A DNA stretch of 64,000 bases. It comes from an uncultured bacterium. GTDB taxonomy: Bacteria; Edwardsbacteria; AC1; EtOH8. Under the pieces are notes generated by a model. It was not told the DNA's origin. It searched no databases and saw only the letters and a list, made by a program, of their open reading frames with translations. The stretch spans positions 124,001 to 188,000 of the forward strand of contig CALMGM010000008.1 of the NCBI GenBank assembly GCA_937863685.1, given 5' to 3'. This document shows, in pieces, positions 1 through 64,000 of the stretch (positions within the stretch are counted from its first letter, which is position 1; each line of letters opens with the position of its first letter). The translations under genes and the position numbers were made by a program.

Positions 1-186
1 TATGAAAACCGCCGGGTCGAAATTCTTGACCTCTCCGGCTATATGGGCATTGTGCTTGGAGGTATCAAACCTGGTGATGGTTTCGATCCCGTTCTTGCCG
101 TCCCTGAGACCGGCCCAGAATTCCTCTACATTGTTTCCGATGGGGGACACCACCCCCATCCCGGTTATTACTACCCTTCTTTTCAT
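1..186 (-). CDS. fabF: 3-oxoacyl-[ACP] synthase II, N-terminal fragment
   Basis: Condensing enzyme of type II fatty acid elongation, joining malonyl-ACP to a growing acyl-ACP. Only the first 62 codons lie in the window; the gene runs off the left edge. Reading from the ATG at 186-184 the protein begins MKRRVVITGMGVVSPIGN, the standard KAS II N-terminus, and continues with a WAGLRDGKNGI segment and TRFDTS, all typical of FabF. The catalytic Cys-His-His residues would be outside the window. It lies 97 nt downstream of acpP in the same direction, the usual acpP-fabF order. Identification is firm although the gene is incomplete. Confidence 0.93.
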   Translation of the reverse strand, partial: MKRRVVITGMGVVSPIGNNVEEFWAGLRDGKNGIETITRFDTSKHNAHIAGEVKNFDPAVFI

Positions 187-283
187 ATACTTTAAATCTT
201 TCTTCAAGATGATTGTTTCTTCGGAACGGAGGCGCCGGTGTCCGCCGGTCACCCCCGTTTTTATTCTGTATGACGGCTTTGCT

Positions 284-523
284 CTATTTTTCGGCCATCT
301 TCTTTTCGATATACTCGACCGCGCCGCCTACTGTGGTCAGCTTCTCGGCCTCGTCATCCGGGATCTCCATCCCGAACTTCTCTTCCAGGGCCATCACCAG
401 TTCCACGGTGTCCAGTGAATCGGCTCCCAGATCCTCGATGAAAGAAGCTTCCATGGTCACCTGCGAAGCGTCAACTCCCAGACGATCGATAACGATCTTT
501 TTGACATCATCGATTACTGCCAT
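284..523 (-). CDS. acpP: Acyl carrier protein
   Basis: Carries the growing acyl chain on a 4'-phosphopantetheine arm for fatty acid and lipid synthesis in the cytoplasm. It has 79 residues, the normal ACP length. The attachment serine is S36 in the [10 protein letters not shown] motif, and the acidic helix II that docks partner enzymes follows. The start is well supported: AAAGGAGGTGA, a near-complete anti-Shine-Dalgarno match, stands 6-8 nt before the ATG and is the strongest ribosome binding site I saw here, fitting a very abundant protein. It lies between fabG and fabF. Confidence 0.98.
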
Positions 524-591
524 TTTGTTTCACCTCCTTTTGATAGTTAATGTAGTGATTGGTTATATTGGGTTTTATTGATTTCCTATCC

Positions 592-694
592 TGCTGTCAT
601 ACTGAGAAAAGCATCCCGCCAGAAAGGTTGAAGTATGGCAGCATATCGCCACCCTACCGCCAGTCACGTTCGAAAGTATACTCAGGGTGACAGA
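592..694. repeat. Decayed dispersed repeat with inverted ends (fabG-acpP gap)
   Basis: About 100 bp bounded by CTGTCATACTGAG at the left and ACTCAGGGTGACAG at the right, which are imperfect inverted copies. It resembles the TGTCAnnCTGAG intergenic repeats common in many environmental bacterial genomes; the resemblance is from memory. A related TCTCAGAGTGACAC end occurs in the fabD-side gap at about 4374. The rest of the 183-nt gap holds only the acpP ribosome binding site and an AT-rich stretch. Confidence 0.5.
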
Positions 695-706
695 CGATAT
701 TGGGTT

Positions 707-1447
707 TCACATCACCAGGCCGCCATCAACATGCAAGACCTGGCCGGTGATATAAGCCGCCTGCTCGGAGACCAGGAACAGCACCGCATTGGCCACGTCG
801 TCCACGCTGCCCATCCGGCCCAGCGGGATGCCCTTCTTGTAGTTCTCCTTGACCTCGTCGGTCAGCTTGGCGGTCATGGCGGTCTCGATGAAGCCCGGAG
901 CGATGGCGTTGCAGGTGATGTTGCGCGAGGCAAACTCCTTGGCGGTGGACTTGGTGAAGGCGATCAGGCCGCCCTTGGAAGCGGCATAATTGGACTGCCC
1001 GGCATTGCCCATCACGCCGATGACCGAGGACATGTTGACTATCCGGCCAGAGCGTTGTTTCATCATGATCCGGGAGACGGCCTTGGTCAGCAGGAAGGCG
1101 CCTTTGAGGTTGATGTCCAGCACCAGGTCCCAGTCCTTTTCCTCCATCCGCATCATCAGGTTGTCCCTGGTAACACCAGCATTATTGACCAAAATGTCAA
1201 TAGTGTCAAATGTCTCTTGCGTCTTTTTCACCAGTTCCGCGACCTCATTGGCATCGGCCACGTTGCATTTTACTGCTATGGCCTTTACGCCCAGGGCCTC
1301 GATCTCTTTGGCGGTCTTCTCGGCCTCTTCGATGTTGACGTCGCTGACCACGATGTTGGCCCCGGCCTTGGCCAGCGCCAGGGCGATGGATTTCCCTATT
1401 CCCTGGGCCGAGCCGGTTACGATGGCGTTTTTATCTTTTAACTGCAT
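707..1447 (-). CDS. fabG: 3-oxoacyl-[ACP] reductase
   Basis: NADPH-dependent reduction of 3-oxoacyl-ACP, the first reductive step of each fatty acid elongation cycle. It has 246 residues, the family norm, with a short-chain dehydrogenase Rossmann fold: the GSAQGIG dinucleotide loop near residue 12, NNAGVTRDNL around 87, the catalytic serine in VNMSSVIG and the Tyr-Lys pair in SNYAASKGG. The VLHVDGGLVM end is typical. It starts 10 nt after the stop of the preceding lipoprotein gene, so they are probably co-transcribed. Downstream come a repeat-bearing gap and acpP. Confidence 0.97.
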   Translation of the reverse strand: MQLKDKNAIVTGSAQGIGKSIALALAKAGANIVVSDVNIEEAEKTAKEIEALGVKAIAVKCNVADANEVAELVKKTQETFDTIDILVNNAGVTRDNLMMRMEEKDWDLVLDINLKGAFLLTKAVSRIMMKQRSGRIVNMSSVIGVMGNAGQSNYAASKGGLIAFTKSTAKEFASRNITCNAIAPGFIETAMTAKLTDEVKENYKKGIPLGRMGSVDDVANAVLFLVSEQAAYITGQVLHVDGGLVM

Positions 1448-1457
1448 CTCTACCTGC

Positions 1458-2498
1458 TTACTTTAATACAAATTTGATTGTTGACGTTGTGTTCCTTCCC
1501 AGTGTCAGCGTCGTCGATCTTTCCGGGCAACCGCTCTTTATGGCATAAACCGTCACGCTGTCACAGACCTTGTATGTGCCCAAGGCACTGCCGGTATCGT
1601 CCTTGCCGGCAAAGGTCGAATCGATCGGAATGTCGGCTATTGTAAAAGCTCCTTGCGCGCTGGTATAGGCATTGACCCGTATGGAGGAAATGTCCTCGAT
1701 ATTTATGAATAACGGCTCGGCAAATTTGATAGTGGAATCATTCCGGGAAATGACACATTCCGAAATGTAATATCCCGCCGCCATCGGAATATTCCCTGAA
1801 TCATATCCGTTCCACATCAAAGAATGTAAACCGGCCTGCATTATCTGATCCACAAGCGTTTTGACGGCCAGGTCCTTTTGTTTTATGGTCACCTTAACTT
1901 GACTGCTGCAGGCCAGAGAGAAACCGAATTGGGTATTGATACTGAACGGGCAGGGATAGGCGGAAGTAAAACTGTCATGATATGTCGGCACCGGCCCTAA
2001 ACCGACCGGGCCGTAATAATAACGAGATCCGATTATATCTATCAAGCAAAGCCGGTAAAAATCAGCCTGTGCTGCACCTGCTGTAGTATCATTATATGAA
2101 TAATCAACCGGGTTATTTGTAGTTAAGTTCCCTTGCACTGTAGCTATCTTTTGATAACTTGAATCGCCAATAACAGATCTCTCAACATCCCATCGTTCTG
2201 CATCAGTTTCCCAAACAGTGCGCCAATCCAACCTGACAGCATCTGTGACCCTTACGGCAGTAAAATAAATCAAACTACAGGGCTCGCTTTTATTGCCCTT
2301 TGACGTGACTGGCGCGAAATAATATTTGATCTTGATGGCAACGCTCTCTATCGGAGCCCCGGAAGAATCGACCACCGTGCCGGTGATCATCGTAGCTTGA
2401 GCCGGCAGGACTGGCGGCGCCACCGGATCGCCCTTTTTCCCGCAGCCGACAATAAGCAGTATCCACAGGGCGCCAAATATGTAAAAGGATCTATTCAC
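1458..2498 (-). CDS. Lipoprotein with Fn3-like and FlgD-like Ig modules
   Basis: Probable lipoprotein of 346 residues. I chose the GTG at 2498-2496 because it gives a clean lipoprotein signal (hydrophobic IFGALWILLIVG, then C19 in an I-V-G-C lipobox) and starts just after the fabD stop; longer readings overlap fabD. A KKGDPVAPP linker follows. The body has a short TGTVVDSSGAPI carboxypeptidase-regulatory-like strand pair, an Fn3-like module (LDWRTVWETDAERWDVERS, then YYYGPV), a FlgD-like Ig module (AYPCPFS through LMWNGYDSGN and AAGYYISE), and a C-terminal AFTIADIPI repeat-like domain. The Fn3-FlgD pair matches the module before and at the sorting domain of secreted proteins later in the window, but here it is internal. 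The function is unknown, and its place between fabD and fabG is unusual. Confidence 0.8.
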   Translation of the reverse strand: MNRSFYIFGALWILLIVGCGKKGDPVAPPVLPAQATMITGTVVDSSGAPIESVAIKIKYYFAPVTSKGNKSEPCSLIYFTAVRVTDAVRLDWRTVWETDAERWDVERSVIGDSSYQKIATVQGNLTTNNPVDYSYNDTTAGAAQADFYRLCLIDIIGSRYYYGPVGLGPVPTYHDSFTSAYPCPFSINTQFGFSLACSSQVKVTIKQKDLAVKTLVDQIMQAGLHSLMWNGYDSGNIPMAAGYYISECVISRNDSTIKFAEPLFINIEDISSIRVNAYTSAQGAFTIADIPIDSTFAGKDDTGSALGTYKVCDSVTVYAIKSGCPERSTTLTLGRNTTSTIKFVLK

Positions 2499-2515
2499 AA
2501 TATCATTTAACCATC

Positions 2516-3454
2516 TTAAACTTTCTTTAATCCTTCCAGCGTCTCCGCCAGGGTCTTGGAATCCTCGACATTCAGCACGTTGACCTCGGGGGCGATCCGC
2601 TTGATCAAACCCTTCAGCACCCGGCCGGGGCCGCATTCAATCATGGTTGTCACGCCCAGCTCGGCCATCTTTTTTACGGACTCCTCCCAGCGCACCGGCT
2701 TCTTCACCTGCTCGATCAAAAGTTCTTTGATGGTGGCCGGGCTCTGTACCGGCTCGGCCGAAACGTTGGCGATCACCGGGCAGGCCGGCTCTTTTATCGT
2801 AATTTGATTGAGAGCCCGTCTCATCCCGTATTGGGCGATGTCCATCAACTCCGAATGGAAGGCCCCGGAAACCTCAAGCTGGACTGCCCTCTTGGCGCCC
2901 TTGGCCTTGGCCAGTTCCATGGCTTTTTCGACGGCCTTAACCTCCCCGGATATCACCGTCTGCTCGGCCGAGTTGAAGTTGGCCGCTTCGACGATGCCGG
3001 CCTCGCGGGCCTGATGGCAGATGTGTTCCACATCTTTGGGCTCCAGGCCCAGTATGGCCGCCATGGTGCCGGGCTGGATATCGCCGGAGATAGCCATCAG
3101 CGAGCCGCGGATGCGTACCAAACGCACGGCATCTTCGAAGGCGATGGCCCCGCCCGCCACCAGTGCGGAATACTCGCCCAGGCTATGCCCGGCTGTATAA
3201 TCGAACTTGATGCCCTCCTTTTCCATCAGCCGAAAGGCGGCTATGGAATGGATCAGGATGGCCGGCTGGGCGTTGTGGGTCATCCGCAGTTCGGACGGGG
3301 TGCTCTCGAAGCAGATCTTGGTGATGTCGAATTTTAAAGCCTCGTTGGCCTTCTCGTAGGTCTCCTTGGCCATGGGATGGCTGTCGTACAGGTCCTTGCC
3401 CATGCCCACATACTGGGCACCCTGCCCGGGGAATATAAAAGCTAATTTTGACAT
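2516..3454 (-). CDS. fabD: Malonyl-CoA:ACP transacylase
   Basis: Transfers malonyl from CoA to ACP, supplying the extender unit for FabH/FabF. It is 312 residues from the ATG at 3454, chosen over a GTG six bases upstream because AAAGGTG lies at the right distance and covers that GTG. The nucleophile is S91 in GHSLGEYSA, preceded by the FPGQGAQ oxyanion loop near residue 8; the catalytic His is in SGAFHSELM, and the substrate-binding Arg region follows YSALV. The C-terminal ECGPGRVLKGLIKR motif is standard. It lies between two lipoprotein genes inside the fab operon. Confidence 0.97.
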   Translation of the reverse strand: MSKLAFIFPGQGAQYVGMGKDLYDSHPMAKETYEKANEALKFDITKICFESTPSELRMTHNAQPAILIHSIAAFRLMEKEGIKFDYTAGHSLGEYSALVAGGAIAFEDAVRLVRIRGSLMAISGDIQPGTMAAILGLEPKDVEHICHQAREAGIVEAANFNSAEQTVISGEVKAVEKAMELAKAKGAKRAVQLEVSGAFHSELMDIAQYGMRRALNQITIKEPACPVIANVSAEPVQSPATIKELLIEQVKKPVRWEESVKKMAELGVTTMIECGPGRVLKGLIKRIAPEVNVLNVEDSKTLAETLEGLKKV

Positions 3455-3479
3455 ATTCACCTTTTGATTATTTTATTTG

Positions 3480-3500
3480 GACGCAGATTGACGCTGATTT
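3480..3500. repeat. Short tandem repeat GACGCwGATT
   Basis: Two adjacent copies of a GACGC(A/T)GATT unit followed by TTTCACAGATTA, in the 59-nt gap before fabD. Similar GACGCAGATT-type sequences are common intergenic repeats in environmental genomes (recalled, not searched). It is too short to say more. Confidence 0.35.
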
Positions 3501-3513
3501 TCACAGATTATTC

Positions 3514-4251
3514 TTAAGGATAACGCACCGGGACCATTACCCACACTTCAACCGGCCTTTTATCAACAGCTATAGCCGGTGTAAACAGATAGTCATAAAA
3601 ACAATTCAATGCAGCACTATCCAAGCTGATAGAACCTGATGATTTTGCAATTACCACATCATCAACCAAACCATTAAAAGTAACTTTACCTTGTAAATAT
3701 ACACGGCCTGTGTCTGGTCCATAATAATCCAGTGGCGCTGTTCGAATAAGTTCCGGAATTATCTCGATTGCTCTAAATGTATCCGTTGTGCCTATAGCTA
3801 AACTGCAGGACATAAAAGTGTTCATAAGTTTTGCAGCAGTATCAAGAGAGGCTATAAAATTGCCGTTTGCGACAGGAATTGCTGCACAATACTTATCTTT
3901 CCAATCAAAACCAGTTCTTTCTCTTAACCAAAAAACCAGGGTCGACGTATCAGATATCACATAGGTCGTCAAAACAGCTACATAATCAACTTTATGATTT
4001 ATTGACCATTCTAAGAATTGTTTATTTGTTGTACATGGTATATCATCAATTTTATTTACTATACAAGGCAATAAAAGATTCCGGAAATTATAAAATATCT
4101 CATCATTTTCCATGCTGTCTTTTGCCGCAACGTATACGCCTACTTTATATAAATTTGTACTACCATAAATTACGGGATTATCCTTGCTGCAACCGATTAT
4201 TGAAATCAACACAAGAGCAAGAAGAAGACACCTCTTAATAAATTTGCGCAT
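3514..4251 (-). CDS. Lipoprotein with TonB-like C-terminal domain
   Basis: Probable lipoprotein of 245 residues: basic MRKFIKR, a hydrophobic stretch and C21 in an I-I-G-C lipobox. The middle (about 25-185) matches nothing I recognise. Residues about 190-245 resemble the TonB C-terminal fold: GKVTFNGLVDDVVIAKSSGS, then LDSAALNCFYDY, FTPAI and a final VEVWVMVPVRYP. Real TonB proteins energise outer-membrane transporters from an inner-membrane anchor; here the domain hangs from a lipid anchor with no ExbB/ExbD nearby. Base composition is visibly more AT-rich than the flanking fab genes, consistent with a later insertion into the operon. The lipoprotein call is strong; the TonB-like call rests on motif likeness. 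Confidence 0.72.
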   Translation of the reverse strand: MRKFIKRCLLLALVLISIIGCSKDNPVIYGSTNLYKVGVYVAAKDSMENDEIFYNFRNLLLPCIVNKIDDIPCTTNKQFLEWSINHKVDYVAVLTTYVISDTSTLVFWLRERTGFDWKDKYCAAIPVANGNFIASLDTAAKLMNTFMSCSLAIGTTDTFRAIEIIPELIRTAPLDYYGPDTGRVYLQGKVTFNGLVDDVVIAKSSGSISLDSAALNCFYDYLFTPAIAVDKRPVEVWVMVPVRYP

Positions 4252-4269
4252 CGTTCATCTCCAAAATCA

Positions 4270-4440
4270 GCACATTTGGATCGCTTCATCTGCCCTGCGT
4301 AGATGTCCTCTCGCAATGACCGGCCTTCTTTGTCCCAAACTCACTCATTCAACTTGTCGAACAGGCCGGTCTTCTCAGAGTGACACTTGACTGTCTACCG
4401 GATACCGGATACTGTCTACTGTATACCCTATTTAGTCCCC
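4270..4440. repeat. Decayed intergenic repeats between fabH and the TonB-like lipoprotein gene
   Basis: The 199-nt gap 4252-4450 holds no plausible gene but several repeat-like pieces. Read on the minus strand these are a TGTCACTCTGAG end, GACCGGCC (4318-4325) and GGCCGGTC (4364-4371) as an inverted pair 38 nt apart, a GTCATTGCGAGAGGA segment, and near 4390-4430 a low-complexity run of GTCTAC/GGATAC/GTATAC units. These look like fragments of dispersed elements related to the one at 592-694. Confidence 0.45.
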
Positions 4441-4450
4441 ATGCCTATAT

Positions 4451-5431
4451 TTACCAACGAATCAGCACCGCCCCCCAGGTGAAGCCGGCCCCGAAGGCCA
4501 CCAGCATCACCAGATCGCCCTTCTTGATCCGGCCCTCCCGCACCGCCTCGTCCAAAGCGATGGGGATTGAGGCCGCCGAGGTATTGCCGTATTTCTGGAT
4601 ATTGATGTAGATCTTATCATTCCCGGCCCCCAGCCGCTCGGCGATGGCCTCGATGATACGGATGTTGGCTTGGTGCGGGATCAACAGATTTAACTGATCC
4701 TTGGTGATCCCGGCGCTCTCCATGGCCTTCAGCGACGCATCCAGCATGTTGCGGACGGCGTGGGGGAACACCTTGTTGCCGGCCATCTTGACATAATGCA
4801 TCTTTTCGTCCACCGTCTTGTGGCTGGCCGGATTGAGCGATCCTCCTCCGGGCATGTACAGCAGGTCCCCCAGGTTGCCGTCGGCCCCCAGGTAAGTGCC
4901 CAGGATCCCCCGGTCATCGTCCACCGCCCCCAGTACCGCCGCCCCGGCCCCGTCGCCGAACAGCACGCAGGTGCCCCGGTCGGTCCAGTCGGTGATCTTG
5001 GTCAGCTCCTCGGCCCCGATCACCAGCACTTTTCTCTTGGGATCGGCCGTTATCAGGGAGCGGGCCAGCTCCAATCCGTAAATGAAACCGGTGCATCCGG
5101 CCGCCAGATCGAAAGCCGCGGCGTTTTTGGCTCCCAGGGCCGCCTGGACTATGCAGGCGGTGGAGGGAAACATCATGTCGGGGGTGATGGTTCCAATTAT
5201 GATGAAATCCAATTCCTCGGGCTTTATTTTGGCTGCTTCCAGCGCCTGGCGGCCCGCCTCGATGCATAGCTTTGAAGTGGGTGTTTTCTCATCGGCCACA
5301 TGCCGCTCCTTGATCCCGCTGCGCTGGGTTATCCACTCATCGGTGGTTTCGACGATCTTCTCCAGATCGGCGTTGGTCATTATCTTCTCGGGGACGCAAT
5401 GTCCGGTCCCCAGGATGGCCGCATGTTTCAT
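4451..5431 (-). CDS. fabH: 3-oxoacyl-[ACP] synthase III
   Basis: Starts fatty acid synthesis by condensing acetyl-CoA (or another primer) with malonyl-ACP. It is 326 residues from the ATG at 5431, which overlaps the plsX stop as ATGA, a sign of translational coupling; upstream in-frame codons lie inside plsX. All catalytic residues are visible: C113 in AAGCTGF, H253 in LIPHQANIRI and N283 in YGNTSAASIP. The N-terminus ILGTGHCVPEK and the GAGFTWGAVLIRW end are typical. It follows plsX, the usual plsX-fabH order. Confidence 0.97.
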   Translation of the reverse strand: MKHAAILGTGHCVPEKIMTNADLEKIVETTDEWITQRSGIKERHVADEKTPTSKLCIEAGRQALEAAKIKPEELDFIIIGTITPDMMFPSTACIVQAALGAKNAAAFDLAAGCTGFIYGLELARSLITADPKRKVLVIGAEELTKITDWTDRGTCVLFGDGAGAAVLGAVDDDRGILGTYLGADGNLGDLLYMPGGGSLNPASHKTVDEKMHYVKMAGNKVFPHAVRNMLDASLKAMESAGITKDQLNLLIPHQANIRIIEAIAERLGAGNDKIYINIQKYGNTSAASIPIALDEAVREGRIKKGDLVMLVAFGAGFTWGAVLIRW

Positions 5432-6618
5432 TTCTTGATTTCCTTCGCATTGTTGAACAACTGTTCCTTGATATGATCGTTCACCCGGTGAGAGACGCAG
5501 CGATGGGCCACCAGAACGGCGTTCCTGATGGCCTTGGCGGTGGAACGGCCATGGCAGATGATGCACACCCCGTTGACCCCCAGCAGCGGGGCTCCTCCGT
5601 ATTCCTCGTAATCCAGGTCCTTGGCGAATTTCTTCAGGGCGGGCCTCAGCAGCAGGGCGCCCAGCTTGGCAAAGATGCTGGTATATACATAACGCTTGAT
5701 GGAACCGTAGAACATCCGGACCACGCTCTCGGCGAATTTAAGGATGACGTTGCCCACGAACCCGTCGCACACCACCACGTCGGCGGTGCCCTTGAGGATG
5801 TCATTGCCCTCGATATTGCCGATGAAGTTCAAACCGCTCTCCGACAGCAGCAGGTGGGATTTTTGGGTAAGCTCATCGCCTTTGGTGGATTCCTCCCCCA
5901 CCGAAAGCAGACCCACTTTGGGGTTGGGCTTCTCGAAGACATAATGGGCGAACGACGCCCCCATCATGCCGAACTGCAGCAGGTAGTGGGGCTTGCAGTC
6001 GGGGTTGGCCCCGGCATCCACCACGATGCAACCGCCCAGCTCGGTGGGCATGAAGGTGGCTATGGCCGGGCGGGACACGCCTTCTATCCGCCCCAGTTCG
6101 AAAAGGGAGACCGCCATTACCGCTCCGGTGTTCCCGGCCGAGATGAAGCCCTCGGCCTCCCCCCGCTTCAGCAGGCGCAGGCCGACCGAGATGGAGGAAT
6201 CGCGCTTGCTGCGGAGGGCCTCGGTGGGAGTTTCGTGCATCCCTATGCTTTGAGAGGCATGCACCAGTTTCACCCCGTATTTTTCCAGGGCCTCCTCTTC
6301 GTATTCCTTTTCCCCGACCCCCGCCGCCAGTTCGGTCTTGATGGCCACCGTATCGCCCACCAGGATCACCTGGAACTTTCCTTTACTGATTCTGGCAGCC
6401 TCGATGGCCCCCAGGATATTGGGCACCACCCCGTTGTCGCCGCCCATGGCGTCCACCACTATCCTGATCGGGCCGCTATGGCCTCCCTCCGACAGGTTCT
6501 CCAACCCCAGCTTTCCGCCGGTGGTTATCTCCTTGGCCTTTTTGCCGCGATTCCGCTTATCGGGGGAATGTCTGGCATCCCCTGGTTGGGCTGCGGGATT
6601 CTTTGCCTTGGGTACCAT
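5428..6618 (-). CDS. plsX: Phosphate acyltransferase PlsX
   Basis: Converts acyl-ACP to acyl-phosphate, the first step of phospholipid synthesis by the PlsX/PlsY route. The family core begins at about residue 51 with IRIVVDAMGGDN and includes GNTGAVMA, GANPDCKP, NIEGNDI and GFVGNVILKF. The 396-residue reading has a basic, low-complexity N-terminal extension of about 50 residues that PlsX normally lacks. No clear ribosome binding site precedes the ATG at 6618, whereas a GGAGGGAGG stretch occurs within the extension near 6483-6491, so the true start may be internal. It is 16 nt after rpmF and its end overlaps fabH. Confidence 0.95.
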   Translation of the reverse strand: MVPKAKNPAAQPGDARHSPDKRNRGKKAKEITTGGKLGLENLSEGGHSGPIRIVVDAMGGDNGVVPNILGAIEAARISKGKFQVILVGDTVAIKTELAAGVGEKEYEEEALEKYGVKLVHASQSIGMHETPTEALRSKRDSSISVGLRLLKRGEAEGFISAGNTGAVMAVSLFELGRIEGVSRPAIATFMPTELGGCIVVDAGANPDCKPHYLLQFGMMGASFAHYVFEKPNPKVGLLSVGEESTKGDELTQKSHLLLSESGLNFIGNIEGNDILKGTADVVVCDGFVGNVILKFAESVVRMFYGSIKRYVYTSIFAKLGALLLRPALKKFAKDLDYEEYGGAPLLGVNGVCIICHGRSTAKAIRNAVLVAHRCVSHRVNDHIKEQLFNNAKEIKK

Positions 6619-6634
6619 TTTATTTTAATAAAAA

Positions 6635-6817
6635 TTAAACTTCTTTGATGCTGACGATCTCCCTGCCTCCGTAATATCCGCAGTAGGGACAGGCCCGGTG
6701 CGGCATGCGGGACTGGTGGCAGTGGGAGCACTTCACCAGGTTGGGGGCGGTCAGCTTCCAGTTGGCCCGGCGCTTGGCGGTACGTGAATTTGAATGTTTC
6801 CTCTTGGGAACTGGCAT
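6635..6817 (-). CDS. rpmF: Ribosomal protein bL32, zinc-binding form
   Basis: Small protein of the large ribosomal subunit, 60 residues. MPVPKRKHSNSRTAKRR is the classic start. Two CxxC pairs (CSHC and CPYC) form the zinc ribbon found in the 'C+' version of L32. AGGAGG is well placed before the ATG. rpmF-plsX linkage is widespread, but the DUF177/YceD gene that often precedes rpmF is absent; ddl stands there instead. Confidence 0.98.
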   Translation of the reverse strand: MPVPKRKHSNSRTAKRRANWKLTAPNLVKCSHCHQSRMPHRACPYCGYYGGREIVSIKEV

Positions 6818-6868
6818 GTGGGTTTCCTCCTAATGTCTTTATGTGATGGTTGTTTATTTCCGGATCTA

Positions 6869-7828
6869 TTAATTCGTTTGGGCGCTGTCCAATATCGTCA
6901 GCACCACCTCATCGTAGCTCATCCCAGCCACTTTGGCCTCGGCCGGCAGGTCGGAAAGATCAGTCATTCCCGGCAGGGTGTTGACCTCCAGGATGTACGG
7001 AGTGCCGGCCCGATCCACGATGGCATCCACCCGCGACCAGCCATGGCAGCCCAGGGCATGGTGGGCGGCCAGGGCCGTCTCCTGGGCCCGGCGATACAGA
7101 CTGCCGGGCAGACGGGCCGGTATTATGAACTCGGTCATTCCCTTGGTGTATTTGGCCTGGAAATCGTAAAATTCATTTTTGGGCACCAGCTCCAGGATCG
7201 GCAGGGCTTTGGCCTTTGGGCCGTTGCCCAGAATGCCGGTGGTGATGTTCATGCCGGATATGAACCGCTCGGCGATCAGCCCGCCGTACTTGCGGTGCAG
7301 CTTCCTGAAATTTGACACGGCATCCTTGTGATTCTTGATGATGGAAACTCCGATGGAGGAGCCCTCCTCCAGTGGTTTGATGATCAGCGGCAGGTCCAGT
7401 TCATCCTGGGCCTGCTGGGCGGCCCGGGCCGGGTCGTCGCCCCGGTCGATCCATAAAAAGTCCGGGGTGGGGATCCCTTGCTCCTTGAATATCTTCTTGC
7501 TGTATCCCTTGTGCATGGCCAGGGCCGAAGCCAGCACCCCCGATCCGGTGTATGGTATGTCCATCATCTCCAAAAGCCCCTGGATGGTGCCGTCCTCGCC
7601 GTACCGTCCATGCAGGATGATGAAGGCCACCCCTATCTGCAGGATCGTCAGCTTTTTGGCCACATCGGTCCCCACATCGATGCCGACGGCCTTTAATCCC
7701 TGCCTTCTCAGGGCGGCCAGGACGTTCTTCCCGGAACGCAGGGATATCTCCCGCTCCCCGGAGCGCCCGCCCATCAGTACCCCGATCTTCCTATCGGCAA
7801 ATCTCTTCTTGATGCTGCCGGCAGACAT
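6869..7828 (-). CDS. ddl: D-alanine--D-alanine ligase
   Basis: ATP-dependent joining of two D-alanines for peptidoglycan precursors. It has 319 residues in the ATP-grasp fold. Visible landmarks are GGRSGEREISLRSG near the N-terminus, LHGRYGEDGTIQGLLE, the YTGSGVLASALAMHK segment, IIKPLEEGSSIGVSI (ATP-binding strand) and LEVNTLPGMTDLSDLP with the metal-binding Glu and Asn. A peptidoglycan wall is therefore expected. It starts 2 nt after the pdxJ stop with AAAGGTAG as ribosome binding site, so the two are probably coupled. Confidence 0.97.
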   Translation of the reverse strand: MSAGSIKKRFADRKIGVLMGGRSGEREISLRSGKNVLAALRRQGLKAVGIDVGTDVAKKLTILQIGVAFIILHGRYGEDGTIQGLLEMMDIPYTGSGVLASALAMHKGYSKKIFKEQGIPTPDFLWIDRGDDPARAAQQAQDELDLPLIIKPLEEGSSIGVSIIKNHKDAVSNFRKLHRKYGGLIAERFISGMNITTGILGNGPKAKALPILELVPKNEFYDFQAKYTKGMTEFIIPARLPGSLYRRAQETALAAHHALGCHGWSRVDAIVDRAGTPYILEVNTLPGMTDLSDLPAEAKVAGMSYDEVVLTILDSAQTN

Positions 7829-7830
7829 AT

Positions 7831-8550
7831 CTACCTTTCTAAAAGGGCTTTCATATCCCGGACCGCCTTCTCCAGGCCCGCCATCACCGCCCGGGCGATG
7901 ATGGCATGTCCGATGTTCAGTTCGGTTATCTCGGGAATGGCAACAATGGGGAACAGGTTGAAATAATCAAGTCCGTGCCCGGCATGAACTCCCAAGCCCA
8001 GCTTTTGGGCATTTTTGGCCGCCCGGGCCACCCGGTCGGCCTCCTTTATTATCTGTCCCCCCCGGGCCAGGGAAAAAGCGTTGGTGTTGATCTCTATCGA
8101 ATCGGCCCCCAGCTTTCGGGCCAGCTTGACCTGTTTGTCATCCGGTTCGATGAAGCAGGTCACCGATATCCCGGCCGCTTTAAGCTGCTTGGCGGCCCGG
8201 GCCACCCGGACCCCGGCCTTTTGCAGGTCCAACCCGCCCTCGGTGGTTATCTCAGCAGGATTCTCCGGTACCAGGCACACCGCATCGGGTTTGATATTGA
8301 CCATCAAGGCAACCATTTCGTCTTCGGCCGCCAATTCCACGTTGAGATGGGTGCTTACTGTCTGGCGAAGCAGATGAACGTCCCGGTCCTGAATATGGCG
8401 GCGGTCGGAGCGCAGATGCACCGTGATGCCGTCGGCCCCGGCCAGGGTGGCGGCGGCGGCGGCCCACAACGGATCCGGCTGGATGGCTTGGCGGGCCTGC
8501 CTCAAGGTGGCCACATGGTCTATATTGACGCCCAGTCTGATTCTATCCAT
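7831..8550 (-). CDS. pdxJ: Pyridoxine 5'-phosphate synthase
   Basis: Final ring-closing step of the DXP-dependent vitamin B6 pathway, condensing 3-amino-2-oxopropyl phosphate with 1-deoxyxylulose 5-phosphate. It has 239 residues, the family norm. Landmarks are GVNIDHVATLRQAR at the N-terminus, GITVHLRSDRRHIQDRDV, LNVELAA, PDAVCLVPE, the SLFIEPD-equivalent TCFIEPDD, IEINTNAF and VHAGHGLDYFN. It is a single-domain TIM barrel. A nested hairpin (8562-8611) stands just before the start, between it and the DUF3098-like gene. Confidence 0.97.
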   Translation of the reverse strand: MDRIRLGVNIDHVATLRQARQAIQPDPLWAAAAATLAGADGITVHLRSDRRHIQDRDVHLLRQTVSTHLNVELAAEDEMVALMVNIKPDAVCLVPENPAEITTEGGLDLQKAGVRVARAAKQLKAAGISVTCFIEPDDKQVKLARKLGADSIEINTNAFSLARGGQIIKEADRVARAAKNAQKLGLGVHAGHGLDYFNLFPIVAIPEITELNIGHAIIARAVMAGLEKAVRDMKALLER

Positions 8551-8561
8551 ACCAATAATAA

Positions 8562-8611
8562 ACCACGGTAGGAGCCTTTGCAGATTTTTACTGCATCCGC
8601 TAGACCGTGGT
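8562..8611. repeat. Nested hairpin upstream of pdxJ
   Basis: Perfect outer arms ACCACGGT (8562-8569) and ACCGTGGT (8604-8611) enclose an inner hairpin TGCAG (8579-8583)/CTGCA (8591-8595) with an ATTTTTA loop. It sits in the 81-nt gap between the DUF3098-like gene and pdxJ and would be transcribed in the operon. No U-run follows on the minus strand, so it is not an obvious terminator; it could be an RNA processing or regulatory structure. Confidence 0.4.
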
Positions 8612-8631
8612 CCTAAATTTTTGTTATATGA

Positions 8632-8925
8632 TTATTTCTTTATGATCGCAATCGGGATCACCACGCAGTATCCCAGAACCAGCAGCACCGGGGCAGCGTT
8701 CATGGTCAGCCATCCGTTGACCCCTCCCTTGAAGGGATGGATGAAGGGGAACCCTCCACCGAATACGGGGCTGGAAAGGAAGAGGAAGCCCAGCAGAATC
8801 AGTCCGGCCCCGGCGGCGAACAGGACATAGTTTATCCTGGCAAACCCGATGGGGGTCTCCTGGGCGGTTTCTTTCCTGGTCCCCTCATGTCTGGCGGCTG
8901 TTTTTTTATCGGTTCTCTTTGCCAT
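8632..8925 (-). CDS. DUF3098-like small membrane protein
   Basis: 97 residues: a charged N-terminus (about 1-28), one membrane segment (about 33-51, VLFAAGAGLILLGFLFLSS), a glycine-rich loop and a second segment near the C-terminus (about 76-94) ending KK. This two-helix layout, with INY before helix 1 and APVLLVLGY in helix 2, resembles DUF3098 proteins of FCB bacteria. The function is unknown. It is the first gene after the strong promoter at 8949-8977, so it leads the pdxJ-ddl-rpmF-fab transcript. Confidence 0.75.
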   Translation of the reverse strand: MAKRTDKKTAARHEGTRKETAQETPIGFARINYVLFAAGAGLILLGFLFLSSPVFGGGFPFIHPFKGGVNGWLTMNAAPVLLVLGYCVVIPIAIIKK

Positions 8926-8948
8926 AATTCCCTTAAATTAGATTGTTA

Positions 8949-8977
8949 AGTATACAAATTTTAAGGACTTTTGTCAA
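8949..8977 (-). promoter_or_regulatory. Sigma-70-type promoter of the DUF3098-pdxJ-ddl-fab operon
   Basis: On the minus strand TTGACA (8977-8972) and TATACT (8954-8949) are separated by exactly 17 nt, a near-perfect housekeeping promoter 24 nt before the first start codon. The same TTGACA-17-TATACT pattern occurs at 35062-35090, showing that this organism uses classical -35/-10 elements. Confidence 0.85.
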
Positions 8978-9031
8978 GAGATAAGCACATCGAATGAATC
9001 CATCAAAGCATAATCCGATAAAGCAGTCAGC

Positions 9032-9061
9032 TTCACAAGGTTATCCATAGACAGGGATAAT
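9032..9061 (+). promoter_or_regulatory. Possible promoter of the PF13796-type gene
   Basis: TTCACA (9032-9037) and GATAAT (9056-9061) are 18 nt apart on the plus strand, 70 nt before the start. It is divergent from the fab-operon promoter. Match quality is moderate. Confidence 0.4.
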
Positions 9062-9130
9062 CTAACTTTATGAAACCTTATGCCGGGCCGATCCGTAATT
9101 CTATCTGAAACACTCAAGAAGGAGACGATC

Positions 9131-9772
9131 ATGAAAAACCTGCTGTCCGGCCTTAAAAACGTCCTGGGAGTGGCCCTGAGGCCAGGCTCCTATCTCAATA
9201 TCCTGTATCTGTTGCTGGCCTTTCCCCTGGGGATTTTCTATTTTGTCTATTTGATCACCGGATTCTCGATCGGACTGAGCCTGCTCTATTTTTTCATCGG
9301 CCTGCCCTTTCTGCTGCTGACCATGTTCTCCTGGAGGATATTTGCCAGATTTGAGGGGCTTCAAGCAAAATGGCTGTTGAAAGAAACTATCCAGCCCGAC
9401 CAGCCGATCCGGTGGAATGAAGCTAACGGCTTCTGGAATTGGATCACATCCCGGCTGTCCAGCAAATACACCTGGAAGGGACTGGTTTATCTATTATTGA
9501 AGGCACCGTTAGGCGTTGTCTCATTTATCGTTACCGTCATGCTGGCTAGCGTCTCCGGAGTTTTGATAATCGCCCCGTTCATCTATAAATTCGTGGATTA
9601 TGAACTGCCATGGGGAGCCATCAGCACCTTGCCCCAGGCCCTCAGTTTGACAGCCATCGGCCTGATATTGGGGTTATTTTCACTTCATATATTCAACGGC
9701 CTGGCCGCCGTATTCAGATGGCTTTCCCGAATCCTGCTCAACACCGGTCCTAAACTGGCGGCAGTGGAGTAA
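9131..9772 (+). CDS. Putative sensor-domain (PF13796-like) membrane protein
   Basis: 213 residues from the ATG at 9131, chosen for the GGAG 6-7 nt upstream; an earlier in-frame ATG lacks one. There are four likely membrane segments in two pairs (about 25-48, 50-70, 125-155 and 175-205). The segment YLLLAFPLGIFYFVYLITG followed by GLPFLLLTM is characteristic of the 'putative sensor' family, best known fused to histidine kinases; here no kinase is attached. It is one of only two plus-strand genes and ends at a strong hairpin shared with the convergent AraC-type gene. The signal sensed, if any, is unknown. Confidence 0.7.
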   Translation: MKNLLSGLKNVLGVALRPGSYLNILYLLLAFPLGIFYFVYLITGFSIGLSLLYFFIGLPFLLLTMFSWRIFARFEGLQAKWLLKETIQPDQPIRWNEANGFWNWITSRLSSKYTWKGLVYLLLKAPLGVVSFIVTVMLASVSGVLIIAPFIYKFVDYELPWGAISTLPQALSLTAIGLILGLFSLHIFNGLAAVFRWLSRILLNTGPKLAAVE

Positions 9773-9787
9773 CGGTCTTATCATCAA

Positions 9788-9819
9788 AGCCCCCTGAGGT
9801 TCATCAGGGGGCTTTTTTT
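9788..9819. terminator. Terminator between convergent genes
   Basis: AGCCCCCTGA (9788-9797) and TCAGGGGGCT (9804-9813) form a 10-bp perfect stem with a GGTTCA loop, followed by seven T on the plus strand. It clearly serves the plus-strand gene and may also stop the AraC-type gene from the other side. Confidence 0.92.
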
Positions 9820-9825
9820 ATTGCC

Positions 9826-10785
9826 TTACAGCGGCTTCACCGGGATGCAGATGTCGCACTCCCAACTGCCGTCAGGAAAGCACTGGTGTTCTCCGGTATA
9901 CAGTTCGAAGCATGGTCGGTCATCGCATTGATAGCCGCTCTCCGGCAGCCATTCTGCATAGATATCCTGCCATGCCTTTCCTATCACCTTGTCGGTACCC
10001 TTGAAACGATAGACCGCATACTTGCCGCCCGAAATATCGGTGATATTGAAGCCCGGTCCCGGTTTGAAATCTTCCGGCACAACTGCGCAGGAATCGTAGC
10101 GGCATTTCGCCGGCGGGGTAATGCTGGGATCGTCATGGCTGATTCCCAAAGCAATCGGATTTACGGCTGTGTCACCCAGAACATCGTGAGCCTTGGCCCA
10201 TTTACGGAATCCTTCCCAGTGTCTTGAAACCCCCGTCCCGTAGGGACCGATATATCTCATATAGGCCACATGATAGGACGGCAATTTTTTGATCTCTACT
10301 TTCATGGCTTTTCTCCTTTTTGTTGTTGTTTGCCCGATGATGCCATTATAGTCAAAAGGAGAACTGGCGACTTTCCGTTCCTTGCTTCTATATTGACCAT
10401 GATTGCCGGAGGTTTTACTTATCTTGCCTTTGTTTTTGCGGACGATTCCTCTCCAATCGCTGGCGCTCATCCCAAAATGGCCTTTGAATGCCCTGGCAAA
10501 GGCCGAAGGGGATGAGAACCCGCAGCGCATGGCTGTTTCGGTGATGGTCAGATCGGAGCCGCCGGACAGATACCCTGCCGCCCGTTCCAGCCTAACCCTG
10601 CGGATATAGTCGCCCAGGGTTTCACCAACCATGGCGGCAAACAGGCGGTGGAAATGAAAAGGAGAGAAACAGGCTACCGATGACAGCATCTCCAGGTCCA
10701 GTTCCTGGTCCAGATTCCTATTGATGAAATCCATCACCCGGTTGATACGGGAAATATATTCCGTGCGGAGAAGGGATTTATTCAA
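9826..10785 (-). CDS. AraC-family regulator with GyrI-like effector domain
   Basis: 319 residues. The N-terminal AraC DNA-binding domain (about 10-110) has two helix-turn-helix units: LDLEMLSSVACFSPFHFHR, and ITETAMRCGFSSPSAFARAFK followed by FG. A basic linker (about 115-160) leads to a GyrI/SbmC-like small-molecule domain (about 160-319) starting VEIKKLPSYHVAYMRYIGPYG and ending with an ELYTGEHQCFPDGSWECDICIPV segment. Such regulators bind drugs or other ligands with the C-terminal domain and activate transport or detoxification genes. It lies 22 nt after the PEGA-protein gene and may share its transcript. Confidence 0.9.
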   Translation of the reverse strand: MNKSLLRTEYISRINRVMDFINRNLDQELDLEMLSSVACFSPFHFHRLFAAMVGETLGDYIRRVRLERAAGYLSGGSDLTITETAMRCGFSSPSAFARAFKGHFGMSASDWRGIVRKNKGKISKTSGNHGQYRSKERKVASSPFDYNGIIGQTTTKRRKAMKVEIKKLPSYHVAYMRYIGPYGTGVSRHWEGFRKWAKAHDVLGDTAVNPIALGISHDDPSITPPAKCRYDSCAVVPEDFKPGPGFNITDISGGKYAVYRFKGTDKVIGKAWQDIYAEWLPESGYQCDDRPCFELYTGEHQCFPDGSWECDICIPVKPL

Positions 10786-10807
10786 TTAACAGACCTATAG
10801 TGATATT

Positions 10808-12430
10808 CTAAAAGTGAACAGTTAGGCCCCAGCCGAACATGAAAGGCGAAGCAGACAGCTTCGTGTCCCCCGCCACCCAGGGGAAAGCTGTATTCACCGG
10901 AAGAGAAAAGTCATTGAAACTATCCCTGCTATACATCCAATAAACCCTCAATGCCTCGCGGTCAGGGCGCAGCCAGAATAATAATCCAAAACCGACCTGT
11001 AGGGTTTTATAACCCATTTCTTTGTCCGTTTGGGTGGTAACGCTCGTATCGGTAGTCCAATCTTCGGTAGAAGTGTTGGTCCTTGACAAAATATCGCGCT
11101 TATACTGTATTTCGGATTTAGCCGAAATGCCGCCATACCTGATTTCGCCGTAAGGTTCCAGTCGGCCATCATCCAGCGAAACGGACAATGACAGGACCGG
11201 CGAATGGGAAAGAACATTAATATGCAGTTGCTCATATATCTGGGTAGTATCTCCCGACACAGCTGTATTTTTTTCTTTTTCAATTGCCCCCGGATAGACC
11301 CGGAACTGGTACAGCAGACCCAGGCTTATGTACCGGTTAATGGCATAGCCCAACCCAGCCGTTCCCCCAAACCCACTGCCAACAAAATCATCATTGGTAA
11401 TTGGAGTGGAAGCGATTGATCCATATACATCCATTGTGGGGGTTTCCTCGTTGCTTGAAGACAGGTCTTTTATAAAATCCATTGAAACAGGGATAAGCTT
11501 CCAGCGCCGAAGCGGCATTCTGGCATCTATCTTAGTCTCCCGGCCGGGCGTGGGAATCAATTTTGTATTGAAGGTTCTATATCCCCACTTGGTTGTCTTT
11601 ATCTGATACAGGGAGTCCGTCAGGTCCTCGATGGTTATTCCCTGTTCCGTAACGACACCCTGATATTTCTTGTTCAGGTACAGCTTGGCCCCGGCCGGAT
11701 CGGTCTTTATCTTCAATTTACCGGCCAGGCTCATCAGCGGGGCATTGATGGTATCCACTTTCCCGATGCTGACCAGCCGGCTGGTGGAGAACAGGCTGTA
11801 GCCCTCCTTCACCAGCGAAACCTGGTGCAGCCCCTCGGGCAGGGGGTATATCAGGTTCGGGGTCAGGCCCGTTTGTGCCTGGCCGTCAACCATTATCTTG
11901 GCCCCATCGGGCTCGGTGATCACAAAAATCCCACCCGGTTTGGCGGACTGTCCGGCCCCCGGCTTCCAGGAGGAGAATATCTCGGCCGCCTCCTTCATGG
12001 CGGTCAGCAGGTCGGAGATCTTTCCGTAATTGCGGGAAAAGGACAGGTCTATGCCCCCGGTCTGGATGTCTATCATTCGCAATTCGACCACATAGATGGC
12101 GCCCAATTTTCCGATGGTGCCGCCGATCATCTTCTGGGCACCCAGCAATTGTCCGACCTCCACCAGGCAGGAGGCCTCGTTGCAGGCCCCGGTCATCTGG
12201 AAACCCTGCTCTTTGAGTATCTCGTCTCTTTTTGATCTTTCCACCACATCGTAAACCCGGTATTCCACCAGGCTGTTCAGCAGCTTGTCGGTCAGCAGGG
12301 ACAGTTCCTTCTGCGAAAGTCCCGAAGAGGTATTGAGGTCCATCACCGAGATGGTGGTTTTTTGCGTTCCACCCATGGCTAAGCCGGTCACTATAAGGCA
12401 TAGACCAACAACCAGCAATGCCTTTTTCAT
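10808..12430 (-). CDS. FlgO/CsgG-like, PEGA-repeat, outer-membrane barrel protein
   Basis: 540 residues with a Sec signal peptide (1-20). Residues about 24-155 look like a FlgO/CsgG-type domain (ISVMDLNTSSGLS, DVVERSKRDEILKEQGFQ, LGAQKMIGGTIGKL). Two PEGA domains follow: about 166-235 (ITEPDGAKIMVDGQ, LPEGLHQVSLVKEGY) and about 237-310 (IKTDPAGAKLYLNKK). The rest (about 320-540) has alternating strands and ends FGWGLTVHF with a terminal Phe, as in outer-membrane barrels. The protein probably links a periplasmic peptidoglycan-side domain to an outer-membrane anchor. It starts 15 nt after valS. Exact role unknown. Confidence 0.78.
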   Translation of the reverse strand: MKKALLVVGLCLIVTGLAMGGTQKTTISVMDLNTSSGLSQKELSLLTDKLLNSLVEYRVYDVVERSKRDEILKEQGFQMTGACNEASCLVEVGQLLGAQKMIGGTIGKLGAIYVVELRMIDIQTGGIDLSFSRNYGKISDLLTAMKEAAEIFSSWKPGAGQSAKPGGIFVITEPDGAKIMVDGQAQTGLTPNLIYPLPEGLHQVSLVKEGYSLFSTSRLVSIGKVDTINAPLMSLAGKLKIKTDPAGAKLYLNKKYQGVVTEQGITIEDLTDSLYQIKTTKWGYRTFNTKLIPTPGRETKIDARMPLRRWKLIPVSMDFIKDLSSSNEETPTMDVYGSIASTPITNDDFVGSGFGGTAGLGYAINRYISLGLLYQFRVYPGAIEKEKNTAVSGDTTQIYEQLHINVLSHSPVLSLSVSLDDGRLEPYGEIRYGGISAKSEIQYKRDILSRTNTSTEDWTTDTSVTTQTDKEMGYKTLQVGFGLLFWLRPDREALRVYWMYSRDSFNDFSLPVNTAFPWVAGDTKLSASPFMFGWGLTVHF

Positions 12431-12445
12431 TTTACTCCTTTATAG

Positions 12446-15091
12446 TTAGAGTTCCGCTTTGGTCTCGAACCTGCTGGCTGCAGGCTTGGCAACGGAGGTT
12501 TCGGCATCCCGGGCCCCCGCCGTCTGTAGCAGATCGTTCCAGATCATTTTTATGACCTTAATATCATCATCGCTGCCGGCTATGGACAGGCTCTTCAGGG
12601 GCGTCTTGACGCTGACCTTGGCCTCGCTCTTGGTCTTCCTAACCATGGCCAGGACCTCCATGGCTGCCCCGAAGGCATCGTTTACTCCTGGCTTTGTTAT
12701 ACCGGAGAATTCCTTCTCCTCGGGCCAGGCCGACGTGTGTATCGACCGGTCCCGGCCTTCTTCCGAGGCGAATATCCAGCCCCAAGCCTCCTCGGTGAAA
12801 AAGGGAATGAACGGGGCAAACAGCCGCAGCAGCACCGACAGGGTGAATTTCAGGGTAGCCAGGGCCGAGGCCTTCCCCGGGGTCATCTCCTCCTGATAGG
12901 CCCGGACCTTTACCAGCTCCAGATAATTATCGCAGAATTTCTCCCAGAAGAACGATTCGGTATACTGCAAAGCATCGGCATATTCGAAATTATCAAAGTG
13001 CTTGCCGGCTTTGGCGACAATCTGCAGCAAGTGATCTATAAAACTGCGGTCCAGCTCATCGGTGATCTTATCCGGTGTAAGTGATGGCATATCCTGGTTC
13101 AGCAGATGCCCGGATACGAATTTGGAAGCATTATATAATTTTGTGACCAACCGCTTACCGTTGGCAAATAGGGCCTCGTCGTAGGCGGTATCCACACCCA
13201 AGCGGGCTTTAGCCGCCCAGTAGCGGACGCCGTCCGAGGAATATTGTTGAAGCAGATGCTCCGGTGTGATCACGTTACCTACGCTTTTGGACATTTTTTT
13301 GCGGTCAGGGTCAAGGATCCAACCATTGACCAGCACGTTATGCCAGGGGATCTGATTCTCATGGAGATAGGCTTTGACGATGGTGTAGAAGGCCCAGGTG
13401 CGGATGATCTCCGGCCCTTGCGGCCGGATGTCCATGGGAAACACCTTGCCGTGGCGTCCGTCATCCAGCGCCCAGTGGCTGGCGATCTGCGGGGTCATGG
13501 AGCTGGTGGCCCAGGTGTCCATCACATCGGGGTCGCCGGTGAAGCCGTTGGGCTTGTCCCTTTGGCTTTCATCAAATCCCGGAGCGGGATGCGACTGGGG
13601 ATCGGTGGGCAGCATTTTTTCATCAGCCAGAATGGGATTCTCGTAATCGGGATTGCCTTCCGGATCCAGCTTGTACCAGACCGGGAACGGCACCCCGAAA
13701 TACCTCTGGCGGCTGACGCACCAATCCTGGTTCAATCCCTGCACCCAGTTCTCATAGCGGACCTTCATGAAATCGGGATGCCACTTGATCTTGTTGCCCT
13801 GCTCTATCAGGGCCTCCTTCTTGTCCATTATCCGGATATACCACTGGCGGGTGGGAATTATCTCCAGAGGGCGTTCACCCCTTTCGTATATCTTTACCGG
13901 ATGATCAATGGGCTTAGGTTCACCCTCAAGCGGAACTCCCAGCCCCGGCAGGGCCTCAGCCTCTGAGGTTCTCAATATCTGAACCACAGCCGCCTGTGCT
14001 TGCTTGACCGTCTTGCCGGAGACTTGTCCGTAGAATTCATTAGCCTGGTCGGCATTCAGGCTTTCCCAACCCTCTATGCCGAACTGGACCGGCATCATCC
14101 GGCCGTTGCGGCCTATGGCCTGTCGGAGTGGAAGTTTGTACTGTCGCCACCATTCGACATCCATGACATCCCCGAAGGTGCAGACCATCAGTATGCCGGT
14201 GCCCTTCTCGGGGTCGGCCTTCTCGTTGGCGATGATCGGCACCGGTACCCGGAACAGCGGGGTGACCGCTTTTTTGCCGAACAGAGCCTTGTATCTTTCA
14301 TCATCGGGATGGGCGATCACCGCCACGCAGGAGGCCAGCAATTCCGGCCTGGTGGTAGCTATGACAAAAGAGCCGCCGCCCTCTACTCCAAATCTAATGT
14401 TATGGAAGAATCCCGGTAAATTTTTATCCTCCACTTCGGCCTGTGATACCGCAGTCTGAAAATCAACATCCCACAAATGCGGAGCGAACATGGAGTAGAC
14501 ATGACCACCCCGGCAAAGTTTAACGAACGACATCTGTGAGGTTTTACGGCAGAGATCGTCGATGGTGGCATATTCCAGCCGCCAGTCGATGGACAGGCCC
14601 AGGTGCTGCCACAGAGCCTTGAAGACCTTTTCGTCCTCCCCGGTAACATTATGGCACAGTTCGATGAAATTGTCCCGGTTGATCTCCTCGGGCCGGGATT
14701 TTTTATCGTTCTTGGGTTTGAAACCGGGTTGATATGGCAGATGGGTGTTGCAACGGACATTGTAGAAATTCTGCACCCGCCGCTCGGTGGGCAGCCCGTT
14801 GTCGTCCCAGCCCATGGGATAGAATATATTAAAGCCCTTCATCCGCCGCTGACGAACGATCACATCCTGCTGTATATATCCGAAAGCGGAGCCTACATGC
14901 AATGAACCGCTTACAGTGGGCGGCGGAGTGTCTACCACGAAGGTCTCATCCCTTCCCCGTGTTTCATCCCACAGATATATTTTTTCAGCCAGCCAGCGAT
15001 TCAAAAGTTTTTTTTCTATTTCGGCAAATTCGTATTTTTCAGGTATCTTTTCCATATGGCCCAATCTTTTGTTCAAAAATGGATAATTCAT
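12446..15091 (-). CDS. valS: Valyl-tRNA synthetase, archaeal/rickettsial type
   Basis: Charges tRNA-Val. The class I motifs are HVGS (about 65-68, in PPPTVSGSLHVGS) and KMSKS (about residue 600, in DRKKMSKSVGN). The editing domain contains FVIATTRPELLASCVAV. Length is 881 residues and the long C-terminal coiled coil of E. coli-type ValS appears to be missing. Segments such as CRKTSQMSFVKLCRGGHVY and AVSQAEVED resemble the archaeal-like ValS known from rickettsiae and some other bacteria. The start is uncertain: the ATG at 15055 (MEKIPEKYEF) fits the family better than the first ATG at 15091, and neither has a clear ribosome binding site. A promoter lies at 15147-15176. Confidence 0.95.
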   Translation of the reverse strand: MNYPFLNKRLGHMEKIPEKYEFAEIEKKLLNRWLAEKIYLWDETRGRDETFVVDTPPPTVSGSLHVGSAFGYIQQDVIVRQRRMKGFNIFYPMGWDDNGLPTERRVQNFYNVRCNTHLPYQPGFKPKNDKKSRPEEINRDNFIELCHNVTGEDEKVFKALWQHLGLSIDWRLEYATIDDLCRKTSQMSFVKLCRGGHVYSMFAPHLWDVDFQTAVSQAEVEDKNLPGFFHNIRFGVEGGGSFVIATTRPELLASCVAVIAHPDDERYKALFGKKAVTPLFRVPVPIIANEKADPEKGTGILMVCTFGDVMDVEWWRQYKLPLRQAIGRNGRMMPVQFGIEGWESLNADQANEFYGQVSGKTVKQAQAAVVQILRTSEAEALPGLGVPLEGEPKPIDHPVKIYERGERPLEIIPTRQWYIRIMDKKEALIEQGNKIKWHPDFMKVRYENWVQGLNQDWCVSRQRYFGVPFPVWYKLDPEGNPDYENPILADEKMLPTDPQSHPAPGFDESQRDKPNGFTGDPDVMDTWATSSMTPQIASHWALDDGRHGKVFPMDIRPQGPEIIRTWAFYTIVKAYLHENQIPWHNVLVNGWILDPDRKKMSKSVGNVITPEHLLQQYSSDGVRYWAAKARLGVDTAYDEALFANGKRLVTKLYNASKFVSGHLLNQDMPSLTPDKITDELDRSFIDHLLQIVAKAGKHFDNFEYADALQYTESFFWEKFCDNYLELVKVRAYQEEMTPGKASALATLKFTLSVLLRLFAPFIPFFTEEAWGWIFASEEGRDRSIHTSAWPEEKEFSGITKPGVNDAFGAAMEVLAMVRKTKSEAKVSVKTPLKSLSIAGSDDDIKVIKMIWNDLLQTAGARDAETSVAKPAASRFETKAEL

Positions 15092-15146
15092 AGCAATGAC
15101 ATGATTTTCGGGTCGGAATCATCACGATCGATCAATAGCAATGTTT

Positions 15147-15176
15147 ATTTTACCTTAAATAAAATCTTCAAGTCAA
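15147..15176 (-). promoter_or_regulatory. Promoter of valS
   Basis: TTGACT (15176-15171) and TAAAAT (15152-15147) are 18 nt apart on the minus strand, 56 nt before the first valS ATG, within the 183-nt gap between the divergent valS and ROK kinase genes. Nothing else was recognised in this gap. Confidence 0.65.
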
Positions 15177-15274
15177 GTTAAAAAGGGCCGCACCCGGCCA
15201 CAGCTCTGCAATATCTGCTTGATATTATTTTAGGATTATGATACCCTTTGGAAAACGCAGGGGATTGAAAGGCC

Positions 15275-16213
15275 ATGAGAAAAGCGATTTTGGGATTGGA
15301 CCTGGGCGGAACCAACATCAAATCCGTCCTGTTCGATCCGGCAATCAACAAGATCATCACCCAAGGCCAGAAACCGACCCAGGCCGGATTCGGCATTTCC
15401 CGGGTGGTTGACAATATCGTATCTTTGATCAAAGACAATCTGGATGCCGCAAAAATATCCAGGCATAAAATAACAGCCCTAGGCATCGGCTCGGCCGGGT
15501 TGGTGGAAAAAGGTATGGTACGTAATTCCCCCAATCTTCCCGGCTGGCAGGGATCGGTTCCCCTGCTGAAATTGATCAGAAACAAAATGCCCGGAGTAGA
15601 TCTGCCAATCCTGATAGAGAATGACGTCAACTGCCTGGTGGCCGCGGAATACGCCATAGGGGCGGCCAAAGGTTATTCTGAGGTGGTGGGGCTGGCCATC
15701 GGCACCGGAGTGGGCGGGGGGATAATTGTCGGCGGCAAACTGGTGACCGGAGCCCATGGCGGGGCGGGGGAATTGGGCCATATGACGGTCAAGATGGATG
15801 GCCCTTTATGCAAGTGCGGCAATCATGGTTGTCTGGAAGCAATGATAGGAACCGATGCCATCATCCAAAGGTTTCGCCAACACTCTCATAGCGATGCGAC
15901 AGTTACCGTAGCCCAGATATCGAAGCTGGCAAAAAGCAAAGATCCCGCTGCGATAAAAACACTCTCCGAAACCGGGAAGTTGCTGGGAGTGGCCCTGGCC
16001 AGTATTGCCAACATCTTCAATCCCCAGGTGATCGTGCTAGGCGGCGGAGTGATCCAGGCCGGAAGGCTTCTGATCGACCCGGCCAAGCAGGAGATGCTTA
16101 AAAGGGTGATGCCCTATAATGCCAAGGGCTTGAAAATAAGAACCGCCCGACTCGGTCCAGTGGCCGGGGCTGTCGGGGCGGCGATCTTAACCTATAGCTA
16201 TTCTGCTAAATGA
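15275..16213 (+). CDS. ROK-family sugar kinase (probable glucokinase)
   Basis: 312 residues. Phosphorylates a hexose, most likely glucose, with ATP. The N-terminal phosphate loop is GLDLGGTNIK (7-16), the catalytic Asp is D117 in IENDVNC, and the ROK zinc site is complete: H169 in GELGHM with C179, C181 and C186 in the CxCGxxGCxE motif. A VLGGGV motif near the C-terminus closes the ATP site. GAAAG-type ribosome binding sequence precedes the ATG. N-acetylmannosamine or other sugar kinases of the same family cannot be excluded. It is divergent from valS and convergent with dinB with only 8 nt between the stops. Confidence 0.92.
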   Translation: MRKAILGLDLGGTNIKSVLFDPAINKIITQGQKPTQAGFGISRVVDNIVSLIKDNLDAAKISRHKITALGIGSAGLVEKGMVRNSPNLPGWQGSVPLLKLIRNKMPGVDLPILIENDVNCLVAAEYAIGAAKGYSEVVGLAIGTGVGGGIIVGGKLVTGAHGGAGELGHMTVKMDGPLCKCGNHGCLEAMIGTDAIIQRFRQHSHSDATVTVAQISKLAKSKDPAAIKTLSETGKLLGVALASIANIFNPQVIVLGGGVIQAGRLLIDPAKQEMLKRVMPYNAKGLKIRTARLGPVAGAVGAAILTYSYSAK

Positions 16214-16221
16214 ACTTTAAA

Positions 16222-17394
16222 TCACATCTCCCCGGCTCTTTTGACGGCCTTTCTGCCGTATCTCTCCCTTATTTCATCCACTGCTTTGTCCAGCTTCTCC
16301 CTCTTGATCTTGTTTTTGGGATCATCGAACAAGCCTAGTTGATCCTCTCCCTGATTCAGATTGGAGGCCGATACGCCTATCAGCCGTATCTTGCGGAAGG
16401 TCTGCCAGTTCTTGTCGAAAAGCGATTTGGCTATGGTATTGATCTCGACGGCATTGTCAACTGCGGTTTCTAGAGTCCGTCCGTAGGTGTGGGTCTCGAA
16501 ATCCTGGTACCTCAGTTTGAGGGTGATGGTCCGCCCTTTTACCCCTTCGGCTCTCAGGGAAGCGGCCACCTTTTCTGACAGCATCAAAAGCGTCCGGTGG
16601 ATGTCTTCTTTGCTGTCGGTATCCTGGTCATAAGTGTGCTCCCGCCCCATGGATTTGGATTGGTCTCTCTGGCTGACCGGATCGCCGTCAATGCCGTTGG
16701 CCCGCTCATGAAGGTATGCCCCCATTTTACCGAAAATAGTTTCCAGCCTTTTAGGATCATATTCGGCCAGCTGTCCTATGGTTTCGACCCCCATCTGTTT
16801 TAACCTATCCACCGTCTTTGGCCCAACACCCCATAGTTTTCCCGCTGGCATCGGGGCCAAAAATTCTTTTTCTCCTCCATCTGGCACTATCACTAAACCG
16901 TCCGGCTTCTGCAGATCGGAGGCCACTTTGGCCACTAGCTTATTGGACCCCAGACCGACCGAAGCAGTAAGAGACGATCGAGACTTTACGGCAGTTTTTA
17001 TTTTTCTGGCGATCTCCAGGGGTTCCCCGAAAAGCCTCTGGCAGCCGCTTAGATCCAAAAAGGCTTCATCCACCGAGATCTGTTCGATCTGCGGGGTGAA
17101 ACCTTTAAGTATTTCCATGATTTTATCGGATATTTCGGAATACCGCCGCATCCGTCCCGGCAGGAATATCCCTTGGGGACACAGAGCAAAAGCCTGGGAT
17201 ACCGGCATGGCCGAATGCACCCCGAATCTCCTGGCCTCATATGAAGCCGCCGACACCACGCCCCGGCCCTTGCCTCCCTTGGGATCGGCCCCCACGATCA
17301 CCGGTCTACCTTTCAAAGCCGGGTCATCCAGCACTTCGACCGCCGCGAAGAAGCAGTCCATATCCACATGGGCGATCAGTCTGGCCATTGACAT
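16222..17394 (-). CDS. dinB: DNA polymerase IV
   Basis: Y-family translesion polymerase of 390 residues. Catalytic metal ligands are D11 in HVDMD and D109/E110 in SVDEAFLD; the SYEARRFGVHSAMP finger segment is intact. A little-finger domain follows, and QLGLF near residue 355 is a good beta-clamp-binding motif. An early alternative start at M3 is possible. It starts 9 nt after the small lipoprotein gene, at the end of the glycosyltransferase operon. No LexA-type box was noticed. Confidence 0.96.
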   Translation of the reverse strand: MSMARLIAHVDMDCFFAAVEVLDDPALKGRPVIVGADPKGGKGRGVVSAASYEARRFGVHSAMPVSQAFALCPQGIFLPGRMRRYSEISDKIMEILKGFTPQIEQISVDEAFLDLSGCQRLFGEPLEIARKIKTAVKSRSSLTASVGLGSNKLVAKVASDLQKPDGLVIVPDGGEKEFLAPMPAGKLWGVGPKTVDRLKQMGVETIGQLAEYDPKRLETIFGKMGAYLHERANGIDGDPVSQRDQSKSMGREHTYDQDTDSKEDIHRTLLMLSEKVAASLRAEGVKGRTITLKLRYQDFETHTYGRTLETAVDNAVEINTIAKSLFDKNWQTFRKIRLIGVSASNLNQGEDQLGLFDDPKNKIKREKLDKAVDEIRERYGRKAVKRAGEM

Positions 17395-17403
17395 TTTCCT
17401 CGC

Positions 17404-18123
17404 TTAGTTTGCCACCGCTGCGCTGTCAAGCTTTTGGGGTTCCAGTTCGCTGTCGTCCTTGCCGTCTCCGTTGACATCCCATGATATCACAAAATCGTCC
17501 ATCAAGGCCGATACTGCCAGTTGGCCGCTTCGGCCGATGCCCTGGGGGACATCATAGGCGACGTTTTTCATCGATCTGTCGTTCCATATTTTCAGGGTGA
17601 TTTTGATAGGGCCGTCATCGCCGGGCCTTATGCGCAAAGTGATCTCGCCGGCCCCTTTGAATTCCGCCGTCAGGATACCATCGCTGTTCTTCTGATAATA
17701 AAGATTCGGAATCTTCCGGGTGGTGGCAAACTCGGCGGCGCTTCCAGTGCGGGTTATCTTGGCTTTGATGTTCTCCAGGCCCGCCCGCTCCTGTTCGTGC
17801 AGGGTGGGCTGCTTCAGAAGAGCCTCCACGATGGGCAGGTATTCCTCGGGAGTGGCCGGTCCGGTATGGCGGTCATCCTCGTCATAGAAATGGAACTCGC
17901 CCTGGCCCGAAAATTGGATTTGGAAGCCGTATTTAAGCGAATCGGGTTTTTCTGCCGGTTTGACGCTGTCCCTGGTCGCTGTAGATTTGGTACTGTCCGC
18001 AAGGATGTTTATCACCACCGGTTTCTGGGCCTGAAAATCAGCCCTCTTGGGCTGGGCATTGCATCCCAGGATCAAGCCTGCGATCAGTAAGGCCATCACA
18101 TCGATTTTAATGTACCGCTTCAT
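17404..18123 (-). CDS. Lipoprotein of unknown function
   Basis: 239 residues with a lipoprotein signal (hydrophobic VMALLIAGLILG, then C21 in an I-L-G-C lipobox). The region about 30-65 is rich in Lys, Ser and Pro, a likely tether. The rest has a mostly beta-looking middle and a DVNGDGKDDSE segment near residue 221-231 that resembles a calcium-binding loop. Family not recognised. Its start overlaps the end of the endonuclease III-like gene by 17 bp, so the two are coupled. Confidence 0.78.
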   Translation of the reverse strand: MKRYIKIDVMALLIAGLILGCNAQPKRADFQAQKPVVINILADSTKSTATRDSVKPAEKPDSLKYGFQIQFSGQGEFHFYDEDDRHTGPATPEEYLPIVEALLKQPTLHEQERAGLENIKAKITRTGSAAEFATTRKIPNLYYQKNSDGILTAEFKGAGEITLRIRPGDDGPIKITLKIWNDRSMKNVAYDVPQGIGRSGQLAVSALMDDFVISWDVNGDGKDDSELEPQKLDSAAVAN

Positions 18124-18787
18124 GGGTTTTCTCCTTCCAGTTACATGCCTTGATCAAACAGCACCCGGAACATTCCGGTCTTCGGGGATGGCAGATACTT
18201 CTGCCATGCTCGATCAAATTGAGATGCAGGGGATAGACCATCTTGCCCGGGACCAGCTTGCGGAATCGCTCTTGGAAACTTTCCCGGTCCTCTTTCCTTT
18301 TCACCCAGCCCAGCCGGCAGGAGATCCGGTAGATATGAGTATCCACCGGATAGACCGGGATCCCGGCCCCGAAAAGCAGGGTGCAGGCGGCGGTCTTGGG
18401 ACCCACCCCCTTGATCGCCAGCAGGTACTGATAGGCTTCTTCCTGCGGTAGTTTTTTTAGGAACTCCAGCCCGGCTCTCCCCTGCTTCCGGTTGACGGCA
18501 GATATCAGATCTTTTATCCTCCGCGATTTGATATTCGCCAGCCCTCCGGACCTGATGGTCCGGGCGATACTTCCGATATCTGCGCCGGCCAAGGCCTCCC
18601 AGTTTAGATACTTTTTCTTCAAGGCCAGAAATGCCCGGTGGCTGTTGCTGTCGCTGGTGTTTTGGGATAATATGGTCTCCACTAAAACATCCATCAATGG
18701 ACGGGAAGCGTTCCAGCGGGGCTGACCGTAACGCCGCTTGAGCATTCCCTCGATTTTGCCGATGGGCGGCCTAAGTTTTACCGGCAT
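18107..18787 (-). CDS. nth: Endonuclease III-like DNA glycosylase
   Basis: Base-excision repair glycosylase/AP lyase, 226 residues. The helix-hairpin-helix is LAIKGVGPKTAAC with catalytic K131; the catalytic Asp is D149 in YPVDTHIYR. The iron-sulfur cluster ligands C199, C206, C209 and C215 have the exact C-x6-C-x2-C-x5-C spacing. Although this is a true repair enzyme, it overlaps the preceding GT9 gene by 17 bp and the following lipoprotein gene by 17 bp, inside an envelope-glycan operon. It could be an Nth paralogue of broader specificity. Confidence 0.93.
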   Translation of the reverse strand: MPVKLRPPIGKIEGMLKRRYGQPRWNASRPLMDVLVETILSQNTSDSNSHRAFLALKKKYLNWEALAGADIGSIARTIRSGGLANIKSRRIKDLISAVNRKQGRAGLEFLKKLPQEEAYQYLLAIKGVGPKTAACTLLFGAGIPVYPVDTHIYRISCRLGWVKRKEDRESFQERFRKLVPGKMVYPLHLNLIEHGRSICHPRRPECSGCCLIKACNWKEKTHEAVH

Positions 18788-19793
18788 GCCCCAATAATCT
18801 TTCCGCCTCTTTGACCACCGTGCCGGGAGGGATCCCCTCCATGCACCTGGGATCCGGGCAATCCATCCGGTTGCAACCCAGGCAGCCCATCCGCTGGTCC
18901 TGAAGCACCACGTGCCCCTGCCCCCATGGGCCCTGGCTCCTGGGAACGGTCGGGCCGTAGAAGGAGATCACCGGGACCTTGAAGGCGGTGGCTATATGCA
19001 ACGGGCCGGAGTCGTTGCCAATTATCAGATCACAGCCCGAAAGCAACGCCGCCATCTGCCGCAGGCTGGTTGTAGGGGCCAGCCTGGATGTCGGACATGC
19101 CGTGAAGATGGCCTTGGCATCGACCTCTTCCGTGGGGCTTCCCCAGAATACCAGTATATTGTTTTTGGGATCGGACGACAGAGTTTTGGCCACAGCTATA
19201 TAATTATCATTCGGCCAGCGCTTGCAGGCCCAGCCCCCGGTGGGTATCAATCCGATAACCCGGCCTCCGTCTAAAGCCAAGGACCTGTAAATATCCTGCC
19301 GATAATTCTCCTCCTCCTCCGTCAAGTTGAAAACCAGGTCTTTCCGGGATATCGGTATCCCCAGATATTCCAGCACCGAAAGATTGAATTCCACTTCGTG
19401 GCCGTAGTTGGCGGCCCTGGCATTAAGCAGATGATTATAAAAGTGCCTGCGATACCCGAAATCGAACCCGATCCTGTCCGCTGCTCCCGAAACCACTGAT
19501 TGGATGGCGGTCCGGGGCGTCCCCACCAGGTCTATGGCCAGGTCGTATCCGGCGTTCCTCAATCTTTTCAAGAAAGATATCTGGTTAGACAGGCTGCCCT
19601 TTTTGAATACCACCAGCTGGTCGATATCAGGATTGTTGGAAAGTACCGGGGCGCAAAAATCCCTGACAACATATGAAATACGGGCTGAGGGATATCCAAT
19701 TCTCAGGTTGGCCAGAAAAGGAGTGGTCCACAACACATCCCCCACTCCGCTCATCCTGAGCACCAGTATGTTTTCGGCTTTAAGCTTCATCAA
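18771..19793 (-). CDS. Glycosyltransferase family 9, heptosyltransferase-like
   Basis: Transfers a sugar, in most relatives ADP-heptose, to the LPS core on the cytoplasmic face of the inner membrane. It has 340 residues in the GT-B fold: LRMSGVGDVLWTTPFLANLR at the N-terminus, LIPTGGWACKRWP in the middle, and GNDSGPLHIATAF, the nucleotide-sugar site. A C-terminal Cys cluster (CLGC, then two more Cys near CPDPRCM) is a frequent GT9 feature. It overlaps the GT4 gene by 4 bp and nth by 17 bp. A GmhB-like phosphatase in the same operon supports heptose as donor. Confidence 0.9.
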   Translation of the reverse strand: MMKLKAENILVLRMSGVGDVLWTTPFLANLRIGYPSARISYVVRDFCAPVLSNNPDIDQLVVFKKGSLSNQISFLKRLRNAGYDLAIDLVGTPRTAIQSVVSGAADRIGFDFGYRRHFYNHLLNARAANYGHEVEFNLSVLEYLGIPISRKDLVFNLTEEEENYRQDIYRSLALDGGRVIGLIPTGGWACKRWPNDNYIAVAKTLSSDPKNNILVFWGSPTEEVDAKAIFTACPTSRLAPTTSLRQMAALLSGCDLIIGNDSGPLHIATAFKVPVISFYGPTVPRSQGPWGQGHVVLQDQRMGCLGCNRMDCPDPRCMEGIPPGTVVKEAERLLGHAGKT

Positions 19794-20896
19794 TTGCCCA
19801 ATACCATTTGATAGGTTCTCTCAAAGCCCTGCAGCATCTGCGAGTCGGAAAACCTGTCAATCACTTTCTTCCGGCCAGCCCTACCCAGCCCGATTCTCAT
19901 AATTTGGTCGTCAAGCAGAATGCTTGTCTGATTTATCAGGTCCTTGACATTCCTCACTTCGGCTAACAATCCTTCCTCCCTGTGGTCTATGATATCCAGC
20001 ACTCCGTCCTTTCCGTAAGCCACACAGGGCAGTCCGCAGGCCATGGCCTCGGTCAGCGCCAAGCCGAATGATTCGGCGTAGGAGGGGAATATGAATATAT
20101 CCAGGGCCTGCAGATATCTTTCCCGGTCATCTTTGAAACCCGTCAGATGGGCCCGGTTGCCCAGTTTTTCCCTGATCCGCTTTTCTATATTGTTTCCGTA
20201 TCGATCCTCGTTCCGGCTGTGCCCGCCGATAAGCAGGAATTCAACATTTCTTCCGGACAGGGCCTGGGCCATTTGGATGAAATCTTCATATCCCTTGCCA
20301 TAGGATATCCGGCCCATCATGCCGATCAGGATCGAGACATCCGATATCCCCATTTCCTTTCGAACGTAGTCCCTTTGGGTGGAGTCGGGCTTGAACCGCT
20401 CCGTATCCGTTCCCAGATAAACAATGTCTATTTTATTTTTGGCCAAAGGGGTCGTCTCTGCCAGATTATTTTTTATGAGACGGGAGATCGCCGTAGCCCG
20501 GTCCACCCCCCGGTAGATATATCGATGCCAGGGATCCTTTTTGTTGATATAAGATCCCAGATGCTTGGTAAAAACCACCTTTCCTCCGGCCAACTGCTTG
20601 ACCGGCACCGTCAAGTTGAGGTCCCTGGAAAAGTGGACATGGATCACATCCGGAGGGCTTCTCTTGAGATGTCTCATAAGTTGGGAAATCGCCCTTAGAT
20701 TGAAATGCCGTCGGGCATCAATCGTCTGAGTTTCGATCCCCTGTTCCTGGCATTTTACGGCCAGGGGAGTATCCTTCCCCGGAATGACCTTTACCTCGTA
20801 ACCGCGGATTTTCTGCAGACAGGCCAGGCGGGCCACTATCATTTCCATGCCGCCCCAAGAGGCCGAACTGCAGACATGCACCACCTTAATTTTCAC
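19790..20896 (-). CDS. Glycosyltransferase family 4
   Basis: 368-residue retaining GT-B glycosyltransferase. The N-terminal domain starts VVHVCSSASWGGMEM; the C-terminal domain has IGMMGRISYGKGYEDFI and the E-x7-E donor site AESFGLALTEAMACGLP. It probably adds a sugar to LPS core or O-chain. Overlaps the neighbouring genes by 4 bp (downstream) and 11 bp (upstream). Acceptor and sugar cannot be told from sequence. Confidence 0.9.
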   Translation of the reverse strand: MKIKVVHVCSSASWGGMEMIVARLACLQKIRGYEVKVIPGKDTPLAVKCQEQGIETQTIDARRHFNLRAISQLMRHLKRSPPDVIHVHFSRDLNLTVPVKQLAGGKVVFTKHLGSYINKKDPWHRYIYRGVDRATAISRLIKNNLAETTPLAKNKIDIVYLGTDTERFKPDSTQRDYVRKEMGISDVSILIGMMGRISYGKGYEDFIQMAQALSGRNVEFLLIGGHSRNEDRYGNNIEKRIREKLGNRAHLTGFKDDRERYLQALDIFIFPSYAESFGLALTEAMACGLPCVAYGKDGVLDIIDHREEGLLAEVRNVKDLINQTSILLDDQIMRIGLGRAGRKKVIDRFSDSQMLQGFERTYQMVLGN

Positions 20897-21650
20897 TGGC
20901 GGTTCCTTTAAGGTTCAATTCCCATAGCTTGAGGTACTTGATCAGTACATAAAAGGACGAAAGTACGCACAGAATGAATCCTTCCCAACCGTCCAAGAAA
21001 CCGGCCTTGATTACATACATTTTGAAAAAGGTGGCCGGGGGAGACAGTATTATATACCTTAACCGGAACCTTTTATTGCGGTTTTTCATTTCTTTGGCGG
21101 CAATGGTGGTGTAGCTATTTAGTCTGGAGAGATACACATCCAGTGAAGGATAGGTATAATGCAGCATCGGTTGTTTGAAATATGCCTTCGGCCCGTTCAA
21201 CAGGACAATGTCATGAGGATTCATTCCGCCAAACCGTCCCCGGCTTTTCAGGAATAACCGCAGATGGTAATCGGGGGACCATCCGCAGTGCTCGATCCAT
21301 TTTCCGATGAAATTGGATCTGCGGGATATATAATATCCTTCGATGGTTTCGTTCTGCTTCTGCCTTAAGGCAATGATCTCCTGTTTCAGCTCCGGGGTTA
21401 TCACCTCGTCAGCATCCACCGACAAAATCCATTCGCTCTGAGCCAGTTCTATGGCATGATTCTTTTGCTGGATATGGCCCGGCCAGGGGTTGATATAGAC
21501 CCGCTGGGTGAACCTCTTGGCCAGCTCTACCGTGCGGTCCGAGCTTTCGGCATCAACCACCACTATCTCGTCAGCAAAGTCCAGCGCTGAAAGGCACCGC
21601 TCGATGTTGCGCTCCTCGTTTTTCGTTATCACCGTCGCCGATATCCTCAT
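20886..21650 (-). CDS. Glycosyltransferase family 2 (LPS core type)
   Basis: 254 residues from the ATG at 21650, which overlaps the upstream stop as ATGA; longer readings would run back through the other GT2. GT-A fold motifs: TVITKNEERNIERCL, DEIVVVDAESSDRT, and LSVDADEVI, the metal-binding DxD. A hydrophobic stretch near residue 215-240 suggests membrane association. Similar in layout to WaaE/KdtX-like beta-glucosyltransferases. It is a close paralogue in organisation of the next gene. Confidence 0.88.
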   Translation of the reverse strand: MRISATVITKNEERNIERCLSALDFADEIVVVDAESSDRTVELAKRFTQRVYINPWPGHIQQKNHAIELAQSEWILSVDADEVITPELKQEIIALRQKQNETIEGYYISRRSNFIGKWIEHCGWSPDYHLRLFLKSRGRFGGMNPHDIVLLNGPKAYFKQPMLHYTYPSLDVYLSRLNSYTTIAAKEMKNRNKRFRLRYIILSPPATFFKMYVIKAGFLDGWEGFILCVLSSFYVLIKYLKLWELNLKGTASEN

Positions 21651-22477
21651 GATTCCTGCCCCCGGCCAGTATTGGCCTTCCGTTGATAAGCTTCCCAGGT
21701 ATCGGGCTGATTCCGCTCCAGCCAACGATACTGCCAGGCTTTTGAAAGCCGAAAAAACCAATAAACCATCATTGAGGTGGCATTCATATATCCGTGGGCT
21801 CCATCCCGGTAACCTTTGTGAACTATGAAACATTTCCACCACATGCCAAATGGGGAAAAGATCACCCGGGCCAGGCTGGGATCGTACCCTTTGGGCAGGC
21901 GTTCTTCCACATCCAGCTCGGAATAACGGTTTATCTTATTGAAGTAATCGTAGGGGGTGTTATAGGAATCATGCCATAAAGGCTCTTTGATCCTTAAAAT
22001 CTTGCTCTCCCCGCCCTCCACCTCCATCCAGGTGTGGGCAAATCCGGCCCAACGGCATTTCCCACGGCGGGCCAGCCGGGGCTGGTAGCTGGGATTGTAG
22101 TTGCCGTGATCGATCTGACTACCCCAAAAATGCTCCACCCTTCTTATCCAACCGGCGTTATATTCAAGATAGTCTTGGGATTTACGGCAGATGTCCGTTA
22201 ATTTGTTCCTCAGCTGGGCAGTGATATACTCGTCCTGATCCAGGATCAATATCCATTCCCCGGTGCATCGCTTCATCCCAAACTCCCGCTGGGCCAGATA
22301 GCCGGGCCACTGGTTGTGGAAATATTTATCGGTATACTTCTTTATCAGTTCGACCGAGCCGTCGCTGCTGCCGGAATCTATCACCACTATCTCGTCGGCC
22401 CATTTGGCCGATTCCAGACAATTGGCCAGCTTCTGTCCGCCGTTGAAAGTGTTGAGCATTATTGAAAGTTTATCCAT
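21647..22477 (-). CDS. Glycosyltransferase family 2 (LPS core type)
   Basis: 276 residues. LSIMLNTFNGGQKLANCL opens the GT-A fold; DEIVVIDSGSSDGSVE and LILDQDEYI (DxD) are the nucleotide-sugar and metal sites. The middle has several Trp/His residues in WGSQIDHGNYNPSYQPRL, as in WaaE-like enzymes that act on heptose. It shares order and end-to-end similarity with the adjacent GT2, suggesting an old tandem duplication. Overlaps that gene by 4 bp. Confidence 0.88.
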   Translation of the reverse strand: MDKLSIMLNTFNGGQKLANCLESAKWADEIVVIDSGSSDGSVELIKKYTDKYFHNQWPGYLAQREFGMKRCTGEWILILDQDEYITAQLRNKLTDICRKSQDYLEYNAGWIRRVEHFWGSQIDHGNYNPSYQPRLARRGKCRWAGFAHTWMEVEGGESKILRIKEPLWHDSYNTPYDYFNKINRYSELDVEERLPKGYDPSLARVIFSPFGMWWKCFIVHKGYRDGAHGYMNATSMMVYWFFRLSKAWQYRWLERNQPDTWEAYQRKANTGRGQES

Positions 22478-22517
22478 TGGGAATTACCATACAAATATTT
22501 TAAAGCAACTAATAGTG

Positions 22518-23057
22518 CTAATTATTTAATATCCACCGGGCGGCACCCAGTAGGTCCTCCGCCACGAAATCGATCCTATATTTTTTCAGCCAAGGCTCGT
22601 TTCCTTTGGATTTGCCCGTAAGTACCAGTATGGTCTTGGCCCCGATATTGTTCCCGAACCCGACATCGGCTTGGCTGTCCCCTATCATATACGATCTTTT
22701 AAAATCGATGTCGAGGTCCTTCTTGGCCCGAAGGGCCAGCCCAATATCCGGTTTTCTGCACGAAGACTTATCGTTTGGATGATAAGGGCAATAATAGACC
22801 GCATCCAGCAAGGCTTTATCCTTTTTAAGCAGGAACCGGAGTTTTCGGTGGATGGCCCCCAAAGTTACCAAGGTCAGGTAGCCCCGGGCCACTCCGGATT
22901 GATTGCTCACCACTACTATTTTGAATTCATTTTTATTCAACAGTTTTATGGCTTTGCCGGAATTGGGAAGCAGAACCAACTGCCCGGGTGAATTGACGTA
23001 ATTGGTATCAACATTAATGGTCCCGTCCCGGTCCATGAATACTGCTTTTACTGACAT
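22518..23057 (-). CDS. gmhB: GmhB-like HAD phosphatase
   Basis: Probable D-glycero-D-manno-heptose 1,7-bisphosphate 7-phosphatase in ADP-heptose synthesis; 179 residues. HAD motifs are D9/D11 in MDRDGT, SNQSGVARGY, KPD at about 102 and GDSQAD. The usual four-residue zinc site of this subfamily (C-x-H then C-x-C) is incomplete: C90, H92 and C100 remain but the other Cys is serine (S98). A histidinol-phosphatase-type role is a possible alternative. First gene of the glycan operon, read away from the porV terminator. Confidence 0.85.
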   Translation of the reverse strand: MSVKAVFMDRDGTINVDTNYVNSPGQLVLLPNSGKAIKLLNKNEFKIVVVSNQSGVARGYLTLVTLGAIHRKLRFLLKKDKALLDAVYYCPYHPNDKSSCRKPDIGLALRAKKDLDIDFKRSYMIGDSQADVGFGNNIGAKTILVLTGKSKGNEPWLKKYRIDFVAEDLLGAARWILNN

Positions 23058-23131
23058 GGTCTCCCATTGTGATCACATTTGTTAGAATGATACATTATAT
23101 TTTGTTATCAGGCAAGGAATATTTTAAGATG

Positions 23132-23164
23132 TAAGCGAGACGAGGAAAGTCCCCGTCTCGCTTA
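23132..23164 (-). terminator. Terminator-like hairpin after porV
   Basis: TAAGCGAGACG (23132-23142) and CGTCTCGCTTA (23154-23164) form an 11-bp perfect stem, 28 nt past the porV-like stop. The following minus-strand bases are AT-rich but have no long T run. It separates the porU-porV operon from the gmhB-glycosyltransferase operon. Confidence 0.6.
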
Positions 23165-23191
23165 TATCTGTGATCGCCAGCTTTGAACAGA

Positions 23192-24190
23192 TCACATTAT
23201 CTTATAGCTTCCGGCCACCCGATGAATGCTGCCCAGATCATGGCTATTATAGGCATAATCCATGGTGAAACGCCACACAGACAAACCGGCGCCGAAAACA
23301 AGTTTATCCTGGTCCTGCCCGGCCCTAAAAGCCAATAAATTACGGTATTTGTACTCGGCGCCAAGCCTTCCCTTTTGCATGGTCTCGGTCGAACCCTCCC
23401 AAGCAAAGGTCATTGTACTTCTTAATATGCTTATCGGCTGATGGTAGGCCAGGCCAATTTTATAAACCGCGGGGCGAATGTCACTGTGCTTCCTGATCGT
23501 ATTCCAGGCTATGCTGGTACCGCCTATGTCCTGTATCACAAAGCTCAGGGAGAGGGTTCCCAGGTTTGAGTTTTCTATCGCCACCGGAAGGATGCCCATC
23601 AAAGGCCGGGATTCAGCCCTGCGCGCGAACCAGTCAGCCAGATTGATGTCAATAATAGATCCGGCATCCACCCCCAGGCCGGTTGCCTGCCTGTCATCCA
23701 TTTTATCATATATCAATTTGATGCTGCCGCCGGAGTAGAGCTTCCAAGGCTTTCCCAAGGTGATTTTTTCAAAAGATGTTCCGGCGGATCCAAAAAAGGC
23801 GTTTTCGTTGTTGCCGAAAGTCCCTATAGGAGGGGTCCCTATGGTATATGAAAATCTGGGGATGTCCTCTACCCCCAGCCGGATCCAGGCGGCACCCAGG
23901 GACAGTTTCTTGCCAATGGGCAATACTAAAGCTAAATAATCATGGCTGGCCATATTGGCGAATAGAGCGGTGTGAACCAGCATTATCTCCGGTACCCGGA
24001 GTTTGCCCAGGCCGGCCGGATTCCAGTAAATGGCACTGGCATCATCGGCCACCGGGCCGAAGGCCCCACCAATGCCCAAGGCTTTTGCGCCGACCGGAAG
24101 GTTGAGGAATTCCCCCCCGTAGCTTTCCGCCCGGGTTTCTATACTGCTGACAAGACATATAAACAGGGCGGTTAAAACGATCCTTTTCAT
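23192..24190 (-). CDS. porV: PorV/PorQ-family outer-membrane barrel
   Basis: 332 residues with a Sec signal (1-21). The mature start FLNLPVGAKALGIGGAFGPVADDASAIYWNPAGLG is the hallmark of the PorV/PorQ (UPF0164) family, FadL-related barrels of T9SS. In Bacteroidota PorV takes cargo from the translocon to the PorU sortase at the outer membrane. The remainder has alternating strands consistent with a barrel. It is 34 nt downstream of the PorU-like gene, the same order as porU-porV in Porphyromonas gingivalis. PorV and PorQ cannot be separated by sequence alone; the PorU neighbour favours PorV. (Quoted motif is split: FLNLPVGAKALGIGG, then DDASAIYWNPAGLG.). Confidence 0.85.
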   Translation of the reverse strand: MKRIVLTALFICLVSSIETRAESYGGEFLNLPVGAKALGIGGAFGPVADDASAIYWNPAGLGKLRVPEIMLVHTALFANMASHDYLALVLPIGKKLSLGAAWIRLGVEDIPRFSYTIGTPPIGTFGNNENAFFGSAGTSFEKITLGKPWKLYSGGSIKLIYDKMDDRQATGLGVDAGSIIDINLADWFARRAESRPLMGILPVAIENSNLGTLSLSFVIQDIGGTSIAWNTIRKHSDIRPAVYKIGLAYHQPISILRSTMTFAWEGSTETMQKGRLGAEYKYRNLLAFRAGQDQDKLVFGAGLSVWRFTMDYAYNSHDLGSIHRVAGSYKIM

Positions 24191-24224
24191 TATTACATCC
24201 CTAAATATTTATTCTCTTGATCCT

Positions 24225-27200
24225 TTATCGGAGGATACCCATCTTGCCGGTCTTTTCAAGCGCCTTACTACCCTGATAAACAACGGCTTTATAGAAGTAC
24301 ACTCCGTTGGCCACACCATTTCCATTTTCATCACACAGGTCCCATTCAAAAGTGTGCACTCCGGTGGCTATCCCCCCCCTGAATGTTTTTACCAGCCTTC
24401 CGGCAACAGTGTATATTTTAAGTTCATATCTGTCGGCAACATCACCTACGTAGAAATAAAATGTTGTGATATCCCCGTCAACCGGGTTGGGATAGTTCGC
24501 GATTTCTTTTAACGCAAATTCAACTTTTACATTATTGAATATTTTTATTAAAGACTTATTCCCCAAATTGTCGGAAGCGCCAACCTCCAAACTATGAGTA
24601 CCATTGGTCAATATTGGTGCATAAACAAAAGAAACGCTGAAGGCATTGTCTGGTTTTAAAGGAAGACTGTACTTGGATTTGTCTACAAATTGATTGTTCA
24701 GCTTGACCCAGATCGAATCTAAATTTATACCGTCCCGGTCCTCTAGTAAAATCGAATACTGCGGGTTGGGGATCATTATAACTTGCCCCCAGCCTATGGC
24801 CTGTTGGTCAATCTTGGCGGTTATTTTCGGGCCGGTGGTATCCCTGGCAAACATTGCGGCAAATGTTCCGGGCTTTGAAGAAAACCCGGAGATGTAATCA
24901 TTGTCGGTCTGCGAGGGGATCAACTGCCACATTCCGGTAATATCCTCATATCTGAAGATTTTAAGATTGTTCAAATCTGTAGTACTGTCAATATTCTCCA
25001 ACTTCAGCGATATCCATAACTCCCGGTTATTATCAAATCCCCTGGTGGAATCGGTCAATCCGACAAAATAGGCCTGCCCCAAGCTGTCAAGGGGAACCAA
25101 GCCTGACTGGGTTATGCTGTTAATATCATACAGCTTCCTGCCGATGATGGCTACCGCGCTGTCATCAAGGCATGAATCCGGGAAAACGGCCCTGATTTTT
25201 GAGTAATAATCAAGAGTATCCTGATTGGTGCCCTTCATATCTAATTGATAATAATAGAAGTCTTGGGAAGGCACCCAATATACCACCGAATTGTCGTTGG
25301 TGGTATCCTCTTGGGGATACGGCGAGACAACCGACCGGAGGGGATCTATCCGGTAATACAACTGGGTGAATTCTCCTTCAATCGACCACGGCAGGCTTAA
25401 CTTCTTTTCCTTGCCGGCGAAAACGGTGTCCATTGTGCCGGAGCCCAGTATGGCATCATCGCTTGAACGGTAGAACCATACCGGGACCGAATGGGCATCG
25501 CAATCTCCCAAGTTCTTAATTGAGGCGCTTATGTCCAGAACCCTTTTGCCGCCAAGTGAGACAGCGCCCTGGGCGCTGCTGGCCGGGGCCAGGTCCGGTC
25601 TTCTTGGTATTTTTATCCGTTGCCAGAGGCTGGACGTTAAACTATCATTGATATAGATCTTAAATATCAGATAATAGTCATCCTCGGGATGATAATTCCC
25701 TGCCAAACCGTTTAAGTATACCTTATCGCTCAGAATGAAGGTATCTCCCGAGGCATTCATCAGGGAATGATTGAATGCTCCGGCGGTATCATAATAACCG
25801 CCGCCCCATTTCCATCGGCACCACACCGAATCAATGCCCGAAAGGCTCTGAACGATTCCGGTGATTTGTATGCTGTCGATATCGGTGGGGGCGGAAGGAA
25901 TTACCTTGATCCCCGATACGGCCGGCCGGTTTATGCCCAAATACTCCACTGCCACCCAATCGGAGTTATCGTCTTTCAAATATATTTTCAAGTAAGCCAG
26001 CCCGGAAAGGGCCGAATCGGGAATGGTAATATAAGTTTGGGCCTGCCCCGCCGAGGTGGAGAAGGCATTCTGTGAAACAATTCTCCGCCCCGAGTCATAT
26101 AACGAAATCACCGCCAGGCCGGCACCAAAAAGTCCGGTTATTTTTATCTGGGTGGAATCGCCTGGCAAAACCGCCGTCGGGGATATTTCAACCTTCAAGC
26201 CGGTATCCGGAAGTGCCAGTCGGACCGCCGGATCGCCCAGCAGATTATAGCTTACCAGCATATCCAGAGTCAGCCCGGATGGCGGCAATCCTCCAGCCAG
26301 GTCGTATTTGGAAGACAGGGCTATGTCGCCTAAATTTCGGAATCCTTTCTTATCAAAAGCATCTATAAAAGTATTCTCCATGACACAACCGACAATGCTG
26401 TCCCCGTAGGATGCTCCGCTGCTGGCGTAAAGCCCTATGGCCCCTCCTGGATTAAAAATGAAAGATTCGCTGAGAGAGACATATAACGGGCTCTCGAAAG
26501 CGCCCGAATTACAGGTAAAAGACCCTATCAGGGGCCATCTCCCCCAGTTATTCAGCCGGGCAACATCGTAATACCAGAAAAAACTGCCGTGAGACCATAA
26601 TTGCGCTCCGCCGTGTCCGTAAAACACCGCTACGGCCGCCCCCTGATTAAGGCGGTTTATCAAGTCCTCTTTGTTCTGGTAGGTAGCACCGTGATACACC
26701 TTGGCTATATCGTATAAAGGGGAGACCGCCGCCGCCAGGCTATCGCTTGGTCTGTAAAAATTATCCCACGGCTCCAGCGGCCAGCCGGCAATAAACAGTA
26801 TATCCTTGTGCCACCTGTCCAGGAACAGCCTCTGTTCATATACCTGTCTTTTGTTGTCCCAAATGCTAAATTCTTCATTGGAGTTTACTGGCAGCCTTCC
26901 CACGGATATGTCGGGCAGAAAATCGTCGCCATTGACCCTCACATAATAGTCATCATCAGCTACCCCGCCGTACCAATCCGTCCTGGTGAGGTGGACCGGG
27001 ATCTGGTCTTTCTTGCTGTTCCCTATGACATTCCGGGGATCGTAACTGCCATCACCCATCAATAAGACATATTCCGGCTGAATTGTCCAATTATCAAAAG
27101 CGTACTTAAGATAATCCCTAATTGCCTTGTCCGAGGTTATTCCATAATCAAACTCATCGAAGATATCCGATGTTAAGGAGACAATCGCAGTGGGGTATTT

Positions 27201-29006
27201 TGTCCGCCTGGCCTGGACCATCTTCTCTGCCGATTCTATCAATTCATCCGATGCAATAATTATATAATTTGTGCCGTTAAAACCCGGATCACGCAGATTG
27301 GATGTTCTATTGGGCACTATATCACCCGGAGAAAGTCTCTTTTTATCATCGCGTCCAATAACCACATATTTTTCATCGCCGTATATCCTGTCCTGAAAGG
27401 ACAGATTGTAATCCAAACCGCTGGTCCCGGGGGATATTGCCGAACCGACGATCTTGCTTTTGCCCAATTTATATACCTCGGCCGTGTAAGCCGGCAGTCC
27501 GGTTATTGTGTACTGCACCAGGGAGTCGTTGATTTTGGCATCGGAGATGAAGGCCAGGTTACCGGAAGGGACATTGAAACCCCTTTTATAGTCAATTTCA
27601 AACCAGTTGATCAGGATTTTGTTGCTGGTGTTGGAAGTGGTGTCATGTTTGACCGTCAAACTATTGACGCCGTTGATGACCGCTGTCGCCGGAATTTTGA
27701 TGTTGATTTTATTTTCGGTTTGATCGAACCATTTAAGATCGGCTATCGATTGCCCGTTCAATAGCAGGCGAACATGGTGCCAGTCGTCTTCCGTGACCCC
27801 GTGAAGGCTGCCTTTTATGACAAAACTGTCTCCCGAAGCAATGAACGGGGAGGGGATTTCGATGGCAAGGGTCACGCTTCCCGGATAATCCACTCTTTTC
27901 CAGAACCAGCGGTCGTTTTGGTCGCTGTTCCAGGCATCCAGACGAGGGAACAGACTGTCTTTTTCAAAATGAATGGTTTCCGAAAAATAACTCACCGGAG
28001 TTATCCCCGATAAAACCGGAGTACCGTCCTCTTCAGCCATCCGGGCGCCGGGGGAGCCGGTCAATGACATGTAATAGACGTTTTTTTTGGAGAACTGATG
28101 ATAATAAGTTGAATCTCCAATGTTTGCCTGGCCATAAAATTCAAAATTATCGTCGGGATCGAATACCCCGTCTGCTTGGCCTTTAAAATACAGCGCAATT
28201 TCCCGGCCTTTATTTATTATTTTCAATGCCTTGGGATCAATCAGATCGGGATTTATTCCAGCGGCAAGGAGATCGTTATATCCTATTTTATAGATCCCGT
28301 CGTTTTTTATAAATATCTTGTACGGCAGGGTATCACAAGATATTTGCCCGGCCTTTGACAAAGTGCGATGATTCCATTTTTCAGCTTGCTTGGGATTTGC
28401 CACGGTTTTAAGCAAGACTTCATCCAGATGGCTTTTGGCCGGTGGGATCCCCTGGACATAGGTCCCGGTTGCTTTATATTCTATGGTGATCCTCATCCTC
28501 CGGCTGACGATCACTCGGGCATTGGCGGGATCAAAAATAACCGGGAATAAAGTCAAGGTCGATATTTTGGTGTTTCTGGCCCAGCCGGATCTGCTTAAAA
28601 CAGCCGCCCGATCTGGATACTGAGCACTTCCGAAATATATCGTATTATCAATTATAAAGTCGTTCCCTGTTTCGGCTGGAGCCGGGCTGGGAAGGGGGAC
28701 AATGGCAATATATTCCTTCTCCTTCAGTTCTATCTGGGTGATAACAGCCTGAGATTGGTAGGGGACAGCGAACATTATGCTGCGCTGTGGCAAAGAAGGT
28801 TTCCCGCAGTCAATGGTATTGGCGCAGCCATCTATCGCTATCTGGTGATAAGTTTTATTTCCATAGATATTCGGGGCGTATCTTACATTTCCGGCCCTGA
28901 ATTCAATGATCATGCCATACTCATCGGATTTTATTATATCAACATTGGCCACGGCTGCGGCTGCAAAAGAAATGATGACGATTATGCTCGCTATATACTT
29001 TTTCAT
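24225..29006 (-). CDS. porU: PorU-like C25 protease with T9SS sorting domain
   Basis: 1593 residues, Sec signal 1-20. A long N-terminal region (about 21-575) is followed by a peptidase C25 (gingipain) domain at about 580-930 with the catalytic pair H798 (FYGHGG) and C832 (SFTCNSGAF). Several Ig-like regions follow, then a type A sorting domain at the end (NYPNPVDGD, LKIYTVAGRLV, VANGVYFYK). In P. gingivalis PorU is the T9SS sortase, itself a C25 protein with a C-terminal sorting domain, beside porV. That context, the size of the N-region and the adjacent PorV-like gene make a sortase role likely, but a secreted C25 protease is an alternative. 4 nt after the preceding cargo gene. Confidence 0.75.
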   Translation of the reverse strand: MKKYIASIIVIISFAAAAVANVDIIKSDEYGMIIEFRAGNVRYAPNIYGNKTYHQIAIDGCANTIDCGKPSLPQRSIMFAVPYQSQAVITQIELKEKEYIAIVPLPSPAPAETGNDFIIDNTIYFGSAQYPDRAAVLSRSGWARNTKISTLTLFPVIFDPANARVIVSRRMRITIEYKATGTYVQGIPPAKSHLDEVLLKTVANPKQAEKWNHRTLSKAGQISCDTLPYKIFIKNDGIYKIGYNDLLAAGINPDLIDPKALKIINKGREIALYFKGQADGVFDPDDNFEFYGQANIGDSTYYHQFSKKNVYYMSLTGSPGARMAEEDGTPVLSGITPVSYFSETIHFEKDSLFPRLDAWNSDQNDRWFWKRVDYPGSVTLAIEIPSPFIASGDSFVIKGSLHGVTEDDWHHVRLLLNGQSIADLKWFDQTENKINIKIPATAVINGVNSLTVKHDTTSNTSNKILINWFEIDYKRGFNVPSGNLAFISDAKINDSLVQYTITGLPAYTAEVYKLGKSKIVGSAISPGTSGLDYNLSFQDRIYGDEKYVVIGRDDKKRLSPGDIVPNRTSNLRDPGFNGTNYIIIASDELIESAEKMVQARRTKYPTAIVSLTSDIFDEFDYGITSDKAIRDYLKYAFDNWTIQPEYVLLMGDGSYDPRNVIGNSKKDQIPVHLTRTDWYGGVADDDYYVRVNGDDFLPDISVGRLPVNSNEEFSIWDNKRQVYEQRLFLDRWHKDILFIAGWPLEPWDNFYRPSDSLAAAVSPLYDIAKVYHGATYQNKEDLINRLNQGAAVAVFYGHGGAQLWSHGSFFWYYDVARLNNWGRWPLIGSFTCNSGAFESPLYVSLSESFIFNPGGAIGLYASSGASYGDSIVGCVMENTFIDAFDKKGFRNLGDIALSSKYDLAGGLPPSGLTLDMLVSYNLLGDPAVRLALPDTGLKVEISPTAVLPGDSTQIKITGLFGAGLAVISLYDSGRRIVSQNAFSTSAGQAQTYITIPDSALSGLAYLKIYLKDDNSDWVAVEYLGINRPAVSGIKVIPSAPTDIDSIQITGIVQSLSGIDSVWCRWKWGGGYYDTAGAFNHSLMNASGDTFILSDKVYLNGLAGNYHPEDDYYLIFKIYINDSLTSSLWQRIKIPRRPDLAPASSAQGAVSLGGKRVLDISASIKNLGDCDAHSVPVWFYRSSDDAILGSGTMDTVFAGKEKKLSLPWSIEGEFTQLYYRIDPLRSVVSPYPQEDTTNDNSVVYWVPSQDFYYYQLDMKGTNQDTLDYYSKIRAVFPDSCLDDSAVAIIGRKLYDINSITQSGLVPLDSLGQAYFVGLTDSTRGFDNNRELWISLKLENIDSTTDLNNLKIFRYEDITGMWQLIPSQTDNDYISGFSSKPGTFAAMFARDTTGPKITAKIDQQAIGWGQVIMIPNPQYSILLEDRDGINLDSIWVKLNNQFVDKSKYSLPLKPDNAFSVSFVYAPILTNGTHSLEVGASDNLGNKSLIKIFNNVKVEFALKEIANYPNPVDGDITTFYFYVGDVADRYELKIYTVAGRLVKTFRGGIATGVHTFEWDLCDENGNGVANGVYFYKAVVYQGSKALEKTGKMGILR

Positions 29007-29010
29007 TCCT

Positions 29011-30540
29011 TTACCTCACTACCATTATTTTTGCCATCGAAGTGACCGTCCCGGTGGTCACTTTAGCAAAATAAATACCGCTGGCCACTTTCCGCCCCGT
29101 TCCATCCCTGCCATTCCACTCCGAGTAGTGTTCTCCAATGGATAGATTGCCGGCAAACAGCCGGGTTACAAGCTGGCCGGCGACATTGAAAATGTCCAAC
29201 CTCCCGCTATAAGATATCAGGGATTGACGCGTCAGGGTGTTGACTGAGGGTGTTATCGAATACTTTAAAATAGAATGCCCCAAAGTCGGGTTGGGATATG
29301 TTGTGATGCTGCACAGGGGTTTGATATCGATATCTGTAATATTTTCCTTTTTCGGGGGCCAGGGATCGACAAGCAGGCTTTTTATAAATATATCCGGATT
29401 ATTATTGGTTATCGGTTGATCTCCGGACCAGACTAGATGCATATTTCCCCGGGAATCAGCAGCCACCGAAGGCAGTGCCGCCGATGCCCTTTGATCGGTC
29501 ACCTGTTCCTCCTGTCCCCAACTTCCGTTGACGGATTGCCGCCGGTAAATCTCATAGCATCCGCTGCGGTCGTCCGACCAGAATACGTCCACCAAACTGT
29601 CCCGGCAGATTATGATCGGACTCTCTGCCCGGAAACCAGTAGAGCTAAGGATCATTTCCTGATCCCAATTACGCGACAGAGCGGAATATTTCCGATAATA
29701 AATCTTTGAGCTGTTAAGCGACCAGTCTTGCCAGACCACATGGATATTGCCAGAATTATCGGCGGCTATGGCCGGACTGAAGGCCCCAAGGGGACTGTGG
29801 CTTATAAGGCTGTCGTTTTCCCAGCCACCAGCGGACATTTTTCGGAACCGCACCTGAAATGTCCCGGAACTGAAATCCTCCCACACAACAGCCGGCAGTC
29901 CCTGACAGATGCCAACCCCGGGCATCCCGCAATAATCTGCATTCTCCCCCAGGATGCCCTCTGGGCCCCAGTCAGCAGAGCCAGCATATGTTTTATAGTA
30001 GATCCGATAAAGGCCCCCTCTCTTATCCTGCCAGAAGACGAACAGGCGGCCGTCCCCGGCAACGGCAATCGTGGGATTTGATGATGGGCCGGAGCTCTTG
30101 GTAAGTCTGGTGGTCCCCGTCCAGTAATTGTTGTTATATTTGCGGTAGGCGATCTCGAAATTCTCAATATCGGTGGTAAACTCGTTGGTTTCCCATACCA
30201 AATGGAAATTTCCTGCAGCATCCGTGACACAGCAAGGATACCAGTTATTTAGCCTGGTATTGCCGATCAAACCGACCGTTGTGTCGCTGGACCAGGTGCT
30301 TCCGTCGTATCTTTTGAACCGGATCTGGCAGCCCATGTTCGGGCCTATATAAAAATCGTACCAGGTCAGATATATCCTGTTTTGGGAAACAGCCAGGCTG
30401 TGACTGTTGTTGGTTGTGGTGTAGGACCCGCCGATGGAATTGGTCAGATTGCTGTCGGCTGTCCAGCTCTGGGCATTTATGCTCATAGGCCAAAAAGCGA
30501 TGGCTGTTGCAGCCATGAAAAATAGTCTCAGGTTATTCAT
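29011..30540 (-). CDS. BNR/sialidase-like repeat protein with T9SS sorting domain
   Basis: 509 residues from the ATG at 30540; a TTG start six codons earlier is less likely. Signal peptide 1-23 (ends INAQ). Repeated segments such as LAVSQNRIYLTWYD, VTDAAGNFHLVWE, IAVAGDGRLFVFWQD, IAADNSGNIHVVWQD and VAADSRGNMHLVWSG are six-bladed-propeller repeats of the BNR/exo-sialidase kind. The C-terminus is a type A sorting domain (TYPNPTLG, LDIFNVAGQLV, ASGIYFAKV, final R). No catalytic residues could be assigned. First gene of the operon with PorU and PorV. Confidence 0.8.
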   Translation of the reverse strand: MNNLRLFFMAATAIAFWPMSINAQSWTADSNLTNSIGGSYTTTNNSHSLAVSQNRIYLTWYDFYIGPNMGCQIRFKRYDGSTWSSDTTVGLIGNTRLNNWYPCCVTDAAGNFHLVWETNEFTTDIENFEIAYRKYNNNYWTGTTRLTKSSGPSSNPTIAVAGDGRLFVFWQDKRGGLYRIYYKTYAGSADWGPEGILGENADYCGMPGVGICQGLPAVVWEDFSSGTFQVRFRKMSAGGWENDSLISHSPLGAFSPAIAADNSGNIHVVWQDWSLNSSKIYYRKYSALSRNWDQEMILSSTGFRAESPIIICRDSLVDVFWSDDRSGCYEIYRRQSVNGSWGQEEQVTDQRASAALPSVAADSRGNMHLVWSGDQPITNNNPDIFIKSLLVDPWPPKKENITDIDIKPLCSITTYPNPTLGHSILKYSITPSVNTLTRQSLISYSGRLDIFNVAGQLVTRLFAGNLSIGEHYSEWNGRDGTGRKVASGIYFAKVTTGTVTSMAKIMVVR

Positions 30541-30576
30541 AAAAATATCCCGCCCCAAACTAATGATTTATAAATT

Positions 30577-30611
30577 GGTAAAGCCGGTATCGTTAGGATA
30601 CCGGCTTTACC
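30577..30611. repeat. Perfect 15-bp hairpin upstream of the BNR-protein gene
   Basis: GGTAAAGCCGGTATC (30577-30591) and GATACCGGCTTTACC (30597-30611) are perfect complements around a GTTAG loop. It lies in the 259-nt gap, between the promoter at 30729-30757 and the start codon, so it would be in the 5' leader of the operon mRNA. No T run follows on the minus strand. Confidence 0.6.
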
Positions 30612-30728
30612 CTCATCGGATCTGACCCCAATAGCCAGTATCAGTAAAATCATGGTTTCATTCATTGGTAAAGATGATTTTCGATACTGACAATGTAATT
30701 TCGATATATAACCCCTCAATTTCGTTCA

Positions 30729-30757
30729 ATATTATATCAAAATACCGGGTTTGTCAA
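30729..30757 (-). promoter_or_regulatory. Promoter of the BNR-porU-porV operon
   Basis: TTGACA (30757-30752) is followed by TATAAT (30736-30731, 15-nt spacer) or the overlapping TAATAT (17-nt spacer). It begins only seven bases after the terminator stem of the previous gene, a compact terminator-promoter junction. Confidence 0.75.
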
Positions 30758-30764
30758 GGGGAAA

Positions 30765-30791
30765 AGCGCCGCATAAAATTTATGCGGCGCT
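30765..30791 (-). terminator. Terminator of the kelch-protein gene
   Basis: AGCGCCGCATAAA (30765-30777) and TTTATGCGGCGCT (30779-30791) form a perfect inverted repeat around one base, 9 nt past the stop codon, followed on the minus strand by TTTT. Confidence 0.88.
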
Positions 30792-30799
30792 GTGGGGCT

Positions 30800-33700
30800 T
30801 TATTTCAATAAAACCAGTTTCCTGGTGGCGGTTTTGTTTTCCGTTCCGGAGTTCATCTGCAACCTGTAAATATAAATGCCGTTCGCTACCTTCTGTCCCC
30901 GGCTATCGTCGCCTGCCCATTTCATAGTATAGTTCCCGGCCTTTGAATTTCCCGAAACCAGGGTTTTTACTTTTTGACCCAGAACATTGTATACCGTAAG
31001 CTCAACTCTTGAATCGGCAGGTATTTGATAAGAAATATTACAGAACCCTTTGGCTGGATTGGGATAGGCCGGATGCAATGCAAAAGAGGAGACGAGGACA
31101 CCCGGTTTGCCGCCAGCCACCCCGGTAACGGTACCTATGTCTGTAGTCCTGCCCCAGCGCACCACCACTTGGGATATGACGGTATCCATCACTCCGGCCT
31201 TGTAGATGTGGACGTTGTATGCGCCCGGTTCCAACCCGACCAAAGTATAGTAACCGTTATTATCGGTAGCTTCGGTGTTTTTTATCTTTGACCCGTAAAT
31301 GGCGCTGACCAAGGCGCCCACCACCGGACCATTGGTGGTTGTATTGCAAAGACCGGTTATGCCTCCTGGCTTGAAGCCCATATAAATATCGTCAGAGATA
31401 TAGGTGTCATCGGTCTTGCCCCCCAGCACCCAGATCCCGACCGAGTCCAGGGAAGCTGAGGAATGGAAAGCCACTGCCAGCGGGAGATCAGCCAAACTGG
31501 TCCAGTTGTTGGCAAAGGTATTATAGACACCCACCTTTCTCAAATAGCCGTCCGTGAGATTCTTTCCGCCGGTAAAATACAAAGAATCATTGATCGAAAC
31601 AGCCGCACTGAAGGCGGATAACCAGAGAAGCGATGTCCGAGATGTCCAAGAATTGGCTATGGGATTATATTTGACATTGTTCTGCAGAATGGAACCATCA
31701 ACCCTTTGTCCCCCGATGGCGTAAACACGTTTGACCCCCATACTGTCAAGAGAAGCAAAACCCATTCCGGCCCGGCCGAATGAAGGTCCGCCCAGCAGGG
31801 CTTTTTTGGTGACCCAGCTGTTAGAACCCGGCAGGTACAGTTCTACTGTATCCAGCCCCGGGAAGACGCTATTGAATCCCCCAACCGCATAAACAGTATC
31901 GGCAATGCTGGCCACACCCAAAAACGCCCGGGGGGTCGGCATGCCGGCCAGCCCGGTAATCCAGGAATCAGTGATGGGAACATAAGCTTCTAGTACCGAT
32001 AGCGCAGTGCTGTCAGCATCATAGCCTCCAACCACATATATGATGCTGTCGCCGACTGACGTCGCCCCCAGACCGTACCTGGCGGTCGGCATCGGGGCCT
32101 TTACCGTCCAGGGCTCCCCGCCCAGCGTATCGGCCGAAGGATCATAGCAATAGACCGCGGTGGTGGCACCCAGATAATCGCGCCCCCCCAACACATAGAC
32201 CTTGCCCTGTACCTGGCAGGTTCCGGCTCCGTATCTCCAGCCTGGCATTGCCGACTTCTTCTTCCATATCAGGTCTGTGAAGTTGTTCTCCTGTTTGAGG
32301 GTCTGATTAATGATGGTGGTAGAATCGGTCATTACTGCAATCCCCATCCCCGAATCGCTGGCATACCATTGGGCAGAATACTTTACTATGTATGTATCGG
32401 CCAATAATCCACTGATACTGTAACTGCCGTCGGCTTGGGAAATCGCCGCCGCTGTATCGATCCCGCTGACAGCTGTGACGTTAGCATTGGATATCGGTGT
32501 GATCCCGTCAACCTTGGTCACTTTCCCGTCTATCCAGCCGTAGATCGAGTGCAGGGTATGATCCATTACCACCGATGAATCCTGCAGCAGGTTCGGGCTG
32601 GGCACGGTGTCGATCAGACAGTCCTGGGCTCTGAATATCAGGCTGTCGCCGGATGCCGTTTTCACAAAGGCAAAATGATAGAAACCAGAAGCATCCGAAC
32701 TGGTGGAATCGTTGTTGGTCCCCATGATTATGATCTTCGCATTGGATACCGGAGTGGTGCCGTCAGTCCTGGTTATGGTTCCGGAGAGCTCAGCTTTTTC
32801 GGAGGCCAGCGCTATATCCATGCCGGCTATATTCTGGGTGGCCAGTATCGGAGTGCTTATATCAATTTTGCCCGGCAGGTAGTTAGACGAGGTTGCCACC
32901 AGTGAATCATAGCTCCCGGAAAGTATATTGCCCATATAATAGCGTCCGGTGGCATCGCTATAGGCGGAATCTATCGCCGTTCCCAAAGAGCCGAACAGTA
33001 CCACCTTGGCAGCGGGGACCGGCCCCCGGCCTCCCGTCTTCTCCACCATCCCGGAGATCGATCCGGAGTTTGCGGTAACTATCGCTGCCGGATTGTCCCA
33101 GATGTACTGGGCCGAATCGGAAGCCGTTTGCAGTTCGGCCAGCGTGTTGCCGGCCACTACGGCAAAAGCCGCCTGCCCCGAATCTCCCGGGACCATGGTC
33201 CAGGGGCCAACGCTGGCCAGCATATTCTGGGTGGCTATGTCGGGAGCAAAGTTCTTGACCCATACGTTGGGAACGGCTATATAACGGTATGTAACCCAAA
33301 CGTTGTGGTAATCGGCAATAGAAAAGGGAATGCCCAGGGTAATGGTCCCGGTAACCGGATCGTAACTTCCGCCGGGGTAACGATCCATGTTGGTGTCGTC
33401 ATATACTGCCAAGATCTCTGCCACTTTGGTCGGATCCATCCAGTTAACCAGAAGGGTATCATCTTGGGGTCCCCAGAATTCGTCATACATCTGGGTGGGA
33501 TACTTCTCAGTAAGCAGTGTGTCCTCGTCTATCGGCGCCGGCAGGGTGATCATTCCGCTGGACCGGTCAAAGGAGCCACCAATGAAATAATTGGTGCCTA
33601 AGCAACTGCTGTCCTTGGCCCAGTATACACCTTCCACTTCCTGGACCCGTGTAGGATCGATCTGCAAGGTATAAGCATCCCAGGGAGTGGTCAGGATTTT

Positions 33701-35017
33701 GTTGTTGTAATAGTTGTAGGTGACGACCACATTGTTTGTCTTGTAATTATAATCGACATACAACTGAGCTCCACCAAAATAGGGAATGCCCAGGGTGATG
33801 GTCCCGTTGGAAGCAACGAAACTGCCTCCGCTGTAATAGTTGGTCCCGGTATCAAGAGGATTGTCATAGATCCCCAGCACCTGGGCCACCGGTGTAATGG
33901 CCACCATCAAGGTCATGCTGTCCGAGGGCCAGCACTCTTCGCTGTTCACGGATGCAGTCTTATCTTGCTTGGGGGTGCCCAGAGTGATCAATCCCATTTC
34001 CGGATTGTATGAGCCGCCGACGTAGTAATTGGTGCCCAGATGGTTGGTATCGTTGACCTCCCATACCCCTTCGACGTCAGTCAGCACCTGGCCGAACAGG
34101 TTGATGTGCAGGCTGTCATCGGTGATCTTCTGGATGTGGACCTTCCTGATCTCCCCGGCGTCGAGCTTGCCCCGGGAAAGATAATAATACTTGTTATAGG
34201 GGTTAAGCCTGTTGGCATCGCTGACCGGTTCCATGTTTATCCCCGACCAGCTGCTCACTCCGCTTAAAGGAGATGGGCTACCGTCTGGGGCTGTCGCTTG
34301 CAGCAACCTCACTCCCAGATATTGGGGAATCACCCCGAAACCGGCGTCGCATTGCCCGGAATCCGCCGTGACCCAGAGAAGCCCCCTATTCCCACCGTTG
34401 ACCGGATCAGCCGAGTTGTCAAAACCGCAGAAATCAAGGTTGGCCGAGTTGTTAACCGCATCCCGAAAGACATTGGGCAGGTGGTACAGCCCGGCATAAC
34501 AGCTGTCCACCGTCTGGATGCCGGAATTCCTGATCTTGTAATTTATAATATAGAACTTATCTATCGGAGCATATCCCCATTGGTAGGCTGTCAGTTTGGT
34601 TTCTATTCCCAAAGGAGTTCCCTGATTTAAAATACTGTCGGTATCGGTAAACCCCGCCTGCAGTTCCAGCGGGGAGATCGCTCCGGGAATGGTGACCGAC
34701 ACCTGCCCGGCATCGCCGCACCATTCGTTGGCTATTGTTCCGAAATAGGATACATATCCGGCGCTAACATCAAAATGTTTCTTGTTGTCGACCGATCCCC
34801 CTACCCACAGGCTGGCTACCTTCAAAAGCGATTTATAATCGTGGTATGGGAAAAAGCCTGCGGCATAATTAAAACCAGCCGTGGTGTCTCCTATAAATCC
34901 ATTAGAAAGAAGCTCGCTTTTCAAAGCCCCGGCGTTGATGGTAGCCCTATCGCTGCTGGCCGAGCATATCCCGGCGGCCAGGGACAAGATCATTAAACCA
35001 AACCAGATTTTTTTCAT
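30800..35017 (-). CDS. Secreted kelch/carboxypeptidase-regulatory protein with T9SS sorting domain
   Basis: 1405 residues; signal peptide 1-20. N-terminal domain (about 25-310) of unknown type. Residues about 315-564 contain four spaced copies of a (V/I)-x-GVY...GTNYYxGGSFxxxxGxITLGxP unit (315-349, 379-412, 459-495, 534-564). Three carboxypeptidase-regulatory-like domains follow (about 650-900; ITGT/SGTITRTDGTTPVSNAKI type), then a kelch propeller (about 925-1210; repeated VYVLGGRD, IYVVGGYD, VYAVGGFN, VYAIGGQ), one more regulatory-like domain and a type A sorting domain (AYPNPAKG, LTVYNVLGQKVKTL, VANGIYIYR). Likely a surface adhesin or binding protein. Own promoter and terminator. Confidence 0.85.
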   Translation of the reverse strand: MKKIWFGLMILSLAAGICSASSDRATINAGALKSELLSNGFIGDTTAGFNYAAGFFPYHDYKSLLKVASLWVGGSVDNKKHFDVSAGYVSYFGTIANEWCGDAGQVSVTIPGAISPLELQAGFTDTDSILNQGTPLGIETKLTAYQWGYAPIDKFYIINYKIRNSGIQTVDSCYAGLYHLPNVFRDAVNNSANLDFCGFDNSADPVNGGNRGLLWVTADSGQCDAGFGVIPQYLGVRLLQATAPDGSPSPLSGVSSWSGINMEPVSDANRLNPYNKYYYLSRGKLDAGEIRKVHIQKITDDSLHINLFGQVLTDVEGVWEVNDTNHLGTNYYVGGSYNPEMGLITLGTPKQDKTASVNSEECWPSDSMTLMVAITPVAQVLGIYDNPLDTGTNYYSGGSFVASNGTITLGIPYFGGAQLYVDYNYKTNNVVVTYNYYNNKILTTPWDAYTLQIDPTRVQEVEGVYWAKDSSCLGTNYFIGGSFDRSSGMITLPAPIDEDTLLTEKYPTQMYDEFWGPQDDTLLVNWMDPTKVAEILAVYDDTNMDRYPGGSYDPVTGTITLGIPFSIADYHNVWVTYRYIAVPNVWVKNFAPDIATQNMLASVGPWTMVPGDSGQAAFAVVAGNTLAELQTASDSAQYIWDNPAAIVTANSGSISGMVEKTGGRGPVPAAKVVLFGSLGTAIDSAYSDATGRYYMGNILSGSYDSLVATSSNYLPGKIDISTPILATQNIAGMDIALASEKAELSGTITRTDGTTPVSNAKIIIMGTNNDSTSSDASGFYHFAFVKTASGDSLIFRAQDCLIDTVPSPNLLQDSSVVMDHTLHSIYGWIDGKVTKVDGITPISNANVTAVSGIDTAAAISQADGSYSISGLLADTYIVKYSAQWYASDSGMGIAVMTDSTTIINQTLKQENNFTDLIWKKKSAMPGWRYGAGTCQVQGKVYVLGGRDYLGATTAVYCYDPSADTLGGEPWTVKAPMPTARYGLGATSVGDSIIYVVGGYDADSTALSVLEAYVPITDSWITGLAGMPTPRAFLGVASIADTVYAVGGFNSVFPGLDTVELYLPGSNSWVTKKALLGGPSFGRAGMGFASLDSMGVKRVYAIGGQRVDGSILQNNVKYNPIANSWTSRTSLLWLSAFSAAVSINDSLYFTGGKNLTDGYLRKVGVYNTFANNWTSLADLPLAVAFHSSASLDSVGIWVLGGKTDDTYISDDIYMGFKPGGITGLCNTTTNGPVVGALVSAIYGSKIKNTEATDNNGYYTLVGLEPGAYNVHIYKAGVMDTVISQVVVRWGRTTDIGTVTGVAGGKPGVLVSSFALHPAYPNPAKGFCNISYQIPADSRVELTVYNVLGQKVKTLVSGNSKAGNYTMKWAGDDSRGQKVANGIYIYRLQMNSGTENKTATRKLVLLK

Positions 35018-35061
35018 TTCTCCTCCAAATTTACATTGCCCAAGATAAAGATATACCTTTT

Positions 35062-35090
35062 AGTATATTGATTTTTTGGTGTTTTGTCAA
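35062..35090 (-). promoter_or_regulatory. Promoter of the kelch-protein gene
   Basis: TTGACA (35090-35085) and TATACT (35067-35062) with a 17-nt spacer on the minus strand, 45 nt before the ATG. A near-perfect housekeeping promoter. Confidence 0.85.
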
Positions 35091-35183
35091 CAGTAAAGTA
35101 TCCCTTTCCATTGTAAAACATATCATTTTACCCCCCAACTTTGGCCGTTATTCACAGAAAGCAATGAGGGGTCCGGCATAAAC

Positions 35184-35217
35184 AAATTGACGTCCCTGGC
35201 CCCAGGGACGTCAATTT
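35184..35217 (-). terminator. Terminator of the large S8 protease gene
   Basis: AAATTGACGTCCCTGG (35184-35199) and CCAGGGACGTCAATTT (35202-35217) form a 16-bp perfect stem with a two-base centre, 14 nt past the stop codon; TTTGTTT follows on the minus strand. Confidence 0.88.
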
Positions 35218-35231
35218 GAAGACATTTTGGT

Positions 35232-38200
35232 TTATTTGATCAAAGTGATCTTCTTGGTGGCCTTTAACCCTCCAGCCTCCAGGTTATAGAAATAGATTCC
35301 ATTGGAAAGGGTCTGGCCCCTGTCATTTTTGCCGTTCCATTTGGCCGTATAGAAACCAGCGGGCATGACCTCGTTTACCAACGTCCGTACCAGTTGTCCG
35401 GTGATGTTGTAGATCTTCAGGCTTACCTGGGACCTGGACGGTATCTGGAAATTTATCTCGGCATGGCGGGTAAGTGGATTAAATGGGTTGGGCCTGGCGG
35501 CCGATAATCCAAAAATTAAGGCTTGGACCAGGGATCTGACCTCGATCGGCCCGTAGACCACCTGATTCCCGTCGCCGGAGACTTCGATCAGCTGGTAGAA
35601 GTATAGTTGGCTGGGATCCACCGAGGCGTCCAGGTAGCTGTACTCCTTGGGTTCATTGCTGTTTCCGTCAGAAACGATTATTTTGTTTATTTCAGCAAAC
35701 GGACCCACCACCGAATTCCCCCTTTTGATTATCCATTCCCTGCAATCTATCTCGGACTCGGTCCTCCACTTGAGGTTGATGCCCTGGGCCGAAGCCAGGC
35801 AGTTGAAGTAGGACAGGGTGACCGCTTTGACTGTGCTTATGCCGTTTATCACGTTCAGGGTGGCGGTGGACAGCGGTCCCCAGTTGGCCGGGGTTTTGGA
35901 GGGCGAAGCGTCCTGGGCCCTCAGATAGATGGTGTAGGCGCCGACCGGCCAGCCATCGGTGGACAAATCACCATTAACACTCTCGATCAATTGGTTGAAG
36001 CTCCCGTCGGTGGCAGACAGCATGGCCACCCGGGCTGATCCGCTGACATAGGCCGAGCATTTGACCGCAGCAATATTGGACAGTCCGGTGCTGGAATCGG
36101 AGGCGATCGCCTGAACTTGCAAAACGTTGTTTGTTTGATTGCCCACCGGGCTCCGGGCGAACTTGATGCTGCCGGGAAGAACCACCGGACCAAAATTATC
36201 ACCGCCCACCCGGTTGATGGCAAAGGTGCCCACCGTGTCAGATCCGGACATCACCGGGTAGACCCCCTTGTCTTTGACCCTGACCCTCACCTGGTATTTG
36301 TCCCCGTTGGTAGAAGCCACATTCCAGGCATAGGGAGAAGCAATGGCGGTTCCCTTGGTTATCAGATTCCAGCTGGTGCCGGCATTGTCAGAATACTCGA
36401 TGAAGGTGGTGTCTATGGTAGCTCCGCCCCAGGCCGCCGAGGTCCAGGCGATGGAGATCGGGCTGGTGTTATAGGTGTTCCCGGCCACCGGAGTGCTGAT
36501 CAATACATCGGGATGGTCGTGGCCGATCAGCCAGATGAACATCTTGTTCAACACGTCGATCCGGGAAGCGCTGGTTTTATTGGTCGTATCAAACTGGGTG
36601 ATCTCAAAGGCGTTATAAACGACCTTGGTCTTCTGCCCGCCCCAGACCCCGTTGCCCGGCGTTCCCAAGGCGCTGTTGGAAATCCATTTGTTGCCGCAGG
36701 TATCCATGGCATTGGGACCGTCCCATACCGGGGTTACCACTCCTGATCCGGCTACGCCCCATATACTGTCGCCGCAGGCTCCGTTGCGGAAAGGCTGGTA
36801 TGCCAAGCCGGAGGTATATCCGCCGGAGATGGAATCGTTGGTTATTCCATACAACGGACTGAAGTCCAGTTCGTTGGTAACGTCGCCTTTATAGGTAAAA
36901 TGCAGGTAGTTGCGGCAGAACAGGGTGTCGGCAGCTCTGGTTGCCGCCGGCCTTCCGTCAAGGTTTGCCCAGGAATCCCAGCCGATATCGTGGCCGGTCA
37001 CGGAAAATCTTGCCCCAAGGTTGTGGTAAGCCGCAATGGTATCACGATACCAGGATTCCAAAGCAGGATAATTCTCCTGGCCGTTTTGGAAATAAACAGC
37101 TTTATAGTCTTTGAGCTTGGCGGTGGAGAAGGCCCCCTGCTCCGTTGTCAACCAATCGTAGCTCCAGCCGCCGGCATTTAAGGCGCTGGTCAGAAAATCG
37201 GGATGGGCGAACTCGAAAGCGTCTCCGCTGGAAAGGTTGGTGTTGAATACCACCACCAGAACATCCGATCCGCTGGCCGATCCGGTGCTGAACGTGTAAT
37301 GACGGCCGGCATTGTCATCCCGGACCGTGTTCCCCCGGTAATCCTTGCTTTCGATGTCAAAGTAATAGAGCGTGCTGCCTGTCAAGCTGGTCAACTTGAC
37401 GTTATGATCGAAGACATACGGGGTATCCAGCGTCAAAGTGCTGCCCAGTGCGGTGGTCGTGCCGTAATATATTTTGCTGTTGGCGTTCTCGCTGGTGGTC
37501 CAGTGAATATACTTGGCCGAGGCATTGGGCGGGGTCGGATCGTAGGCATAAACATTGGAGATAGTAAAGGTGTTGCCGTCGACTACGGCATAGGTGGAAT
37601 CGCTGCCGGCCGGGTTGGTGTCGTCGTACCGGACCCAGATAGTGTCCCTGGCATCCACCGACAGCCGGCCGTCCCCGTGGACCGGGTTGCCGTTTAAAAG
37701 GGCTAGGCTTCCCCGGAACAGTCCGTCGCCCACCTTGGTGCAGGCAAGGGTCTCCGGCTGGGTTTCCACCAATTTGGCCCGGATAACTACGTTATTGGAT
37801 GCTAAGATATTATTGGGATCGATTATTTCAACTTTCAGGGTATCGTTGGAGCCGGTTATTACCGGAATGGCGTACACTGGTTTGTTCAAAAACACCTTGC
37901 CCATAGCCGGGTATGTGGCGACAGCGGTCTTATAGGTTATCACCAGGGCAAAGGGCTGCGGCCCCACCGCCACGTTACGGCCGGTGACGGTTATCCTCCA
38001 AGTGCCGGCGGCCGGGGCCGTCACTCTGATGCCTTCCAGCACGTCTATGGAGTCGTTATCGGTGGCCGCAGTGTTGGTCTGCCTTGGCACCGCGGCATTA
38101 AAGCGGTTTCCTCGGTAGCGGACCGCCGAGGGATTATAGGCATCCAGGTCCAGGTCGTTGACTAGGGTCCTGGCGGCAGCAGGGTTCCCGGGATAATCGG

Positions 38201-40253
38201 TCCAGTTTACCCCGATCTTCAACCCGGTGGCCCCGGCTGGAACGGTCAATAAATATTCATAGACTTCTCCGGTCAAAACACCGGTCCGGTTGTCGTTGAC
38301 GATCAGCTTGACCCCGTTCCCGGAAAGGTAGAGGGCGGTGTCCAGATTGACCCTCCCCCAGCCGTACATGGAATCCGGATAAAAAGAAGCGCAATAGCTG
38401 GTGGTGCTGTCGCCGCTGATGGCCAGCATGGCTTTCATCAAAGCGCCGGACGGTGTAAATCCGTTGGCGGCAATCTTGGTGCCGGTGGGATACCAGCCCT
38501 CGGTGAAATACTGGCGGATAAGGGCCGTGGCTCCGGCGGTGATTGGGCAGGCCATCGATGTCCCCTGCATGCTTAAAGTTCCGACATCAACTCCCCCGTT
38601 GGCCGAAAGAATGGCCGTCCCGGGAGCCGTTACCGTCGGATTCAGACGCCCGTCGGCGTGCCTTCCCCAGCTGGAGAAGGTGGCCCTGGTGCTGGCCCCG
38701 CCGGGATTGGTGCCGGCCGAAAGTGCGCCCACCGCAATACCGTTCTTGTTGACGGCCGGGGACCCGGCCTTGGAGCCCGGCTGGGTCTTGGTGCCGTCGT
38801 TGTCATCGGAGAACAGGAATAAAAAGTCCTTGTGGCTCCACATGAACTGGTCGGTCTCCATGCCGCTGAGATCGTAGACCCCGTTGGCCGATGAGTCCCC
38901 CCAGGAGTTGGATGATATGTACGCCCGCTGTCCGCCCAGGTACTTGGCGGCGCTGTCCCAGCCCCAGGATCCCACCCGGTTGATATCCCAGGTGCCGTAG
39001 ACCGAGCCGGAGTCGCCTCCGCCGTCCACAAAAATAAGCTTTGCATTCTTGGCCATGCCGTCCATGGCGTAGGTGCCCAGGGCGTCATCATTGCCCACAA
39101 TGCTGCCGGAGGTATGGGTGCCATGATAGGAATTGGCCGATTCGTCTCCGTAGCGGGACATGGTCCCGGGATTCCATCCCAGATCGATCTCGTCTTCTCT
39201 TCCGCCCGGCTGCTGGCCTACAACTTTGGAGTGGTTGACATCCCAGTACCATTCGCTGATGCCGTCCACATAGGCGTGGCGGTGGGCATTATCCCTGAAG
39301 AAATACTGCGATTCGCGGCAGCCGGTGTCCAGGTCCAGCACGATCTGGCCTTCGCCCATGATCCCGGCGGCCCATATCGGCCGGTAATTGGCAACTGTGC
39401 CGTAGGCCTGGACCACCACCTGGCTGTTGGCGTTCTGGATACGGAATACCGGCATTGGTTCTATCCAGAAAACACCCTTGATATTTGCCAGGGTATTCAA
39501 TTTGTCCTCGCTGATGTCCACGAATATCTTTTTGTTGAACTTGCCGGGTTCCCATTCAAAAACAGATTTATGAAATATCTTATGTCCTACCACCGATTCG
39601 ATGTCTTTTATCGAGGCAGTGACGTCCTCGGGGCTGAAAATATTGATGGTCGCCCTGATCTTGCCGCCCTTGGCCTGGGCAGAGATCCGGGGGGAGACCT
39701 TATAGGCCGGCTGGAACAGCCCGGTCCATTTGACCTCGCTTTTGGTGGCGGTGATGTTGTTTCTGATGATCTCGTTCATCCGGACCACAAAGGCATAGTT
39801 GGGCAGGTAGAACATCACCTCGGCCCCGGCCTTTTCCAAACCCTTGCGCCAGCTGTCCTGCACCGGGCCGTTGAACTGGACGATGTAATAGGTCAACTCG
39901 TCGCCTTTGGGAGCGCTATATTTCAAATCGGAAGGCAGGGTGGGCTCGCCGGCATCAGTATTGATCTTATAGCCATTGGAAAATTCAATTATATTGGCGT
40001 TGGCATATGGCGCCGGGTTTACCGCCCTTTTGTTCTGGCCGATGAATTTGGGGATATCGGAAATAACCGATTGGTCGTTGCTGACCGCTTTGGCTGCCGG
40101 AACGGCAGCGGTGGATGTCTTGGTCACCTGCGGAACACTTTGGTTGGCATCCAGTTTATACGCCGAAACTTCGTTGAGACCGGCTAAGGATAACGCCACC
40201 ATAGTTACCGCTAGAACCAATCCGGTTAACCATACTCCGGTTTTCCTAGCCAT
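35232..40253 (-). CDS. Secreted S8 subtilase with T9SS sorting domain (1673 aa)
   Basis: Signal peptide 1-31. Residues about 60-270 are a propeptide-like region (YYIVQFNGPVQDSWRKGL, LPNYAFVVRMN). The S8 catalytic domain (about 290-650) has D309 in LDLDTG, H377 in YHGTHTSG, a probable oxyanion N485 and S566 in QGTSMACP. A C-terminal subtilase-type domain follows, then Fn3-like domains (including TSENANSKIYYGTT), a GATase-like domain (about 1080-1270), further Ig-like regions, and an Fn3-like plus type A sorting domain (RPNPFNPLT, LKIYNITGQLVRTL, LSNGIYFYN). The same propeptide-like region occurs in the other S8 protein. AAGGAG precedes the ATG and a motif-bearing AT-rich leader lies upstream. 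Confidence 0.9.
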   Translation of the reverse strand: MARKTGVWLTGLVLAVTMVALSLAGLNEVSAYKLDANQSVPQVTKTSTAAVPAAKAVSNDQSVISDIPKFIGQNKRAVNPAPYANANIIEFSNGYKINTDAGEPTLPSDLKYSAPKGDELTYYIVQFNGPVQDSWRKGLEKAGAEVMFYLPNYAFVVRMNEIIRNNITATKSEVKWTGLFQPAYKVSPRISAQAKGGKIRATINIFSPEDVTASIKDIESVVGHKIFHKSVFEWEPGKFNKKIFVDISEDKLNTLANIKGVFWIEPMPVFRIQNANSQVVVQAYGTVANYRPIWAAGIMGEGQIVLDLDTGCRESQYFFRDNAHRHAYVDGISEWYWDVNHSKVVGQQPGGREDEIDLGWNPGTMSRYGDESANSYHGTHTSGSIVGNDDALGTYAMDGMAKNAKLIFVDGGGDSGSVYGTWDINRVGSWGWDSAAKYLGGQRAYISSNSWGDSSANGVYDLSGMETDQFMWSHKDFLFLFSDDNDGTKTQPGSKAGSPAVNKNGIAVGALSAGTNPGGASTRATFSSWGRHADGRLNPTVTAPGTAILSANGGVDVGTLSMQGTSMACPITAGATALIRQYFTEGWYPTGTKIAANGFTPSGALMKAMLAISGDSTTSYCASFYPDSMYGWGRVNLDTALYLSGNGVKLIVNDNRTGVLTGEVYEYLLTVPAGATGLKIGVNWTDYPGNPAAARTLVNDLDLDAYNPSAVRYRGNRFNAAVPRQTNTAATDNDSIDVLEGIRVTAPAAGTWRITVTGRNVAVGPQPFALVITYKTAVATYPAMGKVFLNKPVYAIPVITGSNDTLKVEIIDPNNILASNNVVIRAKLVETQPETLACTKVGDGLFRGSLALLNGNPVHGDGRLSVDARDTIWVRYDDTNPAGSDSTYAVVDGNTFTISNVYAYDPTPPNASAKYIHWTTSENANSKIYYGTTTALGSTLTLDTPYVFDHNVKLTSLTGSTLYYFDIESKDYRGNTVRDDNAGRHYTFSTGSASGSDVLVVVFNTNLSSGDAFEFAHPDFLTSALNAGGWSYDWLTTEQGAFSTAKLKDYKAVYFQNGQENYPALESWYRDTIAAYHNLGARFSVTGHDIGWDSWANLDGRPAATRAADTLFCRNYLHFTYKGDVTNELDFSPLYGITNDSISGGYTSGLAYQPFRNGACGDSIWGVAGSGVVTPVWDGPNAMDTCGNKWISNSALGTPGNGVWGGQKTKVVYNAFEITQFDTTNKTSASRIDVLNKMFIWLIGHDHPDVLISTPVAGNTYNTSPISIAWTSAAWGGATIDTTFIEYSDNAGTSWNLITKGTAIASPYAWNVASTNGDKYQVRVRVKDKGVYPVMSGSDTVGTFAINRVGGDNFGPVVLPGSIKFARSPVGNQTNNVLQVQAIASDSSTGLSNIAAVKCSAYVSGSARVAMLSATDGSFNQLIESVNGDLSTDGWPVGAYTIYLRAQDASPSKTPANWGPLSTATLNVINGISTVKAVTLSYFNCLASAQGINLKWRTESEIDCREWIIKRGNSVVGPFAEINKIIVSDGNSNEPKEYSYLDASVDPSQLYFYQLIEVSGDGNQVVYGPIEVRSLVQALIFGLSAARPNPFNPLTRHAEINFQIPSRSQVSLKIYNITGQLVRTLVNEVMPAGFYTAKWNGKNDRGQTLSNGIYFYNLEAGGLKATKKITLIK

Positions 40254-40300
40254 GTTTTTTCTCCTTTTTTATTGATTATTTTGATTTTTCACAATTATCA

Positions 40301-40326
40301 AATATAATATATGCAATTTACATGCC
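40301..40326 (-). promoter_or_regulatory. Protease promoter element, copy 1
   Basis: On the coding (minus) strand GGCAT-GTA-AATTGCAT (40326-40311), then ATAT, then TATATT (40306-40301), about 48 nt before the ATG. The two GCAT half-sites start 11 bp apart. It matches the elements at 53484-53509 and 56761-56787. Confidence 0.6.
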
Positions 40327-40523
40327 GTTAGAATATTTTTCTTTATTCTAACAATTTACCATCCAATATGTTAAAAAACATTTTTATTCGTCAGACAACA
40401 TTTTTTCTTGATCATATACATAATTAACGCAAATATTACATCAATATTATATTAATCTTATAATGTATTGAATGTTAACATATTATGTTGATGCATTAAT
40501 TGCTGTTGATTTTTTGATATTTA

Positions 40524-40554
40524 AAAATGGCAGGGTATTAATCCCTGCCATTTT
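40524..40554 (-). terminator. Terminator of the 796-residue cargo gene
   Basis: AAAATGGCAGGG (40524-40535) and CCCTGCCATTTT (40543-40554) form a 12-bp stem with a TATTAAT loop, followed by T-rich sequence on the minus strand, 22 nt past the stop. Confidence 0.88.
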
Positions 40555-40576
40555 GTTTGGATATTGGATAATTGTG

Positions 40577-42967
40577 TTATCTTACCTTTACCATTTTCTT
40601 GGTCAGGTTTTGGTCGCCGGTGGTCAGGCGGTAGAGGTAAACTCCGTTGGACACTTTCTTTCCGCTGTGGTCCAGACCGTTCCAGGAAACCTCATGCATA
40701 CCGGCAGGCTGATTCCCGTCGCACAGGGTGGCGACCTCCTGCCCCACTATGTTGTATACCTTCAAAGCCACCTGGGAAGCATTGGGGAGAACATAAGAGA
40801 TGGAAGTGCTGCTGGTGAACGGGTTGGGTCTGGCCTGGTTTAATATGGCGGTTTTACCGTATACCAGCGCCTCCGGCTCGCCTTCCACCTTATAAAAGGC
40901 CGGGATCCCGAACCACCTGAGCACCCTGGCGATGAACTCGGTACGAGTCAGTTTGCCTGGAGTATTGGAGCCCACCGCCTCCAGGGGAGTTGAGGAAAAT
41001 ACGGTTTTATAAACGGCAGTGGAACATCTGATAACGCTGGAACCGCCTATGGTCTTGAACTGAAATACCGATTCAGCGCCGGGTAGCGGGAACATCCGGT
41101 CTATGGATTTGTAGTTCCCGGCCGTTCCGGCGGTCATGATAGCCAGGGTGTCCGGTGTGCCATGGCTTATCGGCAGAGCCACCAGGCCGATAGAGTTGAT
41201 GTTGGCGGTGGCTACATTAGAGACGTCAAAATCGGCCTTAAGATAGCTATTATAGAAAACTGCCGTATCGGTCACATTCTGCCCCAGATTCTTGGAGGAC
41301 AGTAACAGGTTGCCTCCCCGGTCCAGAAATGCCGACAGGCTGTCCCGTTCGATCTGGGTCAGGGTGGTTAGGCTGTCATCACCGGTGAACCAAACCAGCA
41401 CATCGAATTGGCTGAGCGTTGTCAGAACACTGGCCTTGCTGTTGTCCCAGTAGCCGTAGAGCACCCCGGTGGTGTCCATGCAGCTGGTATAATAGTCCCC
41501 ATAGTTATTGGTTGGCAGGGCATCGTTGACCAGAAGTATTTTATACTTGTGATCGCCCACAAAAAACTGCCAGGGGGTCAGCGAGCCTCCGGCCGGAAAA
41601 TATCCGGCGTTCCAGATGGGCAGGCCGGCCTGGTCCAGCGCCCCGTCACGGCCGCTGACATAATACTGGACCATGGTGCCTGGATATTGGGGAGGGATGG
41701 AAGCCCTGTATTCATCGGGATTGCCGGTGGGCGACATGGGAATATAGTTCCAACTGGTATCGCTGGAAGCGAACGGCTTCACCCGGTAATAAAGCCGGAC
41801 CTGGGATATGCCGGAGGTATCTGTCACCAGAGTGTAGACCTGGAACGGGCCGGTGAAAGAAGTGTCCTTCCAGGTGGTGGTATTGGACAATTGGGGCGGG
41901 GTCCAGTCGAAAATCCTGAAGTTGTTGTTGACCCCCGGCGCAGTGTACGGTTGATAGGAATAATTCCCGGTGGTGCCGTCGGTGGCCTTGATATGCCAGA
42001 TCACCGTGACCGGATCGATGACCGGAAGGTTCTGGGCCGGTATGGTGTAATAATAGGTATCGCCGGCCACGCTGTCCCGGGGGAAAGGCACCCAAGCGGT
42101 GGCGTCAATATCGAATACCCACAGGGAGTCGTTGGCAATGGGTCCTTCGCTCTTGAAACTGGTCCACACCGGGTACGGCCCCAGTTGGTCGGTATTGGCG
42201 ATCAGCTGAGTGTTGTATGACCAGGGATCGATGATCCGGAAATGGTTCATGGTGTCGCGCTTGACAGGATATTGTCCCCAGTTCCCCATCTCATCGTAAG
42301 CCACCATGAACCAGTTGACATTGACGGGCGTCAGCGAACCGCCCCCATGCCGGGGGATGCTGTAATAATAATAACCGTCTGCCCCGATGCTGTCCCGGGG
42401 ATAATTGGCGCCGCCGGCGATATCGCTGTAGAGCTCGTCGCTGTTGACCACATTGCCGTAAGCGGTGGTCAGGTTCGTCTTCACCCACAGTGGCCCGGTA
42501 AAAAAGGTATCCTTAAGGGCGCTGACGTTGGTGTATTCGGGCGAGTATACGGTATTGATGAAGCTGTAGTAAGCATTGTTCCCCGGATCTTCGGTGGTGC
42601 CAGTATAAGAAGCGTTATCGGCCCAAACCGAATAGGCTACCTCTACCGGGGTCTCCAGTCCTACCGGAACGGATGGGATGTCAAAATAAAAAGTGTCCCC
42701 CACCTGGGTATATTCCTCGATCCAGTTGTCGTTGGGGTCAAGCCAGCCGGTATACGGCCAAAACCAAGCACCGTTCGGTGGGTTGAAGTTGAAACCCAGC
42801 GCAACATAGCCAATGCCTTCGTCGCATTTTATCACCGTCCTAACGGTGTAGGGTCCGGCATAGCTGGTGTCCGGCCAGAGGGTGGTCAGAGTGATGGTCG
42901 GAGCGGCTGCGTTGGCAGAAACAACAGCCAAAGCCAGAATGGCAGTTAATAATATTAATTTACGCAT
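40577..42967 (-). CDS. Secreted Ig-like repeat/GATase-like protein with T9SS sorting domain
   Basis: 796 residues; signal peptide 1-20. Four copies of a (T)xWxDTSFxGPF-V-T strand motif start at about 29, 149, 256 and 364, each opening an Ig-like domain of about 110 residues. Residues about 474-690 look like a GATase/flavodoxin-like domain (YKILLVNDALP, DVLVWFTGDDSLTTL, LDRGGNLLLSS). The sorting domain ends the protein (ARPNPFTSS, LKVYNIVGQEVATL, VSNGVYLYR, final R). No catalytic motif seen. It starts 13 nt after the stop of the 898-residue cargo gene, so the two form an operon. Confidence 0.82.
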   Translation of the reverse strand: MRKLILLTAILALAVVSANAAAPTITLTTLWPDTSYAGPYTVRTVIKCDEGIGYVALGFNFNPPNGAWFWPYTGWLDPNDNWIEEYTQVGDTFYFDIPSVPVGLETPVEVAYSVWADNASYTGTTEDPGNNAYYSFINTVYSPEYTNVSALKDTFFTGPLWVKTNLTTAYGNVVNSDELYSDIAGGANYPRDSIGADGYYYYSIPRHGGGSLTPVNVNWFMVAYDEMGNWGQYPVKRDTMNHFRIIDPWSYNTQLIANTDQLGPYPVWTSFKSEGPIANDSLWVFDIDATAWVPFPRDSVAGDTYYYTIPAQNLPVIDPVTVIWHIKATDGTTGNYSYQPYTAPGVNNNFRIFDWTPPQLSNTTTWKDTSFTGPFQVYTLVTDTSGISQVRLYYRVKPFASSDTSWNYIPMSPTGNPDEYRASIPPQYPGTMVQYYVSGRDGALDQAGLPIWNAGYFPAGGSLTPWQFFVGDHKYKILLVNDALPTNNYGDYYTSCMDTTGVLYGYWDNSKASVLTTLSQFDVLVWFTGDDSLTTLTQIERDSLSAFLDRGGNLLLSSKNLGQNVTDTAVFYNSYLKADFDVSNVATANINSIGLVALPISHGTPDTLAIMTAGTAGNYKSIDRMFPLPGAESVFQFKTIGGSSVIRCSTAVYKTVFSSTPLEAVGSNTPGKLTRTEFIARVLRWFGIPAFYKVEGEPEALVYGKTAILNQARPNPFTSSTSISYVLPNASQVALKVYNIVGQEVATLCDGNQPAGMHEVSWNGLDHSGKKVSNGVYLYRLTTGDQNLTKKMVKVR

Positions 42968-42980
42968 CTATTGCCTCTCC

Positions 42981-45677
42981 TTATTTAACCAGGTTTAATC
43001 GTTTGGTCTGGGAAAATTTCTGGCCGTTTCTGCCGGCGGCTTCCATCCGATAAAAGTAGATGCCATTGGCCACCGCCCGACCGTTCTGGTCCGAGCCGTT
43101 CCAGGTGATGCTGTGGTAGCCGGGATTCAGATCTTCGTCGGCCAGGGTCCTCACCTGTTGCCCGGTAATGTTATAAACGACCAGCCTGACCCGGCTCTGG
43201 GCCGGCAGGGCAAACCGGATATTGGTGGACTGGTTGAAGGGGTTGGGGTCATTCTGCCCCAGGCTGAAATATTTGGGAGCGGCGGTAATGGGATCTCCCT
43301 CCACTCCGGTCTTCCATGAAGTCACCTGCAGGTAGAACCAGCTGGACAATGCGCTCTCATTGGCCGGGATCTTATCGTCAAAGGCCGTGACCGCGTAATG
43401 ATAGATATCGCCGGAAGCAATGGCCTTGTCCACAAAGGTGGTCTCCGGTGCGGCGACTGTCCCGATCTTGACCCAGGACGGAAGCCCGGTCTGCAGGGCT
43501 CGATAGACGTTGTACCCGACCAGGTCGGATTCGCTGTTGGCCCGCCAGGTGCAGACCACGCTGTCGTAATCCTGGACCGCTGCCAGCCCGACGGGAACCG
43601 CCGGGGGCATATATTCCGGAGTCCCCGGCAGCAGCCACTGGATGATCCGGGAGGCCAGGGTGTCGCGCTTTTGCTGCAACGAGACGGCCTCGAACGGGAA
43701 GGAAGTGTAGACCACTTGATAGCTTCCCGAAACGCCATCCCAATATCTCATGGCGATACAGCTTCCGTCATCGGCGGTCATAAAGCCGACCGCGTTGCTG
43801 TTCGCTGGATCCGGCGTCAGGCTGTAGGAATTGGCCGGCGAAGTCCAGAAATATCCTCCTCCGTTGAGGGGCTCGTAAAGCAAACTGTCCGAAAGACCGT
43901 CGCTGATGGGGTCGCTGCCGACGCCAAAGCCTTGGTATGTGGGAGAGTTGAACCATCCGCTGTCCGGCGCGATATGAAGATAATCGGACCAGATGTTGGG
44001 ATGAACTGTGGTGTCGGGATTGCCTGATCCCATAAATGTCTGCCCGCTCATCCACATCTTGCCGCCGTTATCAAGGTATGATCTGATATTGATCTCGTCA
44101 AGAATTGTCAGTGCTTTATAGGCGGCGCCGAGCCGGCCATCATAGTTGGAACCGAAATTCCAGACGACCAGCGGGAACTGCTCCAGATAGCCGGGAGGCA
44201 TGACTTTGTTGGAGCCGATAGTAGTCAGGCTGTAGCGATATCCCAGGTTTGCCAGCGATGCTTCCATGTATTTGGTCCAGGAGTCGTTCTTTAGATCCAC
44301 CGCATTGCCGTCGTTATCCACCAGCAGAACGGTGTTGACCCCGGGCAATGGTTCGCGGGTCTTGCCGGTGATAATGAAATCATCGACGTACAGGCCCTCG
44401 CCGTACAGGGTGTCTCCGTCAGAGCTGAAGCCGATCCTGACCTTGATGACCTTTCCGATGTAATTGTACAGGTCCAAGACCCCGTTGGTGGCGGAATGGG
44501 TGGTCCAGTCCTTGGTGGCATCCAAATAAACATAATCGGTGATGCCCGTCCAGGATTTCCCGCTGTCCACAGACACATCGACCACCCAGTCATCCAAAAC
44601 CGACTCCGGCGGGTTGGTCCCGTCATCGGTAACATCAGCCCAGATGGCAAAATCCAAAAGACAGGGCTGGGTATTCTGGACCGGCCCCAGGTCTATAAAG
44701 GGAGAAACTATGGCATCCGAGTGCCCCCAGGAGTATTTTTTGGTTATTTCGTCCCCGCAATACCAGGAACGAGAGGGACTCTTGGCCCGGTAGGTGGTCT
44801 GGTGCCAGTAATATACCGGGGTTTTCGATCCGGTGGTCCATCCGATATTGCCCAGCTCCGCATCGTCAAGGAAGATGTTCCCCTTCGTTCCGCCAGCGCT
44901 CATGGTATCGATGGTGATATTATCCATATACCAGGCGCCGTGGTATGGCCCGCCATCCTGGTCGGACGTCAACGGGTCGCTGGCCACTGAGAATCGTAAT
45001 TTTAAAACATTGCCCTTATATGGGGAAAGATCGAAAGCGACCTGCTGCCATGTATCGTTGGTGCCGCCCCATCCGGGGATCTTTATGGAATCAGGGTACA
45101 TCCCTGTATATTTCCAGGCATAGGAATCTATCAGGTTATATGCGGCCAATGCGCCGCCTTCGGAAAAAGCCGTATCGGGATACAATATAAACCAGCTGCT
45201 TCCGCCGTCTATGGATCCCCAAAGGTTTACGCAATCCCAGTCTCCGCCTGCCGGGGGCTCAACGTTATAATAATGGTAGAATTTCAATTGGACCGAATCG
45301 GATGCGATCGAAGTCAGATCGAAATCGGGAGAGAATAGCATTTGCACCCAACCGGTGCCGTAGCCCGGTGAGGTCTTCCATGTTCCGGCAAATTCATCGG
45401 TGCCGCACCACCAGTGATGTCCGGAATATGCACCAATGGGGGAATATGTATCTATATGCCAGTAAGGTTTCTGCACTGCCATATCCATACTATCCCACTT
45501 TAAGGTATCACTCTCAAAGTTGTCAAAGAAAACCGTATCCACCGTCGCTTTGGTGGACAAATATTCAGGTTTTGGCAACACCTTCGGTTTGGGCCTTGGT
45601 TTGGCAAAAAGATTCGCCGAAACGCCCAACAAAAGCATCAAGCCGATTGCTAACCATAATTTTTGCTTCATTTTCAA
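42981..45677 (-). CDS. Secreted protein with two M6-type beta-sandwich domains, GATase-like and T9SS sorting domain
   Basis: 898 residues; signal peptide about 1-25, then a Lys/Pro-rich linker. Two copies of an immune-inhibitor-A C-terminal-like beta-sandwich (MAM-like) occur at about 48-260 (DNFESDTLKWD, WQQVAFDLSPYKG, WYMDNITID) and about 265-440 (DDAELGNIGWTTGS, LYVDDFIITG). A GATase-like domain (about 448-700; TVLLVDNDGNA, LVVWNFGSNYD, YLDNGGKMWMSGQ), an Fn3 domain and a type A sorting domain (DPNPFNQST, LVVYNITGQQV, VANGIYFYR) complete it. No HExxH motif, so not a protease itself. First gene of a two-gene operon. Confidence 0.85.
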   Translation of the reverse strand: MKMKQKLWLAIGLMLLLGVSANLFAKPRPKPKVLPKPEYLSTKATVDTVFFDNFESDTLKWDSMDMAVQKPYWHIDTYSPIGAYSGHHWWCGTDEFAGTWKTSPGYGTGWVQMLFSPDFDLTSIASDSVQLKFYHYYNVEPPAGGDWDCVNLWGSIDGGSSWFILYPDTAFSEGGALAAYNLIDSYAWKYTGMYPDSIKIPGWGGTNDTWQQVAFDLSPYKGNVLKLRFSVASDPLTSDQDGGPYHGAWYMDNITIDTMSAGGTKGNIFLDDAELGNIGWTTGSKTPVYYWHQTTYRAKSPSRSWYCGDEITKKYSWGHSDAIVSPFIDLGPVQNTQPCLLDFAIWADVTDDGTNPPESVLDDWVVDVSVDSGKSWTGITDYVYLDATKDWTTHSATNGVLDLYNYIGKVIKVRIGFSSDGDTLYGEGLYVDDFIITGKTREPLPGVNTVLLVDNDGNAVDLKNDSWTKYMEASLANLGYRYSLTTIGSNKVMPPGYLEQFPLVVWNFGSNYDGRLGAAYKALTILDEINIRSYLDNGGKMWMSGQTFMGSGNPDTTVHPNIWSDYLHIAPDSGWFNSPTYQGFGVGSDPISDGLSDSLLYEPLNGGGYFWTSPANSYSLTPDPANSNAVGFMTADDGSCIAMRYWDGVSGSYQVVYTSFPFEAVSLQQKRDTLASRIIQWLLPGTPEYMPPAVPVGLAAVQDYDSVVCTWRANSESDLVGYNVYRALQTGLPSWVKIGTVAAPETTFVDKAIASGDIYHYAVTAFDDKIPANESALSSWFYLQVTSWKTGVEGDPITAAPKYFSLGQNDPNPFNQSTNIRFALPAQSRVRLVVYNITGQQVRTLADEDLNPGYHSITWNGSDQNGRAVANGIYFYRMEAAGRNGQKFSQTKRLNLVK

Positions 45678-45710
45678 GATCTCCCTAATTAATTGATACT
45701 TTAATATTTT

Positions 45711-45739
45711 ATTTTAGAATATTTTGCTCTAAATGTCAA
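45711..45739 (-). promoter_or_regulatory. Promoter of the two-gene cargo operon
   Basis: TTGACA (45739-45734) and TAAAAT (45716-45711) with a 17-nt spacer on the minus strand, 34 nt before the ATG. Confidence 0.85.
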
Positions 45740-45759
45740 GGATTTAATTGTTATTTTTA

Positions 45760-47658
45760 TCATTGCGACCGGGATTCCCCGCTATAGGGCGTACATTCAA
45801 GGGCCCGTTGATATTCAGCCCGGGACTGTGATAGCCTCCCCTGCATTTTATACAATACTGCCAGGTTGTAATGTGCCTGGGCCATCCTGGGATTTATGTT
45901 CAAAGCTTTCAGGTATTCCCCTTCTGCCAGTGCTGCATTTCCCTGCCTTTGATAGATCACGCCCAAATTGGTATGTATGTCGGCATTATCGGGCCGCAGC
46001 TTCAAGGCCCTATCATACTCGGCCATCGCCTTCCGGAAATCCCCTCGTTCCTGATATAAAGCCCCCAGGCTGACATAGGACTTTATGCTGCGCGGATCAA
46101 GCGAAATCTCCTTCCTGTAATACCCCTCTGCCTCGGCAGACTTGCCTTGCCTTTCACAGACCTGGCCGAGGTTATAATTGGCAGACGGGAAATCGGCACA
46201 TAAGCTCACAGTATTCTTCAGCATGGCTTCAGCTTTGTCCAATGGTCCTTTCAGCATATAAAGCGAGCCCAGATTGAACATGGCCCTATAAAAGTTCGGG
46301 GAAAGGATCAAGGCCTGCAAATACTGCTGCTCGGCCTTAGCCCACTCATCTCTTTTAGAATAGGATACTCCCAAGGAGTTATGGGCCATAGCAGAATTTG
46401 GCGATAATATGACCGCCTGTTGCCAGCAGGCCAGGTCATCCCGGAAAACACGGCCGTACGACATGGTGCCCAAAGCAAATACGATCAGCAAAATGATCAG
46501 GACAGCACTACCGATGATTTTGCTCCGCCCGATACTATCCCACAGCTTCAGTTCCGTGAGCATCAGCCCGAATCCTATCAGCGGCAGATATAGCCGGTGG
46601 TCCATAAAGGCATTCATCTCCGAATTGTAAACGACCGTGGGTATTATGAATAAAATAAACCAAATCCCCCCAAAAACAAAACGCTTCCGATTCTTTATGC
46701 CCGTTATAGACATAATCATGAACGCCAAAACGGCCGCTATTCCATAGGCCGGTTTTATATCCCTGATATCCGGGGCTATCGTAAGATTGATCGGGAAGAC
46801 GATCTTGCCAAAATACGAGATAAAGCCCTTAAAGATGACTCCCGGGTGATTGAATGCCAGGTCCTTAAAGGATGAACCCCCGATCCCCGATTGCCTGACA
46901 ATATACCATAAGGTCAAAATCCCTATCCAACCGGCAGCTAATGATAAGATTCGGCGGCTCAGCAATTTCTCAGAGGTGTATAATAGAAAATACGATGCAC
47001 AAACCAGCGGCAGAACGATAGCTGTTTCCTTGGCAAACAAGGCCCCCGCCATCATGAGTAAATGCAGCAGGGCCCAAAACCATCGCCGATCACGGAAGTA
47101 TAGCACCAAGCTGCCCAAAGAACCGACCGTGAACAAGGCCAGCAGTGAATCGTTTCTGCCGGGGATCCACGCCACCGCCTGGGTCAGTACCGGATGAACC
47201 GCAAACAGAGCGGTAAAAAAGAACGCCCGGGCGGGCCCTTGCCCCAATAACGTCAGCATCCATAACAACAAAAAGCAAGCCGCCAAATGTATCAGGATAT
47301 TGCTCAAATGATAAGATGCCAGGATTTCCCCGCCCCATTGGGCGTCCATCATAAAAGACACGGTCAACAGCGGCCGGTAATACTGCATTCCCCCTTTCGG
47401 CTGATGGAATACGTCTCGCTGAAACGCTTGTCCGATATTGCTTATATCGCGATTGAACTGGTACCCTTTGACCACCAGGGCCGAATCGTCAAGATTTGTC
47501 AAACCAAAGGAAAGGGTTTGGGCATACACTATTGCCACCAGTAAAGCGATCCAGGCATAAGGCCTCCAAGAACCAAGCAGCCGTGGAGTCCCACCCGGCG
47601 GTACGCTAAAATGACCGTCAGCCGTTGTCTTGATTTTTTTTCTTTTTTTATTTGTCAT
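45760..47658 (-). CDS. TMTC-like polytopic membrane protein with TPR repeats
   Basis: 632 residues: a charged N-terminus, then many membrane segments (about 30-410), then about seven TPR repeats (about 425-625; AMAHNSLGVSYSKRDEW, YRAMFNLGSLYML and so on). Motifs shared with TMTC/GT-C proteins are LTNLDDSALV in the first loop, FAVHPVLTQAVAWIPGRND, and DHRLYLP late in the membrane part. Eukaryotic TMTCs are O-mannosyltransferases, and the acidic first-loop residue is a GT-C feature, so a glycosyltransferase role at the periplasmic face is plausible. Located between T9SS cargo genes, so its target might be those proteins; this is inference. Confidence 0.75.
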   Translation of the reverse strand: MTNKKRKKIKTTADGHFSVPPGGTPRLLGSWRPYAWIALLVAIVYAQTLSFGLTNLDDSALVVKGYQFNRDISNIGQAFQRDVFHQPKGGMQYYRPLLTVSFMMDAQWGGEILASYHLSNILIHLAACFLLLWMLTLLGQGPARAFFFTALFAVHPVLTQAVAWIPGRNDSLLALFTVGSLGSLVLYFRDRRWFWALLHLLMMAGALFAKETAIVLPLVCASYFLLYTSEKLLSRRILSLAAGWIGILTLWYIVRQSGIGGSSFKDLAFNHPGVIFKGFISYFGKIVFPINLTIAPDIRDIKPAYGIAAVLAFMIMSITGIKNRKRFVFGGIWFILFIIPTVVYNSEMNAFMDHRLYLPLIGFGLMLTELKLWDSIGRSKIIGSAVLIILLIVFALGTMSYGRVFRDDLACWQQAVILSPNSAMAHNSLGVSYSKRDEWAKAEQQYLQALILSPNFYRAMFNLGSLYMLKGPLDKAEAMLKNTVSLCADFPSANYNLGQVCERQGKSAEAEGYYRKEISLDPRSIKSYVSLGALYQERGDFRKAMAEYDRALKLRPDNADIHTNLGVIYQRQGNAALAEGEYLKALNINPRMAQAHYNLAVLYKMQGRLSQSRAEYQRALECTPYSGESRSQ

Positions 47659-47780
47659 GCGGCATCATCTGTAAACCATTGGATCTTTTGATTTACTTGT
47701 AAAAACCGTGATCGCGATCATCTCTTACCGGAACTTAAACTTTGGATCACTTCTTTTAGCCAGCTATATCCATATTGTTC

Positions 47781-47811
47781 ATTATACCATAAATGACTTT
47801 TAAAAAGACAA
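47781..47811 (-). promoter_or_regulatory. Promoter of the TMTC-like gene (45760-47658)
   Basis: TATAAT (47786-47781) with TTGTCT (47811-47806) 19 nt upstream, on the minus strand, about 120 nt before the ATG. The -35 is degenerate and overlaps the terminator-like hairpin of the M14 gene. Confidence 0.5.
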
Positions 47812-47831
47812 TCCGATTTAAAAACCGGACT
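47800..47831 (-). terminator. Weak terminator after the M14 gene
   Basis: On the minus strand AGTCCG (47831-47826) pairs with CGGATT (47815-47810), one G-T pair included, and TTTTT follows shortly. It is 20 nt past the M14 stop codon. Confidence 0.45.
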
Positions 47832-47850
47832 GCCTCCTGCAAGCTGAACC

Positions 47851-50460
47851 TTACCTGATGATGGTCACCTTCTGGGTGGCCGAATAATCCCCGGCGGTCA
47901 TCTTGTACAGGTATACCCCGTTGGCTGCGTTCCGCCCGCGAGCATCCTTGCCGTCCCACGGGATGCTGTAATATCCCGCCGGCTGGATCCCGTCCACCAG
48001 CGTCCGCACCTCCTGTCCCAGAACATTGTATATCTTGATCGAGGTCCGCCCGCTATTCCTCAAGGCGTACCTGATGGTGACATCAGACGCCGCCGGATTG
48101 GGATAGGCCTTCCCAAGCTGGCAGTTCAGCGGCAGGTCCTTCCCCCCGAACTCCACCAGCATCGGCCCGTAATAGGTCCTGATTTCGTTGACATCCACCT
48201 CGGCCAGACGGTAGTAATATATCCCCGTCTCCAGGTTGGATATATCGCTGTAACTATACTGATGCGGCTCGTTGGTCGTCAGGTGCCCCTCCACCGTACC
48301 GATCAGCTTAAAATCGCCCTCCTCGCTGATGGACCGCTCTATCTCCCAGCGGGAGCAGTCCTTCTCGCTCTCGGTCCGCCAGCGGACCTCAACTGTGTTG
48401 TTCGTAAAAAGAGCCGTTAATGAGCTTAACTCGACAGCAGAAGGATAGACCAAAACCTTTCTCAGTTGACTCCAGTCCCCCCAGCTTCTTTTACTGTTAT
48501 ATCCGCGCACCCGGTAATAATAGGTTTCGCCCACCGTCCTTTGACCGACATCGTAACTGGTGACAGGGATGGAATTCGACAGGGAGGCAGCCGTTGAGTA
48601 GGACGCCACCGGCTTGATATCGTCAATGTAGATTCCGTCGGTGGCGGTCAGACCGTCCCCTACCAGGCGTATCCTGAAAAATACCGATTTATTGAAATAC
48701 TTCGCCGAATCGATGGCAAAAGCCCTTTTGGTCCAGCTGAGAACGTTGCCGTATAATTTGCCCAGCAGGTCCCACTGCCGGCCGTCGGGAGAGATCTCCA
48801 CCCAGATCCGGTCGAAAGCGGTCATGGCCTGGTAGCTGTAAAAACTGAAGGAATCGCTGGCCGAGCTGACCGGATAGGGATTGGTGGTGGTGACGCTGGC
48901 AATGTTGTACTGGTTGCTGACCGCGCTGTAGTAGCTTCGGCTGCCGGAATACATCCTGACCGTCGAGGGAGAAAAACCGTTCAGGGCTATATTGGGATTG
49001 GCCGCTGGTCCCACTGTATCGGTGGAGGCGTTAAGACCGATCAGTTCCTGAACTTCGTAGGCGGTGGGACTGGAGGCCGGGTTTAACAGATTCCAGGTAA
49101 TCCATACATCATTGGTGGCCTTGCCCTTCAGGGGGAAATAGACCGGATTGATGGCCGGTGGCAGCACCGGCGGCGGCGAGGTGGTGCTGACCAGGCTGTC
49201 AGTGCGCAGAGCCAGGTACATGAATCCTTTGAGGGTCTGGGGACAGACCGAATCTATATGGCTGGGCGGGATGTAGAAAGCGGTGTCCGCCTCCACGCAG
49301 TAAGGAAAGATCACCCGGCCCAGCTGGGTCAGGCCGTAGCCGTACATCCAGCCGTCGGAATCCCCGGTGGTCTCGTACAGGGCCGAGCCCTGCTGGGGCG
49401 TGTAGCCCAGGGGGCTGCGGTATCTTTTGATGCGGGAGGCCATCTGCCGCCCGAAGTACTGCAACTGGGTACTGTCCGGCGCTCGTTTGATCAGGGAATC
49501 AACATAGCCCAGGGGCCAAAGTACCAGTTCGCCGTATGTGTGATAGGAGATCGACAGCACGATGTTATGATCTTTGACCAGCTTCATCATGGCCTGCTGC
49601 TCCGGCTCTCCGCTGGGCGCCACGCCGTAGAATACATCGTTGGACGAATCCGGGCTGGTATAGCTGTTGATCGTGCTGCCCCAGGCCCCCAGGATATCCC
49701 CATCCATGGAGCCGTCGTAACCCCGGTTGAGGTCGGAACCGAAAACGGTGGGGCTGTTCACCCGACGGTTCTTACGCCACATCAGGCCTGCCCCGTAGGT
49801 GCCCCCGTTGTCATAAACAAACCCGTCGGGGTTGACCAGCGGCGCGATGTATATCTCCCGAGTTTTTATGAGATTGGACAGCGAATCGGTCCCGGCGGGG
49901 TTGTAGTTATCGGTCAGATAATTGGCGATATAAAGGCAGATCTCCGGGGTCATCCACTCGCGGGCGTGATGGTCCCCCATTATCAGAATGCCGTGGCGCG
50001 AATTATCGTCGACCGTGGGATTGTCCGAGATCTTCAGGCACCAGACCTTGCCCCCTTGGGCCGCCACCGCCAAGGTATCCAGTTTGATTATTGACGGATG
50101 GTCGACGGCTATCTGCTTGAGTTCGGTCCGGATCCCGTCATATGTATGGTAGGCCGCCTTGCCGCTGTAGGAAGCGACATCCCGGGGGGAGGTCATCAGC
50201 ACCTTGTAGGCCAGCCCTGCCCCGGAAATCCGCGATAGCTGGTCGGGATCGATCACTATATCAGCGTATTCCCCGGGCCGGTAGGAGGCCACGTCTAGGC
50301 CGTAGCCGATATGGGCCAGCCGTTCGGCGTTCTCCCTGACGGAAATATCAACCCGGATAAGCATCTTGTTGGCACTCTCCTGGCAAAGTATAACTGAAGA
50401 TGATACTACCAAAGAAGCCAGAAGGAAAAACAGAACTGCCGTGATTTTATGCTTATGCAT
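47851..50460 (-). CDS. Secreted M14 zinc carboxypeptidase with T9SS sorting domain
   Basis: 869 residues from the ATG at 50460 (a longer reading adds 29 residues with no signal peptide in front). Signal peptide about 1-27. M14 domain about 100-430: zinc ligands H165 and E168 (DHHAREW), H307 (SYHTYGEL), N245/R246 (SDLNRG) and the catalytic Glu E390 (YCVEAD). Downstream are a jelly-roll/Fn3-like region, then the WRTESEKDC Fn3-like module and a type A sorting domain (AYPNPAAS, IKIYNVLGQEVRTL, AANGVYLYK). The last 547 bp are nearly identical in DNA to the end of the following S8 gene. A peptide-trimming exo-protease at the surface is likely. Confidence 0.92.
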   Translation of the reverse strand: MHKHKITAVLFFLLASLVVSSSVILCQESANKMLIRVDISVRENAERLAHIGYGLDVASYRPGEYADIVIDPDQLSRISGAGLAYKVLMTSPRDVASYSGKAAYHTYDGIRTELKQIAVDHPSIIKLDTLAVAAQGGKVWCLKISDNPTVDDNSRHGILIMGDHHAREWMTPEICLYIANYLTDNYNPAGTDSLSNLIKTREIYIAPLVNPDGFVYDNGGTYGAGLMWRKNRRVNSPTVFGSDLNRGYDGSMDGDILGAWGSTINSYTSPDSSNDVFYGVAPSGEPEQQAMMKLVKDHNIVLSISYHTYGELVLWPLGYVDSLIKRAPDSTQLQYFGRQMASRIKRYRSPLGYTPQQGSALYETTGDSDGWMYGYGLTQLGRVIFPYCVEADTAFYIPPSHIDSVCPQTLKGFMYLALRTDSLVSTTSPPPVLPPAINPVYFPLKGKATNDVWITWNLLNPASSPTAYEVQELIGLNASTDTVGPAANPNIALNGFSPSTVRMYSGSRSYYSAVSNQYNIASVTTTNPYPVSSASDSFSFYSYQAMTAFDRIWVEISPDGRQWDLLGKLYGNVLSWTKRAFAIDSAKYFNKSVFFRIRLVGDGLTATDGIYIDDIKPVASYSTAASLSNSIPVTSYDVGQRTVGETYYYRVRGYNSKRSWGDWSQLRKVLVYPSAVELSSLTALFTNNTVEVRWRTESEKDCSRWEIERSISEEGDFKLIGTVEGHLTTNEPHQYSYSDISNLETGIYYYRLAEVDVNEIRTYYGPMLVEFGGKDLPLNCQLGKAYPNPAASDVTIRYALRNSGRTSIKIYNVLGQEVRTLVDGIQPAGYYSIPWDGKDARGRNAANGVYLYKMTAGDYSATQKVTIIR
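47856..48402. repeat. Near-identical sorting-domain cassette, copy 1
   Basis: 547 bp covering the Fn3-like module and T9SS sorting domain of the M14 gene. Compared base by base with 50561-51107 (offset 2705) I count only three differences, at 48316, 48337 and 48355, all silent. Identity stops abruptly at 48402/48403. One further difference at 47855 changes the penultimate-stop residue R to K. Confidence 0.95.
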
Positions 50461-50508
50461 ATATCCCTTTAGAATATGTTTGGCTGGATTATAGCATATA
50501 TCAGCATA

Positions 50509-50545
50509 GAACAACAGCCCGATTTTTAAAATCGGGCTGTTGTTC
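50509..50545 (-). terminator. Terminator of the 960-residue S8 gene
   Basis: GAACAACAGCCCGATTTT (50509-50526) and AAAATCGGGCTGTTGTTC (50528-50545) form an 18-bp perfect stem around a single T, 10 nt past the stop codon. It also sits just upstream of the M14 promoter, whose TATAAT (50493-50488) is seen on the minus strand. Confidence 0.88.
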
Positions 50546-50555
50546 ACAAATTATT

Positions 50556-53438
50556 TTACTTGATGATGGTCACCTTCTGGGTGGCCGAATAATCCCCGGC
50601 GGTCATCTTGTACAGGTATACCCCGTTGGCTGCGTTCCGCCCGCGAGCATCCTTGCCGTCCCACGGGATGCTGTAATATCCCGCCGGCTGGATCCCGTCC
50701 ACCAGCGTCCGCACCTCCTGTCCCAGAACATTGTATATCTTGATCGAGGTCCGCCCGCTATTCCTCAAGGCGTACCTGATGGTGACATCAGACGCCGCCG
50801 GATTGGGATAGGCCTTCCCAAGCTGGCAGTTCAGCGGCAGGTCCTTCCCCCCGAACTCCACCAGCATCGGCCCGTAATAGGTCCTGATTTCGTTGACATC
50901 CACCTCGGCCAGACGGTAGTAATATATCCCCGTCTCCAGGTTGGATATATCGCTGTAACTATACTGATGCGGCTCGTTGGTCGTCAGGTGCCCCTCCACC
51001 GTACCGATCAGCTTAAAATCTCCCTCCTCGCTGATGGACCGTTCTATCTCCCAGCGGGAACAGTCCTTCTCGCTCTCGGTCCGCCAGCGGACCTCAACTG
51101 TGTTGTTGGCCGCCGTTGCGCTGAAGGAGGTCATCTCCACCGCCTGGGGAGGAATGGCAAAGCCGGAGGAATTGGCGATGTCGCCGCTGACGGTCAGCAC
51201 GTAGGGCTGCGGCCCGTTGTTGATGGCCCGGGCAGTGACAGTGACGGTATAGGTCACGCTGGCCTTGGTGGCCGAGGCCGGCAGCCAGACCACCTCCTCG
51301 CAGTTCACCGAATCGGGGCTGCCGCCGGTTATGGAAAAGCCGTTGCTGGCCGGCTGGCCGAAAACATTGCCCAGATAGGTATTGCCGCCTCCGGTGACGG
51401 TCAGATCAAGGTCGTTGACGGTGATATCTGAGGCTCCCGGCGTTCCGGGATAATCGACATAGACCAAGACGAACTTGAGAGGCTGACTTCCCGAGGTCCC
51501 GGTGGTGACGGTGAAGGTCTTGCTCTGTCCGGAGGAAGAAAAGCCTGCCTTGGCATCCTCCAGGGCGGTCCGCTTGGCGTCGCCGGGAAAATACAGGGCG
51601 TCGTCCAGCACCACCCCGCCCCAGCCCTGGCCCTGCGAGGGAACATTCTGGGTCCCGGTCTGTCCTATGGCGTCGATGCTATAGGCCCCGTTGAAGTTCC
51701 TGGTGGCCAGCATCATCAGTGATTTAATCAAAGCCCCGGATGGATTGGCAATGGCGTTGCCCGCCACCTTGGTGCCGGTGGGATACCACCCCTCGGTGAG
51801 GTACTGCCGGACCAGAGCCCCCATTCCGGCCATGGTGGGCGTGGCCATCGAGGTTCCGCCCATGGTTATGATGCCGGAATTATTGGTGGTCAGGCTGCCG
51901 TCGGAATCCACCGACCAGATGTACCATCCGCCGCATCCCAGCAGGGTGGGACGCATCAGCCCCTCGTCGGTCGGCCCGTGGGAGGAGAATTCGGCCACGT
52001 CCAACAGTTCGTTGCGGGTATTGGTGCCGTTTACCTGCCAGGTGGTGACGGCCGAGCCGAATCCCGATTCGCTGGCCCCTACGCAGACGATGTTCTTGCC
52101 GGTGGCCGGGCTGTTCACCCGGTCATTGGAGGTGTTATCGTTGCCGGCCGAGCGGAACATAAGTAGATCCTTATGGTTCCAGGCCGCCTGATCTATCTGC
52201 TGGGCGTTGATTGTATAGGCGGAAGATCCCCCGGCGCTCTGCCCCCAGGAAGAAGAGGTGATCCTGGCACCGGCATTGTACTCCCATATGTATATATGGC
52301 TGTAATCAGCCGGAAGTTTTAAGGCATCGCTGGCCGCTCCGATATCAGTGAATGCTATCCGGCACTTGGGAGCCATGCCCATGGCCGGGGGAAGGGAACT
52401 CTGGGTGGTCAGCCAGCCCAAGCTGTCGGCGCCGATGGACCCGCTGGTATGGCTGCCATGACCGCTTGAGGTCAGATCAAAAGAATCAGCAATGATATTA
52501 TAGGCCACAATTTTCCGATGAGCGTTGGTTCCGAAGACCAAGGTATCGCGCCCGGTGGCTGAAACCGTGTCCTTGTCGTAGACGGGCTTCAAGCCTGCTC
52601 CATCCCGGAAATAAATGTTATCCCAATCCATGCCGGTATCATCATCGCCCACTATCATGTTCTGGCCGTATAATCCTTTTTTATAGATGGGCATGACAGC
52701 CGAGTCGCTGGCGGTGGAGATGGTCAGGGCCGATTTCCATGAATCGGCAGCATAGACCATTTTCAGGGTATCCAGGCTCTGGTTGATCCAGCGGCTCCAG
52801 GCATTGTGTAGCACCGGCTGGTAATAACGTTCCACCCAGAACACCTCGGGATAGTTGGCGATCTCCTTGGCGATCTCTATTGACTGATCCGATGGTATGG
52901 AGATGCGGATATAATTTTCACCATGCCGGTCATAACCAATGTCTTTTTTTGACAGCAACTTCTCCAAAACGGCTTTAGCATCAGATTCTTCAAAGGTTGC
53001 TATCTGAAGCATTATCTTTCCCGGTTCGTCAGGGGCATAAAACCCCGGAGCATTCAACAGATCCGGGTTTATCCGGAAAGCCGGCTGGTAATATCCTACG
53101 AATTGGACAAACGGCAGTTTCTCGATTTTTCCCTTAACATCGCCGTTCATTTTTACCACCTGTCCGTAATTAGGTATGTAATCGTTGTGTATCTTTCCCC
53201 CGGCCCTTCTGACCTCGCTTCTCCAGGCATCATTCACCGGCCCAATGAACTGAACGATATACCAGTCGGCCTCGGTGGATTTTGGGGCTCTCTCCAGGCC
53301 CAATTTGGCATAGGAGGGCATGCCATTGGCGGTTGAAAAATGCCCGATCTTGAATTTCAGAACCGTCGGATCGGAAGCAGTAGCCCATGAAGTCAGCAAC
53401 AACAGCGTTATTAAAACAAGAAAAAACTTTTTATGCAT
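50556..53438 (-). CDS. Secreted S8 subtilase with T9SS sorting domain (960 aa)
   Basis: Signal peptide 1-21. A propeptide-like region (about 30-210; DWYIVQFIGPVNDAWR, IPNYGQVVKMN) is shared with the 1673-residue S8 protein. Catalytic domain about 255-600: D267 (DDDTG), H327 (SGHGSHTSG), oxyanion N433 (SAGND) and S530 (GGTSMATP). A PPC-like/Fn3 region and the WRTESEKDC Fn3-like module precede the type A sorting domain, ending in K. The last 547 bp are nearly identical to the end of the M14 gene. The leader carries the protease promoter element at 53484-53509. Confidence 0.92.
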   Translation of the reverse strand: MHKKFFLVLITLLLLTSWATASDPTVLKFKIGHFSTANGMPSYAKLGLERAPKSTEADWYIVQFIGPVNDAWRSEVRRAGGKIHNDYIPNYGQVVKMNGDVKGKIEKLPFVQFVGYYQPAFRINPDLLNAPGFYAPDEPGKIMLQIATFEESDAKAVLEKLLSKKDIGYDRHGENYIRISIPSDQSIEIAKEIANYPEVFWVERYYQPVLHNAWSRWINQSLDTLKMVYAADSWKSALTISTASDSAVMPIYKKGLYGQNMIVGDDDTGMDWDNIYFRDGAGLKPVYDKDTVSATGRDTLVFGTNAHRKIVAYNIIADSFDLTSSGHGSHTSGSIGADSLGWLTTQSSLPPAMGMAPKCRIAFTDIGAASDALKLPADYSHIYIWEYNAGARITSSSWGQSAGGSSAYTINAQQIDQAAWNHKDLLMFRSAGNDNTSNDRVNSPATGKNIVCVGASESGFGSAVTTWQVNGTNTRNELLDVAEFSSHGPTDEGLMRPTLLGCGGWYIWSVDSDGSLTTNNSGIITMGGTSMATPTMAGMGALVRQYLTEGWYPTGTKVAGNAIANPSGALIKSLMMLATRNFNGAYSIDAIGQTGTQNVPSQGQGWGGVVLDDALYFPGDAKRTALEDAKAGFSSSGQSKTFTVTTGTSGSQPLKFVLVYVDYPGTPGASDITVNDLDLTVTGGGNTYLGNVFGQPASNGFSITGGSPDSVNCEEVVWLPASATKASVTYTVTVTARAINNGPQPYVLTVSGDIANSSGFAIPPQAVEMTSFSATAANNTVEVRWRTESEKDCSRWEIERSISEEGDFKLIGTVEGHLTTNEPHQYSYSDISNLETGIYYYRLAEVDVNEIRTYYGPMLVEFGGKDLPLNCQLGKAYPNPAASDVTIRYALRNSGRTSIKIYNVLGQEVRTLVDGIQPAGYYSIPWDGKDARGRNAANGVYLYKMTAGDYSATQKVTIIK
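50561..51107. repeat. Near-identical sorting-domain cassette, copy 2
   Basis: Second copy of the 547-bp cassette, in the S8 gene; see 47856-48402. The differences (51021, 51042 and 51060) are silent, so the two proteins share identical residues through the cassette. Confidence 0.95.
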
Positions 53439-53483
53439 TTATAACCCCTTAGTTTATTTTGGTTTTGGTATATTTTTCTTTTG

Positions 53484-53509
53484 TTTATAAATAATGCAAT
53501 TGCTATGCC
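53484..53509 (-). promoter_or_regulatory. Protease promoter element, copy 2
   Basis: Coding strand GGCAT-AGC-AATTGCAT (53509-53494), then TATT, then TATAAA (53489-53484), about 46 nt before the ATG. GCAT half-sites 11 bp apart, as in the copies at 40301-40326 and 56761-56787. Confidence 0.6.
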
Positions 53510-53771
53510 ACGATTAGGCATCTCTAAATTGTTGAATTGCAAAATATTAAAACCATTACTAGATTATATAATGATATTTGTTGATGCATTTATTACATAA
53601 ACGGCAATTATTGCGGTATGTTTATAATTTAATATAATTTTTATTGCTTGCTCAATTAAGTTATTTTCTTAAATTATCGCTAAATACATATCATCAATGG
53701 GGATCATAAACGTTATATCGCATTGCTCCCTGCTGAATAACATATCAACAGCAGGAAGGATAGAGATAAAC

Positions 53772-53802
53772 ATTAAAGGCGCTCCAACGGAGCGCCTTTA
53801 AT
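53772..53802 (-). terminator. Terminator of the C25 protease gene
   Basis: ATTAAAGGCGCTCC (53772-53785) and GGAGCGCCTTTAAT (53789-53802) form a 14-bp perfect stem with an AAC loop, 18 nt past the stop codon; the minus-strand flank is AT-rich. Confidence 0.85.
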
Positions 53803-53819
53803 AAATACCCAAGATGCTT

Positions 53820-56732
53820 TTACTTCAGCAGCATCAATTTTTTGGTGGCGCTGAACTCGCCGGATACCAGTTTGTAAAAATACACCCCCTTGGCCGCTGC
53901 CCGGCCGCTGTTGTCCCGGCCGTCCCAGGGAACGGAAAAACTGCCGGCATTCTTTCTGTCATTGACCAGGGCTTTGACCTCGGCCCCCATGATATTGTAT
54001 ATCTTCAGGCTGGTCTGTCCCGGCTCTTTCAGTGAATACCTGATGATCACCCCTCCGGTGGTGGGATTGGGGAAACTCTGCTCCAGCTTGTAATCGTAAG
54101 AAGCTAACGGGCCCGAGTAGTTTACATTGATCGGACCGAAAACGGTTTCCTTTCCGGAAATATCGACCTCGATCAGTTTGTAATAATACACGCCTTCCGA
54201 CGGGATATTTGCATCGGTATACTGATAGTTGCTGACTTCGTAGACGGTACCGTTGCCCTCGACCGTACCGATCTCGGCAAACGATCCGTCGGGCTGCGTT
54301 GAGCGCTCTATCCTCCAAGATTGGCAGTTGACCTCGCTGGCCGTCTGCCAGGCCAATATGATCCCCCCGGCCGATGGGGCACAGGTAAAACTGGCCATAC
54401 TGACCGCTCCGGGTAGACTAACGGTGGAGCTGAAATTGCCCCGGACGAAATTGGACTTGGTGGCCGTTACCGTTAACTGGCCGGCATTGGCGGGGTTGAT
54501 GGTAAAAGAAACATTTCCGCTGGCATCCGTCAGCTTGGAGGTGCAGATATCGGTGGCCTTGGTCGAGCCATCCTTGGCCGCCACGTACATATACAGTCCC
54601 ACCAAGGCGCCCTGGACGTTGGTGGAAGTGTTCTTTTTCTTGACGTTGACGTTGAAGGTTTGAGACCCGGTATTTATGTTGGCATTATAGGTCAGGGCAA
54701 AGGTGTCCGGGATCTGGGAACAGAAGGTCATAAAGGGATCGCCGAATACGTGGAAAAGGTGGCAGGTGAATTCTTGGTAATCGATAGGCAGACCAACAGC
54801 AATTGTATAGGTCTGGGTCATCAGGTGCCATTTGCCGGAGACCATGGCGAAGGCCGGACGTAGATCCTCTGTATAGCGGTCGTAGGTCTGGCCGGAGCCG
54901 GCGTTGGGCACGTCCCAGTTGTTGCTAGTATTGAAAGTGGGCCACATTCCGTCCATGATGCCCATTATCAGGGCGTCGTTGACGAAGGAGTACGAGACCT
55001 CGGTGGCGCACATCACCCCCAGGGCCCCGTAACGGCTGCGGTGGAACTGCTCGGAAAAGACCCCATTGGTGGTGGTGGCGTTCTGGAAAGCCCCGGTCTG
55101 GCAGTTCATGGAAAAGACGAACGGATAAAGGTTATTGGTCAGGCTGGGCATGTTGGTGTTGGTAAAGGCCGGCTCGCCCCAACCGGTATACGCCCCATGA
55201 TCGCGGTGCATTATCATGAAGGTGCCGTTGTTGACGGCGGTAACCACCCCGGCCGCGGTGCCGGTGTTCCAGACCATGCCGGAGGGAACTGTGGCCGCTA
55301 TATAATTCTCGCCGGCCGGGCCGTAGGCCGCCACCAGGGCGCTGGGATCGGTGGTGGACCAGGGATCGCCTCCGGCCGGGCCGCTGGCATCAACCAACGC
55401 ATACTGCTGCTGGGTGGTCTTGCCTAATTTATTTTTCAAGAAGCCCCGGACGATCTCGGAACACATCCCGAACCAGCGTTCATCCTGCCAGCCGGCCGCC
55501 GAAAGCGGCAGGTTGTAAAAGGTGGCGCTGGATGGCGGCGAGGTCTCGTAGTTGATGATCTTCTTGACCATGGTGGAACAGTGGGCCGCGGTCTGGGCCG
55601 GCATCCGGGCGAACACTAATTCCGGGGCCCCGCCGTTGCTCCAGGTGGAGGCGGCGTTGGTGATATTTATATCGGCAAAGACGTTGTCCGAGACATACTG
55701 GGGGAAACTCCCGTCCGGATGGAGCATGTATTTGGACGAGGTTACCCCGTAGGCCTTGGTGGAAGTGGCCAGGTCGGACATCATCAGCACCGCCAGCGGT
55801 TTGGTGGTCCAGGTGTTGTAGGCATTGTCGATGAACATTTCCACTGAATCCGGATTATTGGTCGTCTCCAGCGTGGTGAAGATGCCGGTCTTGATTCCCT
55901 GTTTCTTGCGGAAAGTTTTAAGGGTCTCGGCCCAAGCTATAAAGGCGGCGTCATTGGGGACGATGATGATGTATTCAAACTGCCCGGCCTCCTTGGAAGG
56001 ATCGGCCAAGGCCATCTGTTCGTGGATCTCGGAATACTTGGTGGGCTGCATGGAACTGTAGTTGATGATGTTCTGCTGGAGGATCCGCTCGAACATCGGG
56101 TGACGGTACAGGTCGTCGCCAAACTCGCCCTTGCCGCCCTCAAATGTCACCTCGACCTCCATGTCCCTTCTGACAATAAGCTCTTTGGTGACCGGATTAT
56201 ATCTGAAAGGAGCCAGCGACAGGATGAACACATCCACCCCCCTCATCTTCTGGACCGGGGACTTCATCACGAAATTGCTGGGGAAAAATTCGTTCCTGGA
56301 ATAGACCTCGGAATTTTTAGTCAGGGGCTTGAACACCTTGTCCTGCTCGGTGGGAATCTCCATGCCCGGAGCGATGTCAATGTTCTGGAATCTTTCCTCG
56401 CGGTAGGACAGTATCTTCACCCGGGGAACGGCCCCGTTGGGAACGGCCACATAATTGCTGATAACCGGCAGATCGGGATACCCGGCGCCGATGGGCAGGA
56501 TCGATCCTTCGGTGACCACCGCCTTGGCCTTGGTTCCTTCAACATCCTTCTCCTCAAAATTGAAGTTGTTGACGGAGTATACCAGGTTCAGGCTTCCCTT
56601 GGTTTGATTTTTAACAGTGATCCCCCGCTTGGACCAGGAATCCTTATAGGTGATGGTCTGGGTATTGGCAGCCCATGAAATCCCGCAAATAGAAACCAAC
56701 AAACCAGTTATCAATAACTTATATTTTCCCAT
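53820..56732 (-). CDS. Secreted gingipain-like C25 protease with T9SS sorting domain
   Basis: 970 residues from the ATG at 56732, chosen for the GGAGAGGG ribosome binding site and signal peptide (1-21); a longer reading adds 15 residues. Propeptide region about 22-250. C25 domain about 250-690 with H512 (HRDHG) and C544 (MNCQTGAF), matching the gingipain His-Cys pair. A CheW/Ig-like region, the WQTASEVNC Fn3-like module and a type A sorting domain (SFPNPTTG, LKIYNIMGAEV, AAKGVYFYK, final K) follow. It differs from the PorU-like protein in size and N-region and looks like a secreted protease. Preceded by the promoter element at 56761-56787. Confidence 0.9.
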   Translation of the reverse strand: MGKYKLLITGLLVSICGISWAANTQTITYKDSWSKRGITVKNQTKGSLNLVYSVNNFNFEEKDVEGTKAKAVVTEGSILPIGAGYPDLPVISNYVAVPNGAVPRVKILSYREERFQNIDIAPGMEIPTEQDKVFKPLTKNSEVYSRNEFFPSNFVMKSPVQKMRGVDVFILSLAPFRYNPVTKELIVRRDMEVEVTFEGGKGEFGDDLYRHPMFERILQQNIINYSSMQPTKYSEIHEQMALADPSKEAGQFEYIIIVPNDAAFIAWAETLKTFRKKQGIKTGIFTTLETTNNPDSVEMFIDNAYNTWTTKPLAVLMMSDLATSTKAYGVTSSKYMLHPDGSFPQYVSDNVFADINITNAASTWSNGGAPELVFARMPAQTAAHCSTMVKKIINYETSPPSSATFYNLPLSAAGWQDERWFGMCSEIVRGFLKNKLGKTTQQQYALVDASGPAGGDPWSTTDPSALVAAYGPAGENYIAATVPSGMVWNTGTAAGVVTAVNNGTFMIMHRDHGAYTGWGEPAFTNTNMPSLTNNLYPFVFSMNCQTGAFQNATTTNGVFSEQFHRSRYGALGVMCATEVSYSFVNDALIMGIMDGMWPTFNTSNNWDVPNAGSGQTYDRYTEDLRPAFAMVSGKWHLMTQTYTIAVGLPIDYQEFTCHLFHVFGDPFMTFCSQIPDTFALTYNANINTGSQTFNVNVKKKNTSTNVQGALVGLYMYVAAKDGSTKATDICTSKLTDASGNVSFTINPANAGQLTVTATKSNFVRGNFSSTVSLPGAVSMASFTCAPSAGGIILAWQTASEVNCQSWRIERSTQPDGSFAEIGTVEGNGTVYEVSNYQYTDANIPSEGVYYYKLIEVDISGKETVFGPINVNYSGPLASYDYKLEQSFPNPTTGGVIIRYSLKEPGQTSLKIYNIMGAEVKALVNDRKNAGSFSVPWDGRDNSGRAAAKGVYFYKLVSGEFSATKKLMLLK

Positions 56733-56760
56733 CGTCCCTCTCCTTAAAATTTTGATATTT

Positions 56761-56787
56761 ATTATAATATTATGCAATTATTATACC
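56761..56787 (-). promoter_or_regulatory. Protease promoter element, copy 3
   Basis: Coding strand GGTAT-AAT-AATTGCAT (56787-56772), then AATAT, then TATAAT (56766-56761), about 29 nt before the ATG. The first half-site is GTAT instead of GCAT; the spacing is 11 bp, as in the other two copies. Confidence 0.6.
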
Positions 56788-56879
56788 ATATTTTGGTCAT
56801 TTCTTTATATTATAACACGTTGGATACAAATGTGATAGAAATATATAAATCAGACCCGGACCCTGGCACTCCTATAACA

Positions 56880-56936
56880 TGCAATAATACTTAACTAATA
56901 TACTTATTTACAATAAGTTAAGTATAATGCAATAAT
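56880..56936. repeat. Inverted and direct repeats in the C25 leader
   Basis: ATACTTAACT (56887-56896) and AGTTAAGTAT (56916-56925) are perfect inverted arms around 19 AT-rich bases, flanked by two direct copies of TGCAATAAT (56880-56888, 56928-56936). It lies between the TMTC-like stop at 56947 and the C25 start. A regulator-binding site or weak terminator is possible. Confidence 0.45.
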
Positions 56937-56946
56937 TGCTTTTTTG

Positions 56947-58938
56947 TCATTTAAGGTTTCTTTTGATATTCAATTCCAAATTTTTATCTGTAAAATAACC
57001 TAATCTTTGAGCCTTTTTTAAATATTTATCGGCTTTTTTATAATCATGCTGAATATAATTAAGTAGGGCCAGATTATTATATGTTTCAGCATATAAGGAA
57101 TCTTTATTCAAAGCCTGGTTGAAGGCAGAAAACGCCCGGGAATTCTCTCCCTTTGTTCCATAGGCCAATCCTAAAATATTATATGCCCCGGGTGAGCCGG
57201 GATCCAAAAATATTGCTTTCCTGGCATCGTTCATCGCACCGGCGACCTGTCCCAAATCCAGGTAAAGCCTGGCTCTTTTCAGATAGGCCTTGGCATAATA
57301 GGGATCCAGAATAATGACCTGATTGAGATCGTTGAGGCTCTGGTTGAGATTATTCAGAACATAATATAACAAGCTCCGGTTGTAATAGGCGTCGCTGTAT
57401 TGGGGGTTTATTGCTATTGCCGTATTGAAAAAAGATAAAGCCTTTGGGAAATCACCCTGCTTGATGTACAATGCCCCGCGGTTGTTGATATTTCTGGTAT
57501 CCATCGGATTTAGATCTATGGCCCGGTCCAGATCGGAAATGGCCTGATCATGCTCTCCGGCCTGGATGAAAAACAGTGCCCGGTTTCCCAGAGCGGTAAC
57601 ATAGCCGGGCTGCAGGTCCAGGGCTTGGTTGTAATCGGCCAGCGCCCGGGATGGCGCACCATGGTCGAAAAAATACTTCCCCCGGTTATTGTAGGCCACC
57701 GCCGCCTGCGGATATTTGTCTATCACATCGTCCCATAGGGTCAGGCTGTTCTCCCAGACCTGGCACCGCCTCCAGGACAGGCCTGCAAAAACAGTGAGCG
57801 GCATCAGGATGAAAATTACCATGGCCAGCCGCCAAACACGCTTTCGCCCGGAAATATACTTGCCGGCTTTGCCCAGAGCCAGGGCCAGCATGAACGACAG
57901 GCCGATCGCCGGCAGGTAAGTATAGCGGTCGGCCGTCATGGCCGGCCCTAATAGTCTGACCAGCTGCAATACCGGGGCAACGGCTATCAAAAAGAATCCG
58001 ACTCCCCAGCCGACCGCCCGGTAACTGCGGGTCAAACGCACCGTGAAATATAACATCACAGCCAAGACCGCCGGAGCCGCCCAAAAGCTCCATGGCAATG
58101 AGCCATCCCCGTTATTGGGATAGGGATATAAGGCCGAAAGCTTGACCGGCCACAAAATCTTACCCAGGTAAAAAACAAGGTTATGCCCGGCGATCAGAAC
58201 CCTTTGCCCCAGATGATAACTGTCATATTCTGGATTGAATCCCCCCGGACTTTGGGCCCAAAAAGCGGCGGCAATCATGAAGGCGGCCGCCGCAAAAAAG
58301 GGGATCTGCTCCAGCCATACCCGCCTGACCGGGCGGGAGGCAAAAATAAAGTCGGTCAACAACAGGATCGGCGGCAGCACCATGGCCATCCCCTTGGACA
58401 GGCCCGAGGCCGCAAATAACAAAAAAGACAGCAGGTAATAGATCCACCGCTCCTTTTTTAAGTATAACAGGTGGCAGATCATCGACCATAAAAAGAAAAA
58501 AACAAAAAGCACGTCCTTGCGCTCGGTGACCCAGGCCACCGATTCCACCCTTAAAGGATGAACGGCCCAGAGCAAGGCCGCCATTAAAGCCGGCCACCAG
58601 CCGGCTCCCAGAAGATAGAACAATGTCAGGACCAGACAGGCATTCAAAGCGTGCAATATCAGGTTGGTGGCGTGATATACCCTGGGATCAAGGCCCCACC
58701 GGCGATATTCCAGGCTGTAGCTGAGGATGGTGAACGGGATATAGGTGCCCGCCCGGGAGGAGCCGAATATCCTCCGGGCATTGCCCCAGGAAAGGTCCCG
58801 GACCTGAATGTTTTCAGTCAGCAGTTCCTCGTCATCCCAGTTGGTGAATCCGTTATTCAGCGCCGGAGAAAACACCAGGACGACAACGGCCGTCAGGACC
58901 GCCAGTGAAACTGTTTTTATCGGGGTGGATTCCATCAC
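56947..58938 (-). CDS. TMTC-like polytopic membrane protein with TPR repeats
   Basis: 663 residues. A membrane part (about 10-400) has the TMTC-family landmarks FTNWDDEELL, WAVHPLRVESVAWVTERKDVLF and ADRYTYLP; the C-terminal part (about 410-660) has about seven TPR repeats (AYNNRGKYFFDHGAP, YYNRSLLYYVL, AYNILGLAYG). Same overall plan as the 45760-47658 protein. A GT-C-type O-glycosyltransferase role is plausible from the family, with substrate unknown. It starts 33 nt after the next upstream gene and is probably its operon partner. Confidence 0.78.
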   Translation of the reverse strand: MMESTPIKTVSLAVLTAVVVLVFSPALNNGFTNWDDEELLTENIQVRDLSWGNARRIFGSSRAGTYIPFTILSYSLEYRRWGLDPRVYHATNLILHALNACLVLTLFYLLGAGWWPALMAALLWAVHPLRVESVAWVTERKDVLFVFFFLWSMICHLLYLKKERWIYYLLSFLLFAASGLSKGMAMVLPPILLLTDFIFASRPVRRVWLEQIPFFAAAAFMIAAAFWAQSPGGFNPEYDSYHLGQRVLIAGHNLVFYLGKILWPVKLSALYPYPNNGDGSLPWSFWAAPAVLAVMLYFTVRLTRSYRAVGWGVGFFLIAVAPVLQLVRLLGPAMTADRYTYLPAIGLSFMLALALGKAGKYISGRKRVWRLAMVIFILMPLTVFAGLSWRRCQVWENSLTLWDDVIDKYPQAAVAYNNRGKYFFDHGAPSRALADYNQALDLQPGYVTALGNRALFFIQAGEHDQAISDLDRAIDLNPMDTRNINNRGALYIKQGDFPKALSFFNTAIAINPQYSDAYYNRSLLYYVLNNLNQSLNDLNQVIILDPYYAKAYLKRARLYLDLGQVAGAMNDARKAIFLDPGSPGAYNILGLAYGTKGENSRAFSAFNQALNKDSLYAETYNNLALLNYIQHDYKKADKYLKKAQRLGYFTDKNLELNIKRNLK

Positions 58939-58971
58939 TGTTCGCAGAGGGTTAAATATGCAGTGTGCGGG

Positions 58972-61053
58972 TCAGTTATTTTGATATAAGGCCCTTAGTT
59001 TTCTCAAATTCCAGGCAGCCTCCGAGTTCGGATCTATGGCGGCCCCTTTCGTCAGATACTTGACTGCCTCCCGGGGGTTTCCCCGATTTATCAGCATCAT
59101 GCCCATCCGGTTATAGACCCAGACGTTAAGCGGATCGATGGATTTCAAAACTTTCAGGTAATATTTTTCTGCCCCCTGATAGTTGCCGTCCATCTCGTAA
59201 ATATAGCCGATATTACAATAAGCCTCGGTGATATTTTTATCCAGCGCGACGGCTTTTGAATATTCCTCCACCGCCTCATTCTTTTGGCCCTTGGTCAGAT
59301 AGACATTTCCCAGGTTGTTGTGCAGGCTGGCATCGTTGCCGTCAAGGGCCAACCCCTGCCGGACGTAATTTTCCGCCAGAGCCAGGTCCCTCTGGTAATA
59401 GTAATTGAAGGCCGCCAGATAGGGGGTCACCAGCCGGGGATCTTGTTCTATGGCCCGCAAAAGTTCCGGGTGGAATTTATCCGGCGGAACTGATAAATTG
59501 GTAAAGACCGGGTTGATGTATTTATATTCAAATTCCGCTATCGGGCCTTTGTACCTTTCCGTCCTTCTGGCGAACACCAGGCAGATGTCGTCCCAATACA
59601 CCAGAGCCCACTGGCTGCTGCCGGAAAGATACTGATGCAGTCTGCCGCTCAGGGATTTTCCGCTGCGGGGATAGCGCAGCAGCGCCAGGTCCACTTGATA
59701 TTTATTCAGCAGGACCGTGTCCCCCTTGATGATGGCGACATAATCCTGCAGAATGTACCTGAAGGGAGCCATCCGGCCGTCTATAAAGACCGGGACATGG
59801 TTCCAGGCCAGATAGCCGCCGTCCATAAAATCGTTGAGAATTTTCGGGTCCGGGAAATTGGATTTTATGAATCTCACTCCTTCGGCCGGGAAGGCTCTGC
59901 GGTCCAAATCCAAAGCATCCCCCCCCCCTTTCCCCCCCGAGATACCGGTAACGGCCAGCAGGCCGATCAGGGCGGCGCCCAGACAGACCGTCCAGAATAA
60001 CGGCTGGGATAATTTTTTGGCGTATTTCCCTAATAAACCGCTTCGGGATCCGGAGAGGAACTCGCTCCAGTTTGCCGTTGTGAACCCCAGGGTGGCAAAG
60101 ACAAAAAAAGGCACGAATCGGACGGCATAAAAGGCCAGATAGAAGAATGCCAGCCACAGCAGCAGGCTGGATAATCGGAAATTGCGCCAATTCATAATGA
60201 TACCCAGGGCGGAGAAGGCCATCCAGCCCAGGCCCCACCTTACCGCGGCATCGCCCATGATCGAGGGAGAGAAAATTGAAGTGTATTCATGGATGGTGCC
60301 GTAGATCATCCGGTCAAACTCGATAAGCTGGGGGTCAAAATAGAATTTAAAAAATGGTTTGACCAGGGATATCCCGTAGGGGTTGATCAGCACCGCCAGG
60401 CAGGCGGCAAAAAAACCCAGGGACAGGACCCGGAAAGCGGACCACTGGCCCTTGCGGAGACCGGTGACAGCCGATCCTATGGCGTAGATAAAAAGAACCG
60501 CCAGTCCGGACATCAGGCCCAGATGGGAATTTGCCCACAGCACAAACCCGGCGGCGGTCGCAATCAGGAAGACCTTGGCAGAGACACTGCCCCTCTCCAG
60601 CAGGTCCAGCAGGGATATCTCCGCCGTCAGGGCCAAAAAGGAGACGATCTGTATCCTCTCGCTGAAGCCTATCTGGCTGGCCATTGCCGCCAGGGCCGTG
60701 ACCGGCAAAACTATCAGTGGATTCAATCCCCTTGCCCGGGCCGCCATAATGCCGATAAAGAAGATCAGGTTCAGCAATATGATCTTCAGGATCACGATCC
60801 CCGGGAAACCGGCCATCTTATACCAGCCATACAGGACCGCCGATGGCAGCCATTCGTGCATCACCCAGGGTTGCCCGTAAGCGGTATGGCTCCAGGGATC
60901 AGCCGCCGGAATATGCCCGTTCTCGGCAAGGTACCGGCCGGTGGACAGCATGATCCACAGATCGGGATCCGAGACCGGGGATAACGAGAGCCCGGTGATC
61001 AGCACCAGCAGAGAACAGCCGGCCAACAGCCATTTCCAGTTCCTTTTCATCAA
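58972..61053 (-). CDS. Polytopic membrane protein with C-terminal TPR repeats
   Basis: 693 residues. The N-terminal membrane part (about 10-380) opens with SPVSDPDLWIMLSTGRYL, IPAADPWSHTAYGQPWVMHEWL, a pattern common in large uncharacterised GT-C-like membrane proteins. A soluble region (about 390-530) includes FIDGRMAPF and RYPRSGKSL; the C-terminus has about four TPR repeats (ASLHNNLGNVYLTKGQ, AYCNIGYIYEMDG). The enzyme class is not settled. It is first in an operon with the TMTC-like gene at 56947-58938, after a terminator at 61087-61115. (The quoted N-terminal motifs are separate pieces.). Confidence 0.7.
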   Translation of the reverse strand: MMKRNWKWLLAGCSLLVLITGLSLSPVSDPDLWIMLSTGRYLAENGHIPAADPWSHTAYGQPWVMHEWLPSAVLYGWYKMAGFPGIVILKIILLNLIFFIGIMAARARGLNPLIVLPVTALAAMASQIGFSERIQIVSFLALTAEISLLDLLERGSVSAKVFLIATAAGFVLWANSHLGLMSGLAVLFIYAIGSAVTGLRKGQWSAFRVLSLGFFAACLAVLINPYGISLVKPFFKFYFDPQLIEFDRMIYGTIHEYTSIFSPSIMGDAAVRWGLGWMAFSALGIIMNWRNFRLSSLLLWLAFFYLAFYAVRFVPFFVFATLGFTTANWSEFLSGSRSGLLGKYAKKLSQPLFWTVCLGAALIGLLAVTGISGGKGGGDALDLDRRAFPAEGVRFIKSNFPDPKILNDFMDGGYLAWNHVPVFIDGRMAPFRYILQDYVAIIKGDTVLLNKYQVDLALLRYPRSGKSLSGRLHQYLSGSSQWALVYWDDICLVFARRTERYKGPIAEFEYKYINPVFTNLSVPPDKFHPELLRAIEQDPRLVTPYLAAFNYYYQRDLALAENYVRQGLALDGNDASLHNNLGNVYLTKGQKNEAVEEYSKAVALDKNITEAYCNIGYIYEMDGNYQGAEKYYLKVLKSIDPLNVWVYNRMGMMLINRGNPREAVKYLTKGAAIDPNSEAAWNLRKLRALYQNN

Positions 61054-61086
61054 AACCTCAGATAGTACGGTTTGCAGCTAAATAAA

Positions 61087-61115
61087 AAGGCTTTCTCCAT
61101 TACGGAGAATGCCTT
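61087..61115 (-). terminator. Terminator of the MshEN-like gene
   Basis: AAGGC-T-TTCTCC (61087-61098) and GGAGAA-T-GCCTT (61104-61115) pair over 11 bp with one T-T mismatch and an ATTAC loop; TTTTTATTT follows on the minus strand. Confidence 0.85.
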
Positions 61116-61143
61116 AATCCAGATAGCGCTATTACCTCTGCCA

Positions 61144-61335
61144 TCAATCGAGGCCTTGAACAGTCAACGCCCTCTTTACTTCCTCTTCCTGAATATATCC
61201 CAATTCCACCAGGCACTCTCCGATCCGTTTCCCGGCGCCCTGCATCTGGTGCCGGCGGGCTTCGTTGATGTGTTCTATGGAAACATACCCCAGGGAGACC
61301 ATGATCTCCCCTATCATTTTTCGCGATCCCATCAT
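61144..61335 (-). CDS. Stand-alone MshEN-like small protein
   Basis: 63 residues. The pattern IGEIMVSLGYVSIEHINEARRHQ, then RIGECLVELGYIQEEEVKRAL is the two-helix-pair layout of the MshEN/GspE N-terminal domain, which in T2SS and pilus ATPases binds cyclic-di-GMP or partner proteins. Here there is no ATPase, so it may be a free c-di-GMP-binding or adaptor protein. Between terminators on both sides, so a single-gene unit next to membrane glycosyltransferase-like genes. (Quoted segments are separate pieces.). Confidence 0.65.
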   Translation of the reverse strand: MMGSRKMIGEIMVSLGYVSIEHINEARRHQMQGAGKRIGECLVELGYIQEEEVKRALTVQGLD

Positions 61336-61383
61336 TAGAAAATTCCAGTTTGCTGTTATGACTTGATTTGACCGATTTAAAGA

Positions 61384-61413
61384 AGGGCGGCGTCCATGTC
61401 GGAACGCCGCCCT
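61384..61413 (-). terminator. Terminator of the probable M6-type gene
   Basis: AGGGCGGCGT (61384-61393) and ACGCCGCCCT (61404-61413) form a 10-bp perfect stem with a 10-nt loop, 14 nt past the stop; TTCTTT follows on the minus strand. Confidence 0.85.
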
Positions 61414-61426
61414 GGGGAAAACTGGT

Positions 61427-64000
61427 TTATCTCAAAACCATCATCTTCTTGGTGGCATTGAATTCGCCGGAGTTAAGCTTGTAGAAGTACACTCCATTGG
61501 CGACCGTCTGGCCGTGGTTGTCCCTGCCATCCCATTGAACCGTGTAGAAGTTGGCGTCCTGTTTGCCGTTCACCAAGGTCTTGACCTCTTCGCCCAGCAG
61601 GTTGTAGATCTTCAGGCTGGTGTTGTTCGGGTTCTTGAGGGCATACTTGATGGTGGTTGCGGTGTTGCCGACCGGGTTGGGATAGTTTTGAGCCAAAGCA
61701 TAGATGGTGGGCCTGCCGACCAGGACCGAGATCGGTCCGTGGTAGGTCTTGGCGCCGCTGAGAGAAACATCGGCGATCCGGTAGTAATAAAGACCGGAGT
61801 GCGGCGTGATGTCGGTATACGAGTACTTGGCGCCGTACTGGTTCGGTCCGTCCACCGCAATTTCGCCCACTTTGCTGAAGGTCTCGTTGTCGGTCGAACG
61901 CTCGATCTCCCAGGCCACGTTGTCCAGTTCGGAAGCGGTCATCCAGTTAAGCCTGACGGCATTCTCGGAGCCCACGGTGAACGTGAATGAGGTCAGCTCG
62001 ACGGCTCCCGGAGGAGGCGGAAGAAGCGTGGCGCTCACCGAAGCTCCCCAATCGCCGTAGCCGTAGTAGTTGACCGAGCGAATGGTGTAGATATGGGAGG
62101 CCTTGGCGCTGTTGTCGAACATGCTGTCCACGGTATTGCCGAATTTCGAGACCACCGTGCCGATGGAATCGGCCGAGGAGACCGGCAGGCTGTCATTGCG
62201 GCGGTAAATGACATACTTGTAAACCTTCTGCTGCGGGGCGTTGGCCTTGAACCACTTGACCTTGTTCTGGCTGGCGGTTATGACCGTCGCCACCACGCTG
62301 TCCGGGGGGGTGGGCCGCACGAAGCCGGAGATGTTGATCTTGTATATCTTGCCTTCGTCCATGGCCACGGCATACAGGTAATGCACCGAGCCGTTGGCGT
62401 ACGGTTTGTAGGCCACGGTGCCCACCGGGGCATAGGGCACTCCGGCGGCGTCGGTGGCTTCGACCGCCAGTCCGTAGATGGCAATGCCGCCGCCGTTGGA
62501 GGGGTTGGGCATTATCTCGATGATCTTGCCGTCAACGGCATCGCGCCGGATGATCAGGTTCATGTCGGTAGCGGTGGTCCAGAAGTTGGAGCCGTCATGC
62601 TCCAGAGCGCGGCCGTTCCAGGCATTGTAGCCGAACCCGTGGTCGTAGGCCCCCCAGGAGGAATCGTAGAAGGCATACCGCTTGGCAATGGTGGATGTGC
62701 CGCTGGCCACTTTGCGCAGGTTGAATATGGAGTCGGTGCCGCCGTCGTTGGAGGCCATGCCCAGTTGCTGCCAGTAAAGCAACAGGGAGTCGCCGGGTAT
62801 GACATCCGGTCCGACGGTATCGGTCACCGCGGGGCCTAAGCCCAGACCGCGGATACGGCGGTAGTAGGTGCCGTCGCCGCCCCAGATAACATTGGGGGCG
62901 GTAAACTTGACCGGGGCGCTGTTGGTGCGGTTGGTATTCAGCACCGAATCGGCGATGGACCACCACAGGCGGCCGCTGTTGTCGATGTCCATGCCGCAGA
63001 TATAGCCGCCGCCGTTGACGGAGCCCAGGTTATTCAGCGAGCTTAAGGTATCGCCGCCGACCCCGCCCACCAGCGGGTTGTTGGTGGTGTTCTTCTTCAC
63101 CCGGTAGATGCGGTTATAGGGCGTACTAAAGTTAAGGTTGGCGTTGGCCAGGAAAATGGTGTCGGCCAGAATGGCGATATCGGACGGCTGGATCTTGTAC
63201 ATATAGGTGGTCCCGCCCACCCGGATATCCTGGAAGTCGTAAACCTGGACCACATTAAGGGCGCTGACCCTTAAACTGAAATAGCTGGTGCTGGTATAGG
63301 CCGGCGTGGTGCCCTTGATCTTGACGCCGAAAACTATATCGGTGAACCTGGGGACATCCTTGGCGATGCTCACCATAAAGGGGGCGCTCAGGGCCTCGGC
63401 GTTGGTGGCCAGGGCCCCGGAGCCGACGGTTTTCCAGGCCGGGGTGACCGAAGCCAACAGCGGGTCGGAGACCACATACAGCGAGCATTGAGCCCCGGCA
63501 GTGATGGCGGCGCCGGTATTGCGCAGGTTGACCTTGACCGAATCTATTTCCCAGGGATCCAGCAGGCTGTTATTGTTGTTGGCGGTTCCGGTGGTGACCG
63601 GGTCTTTGACCACGGCCGAAACATAACCCACTACGGGAACGGCGGCAGCCAAACCGGTCCTGGCCACGCTGAAGGTCATGGTGGGGCCTTCGCGGGAGAT
63701 ATCGTATATCCAGGGGCCGTTGCCGTTGCCGTTGCCGATACCCTTGTTGGTCTTGCAATTGGGTATGGTCAGGGAATCTATGGCATTCTCGACATATCCG
63801 CCGGGGCTGAAATCGTCGGCCGAATAGGCCGAATTAGCAATATACCAGTTACGGGCTATGGCGGTGTCGCCGGAGGCGTAGAGCAGGTTGGGATCGAACC
63901 CCGGCTGTTCCACAAACGAATAATAATATGCGGTCTGGGGAGGGCCGTCATTGAGACTTGACCCGCCGCCCATCCGGGTGTCGATGTGGGTTATGATCAA
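61427..64000 (-). CDS. C-terminal part of a secreted (probable M6-type) protein with T9SS sorting domain
   Basis: 857 codons up to the right edge of the window; the first codon is an internal TTG (Leu), so the gene continues outside. The first 90 residues (IITHIDTRMGGG, YSFVEQPGFDPN, DDFSPGGYV) resemble the region after the catalytic site of M6 immune-inhibitor-A metalloproteases; the HExxH motif would be outside. A long beta-propeller-like region (about 265-580; DIDNSGRLWWSIAD), an Fn3 domain (about 585-690), the WMTASELDN Fn3-like module and a type A sorting domain (NYPNPVGN, LKIYNLLGEEVKTL, VANGVYFYK, final R) follow. Confidence 0.75.
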   Translation of the reverse strand: MIITHIDTRMGGGSSLNDGPPQTAYYYSFVEQPGFDPNLLYASGDTAIARNWYIANSAYSADDFSPGGYVENAIDSLTIPNCKTNKGIGNGNGNGPWIYDISREGPTMTFSVARTGLAAAVPVVGYVSAVVKDPVTTGTANNNNSLLDPWEIDSVKVNLRNTGAAITAGAQCSLYVVSDPLLASVTPAWKTVGSGALATNAEALSAPFMVSIAKDVPRFTDIVFGVKIKGTTPAYTSTSYFSLRVSALNVVQVYDFQDIRVGGTTYMYKIQPSDIAILADTIFLANANLNFSTPYNRIYRVKKNTTNNPLVGGVGGDTLSSLNNLGSVNGGGYICGMDIDNSGRLWWSIADSVLNTNRTNSAPVKFTAPNVIWGGDGTYYRRIRGLGLGPAVTDTVGPDVIPGDSLLLYWQQLGMASNDGGTDSIFNLRKVASGTSTIAKRYAFYDSSWGAYDHGFGYNAWNGRALEHDGSNFWTTATDMNLIIRRDAVDGKIIEIMPNPSNGGGIAIYGLAVEATDAAGVPYAPVGTVAYKPYANGSVHYLYAVAMDEGKIYKINISGFVRPTPPDSVVATVITASQNKVKWFKANAPQQKVYKYVIYRRNDSLPVSSADSIGTVVSKFGNTVDSMFDNSAKASHIYTIRSVNYYGYGDWGASVSATLLPPPPGAVELTSFTFTVGSENAVRLNWMTASELDNVAWEIERSTDNETFSKVGEIAVDGPNQYGAKYSYTDITPHSGLYYYRIADVSLSGAKTYHGPISVLVGRPTIYALAQNYPNPVGNTATTIKYALKNPNNTSLKIYNLLGEEVKTLVNGKQDANFYTVQWDGRDNHGQTVANGVYFYKLNSGEFNATKKMMVLR

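Follow-up and report, generated by a model that had tools for sequence, protein, structure and literature searches.

A probable sigma-54 regulon of secreted protease genes with a shared upstream palindrome in an uncultured Edwardsbacteria bacterium

Results

Secreted protease genes and their shared promoter element

The window analyzed here, a 64-kb stretch of DNA from an uncultured Edwardsbacteria bacterium, carries genes for secreted proteases of the S8, C25 and M6 families together with an M14 carboxypeptidase gene (Table 1). Gene calls follow simple ORF rules, and the link to type IX secretion comes entirely from the C-terminal sorting domains. Judging from the 8-nt spacing, the M14 gene is probably co-transcribed with S8 protease gene 2. 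Among named relatives, the C25 protein is closest to one from a Candidatus Edwardsbacteria MAG (83% identity), followed by one in UBP2_UBA4780 (73%).

Table 1 Protease genes, predicted promoters and candidate activator sites in and next to the window
Feature	Position	Strand	Sequence or annotation	Placement
Secreted S8 protease gene 1 (S8-1)	35232..40253	-	Peptidase_S8; 1673 aa, type IX-type sorting tail	
Predicted sigma-54 -24/-12 promoter, S8-1	40311..40326	-	GGCATGTAAATTGCAT	
Second, weaker palindrome copy, S8-1	40429..40439		GTAATATTTGC	113 nt upstream of -24 GG
Candidate activator site, S8-1	40493..40503		GCAATTAATGC	177 nt upstream of -24 GG
M14 carboxypeptidase gene	47851-50547			8 nt after S8-2 gene
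Secreted S8 protease gene 2 (S8-2)	50556..53438	-	Peptidase_S8; 960 aa, type IX-type C-terminal sorting domain	
Predicted sigma-54 -24/-12 promoter, S8-2	53494..53509	-	TGGCATAGCAATTGCAT	
Second palindrome copy, S8-2	53586..53596		GTAATAAATGC	87 nt upstream of -24 GG
Candidate activator site, S8-2	53604..53614		GCAATAATTGC	105 nt upstream of -24 GG
Secreted C25 (gingipain-family) protease gene	53820..56732	-	Peptidase_C25; C25 propeptide, sorting tail	
Predicted sigma-54 -24/-12 promoter, C25	56772..56787	-	TGGTATAATAATTGCAT	
Candidate activator site, C25	56929..56939		GCAATTATTGC	152 nt upstream of -24 GG
M6 protease gene (M6a), C-terminal part	61427..64000	-		gene runs past window end
Predicted sigma-54 promoter, M6a	C8:189504-189520		TGGCATATAATTTGCAT	~1.5 kb outside window
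Palindrome, M6a	about C8:189687-189697			outside window

A sequence-only reading of this DNA had proposed that the S8-1, S8-2 and C25 genes share an upstream element, with a PhoB/OmpR-type regulator bound to 11-bp direct repeats in place of a -35. The three blocks are indeed all present on the minus (coding) strand, as GGCATGTAAATTGCAT-ATAT-TATATT for S8-1 (40326-40301), GGCATAGCAATTGCAT-TATT-TATAAA for S8-2 (53509-53484) and GGTATAATAATTGCAT-AATAT-TATAAT for C25 (56787-56761), and the distances reported for them to the ATGs at 40253, 53438 and 56732 agree with the sequence. Common to the three is the pattern (T)GGYATN5TTGCAT, in which GG and GC are separated by ten bases; read as GG-N10-GC, the sites are CGGCATGTAAATTGCAT, TGGCATAGCAATTGCAT and TGGTATAATAATTGCAT, respectively, with the ATG 60, 58 and 42 nt downstream of the C in the -12 GC.

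These sites stand out in the window. The core GGYATNNNAATTGCAT has three exact matches, all remaining matches carrying two mismatches, and the full motif including TATAWW occurs three times at up to three mismatches against 0.12 expected from shuffled sequence. When the window was scored with a generic sigma-54 consensus on both strands (128,000 positions), the three sites ranked at the top, all intergenic, on the coding strand and 42-60 nt before an ATG, with an equal score at one other position only, inside a gene. The looser pattern GGYAYN5TTGCW was found four times against 0.98 expected. The sequence-only reading had also noted that TTGACA is missing, but weak sigma-70-like hexamers do occur nearby in the AT-rich leaders, so that a second promoter is possible.

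Conservation of the promoter among relatives

Ten genomes from four genera of one family were compared, a number that a phylum-level search did not change. The GG and TGC of the S8-1 promoter are kept in the orthologs of G001, G002, G003, G005, G006, G007 and G008, and the S8-2 and C25 promoters are both kept in G001, G002 and G003. A strict match was confirmed only within the genus for S8-2 and C25, and in other genera too for the S8-1 and M6 promoters. Across 23 protease-gene promoters, the GG, the A at +3 and the TGC are invariant while the spacer and the downstream A/T vary; column information rises to 2.8 bits at the GG and GC but is about 0.5 bit at most across TATAWW. The invariance is partly built in for GG and TGC, which the collecting patterns demand. 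Evidence independent of those patterns comes from alignments of orthologous leaders over ~325 nt, in which the GG...TGC block is kept and most other positions drift.

This drift bears on the choice between a direct repeat and a sigma-54 promoter. At all three window sites GGYAT and TGCAT start 11 bp apart with TATAWW following 4-5 nt on, as expected of a PhoB/OmpR-type regulator replacing the -35 upstream of a sigma-70-type -10, and TATAAA or TATATA is retained in the S8-2 orthologs within the genus. In the S8-1 orthologs of G005, G006, G007 and G008, however, the -24 half has become GGCAC (GGCAC...TTGCA), and the promoter of an M6 gene in G009 reads GGCAC...ATGCA; the repeat is thereby broken, the GG and TGC stay, and the fit to sigma-54 improves. 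TATAWW, which had been taken as part of the shared element, is lost from the S8-1, C25 and M6 orthologs and carries little column information, and the same kind of site precedes pilin genes located beside sigma-54 activator genes. We therefore regard the direct repeat with a -10 as ruled out by ortholog drift, and the regulator that it posits as highly improbable. The former half-sites are best read from sequence as the two parts of a sigma-54 promoter, TGGCAY at -24 and TTGCAW at -12; it is the resemblance of TGGCAT to TTGCAT that made them appear as repeats one helical turn apart. The proposal of a regulatory element common to the three genes stands, with a dedicated sigma factor plus a regulator as its best reading, and the sigma-54 dependence of the protease promoters is, on these grounds, near certain.

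A palindrome upstream of the promoters

Alignment of the orthologous leaders revealed a conserved palindrome, GCAAWWWWTGC, upstream of the promoter of four protease genes, 86-178 nt from the -24 element. In the S8-2 leaders it reads GCAATAATTGC or GCAAATATTGC, and before the M6 gene GCAAATTATGC or GCAATTTATGC at -178 from the GG. Second copies occur as well: the weaker S8-1 copy is found in G001 and G002 (GTAAATTTTGC, GTAAAATTTGC) and in G003 (GTAATGTTTGC), the second S8-2 copy reads GCAATTAATGC in G001 and G003, and M6a of G001 has two copies, at -177 and -112. Such a two-copy arrangement in S8-1, S8-2 and M6a of G001 would suit an oligomeric activator.

Single weak copies of the palindrome are common by chance. 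Leader shuffling gave P values of 0.09 for S8-1, 0.009 for S8-2, 0.0015 for C25 and 0.18 for M6, values that are partly circular, as the palindrome was derived from the same leaders and only extra genes are independent. Of the four protease promoters, two have a one-mismatch copy that by itself is no rarer than chance (P 0.09 and 0.18).

Extra genes were found through the exact form GCAAWWWTTGC, of which the genome has ten copies (strand counts of 20 against 6 for the control), six within genes and four between them. Each of the four intergenic copies is followed after 105-171 nt by a correctly oriented GG-N10-GC, and two of these are new loci that were not used in deriving the motif: a second M6 protease gene whose product has a sorting tail (M6b; GGCATAAAATATGCAT at C4:86695), its promoter conserved along with the palindrome in G002, and a rubrerythrin-like gene (GGCCTAAAATATGCAT at C5:271937).

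The association was then expressed as a composite pattern, consisting of palindrome, gap and sigma-54 site, with the reversed pattern as control. It matched 19 times across the ten genomes against once for the control (8 and 11 against 0 and 1). In the source genome there are exactly six matches, before S8-1, S8-2, C25, M6a, M6b and the rubrerythrin-like gene. All but one of the 19 are intergenic, the exception (G008:C39) lying inside a gene as called by simple rules, and most precede secreted proteases; the G004 match precedes a gene for a secreted protein that by eye resembles a metallo-beta-lactamase fold, and those of G005 and G009 are at contig ends where the downstream genes are unreadable. 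A chance likeness among leaders that are 74-78% A+T, or descent from one duplicated ancestor including its leader, two of the genes both encoding S8 proteases, is refuted by this composite search and scarcely credible; moreover, the genes come from three unrelated peptidase families and their leaders align at the two elements only. The palindrome is, from its sequence context, likely an activator site.

RpoN, activators and the wider sigma-54 set

The genome encodes one complete RpoN (L001, 466 aa) with AID, CBD and DBD domains and the RpoN box ARRTVAKYRE; this protein closely matches the sigma-54 of solved holoenzyme structures. The genome also encodes eight sigma-54 activators (L002-L009), each with an AAA+ domain and a GAFTGA or GSFTGA loop. 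No activator gene adjoins the protease genes; the closest, at C8:208868-210382, is ~20 kb off, and its linkage with the protease cluster is seen in G000 and G001. L005, with a GAF-AAA+-Fis HTH architecture, is separated from the M6a promoter by ~20 kb in the source genome and by ~17 kb in G001, a proximity that we take as a weak hint to the activator. Gene neighborhood says little about the assignment: the linked activator is also found in genomes that do not have the palindrome. Seven activator genes were inspected for self-control, and none is preceded by the palindrome at up to one mismatch. Activators encoded beside the pilin or L019 promoters serve promoters that are without the palindrome, and one of L003, L005, L007, L008 and L009 is therefore favored, from sequence, as the candidate cognate activator.

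The wider set was surveyed by genome-wide scans, which covered patterns plus the stretches around their matches. GGYAYN5TTGCW gave 27 matches in the source genome (control, 13) and 280 over all ten genomes combined (control, 152), so that noise makes up about half of the raw count. The more specific GGYMTN5WTGCAW matched 20 times against 6 for the control, with 12 intergenic matches, of which seven are followed at 42-63 nt by a gene for an exported protein. Type IV pilin genes are a classical sigma-54 setting. Here, sigma-54-type sites stand before pilin genes of this type that have activator genes as neighbors (L004, L006, L036 and relatives), and the palindrome is absent from these pilin-type promoters. 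Another site, beside activator L002, precedes an operon for a 123-aa protein and a 1212-aa protein with a sorting tail, and is matched at the same place in G001, G002 and G003; in relatives, sigma-54-type sites are also found before PilT-like and endonuclease I genes.

Other candidates were set aside. The match at 29065-29079 precedes the second C25 gene (24225-29006) and resembles another at C8:85125; both overlap the final codons of the gene upstream of them, where they appear to encode the sorting tail G-I-Y-F-A and are thus probably coding coincidences. More distant C25 relatives (L042-L044) have no strict sigma-54 match upstream. A neighbor of the protease genes (42981-45677) has a good sigma-70-like site, TTGACA-17-TAAAAT, and not all secreted genes thus belong to the sigma-54 set.

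Discussion

Taken together, a model for the control of these genes emerges. The promoter anatomy, its conservation, the presence of RpoN and activators, and the association between palindrome and promoter are read directly from the DNA; for binding, activation, the choice of activator and the signal, we infer the following. RNA polymerase with sigma-54 would sit on the GG (-24) and GC (-12), held as a closed complex. An activator of the AAA+ class, carrying a GAFTGA-type loop and a helix-turn-helix of the Fis type, would bind GCAAWWWWTGC 86-178 nt upstream, loop over and open the promoter using ATP, and transcription would start ~12 nt past the GC, within the AT-rich ‘TATAWW’, leaving a leader of ~30-48 nt. 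Under such a circuit, the two S8, the C25 and the two M6 protease genes would come on together with the rubrerythrin-like gene, and the M14 carboxypeptidase gene probably by read-through. That the sigma-54 holoenzyme and one dedicated enhancer-binding protein co-activate the secreted proteases in this manner is, as judged from sequence, very probable.

The palindrome could instead be the site of another factor, such as a repressor or global regulator, with each sigma-54 promoter served by its own activator. The distance of ~20 kb between the protease genes and the closest activator gene would accord with this, as would the S8-1 promoter of the g3 genomes, which has a sigma-54 site without the palindrome. 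In contrast, the palindrome is found together with the sigma-54 site in a single orientation and 86-178 nt apart, in the manner of activator sites, and the pilin-type promoters lack the palindrome, as would be expected if they use other activators; we consider this alternative unlikely. With one shared activator as the preferred reading, a sigma-54 promoter and a new palindrome define a probable secreted-protease regulon.

A speculative new promoter type is thereby replaced by a precise one, and sigma-54 site plus palindrome become a code that lists co-regulated secreted proteases. If true, external protein digestion in this group would be an all-or-none switch that needs an activator and ATP, placed in the same sigma-54 sphere as type IV pili. 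This would fit the proposal that the bacterial exterior is under sigma-54 control (PMC3162934), and widen it to secreted proteases. In a non-exhaustive literature search we found no paper on type IX secretion together with sigma-54 and no study of gene regulation in this uncultured phylum.

A sigma-54 regulon is a known kind of system; the probable regulon described here is new. Relative to the sigma-54 consensus TGGCACN5-7TTGCT (PMC12316311), the sites agree in their GG-N10-GC spacing, in TTGCA/T at -12 and GGCAY at -24, in the distance to the start codon, and in a genome that encodes RpoN and activators; they differ in that within the genus the -24 is often GGCAT or GGTAT instead of GGCAC, and in a strongly AT-rich spacer and leader. 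For Desulfovibrio vulgaris, regulons of sigma-54 and enhancer-binding proteins have been reconstructed from upstream palindromes, with most activator sites in Desulfovibrio within 100 nt of the promoter (PMC4641369). Here, too, several operons share a conserved inverted repeat that precedes a sigma-54 promoter, but the targets are secreted proteases. As in PilR/PilS control of type IV pilin, predicted sigma-54 promoters precede pilin genes beside activator genes, and one pilin-linked activator (L094:4750-6924) is a single polypeptide that has PilS-like membrane, PAS, activator and Fis-type domains; unlike these, the protease promoters have no adjoining activator gene and possess the palindrome that the pilin promoters lack.

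A related setting is the PorX/PorY-SigP control of type IX secretion in Porphyromonas gingivalis, where secretion-machinery genes are under an ECF-type factor of the sigma-70 family and PorX (PMC4800418, PMC8265659). Both cases concern a type IX-type system and C25-family proteases, while in the present genome sigma-54 is predicted to act on the genes for the cargo proteases. On balance, and with modest confidence, we favor a single sigma-54 activator that runs, through GCAAWWWWTGC, a dedicated regulon in the Edwardsbacteria group whose members are secreted proteases of unrelated families, and jointly with it sigma-54 control of type IX-like cargo, unlike the PorXY-SigP logic of Bacteroidota.

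Upstream region of the S8-1 protease gene

Upstream of the palindrome of S8-1, the first secreted S8 protease gene, a hairpin (AAATGGCAGGG...CCCTGCCATTTTT) is kept in four species. The hairpin resembles a terminator belonging to the gene before it, in which case S8-1 would begin its own transcript.

Sigma-54-like sites elsewhere in the genome

The protease palindrome (GCAAWWWWTGC) and a sigma-54-like site also precede a rubrerythrin-like gene that starts 174 nt downstream, an odd partner for the proposed protease regulon. A sigma-54 operon that adjoins an activator gene is headed by the gene of a 123-aa protein and also has a gene for a large sorting-tail protein; the 123-aa protein matched no known Pfam family, and in G001, a genome of the same genus, a closely related protein is encoded behind a promoter of that type.

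One perfect match to the generic pattern GGYAYN5TTGCW, at 29065-29079 of the window (minus strand), was rejected as probably a coincidence of coding: it appears to be coding sequence for the sorting-tail stretch G-I-Y-F-A, and sorting tails can generate false sigma-54 matches in this genome. When we searched ten genomes with the sorting-tail region of one protease, about 60-86 places per genome matched, which argues that predicted type IX-type exported proteins occupy many genes in the family of these genomes.

The orphan sigma-54-like site GGTATCCATTTTGCAT has an NrdR-like gene, away from which it is directed, on one side and on the other a sorting-tail gene with its 3' end nearest, and there is no ORF within 300 nt downstream; the site and its upstream region are nearly identical in G002 and its 15-mer is also present in G003, both of the same genus. 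This site could drive a small RNA. Before the gene of a 300-aa protein, GGTATAAATTTTGCT and the next ~130 nt, which include a hairpin and a T run, are nearly identical to their counterpart in G001, while the sequence upstream differs; the conserved stretch could be a small RNA or a leader.

Coordinates of the features described (G000, genome under study; C, contigs; L, extracted loci).
Feature	Position	Strand	Remark
Hairpin	about 40515-40560	minus	leader alignment of orthologs
Rubrerythrin-like gene with palindrome and sigma-54-like site	G000:C5:271937-272058
123-aa protein gene	L095:5019-5390		first gene of sigma-54 operon
GGTATCCATTTTGCAT	G000:C1:24201-24216; L096 about 4202	plus	orphan sigma-54-like site
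GGTATAAATTTTGCT	G000:C6:24420-24434	minus	counterpart G001:C9:51679
Sigma-54 activator	L094:4750-6924 (contig C9)	minus	domain matches
359-aa protein gene	L094:3608-4687		next gene after activator

Activator at a type IV pilin gene

HAMP is matched weakly in the 359-aa protein, whose pilin-type N-methylation motif lies in mid-protein (residues 187-210), not at the start. The gene of this protein has its own sigma-54-like site, GGCACGATAACTGCAT. The activator gene that precedes it adjoins a type IV pilin gene preceded by a sigma-54 promoter and encodes, in a single protein, a PilS-like membrane domain, a PAS domain, an AAA+ activator domain and a Fis-type helix-turn-helix; the domain search of this protein matched no kinase domain. 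The activator is apparently a PilS/PilR pair merged into one protein.

Follow-up and report, generated by a model that had tools for sequence, protein, structure and literature searches.

A probable recent ectopic gene conversion carrying a T9SS sorting tail between neighbouring protease genes in Candidatus Edwardsbacteria

Descriptions of gene conversion usually concern entire duplicate genes or antigen repertoires. Bacterial conversion between homologous stretches is said to start anywhere in the repeat and to be limited by its ends (PMC5485169). Work on Flavobacterium johnsoniae indicates that swapped CTDs decide the destination of the cargo (PMC12618676). Searches of the open-licence PMC literature listed no paper that describes gene conversion of T9SS sorting domains. 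At the locus considered here, the converted sequence is the shared C-terminal targeting module of neighbouring genes, and the enzyme domains of such converting neighbours may be unrelated.

The locus lies in a window of 64,000 nucleotides (the whole stretch analysed) on contig C8 of assembly G000 (2.72 Mb, 14 contigs), for which the nearest named relative found is Candidatus Edwardsbacteria DeMMO3_1. On the minus strand, an S8 subtilase gene (50556-53438; Peptidase_S8, 7.2e-27; Por_Secre_tail, 3.4e-11) is followed after a 95 bp gap by an M14 zinc carboxypeptidase gene (47851-50460; Peptidase_M14, 1.2e-51; Por_Secre_tail, 3.9e-11), the start of which was chosen by us as the ATG of MHKHK. As the original prediction held, the enzymatic domains are unrelated, Peptidase_M14 and Peptidase_S8 being different families. 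Each protein nevertheless ends in about 190 residues that make up two beta-sandwich domains, an Fn3-like domain and a T9SS type A sorting domain (TIGR04183), the latter encoded on the minus strand at 47860-48108 for M14 (G000:C8:171860-172108) and at 50565-50813 for S8 (G000:C8:174565-174813).

Both C-termini score above the curated cut-offs of the TIGR04183 and PF18962 profiles, with 47.9 and 48.0 bits (cut-off 23) and 43.5 and 43.7 bits (cut-off 27). A predicted model of the tail (pLDDT 86, pTM 0.53) has PorU among its fold matches (E 2.6e-5, with a TM of only 0.36 on the two-domain model), and profile comparison of the tail returns PorU (E 0.003) and a solved sorting domain (E 0.011). On this modelling, the sorting domain is predicted to have a beta-sandwich fold like that of solved sorting domains. 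The label Fn3, originally given to the preceding domain, stands in part: the fold is supported, with FNIII tandems among the top fold matches for the tail model at a low TM of 0.3-0.4, but no Pfam fn3 match was obtained at E up to 1, and the domain is therefore called Fn3-like only.

Alongside these tails, G000 encodes core components of the T9SS, as SprA (in frame, 365 bits against a cut-off of 200) and PorU (616 bits against 420) both exceed their cut-offs, which is also the case in 5/5 genomes tested, G000 included. In all, 94 TIGR04183 tails are listed for G000. The window also holds a second PorU-like protein of 1596 aa (26187-28322; G000:C8:150187-152322, minus strand), which at 239 bits falls below the PorU cut-off of 420; the true PorU is on contig C2, and a pairing of PorU with a PorU-like protein occurs in all five genomes tested. 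A scan for promoters and terminators gave a signal at or below the shuffled expectation. Seen by eye and absent from the output of that scan, a nearly perfect inverted repeat with 17-base arms (50510-50544) lies in the S8-M14 intergenic gap, immediately beyond the end of the copied tract. There is also a 114-nt direct repeat of 75% identity (38462-38575 and 51755-51868), probably within the catalytic parts of two subtilase genes.

The two protease genes had been predicted to share the last 547 bp before the stop with only three silent differences. Comparison of the M14 copy (47856-48402) with the S8 copy (50561-51107; offset 2705), both on the minus strand and spanning the Fn3-like sandwich and the sorting domain, gives exactly this 547-bp block. 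Its three differences, at 48316/51021, 48337/51042 and 48355/51060, are all silent and leave the protein unchanged. However, the block does not run to the stop, from which it is separated by one more difference (47855/50560) that alters the last sense codon (Arg, AGG, in M14; Lys, AAG, in S8). Extended to the stop, it measures 552 bp with 4 differences, and identity continues through the stop codon. The longest exact run between the tails is 460 bp (47856-48315), in a window that contains no N. Both ends of identity are sharp, as predicted for the one at 48402/51107, with a drop to about 50-80% at 48403/51108 and a complete loss just past the stop, and homology persists for ~14 residues beyond 48403/51108 (AVELSSLTALFT / AVEMTSFSATAA). 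All three silent differences fall in the stretch 48316-48355, at most 87 bp from the upstream tract end (chance about 0.004), a clustering that would be given either by a patchy end of the tract or by a second tract of greater age. Among the 4278 pairs formed by 93 sorting domains of G000, the M14/S8 pair has the highest DNA identity (99.6%). The suggestion that more copies be sought was taken up by a search of the 2.72-Mb, 14-contig assembly with the 547-bp query. Apart from the M14 and S8 copies themselves, it returned just two weak matches, 156 and 51 bp long, and hence no third copy of the tract in the genome.

Comparison with related genomes, originally proposed as a way to date the event and find its source, points to a recent event with the S8 tail as the source. 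A contig scan gave three loci, one of them a true relative and two of them tail matches only. M14 orthologues were found in three genomes of the same genus (G001, G002, and G003), where they adjoin S8, and in two of another genus (G006 and G008). Within G000, the M14 and S8 tails differ by a dS of 0.024 (3 synonymous differences over 126.8 sites), and the corresponding values are 0.127 in G003, 0.76 in G001, and 0.84 in G002; in G008 the two tails are old paralogues (dS 1.55). Orthologous tails differ between species by a dS of 0.43-1.12, and the gene bodies of G000 differ from those of its three congeners by 0.80-1.00 for M14 and 0.85-1.38 for S8.

In the tail tree, from which the S8 tail of G006 was left out as it is cut by a contig end, the M14 and S8 tails of G000 are sisters with a support of 100/100, and those of G003 with 89/95, which falls short of a starred branch. 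A 100/100 clade unites six tails, namely M14 and S8 of G000 and G003 and S8 of G001 and G002, with the M14 tails of G001 and G002 outside it. Forcing the M14 tails of the genus into one clade costs 267 log-likelihood units and is rejected (p-AU 4e-82). Since the M14 tails of G000 and G003 lie inside the clade of S8 tails, the direction of transfer is from S8 as donor to M14 as recipient. The core of the sorting domain also shows this direction, being FGQ-type in unconverted M14 tails and AAS/SVS-type in S8 tails. The exchange is confined to the homologous stretch, with the flanks unexchanged. Of the two routes left open by the original prediction, gene conversion is upheld by the dS of 0.024, the 100/100 sister tails and the AU test, but cassette duplication is not. 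Ultimately, we read the M14/S8 repeat of this Candidatus Edwardsbacteria genome as a recent ectopic gene conversion that carried the S8 tail across 2.7 kb onto the neighbouring M14 gene, with a probability of roughly 0.88.

The M14/S8 pair of G003 was converted independently of that in G000, since the M14 body of G003 groups with that of G001 (100/100) and the core of the G001 M14 tail is unconverted. In G001 and G002, a run test for patchy similarity between M14 and S8 gives p 5e-5 over all polymorphic sites and p 0.38 and 0.28 over silent codons, and the similarity in G002 is barely above between-genome levels. No conversion is therefore claimed for these two genomes. The last 80 bp of the G001 tails, at 98% identity within the genome vs a mean of 83-87% between genomes, are only suggestive of conversion.

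Several other explanations of the repeat have to be weighed. The assembler may have placed the sequence of one tail in both genes, given that both copies rest on one MAG-like assembly and that an exact repeat of 460 bp exceeds short-read length. However, the copies differ at 4/552 positions, including the Lys/Arg change, and the gene order is kept in G002 with near-identical spacing of the tails (2706 bp vs 2705). Moreover, the pair is also homogenised in the separate assembly of G003, and the tails of a second locus in G000 diverge by 3-8%, unlike the product of a collapse, so that an artefact is given a very low probability. That selection alone holds both tails identical would be in keeping with proteins that are identical over the tract, but silent sites are the same at 55/58 silent-polymorphic codons, and the dS of 0.024 compares with a pS of 0.33-0.58 between orthologous tails of different species, which thus do not all carry an identical module. 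Protein-level constraint was rejected on these silent sites, and its probability is practically nil.

The unrelated enzyme domains and sharp ends of the tract could also result if a sorting module had been newly fused to a tail-less M14 protein. Such was the thrust of the original prediction, in which the same module is put on a different enzyme and thereby makes a new protein T9SS cargo. Neither part of this idea holds, because in each of the five relatives in which the M14 protein was found (G001, G002, G003, G006, and G008), including those of another genus, it ends in its own sorting tail at the same position. No cargo was created; one address tag overwrote another. Homology extends across the upstream end, and the tract stops inside the homologous domain and not at a domain border, which fits a conversion tract and not the insertion of a cassette. 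Cassette acquisition, rejected because the M14 of relatives is already tailed, has an extremely slim chance of being correct. A low probability is likewise assigned to homologous recombination with DNA from another Edwardsbacteria strain whose tails were already alike. In its favour, the M14 bodies of G001 and G003 differ by a dS of 0.233 vs 0.605 for TyrRS, and the S8 body of G001 falls outside the other S8 bodies of the genus; from these sequences, the M14/S8 cluster may have been exchanged between species. The branching within the genus was not settled by the TyrRS species tree. Nevertheless, incoming DNA would still require that the donor strain had itself undergone conversion, and a long branch (0.18) separates the tails of G000 from every other tail sampled.

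Gene conversion between the two genes would have started from tandem, same-strand M14 and S8 genes that both carried a homologous Fn3-like sandwich and a T9SS type A sorting tail. After a break within or close to the M14 tail, the S8 tail at a distance of 2.7 kb probably served as the repair template, and 547 bp or more would have been copied, as far as the stop codon, where homology ends. This would be a non-reciprocal recombination, presumably RecA-dependent and passing through a repair intermediate. Neighbours on the same strand would supply a nearby template, and the homologous tail would confine the tract to the export module. Replacement of the FGQ-type core of M14 by the S8 type may give both proteases one address, and may equally be neutral. 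As CTD swaps direct cargo in F. johnsoniae, the replacement of the core may have changed the address of M14.

Similar homogenisation is found at other neighbouring tail-bearing genes. Using 93/94 listed tails of G000 (C10:104416-104562 was left out), at least 70% DNA identity is reached by 11/26 pairs of sorting domains within 5 kb, 0/155 at 5-50 kb, and 5/4097 farther apart, and at least 90% by 4/26 pairs within 5 kb and by none of the farther pairs (Mann-Whitney p 1.3e-7 for proximity, the pairs not being independent). For G002, with 79/81 listed tails (two fragments were left out), the counts at 70% are 12/26, 1/120, and 9/2935 (p 2.5e-7), and two far pairs exceed 90%, both with similar bodies. 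These raw proximity counts are swollen by whole-gene tandem duplicates with alike bodies, which account for part of the near pairs. A stricter test therefore took only pairs with a tail pS under 0.25 and bodies unalignable or far more diverged (pS 0.44-0.82). This was passed by 4/26 near pairs in G000 (two loci), by 4/26 in G002 (three loci), and by 0/150 random far pairs in each genome. In these eight pairs at five loci, the silent sites of the tail are homogenised beyond those of the body. The loci are the M14/S8 pair, for which the body pS of 0.438 is too low since the compared stretch includes part of the converted sandwich, and a trio at C5:736414-743951 in G000, and C8:20-23k, C6:92-94k, and C4:364-371k in G002.

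The G000 trio consists of three tandem tail-bearing genes encoding 1039, 970, and 499 aa. Its tails are 92-97% identical and group apart from their orthologues (83/95, 90/91), including the one in G001, in a tree in which one G002 tail was entered twice (same sequence, two loci) and which holds no tail from the G003:C68 stretch. The smallest of the three proteins (499 aa) aligns with the N-terminal region of the 1039-aa body (53% over 370 aa) and carries a nearly identical tail. Weaker, older cases with unrelated bodies are seen in G000 at C5:403-407k (FG-GAP and LVIVD proteins, tails 78% identical) and C10:57-60k (73%). Two near pairs run the other way, their bodies being better conserved than their tails (C5:384467/387349 in G000 and C4:422721/425922 in G002). 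In the distant genome G012, where 62/114 listed tails were used, near pairs were chosen by eye and one pair with a contig-edge fragment was left out, only 1/28 near pairs reaches 70%, and this is a whole-gene duplicate; on this one distant genome, homogenisation is therefore not a general property of T9SS cargo. Two sorting domains of G002 on different contigs (C6:37130-37327 and C4:842915-843109) are 88% identical with no body similarity, possibly through long-range conversion or translocation. Additionally, G000:C13:124592-125825 holds an array of tandem repeats, each about 138 bp long, upstream of a sorting tail.

In general, then, where cargo genes of this genus lie within 5 kb of each other, their sorting tails have repeatedly been homogenised while the enzyme domains diverged, and an ordinary DNA-repair process seems to keep the export tags of neighbours alike. 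The M14/S8 case is most probably a real, recent gene conversion and one of several in the genus. A bolder idea, which we consider unlikely, is that tandem T9SS cargo genes overwrite each other's tails under selection for co-delivery with one shared tag, and not as a mere by-product of repair. If so, neighbouring enzymes would share one export and anchoring tag as their catalytic parts evolve freely, and a locus could be re-addressed in one step. In any case, phylogenies built on sorting domains, or jointly on tail-bearing proteins, will mislead, and the converted loci offer a natural series of CTD swaps with which to ask what information, other than "export me", is written in the sequence of a T9SS tail.

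The mechanism is thus ordinary and known. The target is unusual and fairly systematic, and it is the repeated restriction to the export tails of neighbouring cargo genes that is worth following. As in the tuf genes of Salmonella, within the part of that account used here, copying is non-reciprocal and leaves near-identical stretches in one genome, with tracts bounded by homology; there, however, whole duplicate genes are homogenised, whereas here homogenisation is limited to a C-terminal export module shared by neighbours whose enzyme domains are unrelated (PMC5485169). The RgpA, Kgp, and HagA proteins of Porphyromonas gingivalis are likewise different T9SS cargo proteins with near-identical C-terminal modules (more than 90% amino-acid identity), but those modules are repetitive adhesin domains and that study stresses exchange between strains, whereas the present case concerns the sorting tail itself in tandem neighbours (PMC5266723). 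Finally, the engineered CTD swaps that re-target cargo in F. johnsoniae illustrate an outcome that a natural conversion could have, although those are laboratory chimeras with mainly type B tails, and the available text of that work makes no mention of gene conversion (0 occurrences) (PMC12618676).
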